Assembly: GCF_000003815.2 (NCBI RefSeq) | Contig: NC_049990.1 | Coordinates: forward strand, 21,903,297 to 21,967,296 | DNA length: 64,000 bases | Direction of reading: 5' to 3' | Source of the DNA: Branchiostoma floridae | Lineage: Eukaryota > Chordata > Leptocardii > Amphioxiformes > Branchiostomatidae | In this document: one piece after another, positions 1 to 64,000 of the stretch | Position numbering within the stretch: position 1 is the stretch's first letter | How the letters are laid out: each line of letters opens with the position of its first letter | Made by a program: the position numbers and the translations under genes | The notes under the pieces: model-generated | The model's input: only the letters and a program-made list of their open reading frames with translations | What the model was told of the DNA's origin: nothing | Databases searched by the model: none

Positions 1-163
1 GAAATTTGGCGTAAGTCACAATTTAACTTGGTGTTGGTTACGTAAAGTTTAAGTCTTTTCCACAATGTCATTTACCAACACAGATGAACTTTCATGCTAA
101 AAAACAAACAAGCATATTTATATACGTATCTGACCATGGTTTGGGACACCTTTGCTTTCTCAG

Positions 164-3100
164 CAACAGGTGAGTTTCCATCAGAGACAAGGAAAAGGTG
201 TGCGACAGACATGGATGACATCACTCCTCCAGGAAAACACCTCAAACCTTGTTCCCCCATTCCTGATGCAGTCACTTCAGACAGTGGTCTTGAAAGCACC
301 TCCACAACAAATGAAGCTCAAGACAAAACAGGTCATTGTGGTTAATTCGTTGTTGAGTTAAAAGGAATGAGATGTGTTGGCATGGGCTCTGTAATCTAGA
401 AATATTATGACTAAACAATAGTGTAAATATATATAGTGTGTTGATTGTGGCAATGTGAAATTATATAATTTTATCCATCTAAATGTCTGCTATTCTGGAA
501 AACTAGTTTAATTCCTAGAGGTCTGACAGACAAATTACTGATGTGTGCCTTTTTAGTCAGGAAAAATATGTATCAATACAGGTATACAACTATTGGTTTA
601 TTTTTAGCAGATGTGCAATACTTCAAGACAGCAAGTGACAGCGAAGAAATCAAGGATTTCAAAGATAACCCATTCCACGGAAGACAGGGAGAACTGAACA
701 TCATCGAGCGCGAGTTCAAAGATGGCTGCAGGATCGGTCTGATATCTGGTCTGCCAGGGATGGGTAAAAGTCGCCTAGCCAAGGAAGCTGCACTCCAGAT
801 CTGTATGCAATGTCAACAAAGAAACGTCAGTCTCAAGACCCACCACCTTGATGTCAGGAACGTCAAGAGCACCAATTTGATAATCGATACAGTGTTTGCA
901 GCACTCTTGGGCAGAGATTTTACTGGACCCATATCAACCCCAGAATCCTTGGTCATCACTCTTGAAAAAGTAAAGCGGCTCGAAAAAGAACAACAGCACA
1001 AAGGGTTTCACCTCTTCATCTGCGACAACATGGATGCTATTTTGGAAGATGACGACCTACGATCACAGTTATTGGACGTGGTCTGTGACATCATAAAAGC
1101 TTCTAATTATAAGATCTTCTTCTTGGTAACCTCAAGCAGAAAGTTTCGCCTAGCAAAAGAGCAACGCATATTTTTCGACATCCAGCTGAGGCAACTTGAT
1201 AGTGATGAGGCGAGAAACCTGCTGATGACGTTGGCCCCGAATGTTCCTACAGACCACTTTTCCGATATCGTGGACCTTTGTGGTGGTCTTCCTCTTGCTC
1301 TAACTATAGCTGGAAATCAACTTAAGCCCAATGGGGAGGAGCCAGGATATACCCCAGAAGAACTGGTCGAGCTTGTCAGAAAGGATGTGTTGGAGAGCCC
1401 ACTCAGTGATGAGAGCTATAGTAAGAGCGAGCGAGTAGGCCACGTTTTGGGCAGTGCAGTCAACAGACTGACCGAGGTACTGAAGAAACACTATGCCGAG
1501 TTGAACTTCATCCCAGGTTCCTTCAGTACGGCAGCGGCCGCAGCAGTTACGGGGAAGGACAGCACAGCTGTAGTGAAGGCACACACACTGCTGCCTCTGA
1601 GGCAGAGGTCACTCGTGGAGTTCAATTCTGACAACTCACAAGAGAGATGGGACATGAACCCGCTCCTGCGAAATATTGTGCAGATGTCACTCAGCAGCCA
1701 TTTAGATCTTGGCCTGACCCGCCGAAGATACTGCGTCTTCTTTGCCGATGCTCTGAAAAAAATTGGTGCAGCGATGACGAGGGATGCATCAGGAGGCGTA
1801 TGGGTAAGAGGAAACATGCTTTGTATTTGATTTTGACTTGCTTTGTTCATAGCATCAAAACTAAATGAATGAAAGTATTGTCATTCTCATACATTTATAG
1901 GCATTCACGGCAGATTACAGAAACATTGAGAAGATGATGCTGGAAGCCATCAACTGTTCAGATGACAATGCCTACAGGTAAGCCTGTACTATACTATATT
2001 CTTGCCCCATTCTCGTTGCATTCAAAATGACTTAATACATGGCACTGGTGTGTTTGAGTGAGTGAGGTGTGTTTATTCCAATAACATGTACACTTTTGAA
2101 TGTTCTCTTCTGAACATCTTTTGAATGTTTCTTTCTCAACAGGGTGTTCATAGACGCTGCCTTCGAGGGGGAGAAAGTCCTGATGCAGTACATGCGGGAT
2201 CCCAACCAGACAGTACCCTTCTACACAGCCTGCCTCAACTCTGCTATGGTCTGTGGAACAATGAAGGAACGGGCAAGGATTCTGACTATCATTGGGTTTG
2301 TAAGTACACATAGGTTCATCATTTGCTGATCCATACCCTAGTACTAGTATGTAACCATCAGCATAAGAGATAAGTCTATACTATCATCATCAGGCACCTC
2401 AAATGGCACCTCGTATGAGGATGACCTGAACTGAACTGAACTGATCATCATCATCATCATCACGGGCGGCTTGCCCGGATCAGGCCAACTCTATACTATA
2501 CCAGTAGTACATATTGTCTCATGATGTCAGGTATTACATATTTACCACCCATGAACAATATTCAGCACTTTTTGGAAATGAACAACATACTGACTTGTCC
2601 TCAGGCCTTAGCAAACTACCAAGGTAGGAACGAAGAGGCCTATGAGAAATACATGCAGGCAAAACAACTGATTGAGCAGGAAGGGGATAGCACCATCTTG
2701 GCAAGACTGTACTCCAACATTGGAGGAATCTACAACACAAGGGGACAACATAAGGATGCCATCAGGTACATGTAACAATATGCAGTATACGGTACTTACA
2801 GCAAAGAATTTTGTCCATTTCAGGTGATGTTACCAAATAACATACAATTTTTAACCTTTTCTCTGCTACCTAACTCCATAAACAATACAGATTGTGGTGC
2901 CTAATGGCTACTTTAGTCTGCTAAATGTTAAAGACAATAATGGGCCAGCATTGATTGAAGTCCACTGTGTTCTGCTGCTACAGTGGTCTAAACACCCAGC
3001 AGCTGCAATTAGTCTTTGTTCATATCTCTCTACTTTATCCTGTTCATCACTTCCTTAGCTCCAGCATTAACGGTGTGATAGAATCATAACTCAGAAATCT

Positions 3101-6100
3101 TTGGTATGATAAAGAACAATTCTATAGATATAATTTTGGATATGAATAGTAAATACATCTGAAGTTACAGTTGTGGTGACTGCATGGCAAGTGTTAAAAC
3201 TGTTCATGCCATTCTTGTTCCCTGTTCCAGCTCTCTTGAGAAGTCACTAGAGATGTGGGAACGTGTCAAGCCTGGGCCGCACTTGGGGAAGGCGATAACA
3301 TTGGCCACCCTGGGAATCGTTCACAGCTTTGTTGGTGAGTAAAACTTTTGATGATTTATAAGTGTCTCTAAAGGCACCATTTACTGTCTGGCAATTATCT
3401 TTTGCAAAATATAGCCTTAAAAAACAAACCTTCTGGAACTAACAGTCATCTTCATGCAAAAAAACCCCTTCTGATCTTTCAGTAACAAAATACAATATCT
3501 TTTGCCTTTCCAGGAAACCACATGGAGGCCAGAGAATACTATACAAGGTGTTTGGAGATGAGGATTGAAATGTGTGGAGAAGATCACCCACTCATAGGAC
3601 CATCTCTAAACAACCTCGCTATCACCTACGACAAGTTGGGAGAAAAAGAGAAGGCCTTAGAACTACACCAAAAGGCTCTCTACATGAAACGCCGCTGGTT
3701 CAAAAAACCTGCTCAGACCAAGGTGGAGTCCTTGAATAACGTTGCCGCACAGTTCATGTATAGGAAGGAATACAGCAAAGCATTGCAGCTCCTACAAGAA
3801 GCTGCACAGATGCAGAAGGAAGTGAATTATGTGGACTCTGAACAGTCTGTACTGAGTAACTTGAACCTCGGTAAGGTGTTCATACACACAAAACAGTACA
3901 AAGAGGCAGAAGAGAACCTCCGAATAGCAGCCAACTGGTACGAGGGAAGATGGGGAACTCACGTCTGGACGGCTGAAGCATTGGAATTCCTCGGAATGGC
4001 ACTGAAAGGACAGGGTAAGCATGATGAAGCCAAGGACGTGTTGACAAGAGCACTAGACATGTATGAGAAAGTGTCTGGTAACGTTGACGTACGGGACGCC
4101 ATTCCAAGGACCAGGGCATTGTTAGAAGGGCTTACTTCCTCAGTGCAGTGCCATGGAGAAACACAAGAGGGCAATGATGGAGAAATATACAGCAACAATG
4201 GGAATGCCATTGGTAAGAACTGCCTATATGTCTTTTTCACTTGTTATTCATGCAGAGTGAAATCTTGACTTGATTTTAAGTAGCTCAAAAGATGTACAGT
4301 ACAAGGGTAGCAAGATGTAACTTTAACTCATTTTGAATGTTCTTCAAAGATATGCAGGCTGTCTTCACTACCATTGCTGAGGAGACGGGATACAGATGGC
4401 CGGACCTGGCCCGCAGACTTGGACTGACAGAAGCTCAGATCCAAGACGTGGAAAGCAAACGTTGGGGAAATCTTAAAGAAAGCTGCATGGATGTCTTAGG
4501 GGTCTGGCAGAAGGAAGGGGCAAATGTCTCAGTACAAGTTCTCGCGCATGCACTCGTGCATGCTTCTCTCAAGGCCATAGCAGAGGAAATTGAAGGTGAA
4601 TACATTAAAGCTTAATATTTTCTAAATGTAGCATATCATTGTGTTACCATGTGACAAAACTTGATGACCAGTTAAAGGAACAAATTTCATCTCATTTTAT
4701 TAATTTTTCTTTGTCTTTACTTTAGGTACAGCTGAAGAAAAGGCAGAGGCAGTTAACCAGAAACAGAAACTGCAAGGTAAGCTTTCCCATTGGCAACTCG
4801 TCATTACCTCCATGAAAAAATGGAGGTATAGTTTTGAGTGTGTCTGTGTGTGTTTGTGTGTGTGTCTGTGTGTCCGCATATTTGTGGTCATCATAACTTG
4901 AGAACCTCTTGATGGACTACAATGATATTTGGTATGTAGGTAGGGGTTGGGAAGACGAAGGTCAAGGTCAATTTTGGGCCCCCTGGTGTGTGACCTTGGT
5001 ACTGCAGCCCAACTTCGGGTTTTGCTATCTCGGTGTTCTGAACATGCTATGGTCAAGATTTTTAAGTATTAGATAGCTCTTGTGCTCAGGAAAAAATTAC
5101 GTAACTTTGGGCCCCCTAGCGTCTAGTTTGGGGATAGCAGGGGCATTTTTGTCAAAAACTTCTGACGAGGATAACTCAAGAAGGGAGCAACGGATTTTCA
5201 TGATTTTTGGTATGTAGGTACCTTAGACAATGTTGTACAAGATTAAATAGTAATTATGCAAAATAGGAGTACATTTGCATAATTAATGAGGATATTATAT
5301 CATGGCAGTTTTTTCAATGTATCTCTTGTCCTGGATGTAATATGGTCTTGACATTTGGCTGGTAGATAGCTTGCAGTGTCATGACAAAGTGGGGCAGGTT
5401 TTAGCCCCCTAACATTTAATTTCGGAACTGCAGGGGCGTTTTTGTCAAGACATTCTAAAGAGGATAACTGCAGAAAGGATTGATGGATTGGCATCATATT
5501 AGGCATGCGGGTACCTTAGGCAAAGATGTTCATAATGATATACATGTTATGCAAATGAGGACTTAATTTGCATGATTAATGAGGAAATTGTATAATTCCA
5601 TTGTTTTCAATAACTGGACTTCAATAAATGTAACACATGTTAATTATGATAGGTGGAATATAAGCTGATACCAAATATGGCAATGAAGAACTTATTTGCA
5701 TAATTTATGTAAAATTGCAAAACCGCTTTATGATTAATATTGGGAATTTTATAATTGTGACATGTGTACGTTAGTCAATTATGAACAATACCATGCATAA
5801 ATTATGTTAATGTGTTAGTCAATTGCATGAAATTTACGAATTCTAAATTTTCATGGAGGTATGAGGTCGCCGAACTCTAGTTACACTTGTCTTCATTACA
5901 ATCCATGTTATCAAAATCTTTTAGTTTTAGGAATAGCACTTCTTTTTTGTTAGTTTTGTCATTTGTACACCAAACCATCTACTCTCCTCCTTTCGAATAT
6001 TTGTATTCCTCAGCTGTTTTCTACAACATTGCCGAGGACATTGGTCCTAAGTGGAAGGACCTAGCCAGGAAACTTGGTCTGAAACCTGCTCAGATTGACG

Positions 6101-6255
6101 GCATCGAGACCAGACATCACCGTGAGATCAAGGAATGCTGTATGGATGTGCTGGAAACATGGCGGCTGAGGGAGGGGGGCGCCGCCACCATCCAGGTTCT
6201 ACAACAGGCTCTGAGGGAAGCAGACCTGACCGCTTTAGCAGATGAAATGTGTTAG
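164..6255 (+). CDS. NB-ARC / TPR / tandem Death-domain STAND protein, 5' partial
   Basis: I read ten exons: 164(or 170)-331, 611-1803, 1901-1977, 2143-2299, 2605-2765, 3231-3334, 3514-4212, 4350-4595, 4726-4776 and 6014-6255 (stop TAG), about 1,030 residues, all with GT-AG borders and matching phases. The first visible exon has an acceptor, so the true start lies upstream. Exon 2 holds an NB-ARC-type NTPase: P-loop GLPGMGKS at 748-771, a Walker B-like segment ending in ICDN near 1017-1028, a VTSSRK sensor-like motif, and GGLPLAL near 1280-1300. Exons from 2605 to 4212 encode TPR repeats resembling the kinesin-light-chain type. Two Death domains follow (4350-4595 and 6014-6252), similar to each other. 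Such proteins are APAF1- or NLR-like oligomerising switches: the NTPase assembles, TPRs sense or bind, Death domains recruit adaptors. The ligand is unknown. No orthologue is claimed; lancelets have many such architectures. Confidence 0.85.
4805..5861. mobile_element. MITE-like non-autonomous DNA element in the intron between the Death-domain exons
   Basis: A perfect 14-bp terminal inverted repeat bounds the element: TACCTCCATGAAAA at 4805-4818 and its reverse complement at 5848-5861. The outermost bases are TA, which suits a TA target site as in Tc1/mariner-type elements. The interior is non-coding. It contains a TG-rich tract near 4840-4870 and degenerate internal repeats whose units start with a GGCCCCCT or AGCCCCCT motif near 4976, 5109 and 5402, with AT-rich stretches containing TTTGCAT or TTATGCA. 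No transposase is visible, so it would need enzyme supplied elsewhere. Confidence 0.65.
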
Positions 6256-7496
6256 ATGGACGCCACCTGTCCAGTGAGACAATGACCATGCAAATACACA
6301 TACATGACTGTACATGTAAGCATGTAGAAGGTCAATGGTTGAGTAACTGACATAAGACAGTGCCTTCTGAAACGTCTGGCCGTTTCCAAATTGTATCCAG
6401 GTAATTGAGTAACTGTTGCCTTACGAATCTTATCCTAGTTGTCTAACCTTCATCAAGGCATTTTACTCTTAGTTCTGTGTCACTAGAAATAGTACTAGAT
6501 CTATTGTTTCATGTTATGTGGGCCTGGATACCAGACCCCTGCCTGATGTCAAAAGTATCTATCGTGTGGGTATTTTTGAGACTGGACTGGGGTCTGGTAT
6601 CCAGGCTATACTTTTACCTACCATGTTTAATTCATATGTTTTTGAAGTACAAATCAAAAGTATGTGCAATGGAATCCGATAACCAAATAAGAGCTATGTA
6701 TCCATAATCTGGGGTAACATACAATTACAGTACAATGTATTTCTGATGACTTTAATCATGAAGATAATTACATCACTGATGAGTCATTTGTTAAAACTAA
6801 ATGTTCCACTCAGTTTAATCCAAAAGCATAAAACCTTTCCTTTCCAATGTCCCTCAATAAGCTTTAGTACATATACAAATGTTAGTGAAGACACTTTAAA
6901 GTCCAGTTAAGTATACCTGTCACACATCTACAATGATTTCTTCATGTCTATAAATAGTTCTCCAATATCCCCACTACAAAGTGTCAGCTAAGTCTACTTT
7001 GAATTTAGATTGACAAATAATAAATGCACATACAGAAACAAGTCTAGAGAAGGACCAAATACCAAAGATCCAAGGGCCGTTGCATGACACTTACATATAC
7101 ACTAATCGCATAACTGTTCTGAGTACTGGGCATATACAGTGTATATATGAGTATCTGTTGATGAAATGACTGAAAATAAAGTTTGTTGTTAAAAATGCAT
7201 TACATAGATACAAAGAATGAATTTTTGTATTGTTTTTCTATTCTGCCTCTAAATTTGCTCAGAATATTAGTATTTGAATGTCAGATTAGATGTTGAAGAA
7301 AAATTGAAATTTATCATCCTTTTCTTAAAGCTTGAAGGTTTGACACTTAAATACCTTTTAAGAGTGGTCCTCACAACAACAGAAAGGATCCAAATATTTT
7401 ACAGTACTTTGTGGAAGGTATTGGTATGATTTACAAGTATGCTAAGTTTTGGTAACAAAATTGGGTAACAAGTCTGTACACCAGAGGTTGGGATGT
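6256..7496 (+). other. 3' UTR of the NB-ARC/Death gene and convergent intergenic spacer
   Basis: No coding sequence is visible here. A canonical AATAAA lies at 7175-7180 on the plus strand, about 920 bases after the stop codon at 6255, and probably ends the NB-ARC/Death transcript. A foldback repeat sits at 6522-6606. The left end of the minus-strand CWC15 gene begins at 7497, so the two genes are convergent with roughly 300 bases between the polyadenylation signal and the CWC15 stop codon. I found no minus-strand AATAAA for CWC15 by eye. Confidence 0.5.
6522..6606. repeat. Short foldback repeat with 18-bp perfect arms
   Basis: The left arm GCCTGGATACCAGACCCC at 6522-6539 is the exact reverse complement of 6589-6606, with a loop of about 49 bases. 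It lies in the probable 3' UTR of the NB-ARC/Death gene, so the transcript could form a hairpin. It looks like a very short MITE. Confidence 0.7.
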
Positions 7497-9996
7497 CTAC
7501 TTTACATATTTGTTCATGAACCTTTTGTGGAAGTCTGATCTGAGGGTGTCATTGATGAAACCTCCACTCCCATCTTCTGTCCCACGGGCGCAGTTCTTAA
7601 ACACGACGTCATCGTCCCATCTGTGAGGAATAGAGAAAATAACAGTCAAAACCTCAGAATATGTAGCAATTTGAGGTTCCTTGTAAAGCCTAGCGGCACA
7701 TGGGGCAGCAGGTTTTCTTGCTGTTTCAGTAACGGTATATTCTACAAGGAGGGAATGCTTGTCCTTCCCCTTAAAAGTACTCGAGGCACCTCCTTGGGCG
7801 AGGCACCTCCTTGAGCGAGGCACCTCCTTGACAGCAAGCATTTTACGTGTCTTCTGATAGAAGATGCAGCCCCAACCAAGATGTCCTTACCACAGGACTT
7901 GAATCAGAGTCTCCAAGTTAAAAACTTTCAGGAACCTGGAGCTCAACTGTGAGGCTGCTACCAGTTGAGCCACAGGGACATCCCCTATCACATTGTGTAA
8001 AGCTCTTTGGCTAATCTGTTGTGCCATGCCTGATAAAGTAAGACAGCACCTCTTCAAACACAAGGCCCCATTTTACATCCCTTTTGAAAGATGATGCAGC
8101 TCCAATTGAGATGCCCTTCCCAGGATAAGATTCAGGGTCTCCCAGCTACCAACTAATCGGACCCAGGAGCTCAACTATGAGGCTGCTACCAGTTGAGCTA
8201 TAGGGACATCCTTGGGGTCTCTTTAACAGTTAGAAGAAGGAAATGAAGAAAAATTGAGAGAAAAGTTATGAAGCTCTTACCTCCGGCTAACCTTGAAGTT
8301 GGCAGCAGCCTGGTTCATGAGGGGGTTGCCATGGAGGATGTTCTCTGTACGGATCTTCTCATCCTGAACCTTCTTCTCTTGTTCCTGTCATTATTGAAAA
8401 TAAAGAAATAAAAGATCAGAGGACCGCATTTAAAACACAACTAACACCTTACAGACGATATTGCTGTGGACAACACAATGTAGAAGAGACTAGTATCAGC
8501 AATTCTTCAAACTTAAAAGAATTCTACAACTAAGCACAACATGTTCTTATACTTTTTGCTTTTGCGTACCTTCTTGGCTTCTTCCTGTGCTCGTTCCCTC
8601 TTGATCTTTGTCAGCTCTGCCAGCAGTTCTGCTGTGTCATCATCATCGCTGTCATCATCATCATCTTCATCCTGCAGGTAAGCACAAATGTAACATATTG
8701 TAGTACAATGCTAACCTTTCTTCCAACACAAAGGTATACAAGGATCTGTTGAGCATTGTACTTTGACTACAGTACTAACACATATGAGCTTCAATGGTAA
8801 CATATTGTAAACAAGATTTCCTATGTTATGGCATATTCCATTTAATTTGAAATGGGTAATTAATACCATTTTTACATGTAAGGAATTGCAAGAAACTTTT
8901 GACACAAAAGACTGATAAATTTCAACATGAGTCTTTTCAAATGACTGTGATGATGTATAGTGTATGTTTGTTACTTACATCATCATCTACAGGGTCATCT
9001 GCATCCAAGTTTGCTGCAGGGATCTGGTCCAGACGGGGTCGCTTTGATGACCCAGATGGTTCTACATGGGCACAACCATATGATTAAATGTCAAGTAATA
9101 AAAACGTTCAAAGAGTTCCTATGTTATAAAAAAATCAACATATTTCAGCCTTAGGAAGTTAGGTATCAAAGGGTGGTTGTAGAACAGTGTACGAACAGCA
9201 AATGTTATTTCCGTTCTCTGTCTTTTAGATTGCAAGGAGTGCTGAAAGGTACATTCTTGACTTAAGTTGGTTACGTCCAATATGATGAATATAATGTACA
9301 AGTACAATGTACAAAACTTCAAACCTCTGCGATCTCCCCTCTTCTCCACGCGTGCCTGGCGTTCACGCTCCTCGAGCTCACGGCGGAAGTCACGGCTGCG
9401 CACCTCCTCGGAGGTGTCCTGACCGGGCTGCCTGTACACAACAGCACAAGGGAGAAACTGCAAGTTAGATCCATCAATACTTATTTTGAGAGCCCTGTTG
9501 TACTAGGATTTGATAATAACGAGTTTCACTAAAAATGGTTGGGTAACTTGATAGTTAGCAATTTAAGGACCATACCTTGAAGATAGGATTTTAGAGACTG
9601 TACTTTGACCACTTACTGCTTTATGGGCTGGAGTCAAACTTGAGCTTTAATAGTGTTTCTAAAGGCTTTCATGTGATTTGGAAAAAAATCATGCATACTC
9701 AGGACATTTCCCTATTTGCATCTTTCTTCATATTAATCATAACTGTGGCCTCCACAACTTATGAATGTGAAGGATCTGATGGCAGCAGGCCAAAGCAGTA
9801 TAGGGCGAGCCATTGTATATATATATATGAGAAATGTACATAGTCCAACATGTAGTTGAACTTACCTGTATTTGAGTTTGGTATGTGCTGGTAGATCTCT
9901 GCTGGAGTACTGTTTGGACAGCTTACTCAGGTCGCCCTCCCCCTTCCCTGTCCCGCCTCTCGCCGGGTCCCATGTTGGACGGGCAGCTGTTGTCAT
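7497..9996 (-). CDS. CWC15: Spliceosome-associated protein CWC15 homologue
   Basis: Six coding exons on the minus strand, read right to left: 9996-9866, 9431-9325, 9061-8979, 8671-8570, 8384-8281 and 7620-7497 (stop TAG). The sum is 651 nt, or 216 residues plus stop; human CWC15 is about 229. The N-terminus [15 protein letters not shown], the motifs [16 protein letters not shown] and [12 protein letters not shown], an acidic stretch ([12 protein letters not shown]), and the C-terminus [14 protein letters not shown] with [15 protein letters not shown] are diagnostic of the Cwf15/Cwc15 family. CWC15 is a component of the PRP19/CDC5L-associated part of activated spliceosomes and acts in the nucleus in pre-mRNA splicing. 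The start codon at 9996 matches the conserved family N-terminus exactly. The gene is head-to-head with RYK and tail-to-tail with the NB-ARC/Death gene. Confidence 0.96.
7781..7831. repeat. 17-bp tandem repeat, three units
   Basis: Three consecutive copies of a unit containing CGAGGCACCTCCTTG lie in CWC15 intron 5, immediately before the first SINE-like element. The copies are nearly identical, which suggests recent slippage. No function is apparent. Confidence 0.75.
7861..7985 (-). mobile_element. tRNA-derived SINE-like element, copy 1
   Basis: Read on the minus strand, this segment contains TGGCTCAACTGG, a good match to the RNA polymerase III A box, followed by a weaker B-box-like GATTCAAGTCC about 70 bases further on. 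The copy at 8086-8215 shares its head (GGATGTCCCTGTRGCTCAACTGGTAGCAGCCTCA pattern). It is intronic in CWC15. It does not fold as an intact tRNA, so it is called a SINE rather than a tRNA gene. Confidence 0.6.
8086..8215 (-). mobile_element. tRNA-derived SINE-like element, copy 2
   Basis: This is a diverged second copy of the element at 7861-7985, in the same orientation and the same CWC15 intron. The A-box match is TAGCTCAACTGG on the minus strand. Having two copies about 100 bases apart suggests tandem insertion or local duplication. Confidence 0.6.
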
Positions 9997-10866
9997 CTTT
10001 CTGGACTAATCGCCGGTTTCCAGCCGTCAGCTCAAAACTAAAAGACCTTTTGGACGAATTTTGGAAGGGAAAAAAAGAAGATGAACTCAGAACTTTACCC
10101 AAAATTTGTGTTTTGTAAAGGCTACAAAACGTTGTCCTGTAGCTATGTATACAAACGTTACAACATACTTACGGTATCCCCAGCTTCTAGACTCCTTCAA
10201 CGACACACAACTATCCTCTCTGGTCCGGTTGGAAGAAGTTTGGGCACGAAAAAGGTGGTCTAACTTCGACGTTTTGTCCCAAAATTTGAGTCCTCACAAA
10301 GCCGCCATGATGTATATGTCTGTACTACGGAAATGGCCGATTCCAAACTGGTCATTAGGGGTGCCTATACTCACTTCAAAACTGATCACTAGATCATAAT
10401 GTCTAATCTGATGTAATAATATCAATGTAAAAGCAAATTCAAAAGCATTTACTGATATAATAATATGTGTTATTACACAGTAGTCGCTCAAATGTATATT
10501 TCATAAAATTCGTCGATCTCCCATTCTTCAATAGACTAGTTGTGACGCAAACCACACGCATTGTCGTAAATTCATATTTGCCTGTGCAGCAAATGCTGGG
10601 CTGATAGTTTTCGGTGAACATTGAATCAGAAAGACACATCATTTACGCTTTTATATCATCCAATTATGAGGAATAAATGAAGCCTATACGTTTTTCTAGA
10701 ACGTAATAATGCAATAATTGCAGAAAGTGTGCCATTTCGCAAAGGGGGGTCTAGAAACCGCTGGTAATTTGCATATTGATGAGGTTGCCGCGAGTCTGTC
10801 GGGTCAGAGGTTGTTGTGAGGTTTACAGAGCAGAGTCGTCCGTCTCTGCACTGTTTCCCATCCGAA
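9997..10866. promoter_or_regulatory. Shared head-to-head spacer between CWC15 and RYK
   Basis: The start codons of CWC15 (minus, 9996) and RYK (plus, 10867) are only 870 bases apart. No other coding sequence is visible between them, so this spacer must hold both promoters and both 5' UTRs and may act bidirectionally. I see no convincing TATA box. A perfect octamer ATTTGCAT lies at 10767-10774, about 95 bases before the RYK start codon; it is a POU-factor-type motif, but a single 8-mer is weak evidence. Confidence 0.55.
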
Positions 10867-10981
10867 ATGGCCATGAACGGAGCCTTTCTACGGATCCTGG
10901 CGCTGCTAGGGATGTTGTGCCCGCTGGCCAGAGGAAGTGTGAACCTGTACCTCAGCGGGGACGAGGTGAAGAAGCTTCTCG
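10867..10981 (+). CDS. RYK: RYK exon 1: signal peptide and start of the WIF domain
   Basis: The ATG at 10867 opens a hydrophobic signal peptide (residues about 1-23, core FLRILALLGMLCPLA) followed by SVNLYLSGDEVKKLLG, the beginning of the WIF domain shared with vertebrate RYK. The exon ends in phase 1 at a GTGAGT donor (10982). Exon 2 begins at 52719 with GT, completing Gly39 in frame, so the two pieces join correctly across about 41.7 kb. A second in-frame ATG lies two codons later, so the exact initiator is uncertain by two residues. The rest of the gene is at 52719-60746. Confidence 0.9.
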
Positions 10982-13900
10982 GTGAGTAGAATCGCTGTGC
11001 TCCGAGGAAAAATGGAATGTGCCTTCACTGGGCAGTGTTTCCTCGGCCATTTTAGTTGTTGTCGGAATCATGTGTATATGATCCGACCTGGTTTAGTGTC
11101 GGTATTTTGAAATGGTATGGGACCAAGGTCTCGCTCCGATCACATTTTTCTCGTCACCTTTAGAATTTGCGATGTTAGAGGAACGCATATTGCGGCGAAC
11201 CGTGTAAAAGACAGGGCGAAGTATTCACGCAATTTCGTGTGGTGGAAAATTATTTGCCCTGACCCTGCTCGGGAGTTTTCCTCGCAAAAATGTCGCTTTC
11301 GTAGCACAACAGAACGTTAGAAACAAAATATTCTTAGGTTTATAGCTTTAAACAGTTCTTCCTCGAGTTACGTAACAGTTATTGAGAAATATTTCTGAAT
11401 AGAAATAGAAAACACGAAGAACAGTATGTTTAGGTTTGAGCCCTCTCCATTTAACATGTCATGATTTTCAATTTTTATGTTGATGAAATGTGCCTTGATG
11501 CCATGGGTACCTAGATATGAATTTGTGTTACAACGTTGTACCGTTAAAAGGCATATTTGTATTGTTTTGAGTATTGAATTGGTCGTTATTATATTCAATT
11601 GATAAGATCATTAAAGATGTATTGAAGTATCAGGGCATAATAATATTGATAAGAACAGTTGCCCATACATTCTCCCATACATGTGGCGATAGCCAGGGAT
11701 CAATGGCATGCTTTTGGCACACACTAGACTGAACATACACGTGCATCTGGCACTTTTTCTGCACTGGGTCTTGTTGGTTTTATTCCAGAAATAACATGCT
11801 GCGAATTATCTCGCATTTTGAGTTATTCTGAATCTGAGCGTCTTGGATATCAGATAGATGGGCTTGGATACCAAAACAAGCATATTCCTTTTTATACTGT
11901 GGTAAAGTATATTAGGAGGGATTGACATGAAGGAAACTCATATAACCACCCAAACAAGTTTTAGGATGCCGTGCTGCCAGCAATGTTAGTGTTAGGTTTG
12001 ATTCTTGTGTCAGGTATGGAGGAAGTATAGCCACCATAGAGGAAACATGACTAAACATGAAGCATATGTATGCAGTTCCTGTGTGTGTTGCTCCCAACTT
12101 TTTGATGGTTTCCAGAAAACAGACTGCTTCCTTTTTGGTCCTCTACATCCTTCAAGCATCTGGTTTTCAGGAGGATTTCTGGTTCCAGAAAATTTGCTAC
12201 TGTAGCTTGGGTCAGATGCAGGGTAACCTGTGTCCAACAGTGCACAACAGGAGCCAGGCATGGTGCTGGCTACGACCAGTCATGGTCTGTTCTAGCCAGT
12301 ACCCAGTACTATTCTCCCTCGCAGCTACAGTTTCACAGGAAATCACAAATCTTTGTTTCAGGACGTTCCAAAGTGTCACAGAGTTATGTGCTTGTGTCAC
12401 GCAGTATTGTAGCAACTTTAGTACAGTCTGTTCTAATGTTTTCCTCTTTGAAATGCATAGTTGGTTTTGTAGCTTAGCGGTCATGCTGGGATAAAATCCC
12501 AACAGGGCCCAGTGTGGCTGATCACAAGCTGGCAGCTTTTCAAACATGCTCCAGATGGGATCTCTACAGTACACAGCAGTAGTCTACAGTTTTACCTCTG
12601 TTTCTGACAAATTAGAAGAGGACAAGGATTCATAGTGTAGAAAGACTGGGTAGAGAATCAATGCCAGGAATAGCTAATGGCTTTGGCCAAAGTTTGGATC
12701 AAAGTTGTTTGAGTCCTTCCCGCACTAGATGGTGCGTAGGGCGGCATCCATCTCGGTTTCAGTAGCCCTGGGCCACACAACTTTGTGCAATCACTACAGC
12801 AGGGGGCTAGTTCACTGGCAGTGATGTGGGTTCATCTACCTTACTGAGCTTACTCTTACCCGAATGCTGAGTGCCGAGCAGAGAAAGCAGCATGTACCAT
12901 TTTTAATGTCTTTGGTATGACTTGGCTGGGAATCGAACTCAACCTACTATATGCAGGGCAAACACTCTATCCACTTGGTCATTGTACTGGTAGTCAGTTG
13001 CTATATTTTGTGCTGTCTTCTTACCTTATACTCTTAGTTGTAGTCTTGTTACGTAGTGTAGAATTTATTGCTTTTGAATAGGACACATCATGTTTTATTA
13101 AAAGAACATGTATGGTTTATGATTTTGATCACGTTGATATGTACAAAATTAGTTGTGCTTGGGAGAAAGGTCTAATGTGGAATGTGAACTGGTGTGGCCA
13201 TGAATGACCTCTTTCGGTCTTTGTACATTTGCTGATTTCATGGGTCAGCTTCAGTGCTATTCAGATTAAGCATGGCACATCCTCTAATGTTACGCAGGTG
13301 TATCTAGTTTGTGGCCTTGGGTGATGGGATTCACTTACCACTGTTGGATACAATATCAGAAAAAAAGCCACCAGGATAAATGTACTGGTCATACTCTACA
13401 TACAGTAGACTGATGCCATAGCCGTTTGCAAACATTTCACCTGAACTCCTATTGAATTTAATACCGGTAAAATAAGGGAAAAATTCACATTCAATTTGAC
13501 ATTTCAGTGTTCACTAAGGCATGGATTTTTCTACATGTGTCTCTTGTGAAGTGGACAGTTTGCAAGTAGATCACTAGTTGTATATGTCAGGTGTGTTGGG
13601 TTTACTTGATGCATGGTGCTTTACAAATTCCTTTGTATAAACCTTATCAAACTCCAAATCCCTAATGGCTACTGTTGGCCAAACACCAGCTTGTTTACGT
13701 TAAGGTCTCACTCATTTCAGCAATTTGCTCCAGACAAAATTTTAGGGTTCAAATCCTTCCCCAAAAGATGTCTTAAAAGAGCAGTCATGATCTTAAATTT
13801 TGGTTCTCAATGTAGTAGATTACTTTAGAATTACTATCATCTTGGAAAAAGCATTGTGATTCAACAGGTGAATCAGGGCATCAAACCAAATTTTACGCTT

Positions 13901-16900
13901 TGTGCTTACTTTGTGAATTAGACTACATGAAAGTGTTGTGCTGGTAAAGTTGTTACTCTGAATAAAAGTACATGCTGTCTTCATTGTTTTCTTTCACCAA
14001 TTCAAACTGGCATTTTGAACCCAATGTTGTTAGACATAGAGTTCAGGTTCAGGGGATCATGAAATCCTGGTGTTACTTATTTTCCCTCGCACCATTTGGC
14101 AATACAAATACCCGACCGGATCAAAGCCTGCCCCTCTGACATCACGGTCTCCGCTCCCCACAAACAAACCACCGCTTTCCTTAGGAGAAATATCTGTTTT
14201 CCTTGGCTAAATTTCCGCAGCGTAAACACGCCATATAAGGTCGAGGCCCCACGACATGATGAAGACATCCATATGCCAGGGTGTCCCTCTTACCAACTTT
14301 GAAGTACATATTGTGGCTACATTAGGTGTCTTTGTAGTCTTCTCTGCCTTTGCTAATGTTAAAAACCTGTGTAAACTCGCCACCTACTTGGATGGTTATT
14401 CTGTAAATATGCGAGGATCTGTGCTAACACCTGTACATGAACTAAGCCAAACCACCACTGAGAACTGAGCTGCCAAGTGAAATTAGCCAAGAAGGCTGAA
14501 TACTTTGCCTTTGAGGGTGGCTTTTTTACATACTTACCAACTGTAGCGTTGTTGGTCTGGATGTACTGTAACAGTTTCGTGATTTGGTTTGGCAATATTA
14601 GCTTCTGTCAGATACTTGAATCAAACCAAAGTGTTTGGCCAAGTATAATAACTGATGATGATCTTTATTTGCATGTTCCTGCCCATTTCCTGGCCTTGAC
14701 CTGATACAAACTTGCAGGCAAAATGATAGATAGAATTTTTGTAGGAACTGTGCCAAAATGTATTTTTATACCTCTCGCTCTCAGCTTGAAATCTGTCTGA
14801 TGTTGTATGCTAAGATGTATATAGTTTGGCTTTATATATAAATGCTGTATCTTTGGTACTTCTGTACTTTGTCTATATGCCTTTAGGTGATGTTTTGTCA
14901 TGTCCTTTTCTATCACTTTGGATGAACCATCCAAGGGTGATGCCGTCACGTTCCACCTAATTGACAAAGGGCAAAATGGGCTTGCCTGCATTCATACTGA
15001 CTAAACGGAACAAACCGATAAAACCACCCCTTCAATCAGTTTCTCAGCAAACATGTAATTTTGGGAGCCACGCTCGCCATTGTTCGCCCCCGCCCTGGAG
15101 TGTTTTCGCCTGCTTGGTTCCACATCAAAATTGTGACCCCCTCTGGCAAAACTTAAAAACTGTGACCCGCCCGGATTATGCAAAAACACACACAACTATT
15201 AATCCCCTTTCAAAGGGAAGTTTATGTTGAACAATGCCGGAGTTAAGACCAGATTTTCTCCCCCTTCTTTGTTACAAAAATGAGGGCATAGTGGAATAGT
15301 TGTTGCCATGGCAACAGATCCAATTTGCAAATGGGCAGGAACTCTCCAGTAGGCTTGCTCATCCAGGCGAAAGTTTGCCGGGCTATTGAAGAACCTTTTA
15401 GAATAACAGAAATTTTGGAGCTAATCCTTGAAACAGATTTTCTGGGGTGGTCTCATTAACATTCCTAGGGGCTCTCTCAACAGTAAGTCTGATGCTTTTG
15501 TTCTGGCCCTGTTCAAATGGTTGTTTGTTCTGTCTCGACTTTGGGTAGGTCAATAAACAATTGGTTGTAGGAGCTTTGGTGTCTGTTTCTGTTGCTTATA
15601 TGGGCAGGAGTTAAGTATCTTTGGTGCTAATGATTCTGACAGCTTGTGCTCTTGAACTGTACCACACATCCATGACCTGCTATCACACTTAGAAATACTG
15701 TAGGAAAATGGTTTTCATGATTATCTCATATCTGGCCTTTGTGTTGTTATTACTGGTTTTGTTTATGCAGTACATAGTGCTGATTTGCTCATAAAATCAC
15801 AGTGTTGTTAGCGTGTAGATGGTGGCTTGCTGGAGGTTTGGTTAGAACAACTTGCTTATTTTAATTTTCAAACCTTTCCCCTTTTTCAGGATTTTTCTCC
15901 AAATATTGTTTCACTATCAGTGTAACTATGAGCAGTTTACTTTGGGTAAAATTAGGAAAGAGTTGTTTAATCTGCAGGGGGTGTTTTTGTCATACATGTG
16001 ATAATTAATGCCTAATTAGTGGACAAAAGGATTAATTGACTATTTATGGAGTTTTCTGACAATATTAACGAGATGAATAATGATAGGTTTTGGCTGTTGA
16101 AGTGTTGTATTTCCCAGATTTCTCGCTTCTCAGTAAATCTGTGCTGTATGTTTGTTGCTAATTTCAAATGCAATGTGAGAAAGAAAAAGCATTAATTTAT
16201 CTTTTTTGTTATGTTGTTTACATGTAATGTTTTTGTTACGGAGGATTCTGTACTTTATTTTCGATTTAGTATGCAAATTGTAAGAAAACAGGATAGCAAC
16301 ACAGTGGAGATGTGTATGTCAAATTACGGAAATGTGTCATAAATTCTGTCTTGCTTTGGCGACGAATGTAGAAAATATTGAGAAAAACAAAGCCATTTTA
16401 GCCCTAACATCACTATCACAGCGTCTAGTACCAGAGTATTTGATAACAAAATATTGAGGGATGGTATTTTAATTACGCACCCCTCTCAGAAACACGTTTG
16501 CGATGTTTGACTTCATCCCGTCAACCAACACTCCAGAAGACGTCAATGGTCGCCTTACACTAACAACAGAAGTCGGTATACTGTGGACACATTGCCTTGT
16601 GTAAAGACGCAGGGATTCCAGTGTAAGCATTCCTGGACTGGAGCACACACTGCCCCTAGAAATGATGACAGCTCACCACCATATATCGGATCCAGTTAGT
16701 TCAGCTGCAAGAGTTTGACAGTAATGTATGTAGGAAAAGATGAAGAGATGCACAAGCTGTGAAGGAAATGATAGCCACTTTGTCGTGAATTGGTACTTCG
16801 AAGCAAATTTTTGTAACCTTGTTGCATGAAGAATTCTGCCAGATCACTGATTCAACTGACAGTTGCTTGATTAATGAAATCTTGGTGTAGCCATACAATT

Positions 16901-18349
16901 GTTGAACATTGTGAAGGACACTTCTTAACTTCAGTGCCATGGTCAAAAATGTATATTCAGAAGTGCACTTTTGACCCTGTACATGTGGTTTGACAATTGG
17001 GCATTTGTATTACATACACTGACAGCTGGCTTGTCACTTATATTGAGGAGCTTGGTAAGCACAGTTCAATTTCGAAAAATTTATCTTTTAAAAACAACTG
17101 TGGAAAGAAGGAAAAAAAGAAGTAGTGAAGGAAATTAGAAATTTTAACTCTGAACCTTAAAAATTTCAATTTTTTTCATTCAACATTAATTGGATTTGTG
17201 TTACTGGTATTTTGTTCTCAAGTTGTTTGCCATGTACTACCCCACACAAAGTTATAAACTTTATCCACCTGTCACTGAAAACTAAAAGTGAAATACAAGC
17301 CCACAAAGGTATGCCAGGTAAGAAGGCCCTCTTCACCTTGTGTTGCCCACACCTGGATCAGCTGACATCTTAAGCAGGTGAGAACAGGTATACACAAGAA
17401 ACCTGACTCTTTAACTGTTCAAGTTTTGCCTAAATGTATTTTCCTTGTAGGATCATTCCTTTGGCCAAGGAGGTTATGTGAGAGCCTTCTTGTTTTAGCT
17501 CAGCACATAAATGATAAAGGATGAGGAATAGCTTTTTTGTGGAAACATTACCCTGGGTATAATCATATTAGGGGTGCAATTTCTTCAGTTATTCCTTAAA
17601 TACTCTAACACAGACGGTATGGAAGGTACCGCAACATACCAAAATGTACATATTCTACAATGACTGCACACCTGGTAGATGGAAGAAATCCACAATTCAG
17701 GACAGAAAGAATATTGTTTAATTTTTGCCTTTTAGTATTTTTTTGGCAGTAAGAAAAATATGTACTTGAAATACAAGGAGAATAATTGTGTATTTCTGTT
17801 ATTACTATTTTTTTCTTCTGGTGGCATACTTGATTTCATTGGGATATTGTCTCTTTTTATAGTCATGATAAAGTTTTTATCTAGATCTGTGTGCTATTTT
17901 GGTTGATGGTTTTCCGTGCCACTGATACATATATGGTTATCTTGTAGTCATGCCTTGCAAACATAGTTGTCCTGCAATAGAGTTTGTCATGGCCAGCCTG
18001 GCTGGTTTCTTGGAACCCTGGTATACGGCAATTCAGACTGACAACAGGACTATTGAACAATTTGTTGTGTAAGTTGTAACAAATTGGGGCATATTTTGTA
18101 TATTTGTTTATCTAGCATGAAGAAATGCCATCTGTAAACAAAGATGCAATCGAAAATATGTTTTGAAAACAAGGGACATGTGTCCATCATATATGCAGCC
18201 TGATAACGGTAAAGATTTCATTTTAAACAGTATCATCTGTATTTTACTTTTCTGACTTTCCATTCAATTGTTTTTGATAGGATCTTAGCATAGGCTATTA
18301 CTCAATTTACTGAATGATCTTGGGCCCGAGTTGGGGAGTCCGCAATAAA
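10982..18349 (+). other. RYK intron 1, first part
   Basis: Long AT-rich intronic DNA with no supportable coding exon. A SINE-like element is at 12700-12990. A somewhat GC-richer patch lies near 14080-14300 and 15040-15240, but it has no conserved frame or splice pattern that I recognise. Short open frames in this stretch lack homology and splice context. Confidence 0.5.
12700..12990 (-). mobile_element. tRNA-derived SINE-like element
   Basis: On the minus strand the right-hand end reads AAGTGGATAGAGTGTTTG followed by GAGTTCGATTCCC, a near-perfect B box (GGTTCGANTCC type) at the spacing expected after an A-box-like segment. The body toward 12700 is unrelated unique-looking sequence. The left boundary is approximate. 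Confidence 0.5.
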
Positions 18350-18402
18350 CTTGCCAGTTCCCACTTGCCAGTTCCCACTTGCCAGTTCCCACTTGCCAGT
18401 GT
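18350..18402. repeat. 14-bp tandem repeat, about 3.7 units
   Basis: The unit CTTGCCAGTTCCCA is repeated exactly at 18350, 18364 and 18378, with a truncated fourth copy. The copies are identical, so expansion was recent; it is probably polymorphic. It lies within RYK intron 1. Confidence 0.85.
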
Positions 18403-21400
18403 CTTACCAGTAATGCAGAAATTTTACATCCCTACGACATTTCCAAACTAACATTTTGACTTCGCCAAATTCATGGTGGGGTGTCAATTTAATGTACACA
18501 TGCTAAGCTGGGCCACACTAGCAAGATTTACACACTGACTGTTTGCTTGGCTATTACACTGGGTTCATATTTCTATCCAGTGGATTTTAGGACATGCAAG
18601 AATTCCCCATCTAAACATCCTGACCAGTAAATCACCTAGGAGGATCAGGGGTCTGTTTGGTCCAGACAACCACACAAAATACACTGTGTTTCCATGGCAT
18701 ATACAATGTATGTTCTCTAGCTGGGTAACAGTTTACACATTCGTGAGTGGGTACGAAAAAGGAATGTACATCTAACATCCCTCTCTGAGCATGTCGGTTT
18801 TACCAATTCGAAACCTGACACTGAACATAATGGATGCATGCTTTCTTTACTTTGTAAATCTGGACAAATATAGTGTATTTTTCAATGAATTTATAGAGTT
18901 TAGAGGCTCAGATTCCTGAATAAGATTTTTTTTTATTTTCCAAAAAAAATCACATCAGCTGATCTGTATAATTTAACAAGTTGTTACATACCTCACTATA
19001 TCATCTGTAACTTTGATGTAGAAGAGATCCTGTTTGATACAAAACACTAGACGCTTAATTTGTCTGATCTTTGAGGGGGATTTTGATTGTCGAAGAGAGT
19101 GGAAAGATACAAAGAGTAGCCGACAGTAGAATTGTCAAAATACCAAAATCTATTTCCCGCCATTTCCAAAATATTCAAGCACATTTCTGTCAGTCAAAGG
19201 TGGTACGAAAAAAAATGCAATGTTGTCTTTCTTTCTCAAGGTCTTGACTTTTTGGCCTTGTACATATAGCCATTCAATGCTAAAGATAGCATGCTATTTT
19301 CCACCACCATAGAAGTATTCAAAGGCGTAAGAAAAAAGCAAACAGAACACGTGCTTGTAGCTGAAGGGCTATGCAACCTGTCTGCTGAAAGTGGCAGACC
19401 GTTCCTAGTCTTTTGTTTTGTTCTAAGCTGTTGTGAAGGTGTTTCTTGTCGACGGATTCGCTCCTTGACTTCTCGAGTCCACTTCGAGTAAGTGGGGCAG
19501 GGTTCTTTCTCTTCAGTCAACAGAAGTAGCAATCTTTTTTTAAGCTACAAAATGAAAGAAACAGCAAAGAAAAAACTGTTAGTGTAAGAGAGAAGACATT
19601 TTTGGTTATATTCATCGCTCCATTTTTCAATAGGTTTGTCCTATTCTGTCTGAAATTGTATGATATTTTTAGTCAGCTGTCATTAAGAGAACATCTTTTA
19701 AAGTACCAAAGACTCTTAATGTTGTAATTGGGTGCTTGAAGTTAATTAGATTAAATTGTAAGCCTTGATTCGCTCCAGTTACTGTAAGTGTTGGGGCCTT
19801 GACAAGATGTGAAGCTTGCTCTCAAGTTTTCCCTGCAATTTTCCCAGGCAGCAGCAGTGGTGGTGTATGTAGAAATCTGGCCTAGTTTCACTTTTAACAA
19901 AATCAGATTCCCCTTTTAGTATGCCAAAATACATTGCCAGTGACAAGACTGGCATTCAAGATCAAATCCCAAAGGTTTAATTAATGTTTCTGCATGCTTG
20001 TTGGATACTTCTAACCTCTAAGTATGCAGATGGATATATTGGTGTACGGCCAGGAAATATGAATTATGCATAATGTGTCTCGTAGGTAATAGTATGATTC
20101 AAGGCATAAGGGAACTGAAAGTTGTAACCATGGCGTGGTCAAAGTTGGCAGTAGACAGTAAATGGATTCTCCAATTTTCTTTGACATGACATATTAGTTA
20201 TTGACAGGAACAAATGTGATGTATGGCTATCTTGGAAGCTTCATAATGCTATTATTAGAGCTGTTGAAGAATACACTACTGAACATTTATCTTGAAACTA
20301 TTTAAGGGTTATCTCATAGAAATATTCTGTATGTATTTTAGTATTCCAGGGTTAATTGTGATGTATGAGTATACTACATTGCATAGATTTAGTCCAATGA
20401 AATGCCCAGAAATTTCCCAGTATTGGAATGATCTGCCTTGCAAAGTCCGAAGTGATATCCTGGAAATCTGTCCTAATCTGTAGTGTCTAGCTGACTTGAC
20501 ATTGGCCTTGTAGATGCCCTGTTCTGCTTGGCTTATCCAGGAGCGTGCCCAAGTCATGCCAGGTTGTCACCCAATCCACAAGTATGTACCATACCACACT
20601 TCCCTCAACTATACCCTGTATGGACAGTCATGCTTCTGACTACACAGTCACAAAGACTGCTATTGCTCATGTGTATACTGTTACTGTACAGGTAAATATA
20701 CAGAGGGGCTTTCTGTGTGTATAACTGTAAGGCACTGGCTTGTGAATATGTTTCTGGGAGTCGGGCCAACTTTGGGAAGAATTTCTAGATAGACAGTAAC
20801 AAATCCCTTTTGTATCATTTGTGTGTCAAGGATAGTGCAGATATTTCCTTTTCCAGTATTAAAAGCTGTGAAGGATATATAATGTTTTTCATGAGTGTTC
20901 ATTGTCATTTTGGCTTGGACAATGTTTGCTGAAACTGAAATCTCTATCATGGGATATTCAAGTAACTTGTCTATGTGCAGTGTACACAGACTAGACATTT
21001 CAAACGACATTGCCATATTTATTCAGTATCATGCACGTGTGTAGCAATTTAAGTAGATGCAAAAGGATTTTTTTTCCCTGCTCTGTTACTCTTTTACTCT
21101 TCTAAACATTTGAGAATCTGTTTTTTCTCAGGAAACGTTTGGTTGGTTGAAAGCTAATCCATGTTCCAGCTTGGGATAGGTACATGTAGTAGCTTTGACA
21201 ACATGGTAGTTCCATATCAACAAACGGAAAGCTAAGGAACAACAAATACAACTTCAGAAGCACCAACGTCCACCCATGTTTCCAAACAGGGCTCAATTAG
21301 TAGTCAATTTGCAATTTGAAACCAACGGGTCACTAATATTGGATATCCTGGGTCAGCATAGGACATGCCACACCATTACATGCCTGGGTGTCCACAATGT

Positions 21401-24179
21401 TACCCAGACACAGTATACTGGGATTGTTTGTGCGGGTGGTATAGGTTACATTGTAGCAATATTTAGACACAGTCTCAAATATGCTGGTGCAGTTTCATTG
21501 TGTGTTAGATTACTTGTGGGCACAATAGCAACAGTTACAAGGCTTATCTTATGGTCTATTGCAGAATTCAGTTGTGTTTTTTGTTACAATTCATTGTACT
21601 ACTGAAACGCACAACCCCCGCTGTTACACTACTTTGCATGTTTTCTAAAAATGTTTGAAATCTTTATTCAAATTCAAGACACCAGTTTGTACACTTACAT
21701 TGTGACGTAGTATTTTACTAGTTTACGATAGTTCTATCTTGCATGTTTTGTTTTTCTATGTGGTAGATAAAGAATATTCCATTGCAAAAATTCCTGGAGG
21801 GGGTGTTCAGGAAATTTGATCATTGAAATAAAAGCAAAGGAAAATGGCAATGCCATTTTTCATGGTTGTCATTTATGAAAAATATATTCATGTCATCACC
21901 TCCTTGATAACTAAAATTTGATAGTTTTTCAGTATGATTACCATAATGGAATTTCATTATCATTATATATCTAAATATAGTATAATATCAAACTAAGTTT
22001 TCACCTTTTCAGAAGATTGTATGGAATAGTCCAAGCAAGCTTTTACCATAGAGGTTGTGGCTTCCACTTTGATGGTCAACCCTACTTGGTGGTCCTATCA
22101 CTGGTAGTTAAATGCACGAATTGATGGTGTTTGGAACTTTCAATGACTGTAGTCTTGACCCCTTTTGAAGTTCAGAAGTGGAGGGTGCAGACCGCACAGC
22201 ACGAGTTCAGGACCTGACCCCTGAAGGTGATTGGTCACTTTGGAAGGTCCAGCGAGGTCAGCGACAGTGAAACTTAATTGATCTCGACAGTCTTTAGCCT
22301 TGGTTAGAGATCTTTTAGAGATGTCTGGCTGGATGTAACTTGTGTAGGTTCTAATAGCTATCAGATGGAGTAGAGGCACAGACAGCCAGGACAAATTTGA
22401 AGGAGGACAGATTTTAGAAGGATTATTACCCAGACTTTGCCACAGTTAGGTTTCAGTTGACCTCAATACAACATGATTGCCATGTGGTTGGATTTGATAA
22501 GTATTGGCCTACAATTCCACACATTTATACTTTCACCACTCACAACATTACTACCAGATGACCATGTTTTCACCTGATAAACTTGTTGGTTTGATTGTTT
22601 TTCTTAGGGGGTAGGAGTATTACTAGAAATCTCCTCTGTGGTCACAGTTTTCATGGTTAACTCTCCATTGCAAATTCATGACACATCGCATATATCAGAA
22701 TTGCTTCAACTATGCCAAACACTACTAAAACCTCCTTTCTAATCCTATTAGAATTGAAATAAAATCCCTGCAAAAATAAATGAATTCACGGTGCAGTTAC
22801 TGACTTAAAACTGTGCATAAAAAAACCTAGAAACCCTTTCAGGACAGATAGTGGATGCCTGAGTTTTCCCCTGTGTGATTCTTGGGTTTAGCTGCCACAT
22901 GTTTTGTCTCCCTGGACTGGGAGATAAGCTAGACAAGAGGGAGGTACCCAGCCATCAGCACTCATGATATCATAACAAATAACCAGGGATATCCAGACTT
23001 GTCCTATATTTTTGTGTATTATTGTAAGAGAAATGTCTTCCCTACTGTAGTAATACTAGTATAGGTGATAGCATGTCAGAAACCTTTTAGACATTTGAAT
23101 GTATCTTCCATGAAAAATAGGAAGGAGATTGGAGTTGATATTTTGTATCAAATTAAAAAGTGTTTTACCGGTATACAGTATTGTGGAACTAGTGTAATAT
23201 TCCACCTTTTTTTAACTTGTAGGATAAGAAGTGATGATTGGGTAAATATGATTGTGCCTATGGAGCTTTTATGCTACAGTGTTTTCAATATCATGGTTTA
23301 AGCAGCAACCTCTCAAAAGTCAAAGCAATGTTATTTCACTGTAAACATACATTTGTATGTTCTATATTCTTTTGTGTTCTTACCATTGTTTCAACTGACA
23401 ACTGAAAGATACTGCAAACTCTTCATTTTTAGCCTAAGTGTCATCCTAGCTAGCAGATATGGGAGGATGACACTCAGGCTACTTCAGTGTCACCAGAAGA
23501 TAAGCTCAGAGAACTTGAACTGATTAATAGCATTAGTTTGATTTAGATCTGTGTCACCACAATCATCCATGTTTCAGGGATGGCACACCATGTTTGTATT
23601 CCACAGTGATACAGAACAATGTTCCTTCTGTTTTCTTCAAGATGTTTGATCCCCAAGGATGGCCAAGCAATCTGGTTTGAATTGAAGGGTCTCTACTACC
23701 TGGCCTGTGTCTTCTGAGACTTTCTGGTTGAAGATACAGGATGACATGTAGTATTCTTGGAAGCTTCACATTGGGTATACAACACGAAAAGATAGGACTG
23801 TTTCTTAGGATCTATTCTTTTTTCGTAAAAGAAGTTCACGGATTGATAAACAGTTGATTTTAGATGAGTTTATTACAATTCAATGTAACATAAATTGTAG
23901 CTATGCTTGACAGTATTGTGTCAAGTGCACTTGTTAGTTTTGTTTAAAGGGTTGTAGCTATTAATAAATATAATAACTAATCTTAGCTTCTGTGACAGAA
24001 TATTCCTACAATGCCTCTTGGCAGTCTTGCACATATATGAATAGCTGCATGTCTGCATTTATCTGCAGCATTTTAGACACTGCCTACATGGTTGTTTTAC
24101 TGTCCACAAATCTGTGTATGTGTGTGCAGGGTAGGGTACATAGCAGGAACCAATGTAACACAACTCCAAGCAATGTCCT
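18403..24179 (+). other. RYK intron 1, second part
   Basis: AT-rich intronic DNA. No exon, RNA gene or mobile-element protein is recognised. The only clear structure is a foldback at 23430-23482. Open frames here are short and without family resemblance. Confidence 0.45.
23430..23482. repeat. Foldback repeat with about 18-bp arms
   Basis: The left arm TAGCCTAAGTGTCATCCT pairs with the right arm AGGATGACACTCAGGCTA with one mismatch, around a loop of about 16 bases that itself contains CTAGCTAG. It is a small MITE-like hairpin within RYK intron 1. Confidence 0.7.
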
Positions 24180-24479
24180 NNNNNNNNNNNNNNNNNNNNN
24201 NNNNNNNNNNNNNNNNNNNNNNNNNNNNNNNNNNNNNNNNNNNNNNNNNNNNNNNNNNNNNNNNNNNNNNNNNNNNNNNNNNNNNNNNNNNNNNNNNNNN
24301 NNNNNNNNNNNNNNNNNNNNNNNNNNNNNNNNNNNNNNNNNNNNNNNNNNNNNNNNNNNNNNNNNNNNNNNNNNNNNNNNNNNNNNNNNNNNNNNNNNNN
24401 NNNNNNNNNNNNNNNNNNNNNNNNNNNNNNNNNNNNNNNNNNNNNNNNNNNNNNNNNNNNNNNNNNNNNNNNNNNNNNN
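24180..24479. other. Assembly gap, 300 N
   Basis: Run of undetermined bases within RYK intron 1. Nothing can be said about its content. Confidence 0.99.
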
Positions 24480-24628
24480 ATATGTAGACTTTTTTATGGC
24501 TGGCTAATTTTAGAGCTGAGCATCCTAGTAGGTCGACATTGCCAATGCAGTCGCTAAAGCAGTTAGGTTTAATGATGTACATGTGTATGCTATTCTGTAG
24601 TCATTTAATGGTTTTCACAGTGTTTTAT

Positions 24629-24662
24629 CAAGGAGGTTAAAAAACACTTTTAACCTCCTTGG
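24629..24662. repeat. Foldback with AAGGAGGTTAAAA arms
   Basis: CAAGGAGGTTAAAA and TTTTAACCTCCTTG pair around a short central segment. The same arm sequence recurs as a perfect palindrome at 45041-45060, and CCAAGGAGGTTA occurs near 17465, suggesting termini of one repeat family. Confidence 0.65.
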
Positions 24663-24734
24663 TTTTATGAAGTCAATTGAAGAGAGCATTATCATCATTA
24701 TAATCATCATTATGTCAGGGTGCTGGTTAGGAGT

Positions 24735-24936
24735 TACTGTAAATGCAGAAACTTTTGCGGTGATTTAATTGGCCGCTTCACCGCGAACTTAAAACCGCCG
24801 CGAAAATGTTCCCATGGCAATAAGAGACTACAGTGCATGGTGCTACCGCAAACTTAAAACCACTGCGAAAAGTCCTCTTTCCCGCTACCGCAAAATTACA
24901 GTGTAATTCCCCGCGAACTTAAATGCATTTACAGTA
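24735..24936. mobile_element. MITE with 13-bp perfect terminal inverted repeats
   Basis: TACTGTAAATGCA at 24735-24747 is the exact reverse complement of 24924-24936. The interior is rich in repeated CCGCGAACTTAAA / ACCGCAAACTTAAAACC blocks, giving a CpG-rich core. No coding sequence is present. A second, inverted and diverged copy lies at 28202-28404. Confidence 0.8.
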
Positions 24937-25458
24937 GTCTAGTCTTTTTCCCCAATTCCAAGCTTCTCTGTCGTTCATGATGAATGTAATCTGACTTAAA
25001 TACAAAAGTGCTTTATGATTTTGCGATTGGTAATATGGTATCATACTATTTGCTATGCCAAGAAAGTTATTTACGATAATCATCAAATTCATAAGAAGTG
25101 TTCCAGTGATATTTGTGAAATGACAGAAACAAATGACTGGACAAAACTGGAGACTTGTTGACAACGTGCACCTGGAAATATCTGTAACTTTTTGGCATTT
25201 TAGTCATGCTTTTGGGAATACAAGTATTTCTGGACTCATTTTTCCTGCCCCAGAAAAATGGGGCATGTAGTCATTTTAGAAGCTATGTTAACTTACTAGG
25301 TTGCTTTAGGCATAGTAGTTTGTTAAGAACAATGGTAAGACTCTGTTAGAAGAATTGGCAAACTTGCGTAGGCAGCAGTGAAGTAAGGGGGAGGGGGGCA
25401 GACCTCAGAGTGGAAGGTTTCAATGTCACGTTCAATGGGAACGGAATATCTCCACCCT

Positions 25459-25837
25459 NNNNNNNNNNNNNNNNNNNNNNNNNNNNNNNNNNNNNNNNNN
25501 NNNNNNNNNNNNNNNNNNNNNNNNNNNNNNNNNNNNNNNNNNNNNNNNNNNNNNNNNNNNNNNNNNNNNNNNNNNNNNNNNNNNNNNNNNNNNNNNNNNN
25601 NNNNNNNNNNNNNNNNNNNNNNNNNNNNNNNNNNNNNNNNNNNNNNNNNNNNNNNNNNNNNNNNNNNNNNNNNNNNNNNNNNNNNNNNNNNNNNNNNNNN
25701 NNNNNNNNNNNNNNNNNNNNNNNNNNNNNNNNNNNNNNNNNNNNNNNNNNNNNNNNNNNNNNNNNNNNNNNNNNNNNNNNNNNNNNNNNNNNNNNNNNNN
25801 NNNNNNNNNNNNNNNNNNNNNNNNNNNNNNNNNNNNN
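25459..25837. other. Assembly gap, 379 N
   Basis: Run of undetermined bases within RYK intron 1. Its size is not a round number, so it may be a sized gap. Confidence 0.99.
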
Positions 25838-25982
25838 TGATACATTTGTGTGTCATGTAAGCGTTTGAACATGGTACTATTTTCAGAGTATTTGTTCACA
25901 GTCATTCATGGAATTTTCTGGCAATAGATCTTGTCTGATTTCATTGATATCTAGCACCTAGACCAAGAGTTACTTCATCTAT

Positions 25983-26331
25983 CAGGGCTCTAAATACTGG
26001 GTGCATGTGCACCCAGGTGCACCCAAAATTGGAGCTGTGCACCCAATTATTTTCTGTGGGTGCACAGGGTGCACCCAAATATTTTATTAGGTTTATGTAT
26101 GTATAGATATCAAAGTACACTAGTAAACCTCACATTCTTTACATCTAAATTAGAAAGATATTAAAAATGTCTCTCATGGTACTTGTTTAAGATTTGATAG
26201 CTTGTAACTAAGTTTTATTATTAGGTCATTGCTTAAATTTAAGTGGTGCACCCAAAAATTTTTGGGTGCACCCAATTTCTTAAGCTGGGTGCACCAGTGC
26301 ACCTAATTCCAAAAATGAATTTCGAGCCCTG
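25983..26331. mobile_element. hAT-like foldback MITE
   Basis: The ends are CAGGGCTC (25983-25990) and GAGCCCTG (26324-26331), the terminal type seen in hAT elements. Inside both ends are repeated GGTGCACCCA / TGGGTGCACC blocks in opposite orientations, so each half can fold. A 5-bp TCTAT is present at both flanks; hAT elements normally make 8-bp duplications, so the target-site evidence is incomplete. A partial similar terminus occurs near 31392. Confidence 0.6.
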
Positions 26332-27038
26332 TCTATTGACTTACATGTGTTTTGATGGACATCAAAAAAGACTCATTTTGATAGTTTCATTTTTCCTGGC
26401 CCTCGTTTGGCACTGCACTATTTATATGCACCTTTTTCTTTACCCTCATTGACAAAACCTCTATTTTTACCTTCGCCAGAAGGTTTAACCTCAAAGTTGT
26501 GTGATGGAAGAAGCAGCTATAGCAGGTGTATGGTGGCCGTATGTCATGGAAATGTTGTTGAAAATAGCAAAGTTAGCTATCAACAGAGCAGTACATTATC
26601 AGCAGCTAACAGGAGTATGACCAGGCCCGTAGATGGACCAGGTCCAAGCCTCCCTGCTGGCTATCCCTCAGCATCCCTGCCAAAACTGCACACTTCAAAG
26701 CCCCAGAGGTTCAGCCAGTGACAGGCCCAGGCCTTTGATGATGAGATGTGTGGAAAATCAGTTGTTCCATGTCAGGACTTTTCAAATCAGCAGTTAGCAG
26801 TGGGCAATGGTGGATACCCTGTAATACATATATCAGGGGTGTCTAAGCATTTGTATGAATTTTATGAAAATCACAAATCATTATGCGAACACATACAAAT
26901 TTTATGAAAAACGCACAAATCACTATGTGACACGCACAAATCATATGTGATATGCATGAACCTTATGCAAACCAGGGCAACCGCTGCCTGGGTCATTCAC
27001 TGCCTGGGTTACGTGAAAGACGGAGGGGGATTTTCAAG

Positions 27039-27104
27039 ATGGCGGCCTTGATCGTCGGTGACAAAAAATACGTTGTGACGTACCGAAAGGAACCAAAAGA
27101 GTAG
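27039..27104 (+). other. Promoter-like patch with a 21-codon open frame
   Basis: CAAGATGGCGGC at 27035-27046 matches the YY1 activator motif often found just downstream of metazoan transcription starts. Its ATG opens a 21-codon frame (MAALIVGDKKYVVTYRKEPKE) closed by TAG at 27102-27104. The patch is CpG-rich compared with the surrounding intron (TGACGTAC, ATCGTCGG). It could be the first exon of an unannotated transcript, a promoter of a non-coding RNA, or chance. No family resemblance was recognised. Confidence 0.25.
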
Positions 27105-27617
27105 CTCACAAGCTATCAAATATATCTTCGTATATGTCCTTTCAATGCTTTGGAATGGAAATATCACCAGTAGAAATGCTCAGAAACATGCATCCATATT
27201 GACAAAGCCATTAAGAGAATCATATTCATGTAGGAGGTGTAACAATAAAAGTTATGAATATGATCCTACATGTCATTTCTTGAAATTGGTTGATAATAAC
27301 AGTCATAGGTACATGTACATGCACCTTACACCTGTACATCTGTATACTGCCTCAGTCCTAAGTCTGTTTCTTGGAAGCTCTATGTTTTGACAGATCCTGT
27401 GTTGCGTGTAAAGGGGGGGAGTGTAACCACACAATGAGAAATGGGTCCATCTGTTGTACATGATTAAACTTGCCTGGAGCAAGATCTTTGATTTAATTGT
27501 GCAGAGTCTAGATGTCTTACAACTGCAGACCAACAGCTGTGATGCTATAAAAACTACAGTGGTGATATATAATAACATGGCCTTACCTTCCTGCTAGGGC
27601 CAAAACAAACTGTGTCT

Positions 27618-27715
27618 GAATGAGTGAGCGAGTGAGTGAGTGAGTGAGTGAGTGAGTGAGTGAGTGAGTGAGTGAGTGAGTGAGTGAGTGAGCGAGTGAA
27701 CGAGTGAGCGAGTGA
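27618..27715. repeat. (GAGT)n microsatellite
   Basis: Roughly 24 units of GAGT with a few GAGC variants near both ends. It produces spurious open frames of repeated SLTH residues on the minus strand, which I do not consider genes. Confidence 0.95.
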
Positions 27716-28201
27716 ATTGTAATTTGTTCTTTGGCAAATTCAAGTGGAAAATTATAATTGCACATGAAGAAATCATTGAACACGAAAATCGTCAATTTGC
27801 CAAATTTTCCGCCCAGTTTGATCAAGTGTCTATCGCATCATCGTAGTAAGAATGTGACACATGATGAGTTGGATTCTAAGATGCCAGCGTGTTTGGATAC
27901 GGTATCATATCTAAATCAACAGTTACCTATAAGGTAAGATGCGAGACAACTTTGGTGTTGGGCTGACCAGGGGTTAAGCCAGGACTTCCCCAGGATTGTA
28001 GCCTCTGCAGGCTAAGAGCATAGTTAGAGGTTCAAGGGATCATGTCAGAGCCTCTCCTTAGCCTGGGGTTGTGATCAAGATGGTAGGTAGGGTTGTATCA
28101 TTGGAAAGTTAGGGGGAAGTGAGATTTACTTTTTGGTTGAATGAAGAGATAGGCAAAATTAGACGTTACAGTATTTTGATAAAGAAGTATTGAATTTGAT
28201 T

Positions 28202-28404
28202 GCTGTAATTGCATTTAAGTTCGTGGGGATTCAATTTTGCGGAAGCAGGAAAACTGAGGTGGTTATAAGTTTACGGTAGCGCAATAGCCTGTAGTCAAAA
28301 GCTATAATGGAAAAATGTTTGCGGTTCTTTTTAGTTCGGGTTGAAGTGGTCAGCGTGAAAACTGCGAATATAAAACCGCCGCGAATATTTCTGCATTTAC
28401 AGTA
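28202..28404. mobile_element. Second copy of the TACTGTAAATGCA MITE family, inverted
   Basis: The right end TGCATTTACAGTA (28392-28404) matches the family terminus exactly; the left end GCTGTAATTGCA is diverged (10 of 12). The interior contains AAAACCGCCGCGAATAT and TAAGTTCGTGGGGA, matching the core of the copy at 24735-24936 in opposite orientation. Length is almost the same (about 203 versus 202 bp). Confidence 0.7.
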
Positions 28405-30640
28405 ATTGTAAGAGGAAAGTTAGGAATGTTTGTATCTTATACCCTTTTTGAATTTTGACATTTAGTCCACAGTAGAGTATATAGAGTCATCATGTAACAA
28501 GGAGGTATAGACTTGGTAATGGGGAATGCCAGCTTAATCGGCTAACTTGTCATCACACTGTCTCTGTGTTGTTCCTGTGTTGGTATCAGTAGATGCTCCC
28601 GTTCAAGGTTCAAGGTTCTGTGTTGTACACTTGGACTCTTGTGGAAAAGGAGCAATTCATACTTGTAAGGTGTAGATTTTTCCCTTACAAACCCAATAAA
28701 GAATGTATTTGTTCATTATTGTATTGTGAAGTTTGTGAGAAGTGATTGTTGTATCAAAAGCTTTGTTATCAATTTCGTCTGTGTTATCATTACGAGAAGT
28801 GGGTTTACAAATCTGTTATTTGCTGCTCTTTGAAGTCTAGCCACAGCCTGTGTAAGGTTGTCCACCGACAGGTGTGAAGTGACGTCCGTCCTTTGTTATG
28901 GGCATCATGCTTTTGTATGTGTATATACGTACCTATCTAATGTACCTGTTTGATGTATTGTATCTAATCTAAATTTGAATCTTCTTGGAGAAGTGACTGG
29001 CTTCACAGCATGATTCAAATTGTACTGTACAGCCTGAGGTGACGATAAACTAGATTTCTCCCATTCTTGAACTTGTTTGTCTACTAAGCTCGTTTAGGAA
29101 GATTTAAGGCCTTGTTTTGTACAGAAACTCTTCTAAGTTTCCGAGCGTGTGTGTCCAAAACCCAGACAACATCCTGCCTGTGCACCTGGCATGGCGTGCA
29201 CAACAAGAGAGCGCCACACTTCGGCCCTATCTGCTGTGGGCATCAACATTCTCAGAGTTGCTTATCGAGATGACTGTGTCCAAAGTACTACTGTCAGCAA
29301 CACACAGCTGTCAGTTTAGATACAGTAACTGTTGTATTTTGTCCTCAAGGAAATGCTGTAAAGTGAAAATGTTCAGTCTTTAAGTATTGCGTTATATTGC
29401 TTGTGTCAAGAGTGAAAGAAATTATTTCTGTTATGCTGTATGTACCGATATATTGTATGACCTTGTATTAGTAGCCTGTTTCAGATATTACAAGAAGGTG
29501 GATCTTATTATGTTATATATGTAACTACCATGTACATGCATAGCCTTGTAGCACCATGCACAAAAAAGTTAGAAACTGTAATGCAATATTTTATATTTGT
29601 TCTTCAATCAAGACGTAAAATTGATTCTTACATCTGTTTGGAAGTACAAAAAAAAAAGAAACCTCACGGCGCCGCCAAAAATACACAAACACCAAGAATA
29701 TTTGCTACATACTACAGGGTGGTATATCTGTCACCCAGAAAGATTGGCATTTCGATAGGATGACAGCTGTCAATCAGATACACGTGGATAAGATTGCCAA
29801 CATGTACCATACACAAAAGTAGCCCCCAAAAGCTTGTCTGGTATGTAAAAGAATTGATTCCCTGTCAGGAAAGATAATGACAGAGTTATGAATCTGTCAA
29901 TATTGTCTGATAGCTAGTGACAGTGTTGTATGCTTGTAGCTTAGATTTAGAACAAAGACTTAGTACTTGGGATGTTGATGGAGCAGTTTGGTTGTCATCC
30001 TTGAAGTTGAAGTGTTACATTTGTAAGTCATTATCTGATGAATAAAAGCTATGATAACACTTTTCTTTTCTTAGTGTCAATTCAAGGAATAGTCAAACTT
30101 AAAACATACTAACAGACAGACATTACCGCTTACCGCAGACAGACAGACATAAAGTCCTGCAAAACAGATTACCAGATACAAATGTATGCTAGGTGCTTTT
30201 GTCTTCCTTAATTGTGTAAGACACGTAAGTTGATACATGTATCTGATGTTCAGATGTGCTGTGATAAAATCATCTGTTTTGACTTACAAAGACAACTGGT
30301 TTCAAGACAATCTGTCAGGTCCAATTGGATATAGATGCAACCTGTATCCATGTTGGCATTACTAGGTATACTCACTTCACCTTACAAGGAAAACGTTTGC
30401 AAAGATCAGTCCTGTTATATGGATGCCTGGACCTTTCCTCTTTCATTTCCTGACTCCTGTTTGCACCCTGCCCACATATTCCACAGAGAGCACCCCCTCC
30501 CACATTCTCCTCTTTTACAGCTTCCAGCTGATGCCAGTAGATACCACTGTGGAGCAGACCTGACAGTGAATTAAGGGCAGTGATGGCCCCAGTGATAACA
30601 CCTTAATTGGCATACCTGTAGCCACAGCGTCTGGATCCCA
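28405..30640 (+). other. RYK intron 1 between MITE and nested gene
   Basis: AT-rich intronic DNA with no recognised exon or RNA gene. AACAGACAGACATT and GCAGACAGACAGACAT near 30110-30150 form a small repeat. Nothing else can be supported. Confidence 0.4.
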
Positions 30641-30759
30641 TCAGAGAAGTGTTAGCATGCAGCATCACGCTCCTTCACAGCGTCGTAATAAATTGTCTTG
30701 TTCCACTGAATATGCGTGTGCGAGTCTTTTATGCAATTCACTTTTTGGCCGCATGGGGG

Positions 30760-30932
30760 CTACTAGTGGTTTGTTCTCAAAGACAGCCCTGGGACAGAGA
30801 ACGTATTTTTCTGCGCGAAGCATGCTGGGAGGGCGGTAGTATCCTGGGGACGTGAATGTTGTGTGGATCGACGCTGCCAGAATTCGCTGTACGAGAGCTC
30901 CGATTTCTGCACGACAGCCCCCAAGTTTTGAG
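30760..30932 (+). promoter_or_regulatory. Promoter and non-coding first exon of the nested DUF6589-ankyrin gene
   Basis: A CpG-containing patch (GCGCGAAGCATGCTGGGAGGGCGG, about 30810-30835, partial) precedes a strong donor TTTTGAG|GTAAGTTTT at 30932/30933. The next good acceptor on this strand is TTTTTGCTTGCAG|AAATGG at 31894/31895, three bases before the ATG of the long open frame at 31897. The inferred 5' UTR intron is about 960 bases and contains a 100-N gap (31249-31348). The transcription start itself is not determined. Confidence 0.5.
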
Positions 30933-31248
30933 GTAAGTTTTCTGCATGTTATCGATATCTTATCTGCTATGAAAATCTATGCCTGCTTTCTGTGGTACGT
31001 AGAGTCGTTGCAACAAGGAACAGATGTATCGAGATAACATTGGATGGTTTGTAAATTCGGTCTGAAAATTGTGGAAAATTTGTCTTGATTTATGCAAATT
31101 ATATATGTACGCGTTTCATCTCGTTGTTATTGCTTCAAATGGAACATCAACCCAGTTATATCTATTTGTATCTATAGTATGTTGACCAGTTCTTAGCGTC
31201 GGTACAAAATTGCCGAGTATATTATATGCATTAGTGACAGCGGCAGGC

Positions 31249-31348
31249 NNNNNNNNNNNNNNNNNNNNNNNNNNNNNNNNNNNNNNNNNNNNNNNNNNNN
31301 NNNNNNNNNNNNNNNNNNNNNNNNNNNNNNNNNNNNNNNNNNNNNNNN
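31249..31348. other. Assembly gap, 100 N
   Basis: Exactly 100 undetermined bases, typical of a gap of unknown size. It lies in the inferred 5' UTR intron of the nested gene. Confidence 0.99.
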
Positions 31349-31896
31349 TATGCTACATTTCATTGTGGTTTTCATGCACTGATATGCCTCCAGGGCTCAA
31401 AATACTGGGTACAATTGCCATTTTATGTGTATTTTGTTCAGCAAGAATTTGAGATAATTTTTTTTAATGCAATAATGGTTGACTGGGGTGTCATATAACC
31501 CATGATGAAACTAGATTTTATAGAACAAATATTTTCAATACTCTTCATCAGTAAATTGTAGAAGGATAAAACCATTTTAATTGGCAGAAACAGCCCCATC
31601 CAATAGTGGAGTCAATTAACCTATTATGTAAACAGTTTTTGATCTGAACCCATTGGGTTTAAATGGTAACCTATGTAAAGGTACTGATATTGTATGCAAG
31701 TATATAGATTATTCTTTTTATTTAAGTGTCAGGAATAAAACATTTCAGTTCTTAGCCTTTGTTAACTCAAGTAAGGAGTCCATCACGACCAACATAGCTA
31801 GGCAAAAGTAAGCTAGTATTTGATGTTATATTAAGTTTGTATCAGTCCAACTTGTCAGCATTTACACACAGTAACCAAAAGTTTTTGCTTGCAGAA

Positions 31897-34800
31897 ATGG
31901 CGGACGGTGAGTCATCTGATGATGACAGACCCCTGGCCAGGTGTCTTCTGGGTGACAGTGAGACATCGTCGGATGATGACACACCACTGGCCAGGTTTCT
32001 ACCGGAACAGTCAACATCCACAACGACTCCAACTAACACGCCCAGGAAAGACAAAAAACGGCTCATGACCCCAAAGTCTAAGTCCCTCCCTGAGCCCTCC
32101 TCAAAGCGGGCAAGCACCGAGAGTGCCAGGAGTCAGCAGGACAAAGTGCGTTCTCTTGTACGGGGTTACCTGTTGAGTAAGCTCGAGGAAGGTGCAAAGG
32201 AGGACAGTGTTTTGATGGAAGATGTGCAAACAGGACTTCAAAGTCACTGCGAACAAATGGCTAAGCATTGTTCCAACAAAGAGGAGGAAGAGGAAGCATC
32301 GGCAGATACTTCGACGGTATCTGGTATTACTATATCTAGAATAGCAAAGTCACTCTTTACTATGAAGTATGTTGCAAAGGGCAAGGTTCTATCAGGGTTG
32401 AGGTGGAAGCCCACAAAGTTGGACAGTCTGCAGTTGGCCACAGACACTACAGACCAGATAGCAAACATCAGAACATTGATTGACAGAGTAGATGTAGACC
32501 TTGAGGAAAGATGGGCACACCTATCCAAGTTTGGGGCAGAGCACCAGGTGGCATCACAGTTTGCAGACTTGTGGGCCAAAAGAAACAAGCTTGTTTCAAC
32601 CCTTGTCCAGTTATACAAGGAGCATGTTGACCATCTGAGAGTACACGAAAAAAGTGGGTCACAGTTGTCCAAGGAGCAGAAAATCAAACTTTCAAGCAGT
32701 TATCAACGAAAAGTTTGGTGATGGTGGCCCCGTAATGTTTGCCTATGATAATATAAATATTCTCCGGGCTGTCCGACACATCAGAGTCCTGAAAGGCAAG
32801 GCACAGATGTGGAATTTCACAGTGCGGATGGCCATCAAACCAGACTTGGAAGGCATCGAGGAACTGTTCTCAGCTAAGGAGACTGCAGAGATGCCCCAGA
32901 AGCCCGTAGAAGACTTGAGTGCCGATGACATTTTCCTCCACTCCCATCCCGACTTGGAACAAGTATGGGAACAAGCTCAGGATGACTACTACTTGGACCT
33001 GCTAGACACAGCCCTGAACAAACTCCCCAAAGACATACGAGACCAGACTGACAAAACCGCAGCACAACAGAAATCCTGGCTATCCAAACAAGACCTCAAG
33101 AACTCGCAAACCTACACAATTCGACAAAGATCTGCAAATCCTCCAAACTCCAAGAAAACCGACATTGTTATACTTCCGCTGTCAACAGAAAATGAAGCCA
33201 CGCTAACAGGTACGGCCTGCATAAACGAGGAATTTGGCAAGGAATTTAACATTCCCATCAAAAGGAGTGACAAGTACCTTCCATTTGATGAGAACAATAT
33301 TCAGTTTGACATTTCAGTAGCCCGGAAGAGGTTCGAATTCAACAAAAGCATCGAACAACATAGGGTTGATCAAGCTGTCATACTGAACAGTATTTCAACT
33401 GATCCCTGGGATGAAGGAGAAGAGATCCCTGTTGACTTGGAGGGACAACAGGAGAATGGGGATGATGGACCAGCAAGCTCCAAACACCTGAGTTCCTTGA
33501 GAAGAAGATGGAAGGAGGAGGATGAGAAGATGGGAAGACTAGTGACAGAAATGCAAGAAAAGCTGGCCAGTGCAAAAAGGGCAGGGAATGCAGCAGACAT
33601 AGAGGAGTTCAGAAGATATATAGCAGATTCAAAAGATAGTTGGTGTAAGATAAGAGATCATGTAGGCCGTAGTATTGTACATGTTGTGGTAGAGTTAGGA
33701 GATGTAAGCCTGTTGCAACACATATTGGCCGCAGGAGTAGATGTAGACTGCGAGGAAGGGTGTGGGGCTACTCCCCTATGTCTTGCTGTAATAAGACATG
33801 ATTGTGACATGATACAGTGTCTGACAGAAACACAAGCAGTGTCTGTGGATGGACCCACCTTCCTACATTTTCCTTCTCCACTTGCCCTTGCCCGGAGAAT
33901 GGGGCACAATGACTCACTTCACATTATGGAGAGGTCCCTACCAGCACCTAGAGAAGATGTTAACGTGTACCGGTACATGCAGTTTCCCAACCAAGATGAG
34001 GAAGTGATGAGTAGTGTGGACAGTCTGACCAGTCAGATGGAGCAAGTACAGGTGGGAGAAGAGGATGAAGTGTACACATTTCATAGAAAAAATGCCCCAA
34101 ATGTGACTGTTGGAGATGGGCTGACGAACAAGAACCACCTGCACTGTCGACTTAGCGACGAAGTGGCCTTTGGTTGGACAACTGAAATGCCGGGTGACAT
34201 GCATGCATCGGGATATGCTGAAGAGTGCTTTGCCAAATCGCAGGGTCCCGGAGGACTATATCACGTAATCGCAGAAGTGCTCAAAAGGAAGAAGGTAAAG
34301 CAGGAAACATACGGCAAGGACAAATTCAAAGAAAACAATCTCCAGTTAATTAGAGAAGCCAACAGGGACGTGGCTTACGGGTATGGACTCTGTGCGGTGT
34401 TAGAGTTTGAGGATTCAGACCATTTCCCATCTGAAGAAGAACTGTCAAATAGCGGGCCAGATAAGGGACCACTGCTTTTATCAAGGTTCAAGGACTGGCT
34501 TGCCTCGTGTAGTGAAGATGATGTTGCATTCCAATACAGGATTCAGAGTGTGTCACTTTTTGGACCACTCTTAAGACTTTACTATAGTTCTATCAAGAAT
34601 GGAGATGGGAATGCTCGAGAAACAGTATGGATGATGTTGCTTCCCATATTCTCCCAGTCAAAGAAGAAAAACTACTGGATCGAGGCTCTCTCACATGTAG
34701 TCAACATGACAGCTGCATGGCCAATTGCCATCAGGAGAATGGTGCAGCAGAACTGTTCGGTCAGTGTCGATGGTAGAAAAGGCCACAATATTGCGTGTGA

Positions 34801-35230
34801 CGAGTATGTAGAAACCCACATTGTCAAACCACTGAAACAGTACTGTTCCGGTCAAACCACCCTTAAGACTCTGAAGCGACTGAATGTTAACTTGCAACTT
34901 GTTGGTAGCGCGAGAGCCTGTTACAAGTCTAGCAGTGGTTTTGATGTCCACAATACAAAACGGCACAGTGAGCCATCCCCATTACTAGATCAGATCTTTG
35001 TATGCCTGTTCTGCTTGAAAGAACAGTTTTTCATGTACAATCCTGACCGCCGAAAGGCCAAGATTTATCCTTCCACTGGCACGCAGAAGTTTGTACCTAA
35101 TGATAGGTGTGATGTGTACAGTAAGGGATGTGAGAAGGTCAGGTCCAACTTCCAAAGAAAGATGTATGACATATTTCCCAATAGACGAAGAGTGCCATCT
35201 GTGTTCAGGGAAAATGTCCCCACAGAGTGA
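31897..35230 (+). CDS. DUF6589-like protein with inserted ankyrin-like repeats, one frame break
   Basis: One long coding exon of about 1,110 codons. The ATG at 31897 follows a strong acceptor. Residues 1-40 are acidic with a duplicated SSDDD-x-PLAR motif. The first frame runs to 32721; the second, shifted frame is open to TGA at 35228-35230. The switch must occur between about 32642 and 32721, and no splice pair explains it. In the second frame, FAYDNINILRAVRHIR (near 32738) and downstream segments PGDMHASGYAEECF (near 34190), FGPLLRLYYSSIKNGDG (near 34560) and GRKGHNIACDEYVE (near 34772) resemble what I remember of the DUF6589 family, whose function is unknown. A coiled-coil-like stretch (33490-33640) and about two to three ankyrin-like units (33650-33935) separate the two halves. 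The gene could be transposon-derived or domesticated; the break could be decay or a base-call error. Confidence 0.7.
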
Positions 35231-36300
35231 TTTTACTTATTGCAATTGATTGTTTACCATATGGTTGTTTGCCATTTGATTGTAAGGCTTCCCAAATTGC
35301 TCTAACCAACAGTGTTTAATGTCTGTACAAGATAACTTCATGTCTGGCTACTCTCATTTTGTGTGATGGCAAACATTTTCTTAATTGTCATGTGTCAGAA
35401 AACATGGAAGTTTATGGTGATTTGTAAGCAAATGTTGGCAATTAAGATCAAGATATTTCTACCTGCATATTTGCTGTTGTAATTGGACTTTGGCACTGAA
35501 GACATTGTATCGGTAGCCCTCCAGATTTTGTAGCAAAAGCAATAGATTTTGTACTATGTGGCCATTTGTACAGTATTACATATTTCTTTGACAGACAATG
35601 TATGGCATCTTTCCCCAGAGAAGAATAGTGTGTCTTCTGTGTTCAGGGCAATATGCTTTTTTTTTGCTTGTGCAAACAGTGATTTGTATGATTAATATGG
35701 TGATTGACACATTGATACATAAACATGTCAGATGAGGGCTGAAAGATTACGGCTAGAACCATTACCTTGTATTCCTGTTCTGCCAAATTCTGAGTTATTG
35801 CCAAACCTAGCCCTTATGTAATAGTTGAATCTGTACAACTATAATGTGACTTTTTTTTTTTAGTACAGTGACTTATTTTTTGTTATGTGTTGTAAGTCAA
35901 AGTTTTGGATATCAGACAAAATATGACAGGCATCTCTGTATTATAGTACCTGAGGGACAGTTGCATTTGAAATTTGTTACATTTTGCATACTGGGAACCA
36001 TTCAAATTACCAGTGGTGTGAAGGAAGCATTCGTGTGAACTCAATTTTTATTTTCATTGCAAATGTTGCAATTTATTTCTGGATGCATAACATAAAAATG
36101 GTATGTCAAGGTGTGCAGGTATTGTTAGAGATTTACACTGGTTGTATTATTTTAAGAAGTACTTCTGCACATGACTATCAGTACTCTGTGTTTGAGTATT
36201 CATGTTAATTCACACTGCATACCTACTTGAAAGGGGTATGATGTAATTTTGAACTGTACTTTACAAGCATGTAAATAAAAGACATGTATATACATACTAC
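35231..36300 (+). other. 3' UTR of the nested DUF6589-ankyrin gene
   Basis: No coding sequence. A canonical AATAAA lies at 36274-36279, about 1,045 bases after the stop codon, preceded by AT-rich sequence typical of a 3' UTR. This supports a transcribed gene rather than a bare transposon remnant, though transcription itself is not shown. Confidence 0.45.
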
Positions 36301-37128
36301 TTCTACTGGTCCTTTGTATTGTGTGAGATGAGCTTTTTAGCACAACAATTGAAATAGTCTCCATTTAACTTATCTTTCTCCTTAAGCAATTCACAGCCCC
36401 CAGTCAATTCAGCAGTTACTTATTGAGATAAAAGCTGTACATACAAAACTTATGTCACAACATTTATGTAAAAACAAACAGGCAATAATCCCTTATTGAG
36501 AGGAACAAGTCAAACACTTTACTTCCCTCGACATTAAATACATGTCAATCATGAAAGAATAACAAGCACCCTGACTGAAAATAGCTGTAGTGTAATTCAA
36601 ATGGCCTGTTTCAGTTTAGTTTCTGCTTGTTCATTTGACAAGAATACCCAAAAGGTTCAAGGTCAGTGACCTGTACTTAAGAAGCATAATGGCTATATAT
36701 GCATACAGTTTTTGCTTCTACTAATCCTTTATGCTGTACGGATTGCTAGCAAGCAATAGTGTCATATGGACCAACTAAATTTTATACATCAACAGAATAT
36801 GTTATACAATTCTTATATCTCAAAACCCACACAAAATAGAAAAGGTTGGATCATCTGTCTTCCACTGTCTGGAAAATAAGTCGAACACAACAGACCAGAG
36901 TATAGAACTAGGTTTTAGACAGGAATAATCGTAGAAGAAGCAACCAGTAGTTTTACAGGGGATTAAGTATTTACATATGTACAGTGACTCCTTTATGTGA
37001 ATTTTTTTCAATGCGGTCCCAAACCTAAAGGGGTTATAGTCTAAAACATGTACATGTAGCATGTATCTGCATTTTTTGTATTGGTATGCAGAAAATGCAC
37101 TTAATTCATATTGAACAGACTTAAAATG

Positions 37129-37228
37129 NNNNNNNNNNNNNNNNNNNNNNNNNNNNNNNNNNNNNNNNNNNNNNNNNNNNNNNNNNNNNNNNNNNNNNNN
37201 NNNNNNNNNNNNNNNNNNNNNNNNNNNN
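37129..37228. other. Assembly gap, 100 N
   Basis: Exactly 100 undetermined bases, probably of unknown true size, directly against an inverted piece of RecQ coding sequence. Palindromic duplications often break assemblies, so the missing part may hold more of that copy. Confidence 0.99.
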
Positions 37229-37312
37229 GGAGATGAGAAATTTATACGCACACTGACTAGACTGGAGATCCTAAAGAGGGTTGAAGTAAACGTGACAACG
37301 TTTACAAGGTAA
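37229..37312 (+). pseudogene. 3' end of a second RecQ-helicase copy, truncated at a gap
   Basis: The plus strand is open from the gap edge and encodes KFIRTLTRLEILKRVEVNV then TTFTR and TAA (37310-37312). The last exon of the minus-strand helicase encodes KFIRILTRLDILKEV near its end and EVNVTMFTR at its very C-terminus. The copy joins these two parts, lacking about 27 residues in between. The match continues past the stop (TAATATTCTATGTGATTGA). The two copies point toward each other. Codons differ mostly at third positions, so this is a diverged paralogue rather than a trivial assembly reflection. Whether the full paralogue exists in the gap or is only a fragment cannot be told. Confidence 0.7.
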
Positions 37313-37432
37313 TATTCTATGTGATTGATATAAAATATAACAGTCTGCTTTATCCCCATTGCTAGCTTAAAGGCTAAGGTGTACTAAAATGTATTTTCTT
37401 TATGTTGTTGTTTCTCTCAATCACATAGAATA

Positions 37433-40216
37433 TTACCTTGTAAACATTGTGACGTTTACTTCATTCTGAACAGCAGATTCTGCTAGTATACCTGGACAGA
37501 TGTACACAGAGGTAAACTTATGGGTGGGACTCTTTGGCACTACAACCTCTTTAAGGATGTCGAGTCGTGTCAGTATACGTATAAACTTCTGACACACCTT
37601 CACATTAAAACCTGAGTTTTGTCCCAGTCCGAACTCCGGAAGCTCATCCAACTTGTGCTTTTTTACTTCTTTGCCAGTCCCAAGTCCAAGGAATACTCTG
37701 GCAAGAAGAATGGAAGGAGGCTGTGGCACTGTGTGGCGAATGGCTGAGAGACACCGGATCACGAAGGCAGCTTCTCTCTTTAGCACAATTTCTCTCGCCA
37801 CCGTTGTACTTTGACAGTTGTCACAGGTCCCATTGCATTCGTATCCAGCAGTGTCTTCTGAAAACGCTTCAAGTAAAACCTTTCTCCTACACAGTTCAGT
37901 TTCGCAGAAGTGTATCATGTCTGATAGTCTTTGAAGAGACTGAGTCCTGTACTGTTCATCTTCAATTTCCCCAACCCTCTTGATGTGGATGGCCTTGTCC
38001 TCAGGCTTGAAAAACAGGATGGACTTGGCCTGTCTTCCATCTCGTCCGGAACGTCCCGACTCCTGAAGGAAGTCCGGAATTGAGGATGGACATCCCAGGT
38101 GGACCACAAATCTTACGTCAGGTTTGTCGAGCCCTGCCCCTGCAGCCTTAGTTGCGACTAAAATGTCCTTCACACCGGTCTGCCAATCAACCAGACTCTG
38201 CCTTCCCTCTGCCTCATTCTGCCCTGTCCCCGTACCATGATATTTGACTGCTTTCATCCCGATTTCCTGTAGCTGATAGTGGATGTCTTTTACGTCATCC
38301 ACAGTCTGGCAATAGATGATGCCAGACTGTCCTCTGTGCTCCACTACAACTTCACACACCTGAGCATGACACATTTCTTTTGTCCTGCCCTTCGTCTTGA
38401 CCTCGTATGCGATGTTTTTTCTGTCTACCGATGAACAGAAAATACGACAGTCACCCATCTTTAAGTTTTCGATAATGAACTGTTTTGTTGTTGGTGTTGC
38501 AGTGGCAGTGCATGCCACAATCTGTGTCTCAAGGTCAGCCAGTTTGGAGAGCTGTAGGTAGGTGGGGCGGAATTCATGGCCCATCTGGTCCATACAGTGG
38601 GCCTCATCCACCACCACCATCTCCAAAAGTCCCCGTTCTTTCAATCCTGTTACACACTCCCACACTGCTGCCTTGTTTATCAAACTTTCAGGTGTTGTTA
38701 TGACAAGTTTTGTTGTTGGACTAGGGCTGTTTAGATCATGGATGATGGTGTGCATGCTTGCCTCTGCCGTGAGGTGGGACAAGAAGACTGATGGTATGCC
38801 ATTACCCATGTACCTTCTTAAGAGGTCTGCTCCGAGAGCTACCAGTGGAACAATCACAAGTGTGACCCCTTTTCTCAGAAGGGCTGGGAGGGTAAAGCAT
38901 AGTGTCTTCCCACCCCCTGTCGGCATTACGAGCATAGTGTTTTCCCCAGCATGAACAGTCTGTACGATATCCTTCTGTCCAGCTCGGAAGGAGGGTAGGC
39001 TGAAAACTCTTCTGAGGCACTCCTCCAGTGGATCAGCAATGTCTGTTGTGTCTGGAGCTGGACATGTAGCATTGCTCTTGGCAGTCACCTGTTGATCGGG
39101 ATGTTTGGAAAACATTTTTACACCGACTGGCTTACAGACAATAGTTATGAATGTCTTGCTGTCCTCTGCTGTCTCTGAAAGATACCACAGGTGATAGTTG
39201 ACCTCCTTGTCTTTCCCTTCAACGCTCAAGGAATATGGTGGGCGCCCGCTCGAGAAGGAGTTCAGAAAGGCTCCGGCATGGAGTACGATGCCCGCCTTTT
39301 TTGCAGCAACTTCGGGCCTTGTTGCAGTGACTTTGGTTGACAGTGCTGGGCTTGTCACTGAGAACTGTTCACCTGCCTGCTCATTTACCTGTAAGACAAA
39401 CAGTTGACACAAAACATAAGTACAATGTACTATCCAAGAGTTTGCTTTTGTAATATAATGTAAGTACAAATACTTTTGTTCATGTCTTTAGTATTACTTA
39501 ATCAAAATATACAGATATATAAGTTGGAGAACCCAGTTATTCACACACATTTTCAGTGTTTTTTTTCTTCAAAATGATTTCCAGATGTCCAAAAAGCCTA
39601 TTCACAGTAATGACTCTTTGCATATGCATTATTGGGGAACTTTATCAGGCTTGCAATAACTCTCTTCATTTCAACACGAAACGCAGTTACTGTATTACAA
39701 GGCTTACAATACTATTTACTGAAGTCTGAAAATAAACAAGAAGTCCTTTAACTTTTGTCTTAGACAGAAATAGTGAACTACATACGACTCAACAGTTAGA
39801 AACCAATAGCACTTAGTAACCTAGAGCACGTGTCTCCCTGTTTGCTGGAAATCTTCCTCGAACTGCAAATATCATAATAACTTTAACAGTGCATGATATT
39901 AATTCAGCATAACTCGTCCATTACATCCCAATCCTCACAACTGCAAACGTACCTCGAGGTCTTGCAGTCTCTGCTTCATCTCTTCGAAACACAGCTGGCT
40001 CAGTTTCTGGTTCGCTGTTTTTTCCGCCGTGGCGTCAGATTTTGTGCCGTGTTTAGAACGATAGTGCACGTCCAGGCCGGCTCCTTTCTGGAAAAACACA
40101 GCATTGCCGTCGCAGTCATGGTGGGGGCACGGCACCCTCCCCTCTCTGGAGGCTCGACAAGCGGTGTTTAGTAGTTTTTTTAGCCCTTCTCCGTCGTTTT
40201 CTCCACTTTCTGCCAT
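37433..40216 (-). CDS. RecQ-family ATP-dependent DNA helicase with N-terminal zinc-finger-like segment
   Basis: Two coding exons on the minus strand: 40216-39953 (88 codons) and 39388-37433, giving 739 residues. Exon 1 holds CPHHDC followed by HYRSKH, a C2H2-like arrangement at about residues 30-55. Exon 2 has the RecQ helicase core: FRAGQKDIV, P-loop PTGGGKT (244-250), DEAH (349-352) with the following GHEFRPTY loop, TATATP (motif III), and QESGRSGRDG (530-539, motif VI). The zinc-binding cysteines CETELC...CNGTCDNC (583-613) follow as in RecQ proteins. No HRDC domain is evident. RecQ enzymes unwind DNA 3'-to-5' in replication and repair. The N-terminal finger and length do not match human RECQL, BLM, WRN, RECQL4 or RECQL5 as I know them, so no symbol is given. 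It is nested in RYK intron 1, antisense to it, and convergent with the DUF6589 gene. Confidence 0.9.
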
Positions 40217-40640
40217 TTCCAGACCGTTGTGATTTTGATCTACTGGCTTTTATGAATGCAAATGTCTTCATTTTGGCACCTTTTTGCCGCCAGAGGAGCT
40301 CGGCCATGGTTAGCATCTCGGTGTTAGAATGTTACCGTCCTTTGTTTTGGTTGTGAAATACCCCGATCGTGTCTCCGCTGTGCTATTTCTGGCAGATCGT
40401 GACGTAGCACAGCAGCTGCATATCATTATTTCTCGGGTCCCCCAGCGCTCGGGCGCGCTCGGGCTTCCGTCGGCTCTTTGCATACATTATCCCGCATGGC
40501 AACAGCCGGCTCATTAAATATGCGGGCGCCATCTTGGATCGAAATCTACCAGCGTCCGCGGAGAAGGCCAAACTCGCTACCGTAGCGAACTCCCTTCCGT
40601 GACATAACTCCCCTCTCGGCAATCTAGAAGGGTAATCTAA
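40217..40640 (-). promoter_or_regulatory. CpG-rich promoter region of the RecQ gene
   Basis: The sequence upstream of the start codon at 40216 is markedly richer in CpG than its surroundings (for example CCCAGCGCTCGGGCGCGCTCGG near 40440, partial). It contains CGCCATCTTGG at 40527-40537, the reverse complement of a YY1 motif, which therefore reads in the sense direction of the minus-strand gene. The exact transcription start is unknown. Confidence 0.5.
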
Positions 40641-43398
40641 CACCCTCGCAGCGCCACCAAATTAGGTACATTTTAAAGTTCCCTTTGATATAACGTATCA
40701 CCATTGTGGCATCATTTTACCCCCGAAATAGTAAACTTTCGTCTTGTTTTCGCCTCGGTAACTGTAGAAAATACTAGCTAACTAGGGTACAGTCTCACGT
40801 TGTATAGAGACGCACACAAGAGTCACACAACTTACGATTTGCTAAGGTAATTGAGACAAACACAAAACAAAACAAAATGACAGCTGTGGATTCCATATAG
40901 TTTTATTTGTGTATTGGTTGAGCCCACAATCTAAACCTATGGCTTCTTCGCGGCGCTGGGTACGAGCGTGATGCAGCATGGCATGGAGGGAGACACTGGG
41001 CCTGACATGTGCACACACTTGTCTGGTCTAAGTGCACTTCAATCAAAGAAGGAAGCCAGGCTGTTATGTTGTAGCTCCTACCTTGAGCTTGATACTGATG
41101 ATATACCTTTTTAGGGAAGGTGTTTTGGTTGGAACTATAGCAGTGCCATAGATTCTTACCCTTGAGCAGGTTTGTTTTAGACTGGAATTTCTTTTGGCAT
41201 CCATACTAGCCTGTCTTCCAAAACAAGAACAGTAGGGGGACCGAGGACTGTTCCCTGGTGCACCCCCTCACCAAAACCAAACTCCTTGCTGTACTGTCAG
41301 TTGACATACAAATGGCCCCTCAATACTGTCATACTGTCTTGAGTTCTGATTTTGATATTTTTCATATAAGATATGCCAAAGTTCTACACCAAAATCTCTA
41401 GCCCTAATTGTGTCATCATTGATAAGATTCAGAGATCTATCTTTCTCCGCATCTTATTCTGATTGTTAATTTGATTGACATTGACAATGGGGATGCAAAG
41501 ATGAGAGTGAGAGAAAATGATGTTCAGATGATCCATCATGCTGGTAGGCAAAGTATGATAACACAATCAAGTGCTGACAAACTGGTGATTAGAAACTGAC
41601 ATCCAGTCATTAAGATGTAATGGGATTCATCACGGTTCCTTTTCTGTAATCACAAAATGCTGCCCAGTATCTTTAAACTTTCATTAGAAATTACCCCCAG
41701 ACAATACTTAAAAGGACATTTCATCTGGATTCAATATCTTGACGTGGACCAGTTGTGCCTTTTCAAATTAAGAAAGTATCCTGTTTGGTAGGGACCTTGG
41801 CAGTCTAGTGGGTTGACTTACAATCCCACATTAGTGCGTTAGGAAGTCGGTTTCTCTAAATGAAACAGCGGTCCCTTTTGGGCCATGTAAATTGGTTGGT
41901 TCTCATATTTTGCAAAAAATGGCGATAGAAGATCAACCTAAAAATGGTGTAAGAAGCGAGTAGTGGCCTAGCTCCCGGGATTCAAACCCAATGCGCTAAC
42001 CATTACCCCAAAAGGGTCAGACCCATTTGGCATGGTCAGTTTGGTAGCGCTCGAACCCCACTGATAAAGTGGAGTCTGAGGGAAAAGTCTGTATGTTGGT
42101 ACATTTTTTCTTTCCCAGCCCTGTTTTCTTCTCGATCCATTGCTAAAATTTTCTTTCAAGATGCCTGAGAGACAAGGAGATAAATGGTATAGCCTTAGGG
42201 ACAGCTTCTCCTCTTGTCAAAGGAAGTTGTGGAAGAGATGGATATGGCCTTAAGACAGGATGGAAGCCATAAAACTCTAGGGAAGTGTCCTGGAAGATTT
42301 AATCTGTCATCGGCTGAAGTGTTTGAGTAGGAAGTTACCTGTCTGTACCCTGCCAGGAGGGAATATGTTTTAAATCGGAAAGGTGCCTGGTGGCCTTGGG
42401 GCAGTTAGGCCCTAGAAAAAAAATATTTTGTTTCCTGTTTCAGTCCTAAGAAATTAGGGGCGGCAGGTAGGGATTATCTTCCTTTCTCTTGTAATTTTTT
42501 TTTAGGCTGGCCAAAACTCTAGTGTGACATATTACTATGCAGTTGAACAAAGTAAACTGAAATGCATGAAGACACAAAGTGTCTTTCAGTGTCAAACTTG
42601 AATGTTGTGAATAGATATTTCATTTGTAATATATCCTTCATTATATTTATAGGTCAAGAACTTGAAGAAGCGCTTTTTACTTCAATAGGAAACAGGCTGA
42701 ATAAAAATTCTAACTGGAACTTTAATTGGAAGCTATGTGACTCCACTGCCTAACCCCCAAAAAAGTCTACGGCCATTAGGTTTTTCTAGGGTAAGTAGGG
42801 AAACAGGAAACACAACATTTTTTTCCTTGGCCTTACATAAGAGTAGGGTTTACTTAACGCTTCCTGTGGATACTTTTAGGTCATGGTTGAAGTGCATCTC
42901 CTGGGGAATGAACTATTGCTGCTTTAATGAAGGGGTGTGGAAAGGTGGCCTGTGGTTTGTAATATTGGCTATTTTTGGACAACTTGACAGAGTTGGTACA
43001 TTCCTGTAGGCTGTACCATGCATTGCTGCAGATTTTGATTAATTGAGCCATTTTGATTAATGCATTGAGTCATTTTTCAATTTTTTTACATTATATTCCT
43101 TCTTGACGCAGTTTTGTATCTTTGTGAAAATGGACATATTGTTTTCGGTCTGTGCTTTTTTTTCCTCAAGTGTTTTACACAGTTTTTTGACTTTTGTAGA
43201 GTGACAGGGTGTGAGGTGGAAGATGGTGTAACTGGGGACTGGTAAGATGGGAAGGTTGACTTGGCCTGGATCCAAAGTTGGTCCACAGACTGGCAGAAAG
43301 ATACATAGACAAGGATGAGAAATATGAATAAAACGAAATATACAAAAACTCACTGAGGTATGATGGCGATAATTTCTCATTTTAGCGTAACAGACTCC
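40641..43398 (+). other. RYK intron 1 between the RecQ promoter and the large gap
   Basis: Intronic DNA with no recognised exon. It contains a SINE-like element at 41935-42085. Short open frames have no splice context or resemblance to known families. Confidence 0.4.
41935..42085 (-). mobile_element. tRNA-derived SINE-like element
   Basis: On the minus strand the segment contains GGTAATGGTTAGCGCATTGG, an A-box-like tRNA arm, then GGGTTTGAATCCCGGGAGC, a good B box. This is the arrangement of a tRNA-related SINE head. It does not form a full tRNA. Confidence 0.6.
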
Positions 43399-44103
43399 NN
43401 NNNNNNNNNNNNNNNNNNNNNNNNNNNNNNNNNNNNNNNNNNNNNNNNNNNNNNNNNNNNNNNNNNNNNNNNNNNNNNNNNNNNNNNNNNNNNNNNNNNN
43501 NNNNNNNNNNNNNNNNNNNNNNNNNNNNNNNNNNNNNNNNNNNNNNNNNNNNNNNNNNNNNNNNNNNNNNNNNNNNNNNNNNNNNNNNNNNNNNNNNNNN
43601 NNNNNNNNNNNNNNNNNNNNNNNNNNNNNNNNNNNNNNNNNNNNNNNNNNNNNNNNNNNNNNNNNNNNNNNNNNNNNNNNNNNNNNNNNNNNNNNNNNNN
43701 NNNNNNNNNNNNNNNNNNNNNNNNNNNNNNNNNNNNNNNNNNNNNNNNNNNNNNNNNNNNNNNNNNNNNNNNNNNNNNNNNNNNNNNNNNNNNNNNNNNN
43801 NNNNNNNNNNNNNNNNNNNNNNNNNNNNNNNNNNNNNNNNNNNNNNNNNNNNNNNNNNNNNNNNNNNNNNNNNNNNNNNNNNNNNNNNNNNNNNNNNNNN
43901 NNNNNNNNNNNNNNNNNNNNNNNNNNNNNNNNNNNNNNNNNNNNNNNNNNNNNNNNNNNNNNNNNNNNNNNNNNNNNNNNNNNNNNNNNNNNNNNNNNNN
44001 NNNNNNNNNNNNNNNNNNNNNNNNNNNNNNNNNNNNNNNNNNNNNNNNNNNNNNNNNNNNNNNNNNNNNNNNNNNNNNNNNNNNNNNNNNNNNNNNNNNN
44101 NNN
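43399..44103. other. Assembly gap, 705 N
   Basis: The largest undetermined run in the window, within RYK intron 1. Open frames running through it are artefacts. Confidence 0.99.
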
Positions 44104-44321
44104 CGCTATCAGGAAGCGGATTGGCTCTTATTACGTCCTTATTTTAGACGGTACGTTTATTTTTTTTTTCAAATTGGGGCTTTCTTTACTAACCAGGGAC
44201 CCCAAAAATATTGAAAGTTTAGTATTTTCTGCCCATATTTCCGCGGTGCTTTTGCTTAAAATTCAATATTTTTCGGACGAGGCAGCGCGGATTTCCCTGC
44301 CGCTAGCGCTATGACCCAAAC

Positions 44322-44346
44322 CAAGGACGTTGATATAACGTCCTTG
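44322..44346. repeat. 10-bp-arm palindrome
   Basis: CAAGGACGTT and AACGTCCTTG are perfect inverted arms around a 5-base spacer (GATAT). Possibly the terminus of a repeat element entering the gap to the left. Confidence 0.8.
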
Positions 44347-45040
44347 CCCAAACATAACAAGGGATGACCGGTTCTGGACTTGCAAAAACGTTTCGGTGCA
44401 GGTCCAAAAATACCGGAACACATGTGATTCGGTACTGGACTCGTAAAAAAAATATATCCTTTTCGTTTTAGACCATCTTTAACCTTCCAAAAATCTTGAA
44501 ATTTGCGCTGAACAAAGACGAAAACATCGAGGTCACATGCTACACACACAGTCACTTACTTCCGTAAATTCTCTATCAAAACACAGAAATTAACCACCAA
44601 CCAAACAAATTAAAAAGTTACCAATACTTTTCCACTATTTTTCACCCGTAGTCAACTTGTTTTAATGTTCCAGCAACGAAAAAATCCTTCCAAAACAAAG
44701 CACAGCGTTCGATCGGCTCGAAAACATCCGCCATGTTGGATTCATCAACTTACGCCGAATCTCGCGGTAATGCGCGAGAGAATTATATATTTTCTGCAGT
44801 GCCGTTACATTTCGATAGGGGGCAGTGTCTATGACCTCCTTGGTTTCTGCAACATTGAAAATAGCACAAGTGGTGAATAAGGTATTCTAAGTTGGAATGT
44901 TTCTTCAAAATGTTATTTTGTAACAATGATTATAAAATAAACTTCTTTTTTTATTTCTTCAATTTTTATTTTCATTCATTTTTTTTACTTTTATTTTGAT
45001 CTTTGTTGATGGTGTGACACTCAGATAAAGAAAATATGTG

Positions 45041-45060
45041 CAAGGAGGTTAACCTCCTTG
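45041..45060. repeat. Perfect 20-bp palindrome
   Basis: CAAGGAGGTTAACCTCCTTG is its own reverse complement. The same arm forms a foldback at 24629-24662. Confidence 0.9.
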
Positions 45061-45212
45061 ATATGTGCAATAACATAGGAATTATTCTGTTCATTATTGA
45101 TACAATTAACTGACATGGTACTGAGGCATAAATAAATAAAAAGAGCCTACCTGCTTATCATCTTCTCTTGGACTGAAGTAGCATGGGCAGTTTACATGTC
45201 AATTTGGTATTT

Positions 45213-45303
45213 TTCCGGGGGGTACTTTTATTCCAGGGGGTACTTTTATTAGATTTTGAAGATTTGTCCGGGGGGTACTTTTATTCCAGGGGGTACTTCT
45301 ATT
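45213..45303. repeat. 53-bp tandem duplication of GGGGGGTACTTTTATT blocks
   Basis: Two tandem units begin near 45214 and 45267. Each unit itself contains two copies of a GGGGG-TACTTTTATT block, so the repeat is nested. The copies are nearly identical. No function is apparent. Confidence 0.8.
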
Positions 45304-46570
45304 TGAGAGGTGAGAGTAAAGGTTCTTGAAAGAATGCCAAAATGGTAACATCCATCTTGAGCTTTTTGTGTATTCTGAAGAAGTCAATTGTTACTGTTGT
45401 CAAAACTTGGTTGGGATGTGATAAGTCATTGTATTGTTTCGGGCTTCTCTGTCTATCTTTGTATGTCTCTTTTGAACAATTGACATACGTTTTACAAAGG
45501 AGTGCTTACCATTTTAGTGGGTGAAGTCTGCCATCTCGAAATGCATTGTACGAAACAGAAATCCAAGTGTGTAACGTCCACCCCATAGCCCAATTTCATG
45601 AAACATTTTTCCATCCTTGTTCAAAAGGCCTGAAGTAAGATAATACGGTATTTCTGTTTGTAGTTCAAGTTTAGGAAGTGTGTGGGATGTAGATATGCCA
45701 CATGGTCAAAAATGATGAACTTTGAACACCAGTTTTGCCATGACACCATTCCCATAAGTAAAGAACAGCTGAGCTACTAAAGAGAGGACCAGAGGCATCT
45801 TGTAACTTAACCCATCCAGAAAGATAAGTACATGTTGTAAGTCTCCAACTAGCAGCTGCATCACTGAAGGCTAGAACTTTAGACACATCTCAGTAAAATT
45901 TCATATTCTTCTGGGGTTTGAAGAATGTGTGGAGAAACATAAGATGAATTTAATCATTTGAAATATGACCGTTTGCTTCTATATCATGAGTGTACACGTT
46001 CATTACGTCTAGTGTATGCACATACTAACTACGAAAGTGAAACACCTGTATGGTCCAAAATTAGCCTACAGTCCATTTGGCAATTCCAGCATTTGAACAA
46101 GGAGTTGACGACAACTTGCATCCCTTGTTGACAACAAATTGGAAGTGGTTATTTCCACCAATTAGCGAGCCATTCCCCCTCAATTAAGGCAGGGGGATGG
46201 GTCCTTTGTTGTACCTTCCCTGGGGAAAATTGTTGCCCAACCCCTTTTAATGCCATTTTGAGATAACATTGTCTTGTTAGGGGTACCTTCAGATTGGAGA
46301 GACATACCGATGATCCATATGTGAGGGGAGATAACAATGTGCTTGGTCAGTCCTACCAAATTTGGGACCCACTATTGTTGGGTCTTATCTGAGAAAACAG
46401 GAAAGATTGCAGTGTTATCACATCTCCCATCTTTCCCACCCCACTTAAATGGAAGAAAAGATACAGGCACAAAAGTGTTTGTATAGTTTTAGACTGGTTT
46501 TAGACTTTGCTGTTTGCCATTGTCTTCATGGAAGGCTGCTGCCCAAAGTACCATCTATTAGATAATATGT

Positions 46571-46627
46571 CATGTAATTGGTCCCAATGCAGCTAGAATT
46601 GGTCATCATTTATGAACATATTTATTA
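46571..46627. repeat. Left copy of a 57-bp direct repeat flanking a 3.3 kb element
   Basis: This segment begins CATGTAATTGGTCCCAATGC and recurs at 49987-50044 in the same orientation with about 90 percent identity by eye. The two copies bracket the element at 46667-49973. Confidence 0.8.
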
Positions 46628-46666
46628 GACTAGAAAGGCCGACATTTGCTTAAGAGCAAATACAGC

Positions 46667-49600
46667 ATATTTCAGCCATACCCCTTCCCACGCAACATTG
46701 GACTGTTCCAAATCACCCCTGCGCAAAAATGGAACATCCTCTTAACAGTACATTATCCCCCAAAGTGGACTGGTATTGTGAATTGATTCCAGGTAAAAAC
46801 AGAGCTTGCTTCTATTTTTCAGAAAATGACAATAATCACACCTTCCATTCAGAAAATTTTCATCATGACTGAAAATTGTTGAATGACTTCATGTAATGTC
46901 ATTAACAATTTTCAGTACGATAACTAGGTGTAAGTTTAAAAAAGTATAAGCTCCTTGTAATGTGGGTACATTTATTATTGCAGTGAACTTTTTTTTATTC
47001 AAGTACGGCATACGATTTAATAATTATCAAGCAGGTGCAGGTACTGTAGGAGCGTTTGTTTTCTTCAAGCTGTAAAACTGTTAAACTGTTTTACTTTGTA
47101 TGCAATCAGCCATCGAGCCCATTCTTATTTTAGTTTAACAACTTCCTGCCAGACCCGGAAGATACGATTGAACCTTGTTCGAGGATTTATTTTCGTCTGT
47201 CTGGTCAGTCTGTTCATACCCTGGCGCTGAGAGTGTTTTATTGGGCTGAAACTCTGGCAGTTTAAAGTTACTTACAATTTAAATGTTCAAAATTTATGTC
47301 AAACAACAACAGCACTAGGAAATGTGGCCACTATAGACAGGTGGTCACTATAGAGAAAATGCTGATCTATTGACTAGGAGCCATACGTTACACATGATTT
47401 CAGTACACTGATCATTAATCATCTAAACATTGCACAGGTAAGCCAATTGTTTAGATGTACAATTAAGTTCAAATAATTCTGAAGAGAAATATTGATGAGA
47501 AAATAATCATTCTCGCCACTGTCTAACTTATAATTACGTATCAAAACTAAACGCAGATTTTCTAACTAACGCACCTTTCGCCGACTTCATCAAAGGACCG
47601 CCGGCTATCAATCAAACACGGCTGTTGATTAGACTTAGAGTTTCAAACAGTCGTGTGCTGTGTGCCAGTTGACAGCGAACTTCATGCTACGTGATGTTTT
47701 ACATTGCTTGGACCTTCTTTCCTACAACGGTGCTTCTACAAAATATTTAGACTGTAACACTGAGTCCCACATGTTTTATAGAATAGAATTAGACGCAGAA
47801 CAGCGTTTTTTGCTGGGTATTTTTCTTGAAACATGTCCGTGGGAATATCAGCGAGGCGGCGACGTAGGGATATCAGACCGTCAACAAAAGTCGCACGGCG
47901 GCTAACGGCGCAGCGAAGATACTAGCGCTATTAATAAGCGCTTCAACTAAGGATGGCAACCCGTACAATATTTTTGTATACTTTTGAGCTAAGTAAAGTT
48001 TGTTGTTTATGAGGTTTTAGTTGTCTTTGAAGCTTTGACCCGAAATATTTTAAAGTCAAACTGCTGAAGAGAAGTAAGTGACTGCTACGATTATCGTAGA
48101 TATGGCCCTAAAAAAACTGATAAAAGAAGCCTTCTCAATAGTCTAAAATGCAAGAGCTTCCGGGGGGGCTTCGCCCACCTGGGTCCCCCCCACAGTGGCC
48201 CTGCCCCTGGACCCCGCCAGGGACATTCGGCGGCCCCCGGACCCCTGTCCGACGCTTTGAAAAAATCCTGGCGAGAAGTCTGTACGGCCTGAGTCTTCAA
48301 GTTAACGTATTGTGTGGTCCCGCTTATGAATATTAATTAGCCCTCGCTTTCCTCTTCGCTGATTGGCTGAACCATTAATTGAATTACTGTAACTCTTCCT
48401 GCCGGCTAGACGCAGGTGCAGATGTCGGCTCTGTGGGGTGAACGTCCGAAAGGTCATGGCGTGGAGAACGAAAGAAAACAAATTTCCCCTAAAAAAAGTG
48501 CTGTAATTAAGCCTTTTACAGTACTTTATGCCAAAAATTTTACTTGGATCATTTTACCAACTATCTTATGCCTATCTATACCAAATGTTACTCATACCAG
48601 GGTACAGGGGTGCAAAATATACCGTTATAAGACCGTCAACAACAGTCGCACGGAGCTAACAGCGCAGCGAAAATACCATCGCTAGCGTTTCAACTTCGGA
48701 TAACAAGTTATAAGTACTGTTGAACTCAGTAACGTTAAAGTTTGTTTTAGTTGCCTTTGACGGTTTGACCTGAAATAGTGTTACGCTAAACTCCTGAAGA
48801 GAAGTTAAGTGACTGCTGCGATTATCATAGATATGCCCCTAAGAACTGATACAATATAAAGCCTTCTGAATAGTCTAAAATGCGAGAGCCTTAGGCGGGC
48901 TTCGCTCCCCCTGGCGGGAACACTGCTATATATGGGATCATGAGGCCCCGCTTATGAATACTAATTAGCCTTTGGCCTCCCCTTCGCTGATTGGCTAGGT
49001 CTTTGATTCAATTAACTCTCCGGCTGACGCGCACAGGTGTGGCTCTGTGCGGGGTCACGGAAGGTCACGTCAGGAGGCCAAAAGAAAACAAATTTCCCCT
49101 CAGAAAAGTGCCAAAATTAATCATTTTAAAGTTGTTTATGTCAAAAATTTTACTTGAATCTTGTTACCAAGTATCTAATACCTATCTTTACCAAATTTCA
49201 GGTCATTTAATTGTAATACCAGGGTACAGGAGCCAAAAGTGTCCTTTTTTGGTCAAAAGTTGGCCAAAAATCGCAAAAATAAGCATTTTGTTGCACTGTA
49301 CACCAAAAGTGTTATTGAATTTATATGAGGGCATTATCAAGGCACATCTCTGTCAAATTTCAGCTCATTTGGTTGTAATACCAGGGTACAGGGGCCAAAA
49401 GTGTCCTTTTTTTGGTCAAAAATTGGTCAAAAAATCGCAAAAATAAGCATTTTGTTGTACTGTACACCAAAAGTGTTATCGAATTTATATGGGGGCATTA
49501 TCAAGGCACATCTCTGTCAAATTTCAGCTCATTTGGTTGTAATACCAGGGTACAGGGGCCAAAAGTGTCCTTTTTTGGTCAAAAATTGGTCAAAAAATCG

Positions 49601-49973
49601 CAAAAATAAGCATTTTGTTGTACTGTACACCAAAAGTGTTATCGAATTTATATGGGGGCATTATCAAGGCACATCTCTGTCAAATTTCAGCTCATTTGGT
49701 TGTAATACCAGGGTACAGGGGCCAAAATATACACTTTTGGTCCAAAATTGACCAAAAAATCTCAATAAAATCATTTTAGAGGCAGATATGAAAAAAATGA
49801 GAAAAAAGCATCAAGGTATTGGCCCACTCTACCCTTGTGCCGAATTTCAGGTCATTCGGTCCAGGAACGGCGGAGATGAATCACTTTGAAGATTTGACAG
49901 GAGAAAGAAAGAAAGAAAGAAAGAAACATTACGAATACAATATATTTCACCATACTATGTATGGCTGAAATAT
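46667..49973. mobile_element. 3.3 kb non-coding element with 15-bp terminal inverted repeats
   Basis: ATATTTCAGCCATAC at 46667-46681 is the exact reverse complement of 49959-49973. TA dinucleotides at the edges would suit a TA target site. The interior contains a large imperfect tandem duplication (about 47866-48624 and 48625-49210), a GC-rich hairpin-prone tract near 48150-48260, about 3.4 copies of a 163-bp tandem repeat (49213-49770), and a (GAAA)n run near 49902-49925. The right end is nearly palindromic (TATATTTCACCATAC ... GTATGGCTGAAATATA). No transposase or reverse transcriptase was recognised. It may be a composite of several insertions. Confidence 0.55.
49213..49770. repeat. 163-bp tandem repeat, about 3.4 units
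   Basis: Units start at GTAATACCAGGGTAC at 49213, 49375, 49539 and 49702 (spacing 162, 164 and 163 bases). The units are nearly identical. Because the period is not a multiple of three, open frames crossing it change frame from unit to unit, so they are not genes. Confidence 0.9.
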
Positions 49974-49986
49974 AATAATATATTTA

Positions 49987-50044
49987 CATGTAATTGGTCC
50001 CAATGCAGCTAGAAATTGGCCATTATTTATGAATTTATTTATTA
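49987..50044. repeat. Right copy of the 57-bp direct repeat
   Basis: Matches 46571-46627 in the same orientation. It lies 13 bases beyond the right terminal inverted repeat, whereas the left copy lies about 40 bases outside the left terminus. Confidence 0.8.
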
Positions 50045-51092
50045 CTTTTTAATGAGAATTTGATATGTATAGCCCTGAAATAGATAATGTCTAACTTTGA
50101 AAAATTATCAATTCAACTTGTATTTTTAGCTGAGGTTTTGAATCTGAAATAGAACTTAAAATCTGAAATGTGATGTCTTCATATAGTTTGGCTATATATA
50201 TGCACTTGCCACTGGCTATCATTGTCATTTATGATGAACAGTTACAATGATCTAAACAACTGTAATTGTTATCTTCATATTAGATAGATATCATATTAGC
50301 CTTGAAAAAAAAGATTGAACTTACATGGTGCATACATCTGCTCCAGAGTTAAAACTACCCATCAAAATTCAACTATTCAGACTTCTACTTTACATTACTG
50401 AGTATATGTCATAACCACTCAAGAATACCACTTGGGTATGTGAAAGCTAGTCTACCTGGACAGGTGGTCCAATTTGTCAAATGTGCATCAATTAGAAAAT
50501 TTACTCAAGGACCAGTAGAAAGTATTGGCCAGGTGGTCCTTATGTTGAGGTAGTCACTTGTAATTGTATGTAGGTTTGACTTTATAAGTATGGAGGATGC
50601 CATTTATTTTGTTTGTGTAGCACAATTATGCGTCCAGTCAGACAATGATCGATGTAACGTTAAAGATAGCTGTGGTTAAATATGGGGTTAATGGAAGACT
50701 GGAAATTACAGTGAGAAATTGTATTCACCCTGCACTGTTGACTTAACCTGACCCCTCGGGTGACCTCCAATCTATGATGATCATCACCAGCAGCTGCTGC
50801 CATTTCTGGGGTGTCTTGAAACAGGCTAGTCTACCCAGCATGCTGTGTTCCTGTACCTGAAGGCCTTGGAGCCAAATACAAATCGTAAATTTGATATGTT
50901 TGAAGAAGAGCTTTGGCTTGAGCTTGTAACTCGGAAAGTACACTTTGGTGTAAAATTAGAAGAAGAGAGATCCTGAAGAGGGAAAATCCACATTAGTTGA
51001 ATAAAATGTATACAAATGTATATCAGTGCTAGGAAAAAGTCTGCAGTAGTTTTGACAGCACATATCAGTAATGATTACATTCCTGTAAGAAC
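50045..51092 (+). other. RYK intron 1, unremarkable stretch
   Basis: AT-rich intronic DNA. I see no exon, RNA gene or repeat that can be supported. Confidence 0.4.
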
Positions 51093-51272
51093 TTAGGGGC
51101 AGTTTACACGAGGCACTTTGCAAGACGTATGTCATTTGTCATAGGACAGTTTTCATTTTCAACACGCTGTGTGTGTCCTAGGACTCATTTTACACGGTCA
51201 AAAAAGCATCCTAGGACACGCACTATGTGTCAAACGTCAATTTTTTTTTTGCCTCGTGTAAACTGGCCCTTA
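51093..51272. mobile_element. 180-bp MITE with about 23-bp terminal inverted repeats
   Basis: The left end TTAGGGGCAGTTTACACGAG and the right end, read in reverse complement TAAGGGCCAGTTTACACGAG, match over more than 20 bases, both continuing into GCA. The interior contains inverted TCCTAGGAC / GTCCTAGGA blocks. No coding sequence. Confidence 0.8.
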
Positions 51273-52718
51273 GATATTTGTTCTTTCCCTTTCCTGAAGC
51301 CTACGGGTACATGTAGTAGCTTGTTAAAGAGAATTCCTTCCTTGTGAATGGTAGAAATTTCAGGAATGCACTCTGTACATTAGCACAACTTACAGCTTAC
51401 GTAAAAAAAAAAGATGACATTTCTAGTTCTTAAGAGCCCCTCATACTTTCTCAAATATTGGACATCAAAATGTCCTAGCTCGTCTACCATACATCTCTTC
51501 TATTGTTCAAAGAGAGAGAGAGTGATCCATGTTGTCTTTGCCCACTAGCATGGCAAATCTGTTAGTAATGTCAAGAACCGGGTGACAGTTCTGCACCAGC
51601 AGCTTCTACAAACAGGATTATTTCACTTAAGTCTCTCATTGGGAATTTCCTTGGAACAGGGGATCCCTGGAATACGTCTTGGCCACTGGAGTAGAACCAG
51701 CGCCTACGTCTGTCCATTAGTGCCGATCCCCTTTCTTCACAGGAGAATTTCCCTTTTGTGTGTGGTATAAACAAGGGTGTTAGGGAACACATTATGGTAC
51801 CAGGTGACAGGGCATGGCAAACAGGGCTTAAGGTTGGGGCTGAGATTACCAAAGCCACTGTTTATGTTTTTAGGTTGTGTGGGTGAACAGGGGGGGATTG
51901 CCATCAGGTTAGAGGTCCCTCTAGGGGTGAATGAATAGACTGACCTGTTTACATATCAAAGTCTCAGATAACTCTGGAAATGTATATATTTGAACCAGCT
52001 ACTTAGGGAGGATTATTGATGGCTGATTTAAGTGAGGAGACTGCTTTGGGGATGAGTTAAAGTCACCTTAAGGTCACGTCATCTCCTTTGGCATGATCCT
52101 TGGAAGGAAGGCTTAGCTGTACAAATAAATTGGAAAAAGGTTAATTTAAAAGTCAGATGCCAAACTGATGTCAAGTGTACGTGTTGTAGAAATCTGGTTA
52201 CTCTCTGGATATTTTTTTTCATTTAGGGTACTTAGGGACAGGGATTGAAATTCATGTTAGGGAATAGGAGCACCTAACCTAAAACTGAAAAGTAAAGGTG
52301 CACATATAACATTTTTGTTGCACAACATACAACAAAGTTTTCGTTATTTTTTCTGACACTCCAGTTTCAAGAATATACTGTACGTTACTAACTAGAACAA
52401 TAATACCTTCAAGTTGTTATGTACCCAACCCTACTCAATTATCTAGGTGCTCCTTTGTAATTGTTGGTCCCTGAAAGTACAATATTAAAAGTATAATTAT
52501 TAATAATAAAATGTTTTCGAGCCATGAGTGTTTATAAATATTGATATCTAGAATCTTCTATTTTCTAGAAATTGTTGTAATATACAGTTATGATAAAGAG
52601 TTATGCAATGAATAGAAGAAAACTGTAGTTTGTGATACTGAATTTGTATTGTATAATATGTTTTCCATATATAATATTACAATTTTCCATAACAGAATGT
52701 TCCTCTGTGTTGTTCCAG
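51273..52718 (+). other. End of RYK intron 1
   Basis: Intronic DNA without a recognised exon other than RYK exon 2 at its right edge. A hAT-like element is at 52239-52473. Confidence 0.4.
52239..52473. mobile_element. Possible hAT-like MITE
   Basis: The left end CAGGGATTGAAATTC and the right end TTGTTGGTCCCTG begin and end with CAGGGA-type termini, and GGAGCACC / GGTGCTCC blocks lie inside both ends. No clear target-site duplication was found. Confidence 0.4.
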
Positions 52719-55700
52719 GTTTGACAGCAGACCTGTACTATGTGAGAGATAACCAGGTGAACAGCTATGCCCTGAAGTTCAACCTCCCTGTACCTGCTGA
52801 CATCAACAGTCTACACTTCACATGGAGGTCCAGTATGCCAGGGGTGAGTTTTGGTGTAGTGATTATTGTAATACTTTAATTTAGTTGAAAGGCAACATTT
52901 TTGCAAAATGCAGAATGTTTTTCTTCTAGCCTTGTGTCAAGCTACTCTCAAACAATGCTATACGAAATACACTAGGCTCACCCCATAGTAGTATGTGTGA
53001 GTGAAAAAAGAATTGGGGATATGAATGGGGGTATCTGAGTATCCTGATGTGGTAGCCAGCCCAGGTAACCAGGCCTGGTGCACTGCCCAGCCTTTTCTGT
53101 AAACCCTGTTGAGACAATCTGCTTCATCAATCTTAATCATTTATCATTGGAGAATGATGTGTTGATAGTAGTAATCAATTTTGCTTACCTGTTGTTTTCA
53201 GGTTCGTTACCGCATGAGTCTCCTGTCAGAGAACACCAGAATTCTGAAGAAGCCAGAGACCAACATCTCACTTGCTGGGGAGGTTCCACTGGCGGAGTCA
53301 GGTATGCTACTACTGTTGTTAGACTGTGTCAAATGTGCATTCAAATGTACATCCTCAACACCCCCATTATCACCCTTTTTTACATCGCTTTACTCAAATT
53401 CACACTTAGTTGCTGTATATTCGGAAATTGGTGAAGCCAGTTAAATGCGCAATAGATGACCGCACACTTCTGTTAATTGTATGGAATCCCCAAAACCCAA
53501 ACCGGTACGGTCCAGCTGGATAACTTTGCATTATTGCACCACCCAGATAACTGATCGAAATAGCTGGCAAATGGCTTCTACTGTATTTCTAAATCTTGCA
53601 GAGAGGACAAGCTTTTGGTTGATACATGTACTGAGTTAATGCCTTGATGTAAAGTGCAATTTTAAATTTGTATGTTGGTGCTATGACTTATTGACTATGT
53701 TCTGTCCCATGCAGTCTTCAGAGTGAACCTGACTTGCTCAGGCCAGTCTAATGCAGAGGTCGGAGTTCACATACAACTGAACGTGACGCTACATTCAGCC
53801 CAGAACTACACAGTACTCAACTTCCGCAGACGGAAAATGTGCATGATAAGTACGTATTTCTGAATTTTAATACATGTTATATATAAACTTCTATTACCAG
53901 TCAGTATGAAACATGTATGTGCTTCATGTACCATTGCAAGATTTTGATGATGAAAAGGTTTGGTCATGATAAAACTTTACATCAAAAATAGCTGTTGAAG
54001 TAAAGTGAGTGGAGACCAGTATATGAAAGGTTTGGCACCAGGCTGTTGTTGCTTACCAGACTTGCATGTCATTGAAAAGGTTTTGGAATATTGAAAATTT
54101 TGAGCCAGGATAACTTAATATGTCAAAGAGAATGTAAGTTTTTGTTGGGTATACGGAATCTGTATTCAACAGTACTAGTGCATCTGTTTCTCACTTTACA
54201 TTTAAAAATTTATTTTTCATTTCTTTTCTTATCTTTTCATTTCAGATGATGAACCCATCATTAAACCTGGTACTGGGAGTGTGAACAACTCTTCACCCAT
54301 AGTGAGAGGTGAGTCAGGTCTGTTGGCTCCCTCTTTCTGTTTCAATCTGCATGACACTCGCATGCTCAAGCTCATCTCCAGGCAGATTTACCAGTGGCAT
54401 AAGATAGTATCAAAGCTGGCCAAGGAGTATAGCCGGTCAAAGGGAGTAGACTGGGCACTGGTGGCTGGCTGGCACCCTTTGACTGGCTATACTCCTTGGC
54501 CAGCTTTGATACTGTCTTATGCCACTGATAAATCTGCCTGGTGGTTATGCTCAAGCCTGATATGTAATATGTTTGGGTGCATGGAATCACTGCAGTTCTT
54601 AGAACTTGTTGGAATGATTTGGAAGTAATTCCAGCCTGGTACTGTTTTTTAAAGTAGGAGAATTGTGTCGTTTGCAGAATAAGTTTTGCCAGTGACATGT
54701 CTTTGCAATTCCCTTTTTTCTGTTGGAAAGCTAGTTCACATTTATCTGCAAGGTAACCCATATCTGTTGTTTTTGAAAATGGTATTTAGAAACATACAGT
54801 CGACGGATAGCGGTTTCCAATTGCAATTTTTCAAAATGTTATAGCTAGAAACCACTGTCCATCGACTTGACATCCCCATGTACAAAAATGTACTTGATAC
54901 CCTAATTATGAAAACAACAGGTAAAGGTTACCCTGTGGATAAAGGTGAGCTAGCATTACCACTTTCTTGATGTTGTTTTGTTGTCTGTTAGACTTCTATG
55001 GTTTGGAAGCTATTTGTCCAGAAAAAGATATACAGCTTTGATATTCTTTTACTTTTTTATTTAAAAGAATTCTATTATCACAATTACTGACTGACTTGAT
55101 TATTGTTACAGTTTTTAAGAAGCATGTTAGGTAGAAATTTTGTTCAACATTCTGACAATCTTGTACGTTCCTTACCACAGACTACTCGGTCTCCAACTCC
55201 ACCAGTGTGTTCTACATCGCTGTGGGCGTGGCTTGTACAATCATCTTCCTTATCGCCATGGCGATAGCTGCAATCAACGTCCACTCCATCAAGCAGAACG
55301 ACAGAATAAGGTATATCTTATGACATGAAATTGATATTTTTCCATTACACTTCTTTTATAGTTTTTTCTTCAGCACTTCCTTTTTACTCATGGTATTTAT
55401 AAAGATGACATCTACTACATCCTATTAATGATTTGCTGCTCTTTCAATTTTTATTGCTTTCTTGTAATTTCTGCAAAAGCTTTTACTTGTTTTAATGCTT
55501 TACCCTGATTTTAATACATCTTTTCTTCCGTACTTCGCTTAAGTGTGTGCCACCCTTTTTGCAAATTGTTCCTCAGTATACACCACAGGACTGTCTCCAG
55601 CTTTCAAATTTTTGTAACCCTCTCATTTTTGGGAGCCCATGTTGTTGATTTTCCTCACCAAATCTGTCATTTTAGTTTATGAAAATACATTTTTATCACA

Positions 55701-56140
55701 TTTCATGTCATGAAGTTAAGATTTTTAGAAGGATGGGGTGGAATTTTTTCTGTCCCAACTAGGCTAAGCAAATTGCATCCCAAGACCGAGGTGTGGTTTC
55801 TGGAGACAGATCCTACAATGGCATAAGATAGTACTAAACTGGCCAAGGAGTGTACTCAGCCAAGAGGTGTACATTTGCCATGTAGCCAAGCACACTCCTA
55901 GGCCAGCTTCACTCCTCAGCTTTTCCTACTATCTTATGCTACCGTAGGATCTGCTTGGAGATTAGAGACAGTCCTGTTAAACCATGAAGACTTTATCCAA
56001 TCCCAAATGGCTTGAAAAGTGGTGGTTAAGTCAAGTGCACACTTAAGAGATGTCTCCTCCCCTAACATCTGATTTATGCTTTGTTACTTTGTTCCATGTG
56101 TGTTACAGGACAGCTACCGATAATTACGTTCCTCGCTCTT
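52719..56140 (+). CDS. RYK: RYK exons 2-7: WIF ectodomain, transmembrane helix, juxtamembrane
   Basis: Exons 52719-52843, 53202-53301, 53715-53849, 54246-54308, 55181-55310 and 56109-56140. Together with exon 1 they encode the WIF domain (about residues 24-158; segments DLYYVRDNQVNSYALKF, LHFTW, VNLTCSG and VLNFRRRKMC match RYK), a short linker, and one transmembrane helix (about residues 189-213, core VFYIAVGVACTIIFLIAMAI). The FRRRKMC segment corresponds to the basic site in vertebrate RYK. WIF domains bind Wnt ligands; RYK is a Wnt co-receptor at the plasma membrane in axon guidance and cell polarity. Exon 7 is only 32 nt; it is required because exons 6 and 8 do not join in frame, and its donor is TT|GTAGGA. 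The juxtamembrane region is much shorter than in human RYK. Confidence 0.92.
54379..54542. repeat. Long foldback element in RYK intron 5, copy 1
   Basis: The left arm, starting CCAGGCAGATTTACCAGTGG, pairs over about 65 bases with the right arm ending CACTGATAAATCTGCCTGG. The arms share GGCATAAGATAGTATCAAAG and the GGCCAAGGAGTATAGCC block. Such a stem in a transcript would form a strong hairpin. A relative lies at 55807-55953. Confidence 0.85.
54727..54958. mobile_element. MITE in RYK intron 5, copy 1 of the GCTAGTTCACCT family
   Basis: The ends AAAGCTAGTTCACATTTATC and GATAAAGGTGAGCTAGCATT are imperfect inverted repeats. Internal blocks GTCGACGGATAGCGGTTTC and ACTGTCCATCGACTTGAC also pair. 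The same layout occurs at 56505-56722. Confidence 0.75.
55807..55953. repeat. Foldback element in RYK intron 6, copy 2
   Basis: CAGATCCTACAATGGCATAA and its partner TTATGCTACCGTAGGATCTG form the arms, with GATAGTA / TACTATC extending the stem. It shares GGCATAAGATAGTA and GGCCAAGGAGTATA-like blocks with the element at 54379-54542. Confidence 0.75.
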
Positions 56141-56290
56141 GTAGGACACGGTACAGCCTCTTCCTAATCTGTGTACTGAGCATTTGCCAAGCCTAACCTA
56201 CCTCCTAACACAATATGCTATACCCTGCAAGCTTTGAAGCACAGTTGAACATAAGCACTATCCTATCACACCTGTATTTATCTCATTAAT

Positions 56291-56390
56291 NNNNNNNNNN
56301 NNNNNNNNNNNNNNNNNNNNNNNNNNNNNNNNNNNNNNNNNNNNNNNNNNNNNNNNNNNNNNNNNNNNNNNNNNNNNNNNNNNNNNNNNN
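56291..56390. other. Assembly gap, 100 N
   Basis: Exactly 100 undetermined bases in RYK intron 7. The flanking exons join in frame, so no obligatory exon is missing, but an alternative exon could be hidden. Confidence 0.99.
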
Positions 56391-56504
56391 AACATTGAAA
56401 ATAGACATTCACCAAAGGCGTTTGCGGTATACATTTTGTATGGGTTACATTTTTGCCAATCATTGGAAACAATGACTGATGCTTCTTGAAGCTAACTTCA
56501 ATTG

Positions 56505-56722
56505 TAACGCTAGTTCACCTCTATCCGAAGGGTAACCTATATTCGTTGTGTTTACCCACACGGTATTGAGGGATATCAAGTCGACGGACGGTGGTTTCAA
56601 GTTGTAATATGTTCAAACTATTGTGGTTTGAAACTATCGTCCGCTGACTTGATATCCCTGAATACCTGTTTTTGAAAGCAACGGATATCGGTTGCCCTGC
56701 GGATAAAGGTGAACTAGCGTTA
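56505..56722. mobile_element. MITE in RYK intron 7, copy 2 of the GCTAGTTCACCT family
   Basis: TAACGCTAGTTCACCTCTAT and ATAAAGGTGAACTAGCGTTA are inverted ends. Inside, GGGATATCAAGTCGACGGAC pairs with GTCCGCTGACTTGATATCCC. It ends 42 bases before the splice acceptor of exon 8 (exon start 56765). Confidence 0.85.
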
Positions 56723-56764
56723 GGAAATTCTTTATTAAAAATCTTGCACATTGGTTCCCTCCAG

Positions 56765-59700
56765 CGTACCCCAGCCTAAGGAGATACCCCAACATGACGG
56801 AGCCTGTAGCAGACGTGCGGTCGCAGCTGTCAGACATCTGTATCCAGCGCACAGAGGTCACCCTGGGAGACGTGTTGCAGGAGGGCACGTTTGGGAGAAT
56901 CTATCACGGCATCGTGGTGGGGGAGGACAGGGCCGAACAGGAGGTCTTCATAAAGACGGTTACAGGTACAGACTTTTGTCTTCGGTAGTTGCATAAACTT
57001 CTGATAGCAAAGATGCACTGTTCGTCTTTCTATTGATCTATAAAAGTGTGGAGTTTCGAAATAGTCGGTTGAATTGCTAAGCAGGAATGTGTTATATAGA
57101 GAGTGCAAAAAGATAATTGAAAGACAGCAAATAGTTTTTTTTCTTCATTGCAATTAAATCTCATCTCTGTATAATCAAATACTGGGTACTTCTACTCTGG
57201 TACTGCTAGAGAAAATTGCAAATCTTCAACTGATCCATTTCGGCTTTCTCAGGATATATATATCAGAAGTAGTAGACGATATTTCCAAAAGGGAGATAGA
57301 AGAAATAGCAAAAAGATTTCACTGGTACAGCTTGTTATGGAGTCTAAACTTAAGCCTCGTTTTTTCACAGACCAAGCATCAGAAGAACAGGTCCTCCTGT
57401 TGTTACGCGAGAGCTGCATGCTGCGAGGTGTCCACCACAGACATGTGCAGACCATCACCTACGCCTGTCTGGACGATGGCCGACCCATGACAATCTTCCC
57501 GTACCTGAACCATGGCAACCTGAAAGTCTTCCTCAAACACTGCAGAGCATCGGAAACACACACACATCAGGTACTACACAACAGTCTTGTCATGTTATCC
57601 TTGTGGTAGCATGGTGGCCTTGTGGTTAGGGTGGTTGACCCAGAGTGTGGAGGTACTAAGTTGGAACTCCCGGTGTTGTTTCCTTGGGAAAGCTTCTTTG
57701 GCTTGCTTGGCTCAGGTGTAAATGATCAGTACCTAGCTTCAGCTAGGGACGTCTTACAGATAGGACGTACAGGGTCACATCTAGGGCAAGAAAGAGAACC
57801 CACCACACTTATCAAGTCCTTTCTAGTGTGAGTGAATCAAATTGATCAGTCTAGATTGTCAACTTGTATTCTTCAGTACAAATTTGGTGCTATAATTCAA
57901 TTTACTAGGAATGCAATACAAACAAGCAACATTATGTTCTTGTCCATTGCTTACATACTTTTTTCTGCGAAATCTGGAAAACAAATCTTGCTGAGTGTTA
58001 TAATCATCAGGTGTATTTTGCCAGCCAAGTAGGTACCCATTGTGTTGAGTAATGAGGCTGTTTAACCTGGTTATAGGTTGATACACATGTATGCCAGTAA
58101 TTCACCCATCCTTGTAACTTGGAATCCACTCTAACAAATAAGAAAGTTGCTTTCATACATTGTAAATTAATGGAATAGGACAAAGGAAACAAGGAGCTAA
58201 TGAATGATCATTTGATCACATGGATAACTGATGATTTTTGGTTCCTTCCCTCCCACAGATCCTGTCCACACAAGACCTGGTGCACCTGGCCATACAGATT
58301 GGTAAAGCCATGCAGTACCTGGGGAAACGTGGGGTGGTGCACAGAGACCTGGCCACCAGAAACTGTGTGTAAGTAAACTCCCCCATCAAAACACAACATT
58401 GTGATAGTTCAATCGTCGCGAAAATTAATTAGAAGGACTGAACTGAGACCTTGAAAAACGGGTTTTAATGAGATTATCGTATGCGAAAGGGCGCCGACAC
58501 ACATTGTCAACAATCATAACAATAGCAAAACAAACAGTGTGTGGCTTTTACGGCCGTGGACGGCGTCCCCAAGCCGCCTGTAGCTTCCACCAAGGATTTT
58601 TGTCCGTCAAGGTTGACGGATTGGTTCTAAAATTTTTCCGTCAGACGCAGCAAATTTCCGTCAATTGACGGAAAAACGGATGCTGGCTAGAGCCCTGCAG
58701 CCAAGTTATGTAAAAATTATTCATTACAAGTGTAGTGTGTAAGTACCCAAATTCCTTGGGGAAACAGGTGGTGCACAGAGACCTGGTCACTAGAAACTGT
58801 GTGTAAGTTAACTATTCCATCCAAATACACCATTGTGATGACTTGACTTGTGATAGTACTATTTATTGCCAACAATTATATGGTACAAGTATATTGTTTA
58901 AGTACCCAAATTCCACATTGTATTACACTTTCTTGTGAAAAGTTTTGTAACAGTTGTTGGTACTGTACTGTGATAGTACTTTTTATTGCCAAGTTTTTAA
59001 ATCACTTGGTACAAGTGTAGCGTGTAAGTACCAAAATTCCACATTGTAATACACTTACTTGTGAAAAGTTTTGTAACAGTTCTTGGTATTGGATACAAAT
59101 ACTGTATACATACAGCTCATTGTACTAGTCACTTGGCTATTGTATTGAGGTTGCCTGAGGTGACAAAAAGTAAACCTAACTTAAAAGTTCAGTCTTAACT
59201 CTAGAAAGACGAGCTCAAATCCCTACAATCAAAAACAAACATAAACTTTATTTTCAGGAGAAGAAACAAAAAATATGACTAATGTTGTGTGCACAATGTT
59301 GTATGCAAAACATTGCTTGGCATCAAATGGTTTGTGTATTTCTTATGCATGTCAAATCACAAAATTTAATGTTCAACTATCTAAACATAACAATCTTGTT
59401 GCAGACTTGATGAAGGGTTAAACGTTAAAGTGACGGACAACGCCTTGGCAAGGGACCTGTTCTCCGGAGACTACCACTGTCTGGGAGACAACGAGAACAG
59501 ACCCGTCAAATGGCTCGCCATCGAGAGTCTCGTGGACAAGCACTTCTCATCAGCTAGCGATGTGGTATGTCTTCCCAGAATGCATTTTTCTGATCAGTCG
59601 CTTGGTAGTAGTATGTAGTTAGTATCCATTATTTGATGCTTGGATGCAAACAAAAACATGTAGTCCAGTGATGTCATTGAAAATGGGATGTAGGAGAATT

Positions 59701-60746
59701 CTTTCAACAATCACTACTAATTTTTGCTTACTTTTCCTCAGAGCTTCTAATTGGAGTTCTGCTATTCACTGCTATATGTAGCCAATGTAGGTGGCGCTTT
59801 TGAGGCAAGAACACAATGCCAAACGTGGCTAAGTCTGTATCCCCCTCATCACTGTCATGGAAAGTCATTCACTTTATTTCTTGTCTTTCCAGTGGGCGTT
59901 TGGCGTGTTGCTATGGGAACTCATGACCTTGGGACAGACGCCATATTCTGACATTGACCCGTTTGAGATGGCCTCGTACCTGAGGGACGGTTTCAGGGCA
60001 CCCCAACCCATCAACTGTCCTGATGAACTGTGAGTTCTACAGTTGTTCTTGGACTGTTATCCATGTTTTTTTTGGTGTGTGTGTGTGTGCGCGTGTGTGT
60101 GTGCGTGTGCGCGCGTGTGTGTGTGTTAGCATGCATATGGCATGTTCATGTGCGTGTGATGAATGTGTGTGTGTGTGTGTGCGTGATGAATGTGTGTGTG
60201 TGTGCGTGTGTGTTAGCATGCATACGGCATGTTCGTGTGCGTGCGTGTGTGTGCGTGTATGTATGTGTGTGTGTGTGTGTGATGAATGTGTGTGTGTGTG
60301 TGTGCGTGCGTGTGTGTTAGCATGCATACGGCATGTTAGTGTGTGTGCGTGTGTGTGTATGTATGTGTGTGTGTGTGATGAATGTGTATATGTGTGTCTG
60401 TTTGTCCATGTATGTGCCAACCTACCTTCAATGATGTTTATTTATAACCAAATGAGTTGCGCAAGAAAACACTCAAGGACATTTATTCTTGTAAAACAGA
60501 ATATTAAAAAAATGGTGTTTGGGTTGAGAAGTATTCTGACTGGACCTTATTGTCCATTCTATCTAAGAGCCTTTTAAGATTTTGCTCAGGTTATCATCAA
60601 GTGGCCCTTACACATTTTTTGTTTTTTTCCCCAGGTTTGCAATCATGGCATGTTGCTGGGCCCTGTCACCAGAAGAGAGACCAAAGTTTGCCCAGTTGAC
60701 GGCCTGTCTACAAGAGTTCCACAAGGCCCTGGGACTCTACATATAG
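56765..60746 (+). CDS. RYK: RYK exons 8-13: intracellular pseudokinase domain
   Basis: Exons 56765-56965, 57371-57570, 58259-58368, 59405-59564, 59893-60029 and 60635-60746 (stop TAG). The complete protein is 539 residues; human RYK is about 607. Kinase landmarks: QEGTFGRI glycine loop (272-279), FIKTV with the conserved lysine K297, HRDLATRN (395-402), and DNA in place of DFG (415-417), followed by the RYK signature DYHCLGDNENRPVKW. The loss of DFG is the hallmark of RYK, which is regarded as catalytically inactive and signals by partner recruitment after Wnt binding. The catalytic-loop arginine is kept here, whereas human RYK has HKD. The C-terminus ends GLYI, comparable to the hydrophobic end of vertebrate RYK. 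All exon phases agree. Confidence 0.96.
57606..57830 (+). mobile_element. SINE-like element in RYK intron 9
   Basis: GGTGGCCTTGTGGTTAGGGTGG resembles a tRNA A-box region (TGGTTAGG), followed by GAACTCCCGG where a B box would lie. The body extends to a CAAGAAAGAGAACCCACCAC segment. Boundaries are approximate and the B box is weak. Confidence 0.4.
58580..58697. repeat. Repeat fragment with TCCGTCAATTGACGGA palindrome
   Basis: Several TCCGTCA blocks in both orientations, including a perfect 16-bp palindrome, end in CTAGAGCCCTG, which resembles the hAT-like terminus seen at 25983-26331. Only one end is clear. Confidence 0.4.
58727..59100 (+). repeat. Tandem repeats including a partial copy of RYK exon 10
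   Basis: The block at about 58756-58850 copies the last 50 or so bases of exon 10, its donor and about 35 bases of intron (GGTGGTGCACAGAGACCTGG then CACTAGAAACTGTGTGTAAG). It is followed by two tandem units of roughly 125 bp (about 58850-58975 and 58976-59100) sharing ACAAGTGTAGTGTGTAAGTA and CTTGTGAAAAGTTTTGTAAC. The same leader occurs just before the exon copy. The copy lacks the 5' half of the exon and an acceptor. Confidence 0.8.
60075..60395. repeat. (GT)n-rich minisatellite in RYK intron 12
   Basis: Long GT/GC alternating tract interrupted by recurring GATGAATGTGTG and TTAGCATGCATACGGCATGTT blocks, so a higher-order unit is being repeated. It yields spurious Cys/Val-rich and Thr/His-rich open frames. 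Confidence 0.95.
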
Positions 60747-61973
60747 ACAACAATAAACACTTGTGTACATAACAGTTGAATATAATGGTTCTAGAAGTAT
60801 CAAAAATGTATGTAACAAATGTATTGATATTGGTATCAAAAAGGGATACAACTGTATGTATTCAAGATATGAAAAATGATGCTTTTGCACACTCTTCATT
60901 ACAGTGTTGAAATGTACCATTGATATAGCTATATTCGTATGACATGCATATACATAGCATGGAAGAATATTTTCTGTGTGATGAACATGTGCATGCTATA
61001 TTTGCAGAATGATTGTTTTTGTCTGTGTTTAAGTTATGAAACTTCTACCAAGTAGAGAGCTGTGTTTTCTCCAAATACCACACAAGTCTAGTCCCCAAAA
61101 TGTAACAAGATTTATGTAGTTTTTCAGAAGATGATCCTTCTCCATACTTAGTTTTATGGTTTCAAAATGACTATTTCTCCACTGGATAGAGTTATTGTAA
61201 GTTCTAGAAGTGGTTTAGCAGGTATATGTATTTATGGTGTACACAAGTGTGCAGTTGTTAGAGAAGGTGCAGTTCGAGGAAGAGTTTTTTTAAAAACTAC
61301 AAACATGACAATGAAGTTGTATTTAAATCTGCTCTCACTGAAAGAGCCTCAACTGTTGTATCAATGAACTTGTATTGGTGTAAGTGCTGTTATAATGTAA
61401 CTGTGCCTTGGAAAATTCAATATTGTCTATATCAAATGGACTTTTTCATACATGTAATTCTAAAATCATAATTAGAAGGACAGATAATCATATGTGCAGA
61501 CTCTCTTTTAACTGCTCTAAATGTCTGTTGGGGAAGATGCTCAAATCAAAAACGTACTTGATATAGAAGAGATTTCAGCATGTGTGGATGTCATTTGCTT
61601 CTCTACATATAAAACTACAACATATTTGTGCTGTATGTTGATTCAAAAAGTAGTAGTACAAATGTACTCTGAATCCAAATTGCCATGTCACTGAAAATGC
61701 TTGCACCAATTTCACCACTTTCTTTGCTCCATTGATGAACTTGAAGTCACAACTAATGCTTCCCAAACCTGTGCTCATACTATCATTTGTAAAACATTGT
61801 GGAAATGTTTCATGGTAAAATGTAAATAGTGATTGTGTATATATGTATATGTGAATAGACTTTTTACAATTGTATGTGACTATGTGAGCTTGTGTGCATG
61901 TGTGTATGTGCATGTGAGTGTGTGTGTGTGTGTATACTTATGTGTACTATGTATGTTTGTGTCAAAGTAAGTT

Positions 61974-62013
<40 letters not shown>

Positions 62014-63168
62014 CAGATATGTATTTAATACATTGTGTACAGTATGACAATCTCTGACAAAGTGATGTGCGGTAGTAATCTGTATCATTATTACATGATA
62101 TTTAATGGCAAACGAATACAGCTCAATATGCGCAACAACTAATACCATATCTTCTATGTGTAGTCCCTTTTTTTCAGTTAATATCTCTTGCATCAAGCCA
62201 GGTTCATATTCTTCTCACTGTAATTTGTATTGCCTGATTTTAATTAGTATTCAGATAGCGAATGTGTTGCCAAAAATGCTGTTACGTCAACTTGTTTTTA
62301 AATTGAATTTAACTTACATTTGTTTTTGTTTTAAAGAAGACAACTCCATGACTGTATCATAGTTTTAGTTATTTATATGTAAGACACATGTAGCCTTAAA
62401 CCACAGCCATAGCCTGGTGGGTACATGTGTGCATTGTATGCTCTGTCCCTGTTCCCTAAGGAGGAAAGGTTCCAGGCTATAGTAGAAGACTATATGTTAA
62501 AGTTTGACAAATCAAAACTGCTGTGGCTGCACTTTGTGTGCCTTGTGGCAATTGTAGATAGTTTTGTATATTCTATCATAATATCTGCACTGAGTTATAT
62601 GCCAGAATATATTCTATATTGACAAATCTTATGTCATTCTAAGAAACTGATGATATTCACAATCAGTTTGAACACTTTTTTGTGTGTACATGTATTTTTT
62701 TTAGAAATACATCAAATGAATTTGTCATTCAGATTCACCCTTGTACCAAATTTGCATCTTTTTGTTCCCACGTTTCAATTTTTTTCACTGATCTCATTTA
62801 TACATCTAGTTCTAACACTTGAAGATGATGTGCACTATGTGGTTGTATTTAAGTTGTAATACTTCAGTTGACACATTATGAACTGTTTGGTAACTTCCAA
62901 TTGAAACCTTAACAAAAAGGAGGGAGGCATACATACAAATAGAGGTTGAATACTGCCTTCTACTTGTTCATATTTCAGATATATTGTGTTGCACTCAAAG
63001 ACTGTTCATGACATTTTCTACCCTTGCCTCAGTCACTACTGTTACATTTATGTACAGAAACTCACTATATTTTTCTACACTGTTCGTTCTGTACTGGGTT
63101 GTCTGACCATTGTTGCATATTCATACACCAACAGCCATGATAGTTTTGTGTTTTATGTGTATAATAAA
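60747..63168 (+). other. RYK: RYK 3' UTR
   Basis: No coding sequence after the stop at 60744-60746. AATAAA occurs at 60752-60757, too near the stop to be the only signal, and at 63163-63168. The latter would give a 3' UTR of about 2.4 kb. Which signal is used is not known. A (TG)n tract lies at about 61910-62010. Confidence 0.45.
61910..62010. repeat. (TG)n microsatellite
   Basis: Two TG runs separated by ATACTTATGTGTACTATG-like sequence, the second (about 61977-62010) nearly pure. Probably polymorphic. Confidence 0.9.
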
Positions 63169-64000
63169 ACATTCTGATGGTGATTTGATGGTTCCTGACT
63201 GGTTATTATTTCTACTTTCTTGATGGCTTATTCCTATATGTATGTATGCCATATCTTTAGGAGGTAATCTTTTCAGTGTGCAAATACGTAACTTAAAATC
63301 ATTGAGGGATGTTTGGATTTTGGAAAATAGTGAAAAAAGCATCTACATTTAACTTTGTACATAAACTCATTCTGCTTGCTTTTAATGTTATGCATTGGTA
63401 GGTACAGGAGACCTCCTGAAAATACATGTACATGTACCTGTTTTTTTGTCACATCAATTAAGAATCCATTAATTCCGATAGAGACATAAACCATAGATTA
63501 CCTTGCAATAAATTCTCAATTGGAAAATAGCAGCAAAAACAATTGAAATGCCAAAAAATATCTCTAATGGTTCCAATGATTGGTTAAAAGTGTTCAGCAG
63601 GCAAAATGCCTTTGTTCAACGTCATCATATTTCACCTGTCGTATGCTGCACTTCACATAAATCCTGCTAGGTGTCACTCCTACACTGCAAGTAGAATTTG
63701 TTGATTCCGATGGTGTAACGTTGTGTCTAACTGGGTCAAAGGTTCGGTAAAATGTATCATATTTATCCATCACGATGTTTATCAGATGGTGTTACTTATA
63801 TCATATTTTATGCACTTGAAATTCAATATTCCGTTTCAAGCAGAAGTGCCCGTCTATCTCCGAGGGGTGCAGCCGCTACCGGGAACAGCCAATCCCATCA
63901 AAACATGCGGGTATTACCCCTGGGCATTTTAGCGATCAAGGAAGTGGATATTTTGGTGCATTCCTCGTGAAAAAGGAGTCCTGGTTTGACAATTTGCAAC
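63169..64000 (+). other. Right-end intergenic sequence
   Basis: No gene is supported. A short CpG-containing piece near 63840-63930 follows TTTCAAG and could look like an exon, but its frame closes quickly and nothing recognisable is encoded. Confidence 0.35.

Follow-up and report, generated by a model that had tools for sequence, protein, structure and literature searches.

A helicase-bearing lineage of Academ transposons in animals and fungi is said to have been described by Kojima in 2020. Transposons of the Kolobok superfamily duplicate TTAA at their target site. ProtoRAG, which is found in lancelets, is bounded by terminal inverted repeats (TIRs), carries two convergent genes and produces a target site duplication (TSD) of 5 bp. 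To our knowledge, no function has been described for the DUF6589 family (PF20231). RecQ helicases have been reported in Academ elements (PMC3627910, in excerpt), the TSDs of AcademH elements are given as 9 or 10 bp (PMC10045372, in excerpt), and curated Academ elements of bivalves have a mean length of 5,565 bp (PMC10294476, in excerpt). RecQ extends beyond one superfamily, being present in KolobokH, which is reported from fungi only, and in rhodophyte Kolobok; in Kolobok-1_CCri it is encoded on the complementary strand (PMC9587614, in excerpt).

The DNA analysed here was taken from Branchiostoma floridae (assembly GCF_000003815.2, contig NC_049990.1, positions 21,903,297 to 21,967,296 of the forward strand) and is referred to as the window (64,000 nt in total). 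All coordinates are window positions. The feature under study spans 31,897–35,230, and residues are numbered along an 855-aa frame starting at 32663. The gene flagged at this position most probably encodes the transposase of a DNA transposon of the cut-and-paste kind, about ten kilobases long, on which a RecQ gene is present as well. The segment 30666–40970 (10,305 bp), which is bounded by TIRs and encloses both genes (Table 1), is probably a single AcademH-type DNA transposon with two convergent genes, in which the DUF6589 protein would serve as a DDE-type transposase. It was filed as AcademH-type because of its RecQ gene (as in Academ), and its 9-bp TSD (as in AcademH, and unlike the TTAA characteristic of Kolobok), a provisional assignment based on the RecQ gene and the TSD as described in the literature.

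Among the described systems, ProtoRAG resembles the present element in its TIR-bounded arrangement of two convergent genes and differs from it in its unrelated proteins and its 5-bp TSD. The best boundary pair found here carries a 9-bp repeat, in contrast to the TTAA of Kolobok. KolobokH and Kolobok-1_CCri, as presented in the excerpted source, are likewise DNA transposons with RecQ, which in Kolobok-1_CCri lies on the complementary strand. The helicase gene and the TSD, whose length lies inside the reported range of 9 or 10 bp, agree with the excerpted accounts of Academ and AcademH, respectively. TIRs are also present and match at 16 of 20 bp in a comparison of the two ends of the element with each other. 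The ankyrin module inside DUF6589 and the separate, convergent RecQ gene are possible points of difference from AcademH, and the element is about twice as long as the mean given in the excerpt for curated bivalve Academ elements. Its DUF6589 protein resembles the PF20231 family in that the match lies well above the cut-off and gives weight to D713 and E717, whereas it differs in that only part of the profile is covered and an ankyrin module is located inside the domain.

Table 1. Coordinates of the element, its ends and its two genes (window positions).
Feature	Position	Strand	Basis
Left TSD copy, 9 bp, ATGCAGCAT	30657..30665	+	Boundary scan
Left TIR, 20 bp	30666..30685	+	16/20 match to right TIR
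Presumed promoter region of DUF6589 gene, CpG-rich	30666..31240	+	CpG change point at 30628; putative promoter role
Presumed 5' UTR intron	30933..31894	+	GTAAGT donor, CAG acceptor; contains 100-N gap; predicted from sequence
Frame 1, N-terminal part of presumed protein	31897..32721	+	ATG at 31897, stop ends at 32721; 274 aa
Frame 2 (stop to stop), encoding DUF6589 and ankyrin module	32639..35230	+	
Weak N-terminal DUF6589 stretch, ~10 bits	33113..33262	+	Residues 151–200; construct scoring
Ankyrin-repeat module between the two DUF6589 stretches	33551..33934	+	Residues 297–424; PDB chain matches
Main DUF6589 stretch with DxxxE motif (D713, E717)	34571..34858	+	Best profile stretch, residues 637–732
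Candidate polyadenylation signal AATAAA, DUF6589 gene	36274..36279	+	Sequence; putative
RecQ gene exon 2, including stop	37433..39388	-	Coding 39388–37436 plus stop; predicted splice site
RecQ gene exon 1 with C2H2-like motif	39953..40216	-	Sequence; predicted splice site
Presumed promoter region of RecQ gene, CpG-rich	40217..40970	-	CpG change point at 40968; putative promoter role
Right TIR, 20 bp	40951..40970	-	Boundary scan, inverted-repeat scan
Right TSD copy, 9 bp, ATGCAGCAT	40971..40979	+	Exact match to left copy

The ends of the element were located with a combined TIR and TSD scan, designed after TSDs of 9 or 10 bp had been seen reported for AcademH, in which 10.92 million pairs (left, 27500–30999; right, 40230–43349) were scored for TSDs of 2–12 bp. 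The top pair enclosing both genes combined an exact 9-bp TSD with TIRs matching at 16/20. When the whole flanks were shuffled, 1 of 200 shuffles reached the TIR-plus-TSD score, and the TSD of this one shuffle likewise measured 9–10 bp. Among other, overlapping pairs of stretches sampled from the window, the score was reached by none of 200 at a TSD of 9–10 bp and by 11 of 200 at any TSD length. Shuffling within CpG-defined intervals did not reproduce it in 4000 attempts (best shuffled score, -9.35 vs -11.83). An inverted-repeat scan of positions 26000–46000 returned nine pairs, including one whose arms, at 30656–30685 and 40951–40980, lie outside both genes. Taken as a bare inverted repeat, this pair is suggestive only: its score was equalled by none of 300 shuffles, but two of 300 pairs of actual stretches from the window did as well. 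Because the 9-bp repeat is nearly palindromic, it had earlier been mistaken for part of a 30-nt inverted repeat. CATG was also considered as the target duplication and rejected, since the scan put the boundary at the 9-bp repeat. Short inverted repeats built from GGTGCACCCAAA were observed at 26016–26273 and may represent a small foldback element.

The ratio of observed to expected CpG was mostly 0.8–1.5 for a few hundred bases inside each end and mostly below 0.4 outside. Change points were placed at 30628 (interval 30575–30681) and 40968 (interval 40757–41008), and these intervals contain both ends. As the TIRs themselves contain CpG and CpG-rich stretches are also common elsewhere within the window, the CpG and TIR evidence are not fully independent. 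In neither flank is there a long open frame into which the element might have inserted, the longest frames measuring 100 and 110 aa. Two gaps of 100 N lie inside the element, one within the presumed 5' UTR intron and the other between the genes (37129–37228). With the gene and RecQ both located between TIRs and a 9-bp direct repeat, the transposon origin advanced in the original prediction is now better supported than it was at that stage.

The RecQ helicase gene is encoded on the opposite strand, convergent with the DUF6589 gene, and comprises two exons that specify a protein of 739 aa, open throughout. The protein was matched to the sequence of a solved RecQ structure (E 7.4e-70) and to the profiles DEAD, Helicase_C and RecQ_Zn_bind (the last at 5.3e-13), and it contains RecQ motifs 0, I, II, III and VI. 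A partial inverted copy of the 3' end of the gene, located at 37235–37342 (plus strand) and 37403–37463, adjoins the 100-N gap. It shows 89% complementarity over 61 nt, and its tblastn match to the RecQ C-terminus (E 0.10) is missing an internal stretch; it may have arisen at a join in the assembly or be the remnant of another, decayed copy.

The proposed resemblance of the flagged gene to DUF6589 was confirmed by a profile check against PF20231, which returned a match of 60.2 bits (E 2e-16) at a gathering cut-off of 27. The strong match is limited to positions 278–375 of the 410 positions of the profile, with the remainder weak or absent; a match over most of the profile was not found. Constructs lacking the insert and containing residues 151–200 scored 58.5–59.7 bits in five of five cases, compared with 49.5 bits for the C-terminal part alone. 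Because of this added score, the domain seems, at the level of profile scoring, to be interrupted by the ankyrin module, with a weak N-terminal half, although residues 1–300 scanned alone gave no DUF6589 match at E values up to 10, which counts against a split. Of the earlier proposal that an ankyrin insert separates two DUF6589 halves, the interruption was thus retained, whereas the first half was reassigned to residues 151–200. The DNINI segment originally named as this half contributes nothing, as a construct with residues 1–90 scored 48.8 vs 49.5 bits, and the profile match does not extend to the PGDMH segment, likewise taken for part of the domain (D512A, +0.9 bits; H514A, -0.4 bits).

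Single alanine changes at D713 and E717 affected the PF20231 score by 6.9 bits each, and changes at E714 and N709 had nearly no effect. D29, N30, D512 and H514 lie outside the profile match and receive no profile support. As D713 and E717 are the only acidic residues backed by the profile among those probed, the assignment of catalytic aspartates is still a guess. Two structure predictions from the single sequence reached mean pLDDT values of 33.4 and 36.7 and were unusable as models. A sequence search of the PDB returned no match for the C-terminal region and one match (E 0.14) for the region preceding the insert. Searches of NCBIfam gave weak ankyrin-type matches only, those of PHROGs weak matches only (best E 0.019), and Rfam gave no match at gathering score in window positions 28000–43000. 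No relatives were found in viral_contigs, phages, plasmids or genome_contigs, all of which are collections without animal genomes; the searches of viral_contigs and genome_contigs reach close relatives only.

The isolated 128-aa insert matched solved ankyrin and DARPin chains with E values down to 4.4e-24, summed over the repeats, of which about four could be read off the alignment; for single repeats, the E values were only about 3e-4. All Pfam ankyrin models remained below their cut-offs; Ank_2, for example, scored 26.9 bits on the isolated region against a cut-off of 27.3. Judged by the solved chains, the ankyrin-like repeats pointed out in the original prediction are therefore real, but the Pfam thresholds were narrowly missed.

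The coding region had been described as one long open frame. It is in fact split over two overlapping frames, and a single protein would require one frame change. Within frame 2 itself, the first ATG is located at residue 25 (window 32735). Frame 1 gave no family match in the profile search and no match in the PDB, and by a crude RNY codon index frame 2 was preferred past the overlap but frame 1 was not preferred ahead of it, so that the assignment of both frames to one protein rests on adjacency and length. The 1,110-aa read-through chain obtained by joining the frames matched the same six families. An intron is unlikely as the cause of the frame change; the top-scoring candidates measured 46 and 43 bp and had poor acceptor tracts, and longer ones scored lower. 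The frame of the putative transposase is thus interrupted in this copy, which points to a transposase-inactive copy or a sequence error. Recruitment of the gene by the host, which had been suggested, gained no supporting finding and is not favoured, since the gene lies inside an apparently complete element and its frame is interrupted. The predicted 5' UTR intron and polyadenylation signal are compatible with the sequence (30933–31894; AATAAA at 36274) and are kept as presumed features. At the N-terminus of frame 1 (31912–32005), the motif SSDDDxPLAR occurs twice, with a spacing of 54 bp at the DNA level.

The anatomy described above, with its family matches, its RecQ gene, its repeats and its boundaries, has been shown, whereas mobility, catalysis and the roles of the helicase and the ankyrin module in the following scheme are inferred. 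The DUF6589 transposase would bind the 20-bp ends and excise the element; joining to another target would involve a stagger of 9 bp, and fill-in by the host would create the 9-bp duplication. Unwinding or processing of the ends, or of the joint, would fall to the RecQ helicase. The ankyrin module would act as a protein-binding arm tethering the transposase to a partner, for instance the helicase or a chromatin protein by which integration is directed.

Several other origins of the locus were weighed against an AcademH-type transposon. The two genes might be neighbouring host genes, or a transposase gene recruited by the host might lie next to a RecQ gene; in either case the promoters would be CpG islands, and the repeats would have arisen by chance or be relics of an immobile element. 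The RecQ frame, open throughout, the gene-like CpG-rich 5' regions and presumed introns, and the one full-flank shuffle in 200 that attained the TIR-plus-TSD score would all fit such an origin; we nevertheless consider it very unlikely, because the TIR/TSD repeats fall together with the CpG change points on either side of the element and the interrupted DUF6589 frame does not suggest a protein maintained by selection. The DUF6589 and RecQ genes might also stem from two different elements or have been brought together by a scaffold misjoin across the gap at 37129–37228. This gap lies between the genes and is adjoined by the partial inverted copy of the 3' end of RecQ, which would fit such an origin. 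The 9-bp repeat and the TIRs, however, match across the gap, outer end to outer end, and this origin is likewise judged very unlikely.

The boundary evidence (TIRs plus 9-bp TSD, 0/4000 shuffles) applies in the same way to a two-gene DNA transposon outside Academ, in which DUF6589 would be the transposase of an undescribed superfamily and RecQ would have been acquired independently. RecQ is not confined to a single superfamily, as stated for KolobokH and rhodophyte Kolobok (PMC9587614, in excerpt), and within the literature collection searched no paper named DUF6589 and the single paper with PF20231 was unrelated. The pairing of RecQ with a 9-bp TSD is, on the other hand, as described for Academ and AcademH (PMC3627910 and PMC10045372, both in excerpt), and a position outside Academ appears unlikely. 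As a broader proposal, which we regard as rather unlikely, DUF6589 may define the transposase of an extensive group of eukaryotic transposons that is possibly separate from Academ, with the ankyrin module serving as a targeting arm that couples it to the helicase or a host partner. For the preferred reading of an AcademH-type element with a DUF6589 transposase, the transposase role, if true, would be the first concrete and testable role for this uncharacterised family, and gene counts in which proteins of this kind are attributed to the host would have to be corrected. An ankyrin module inside the domain would, if kept in other copies, be an unusual position for a targeting arm.

Further features were observed elsewhere in the window. 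Open frames at 469–6255 (plus strand) matched, in order, NB-ARC/AAA (just under the cut-offs), TPR and Death domains and look like one or more genes of the innate-immunity type. At 49192–49777, a 163-bp unit is arrayed in tandem in 3.6 copies with 94% matches, and an open frame at 57175–57606 partially matched a protein kinase profile (PK_Tyr_Ser-Thr, E 5.6e-07).
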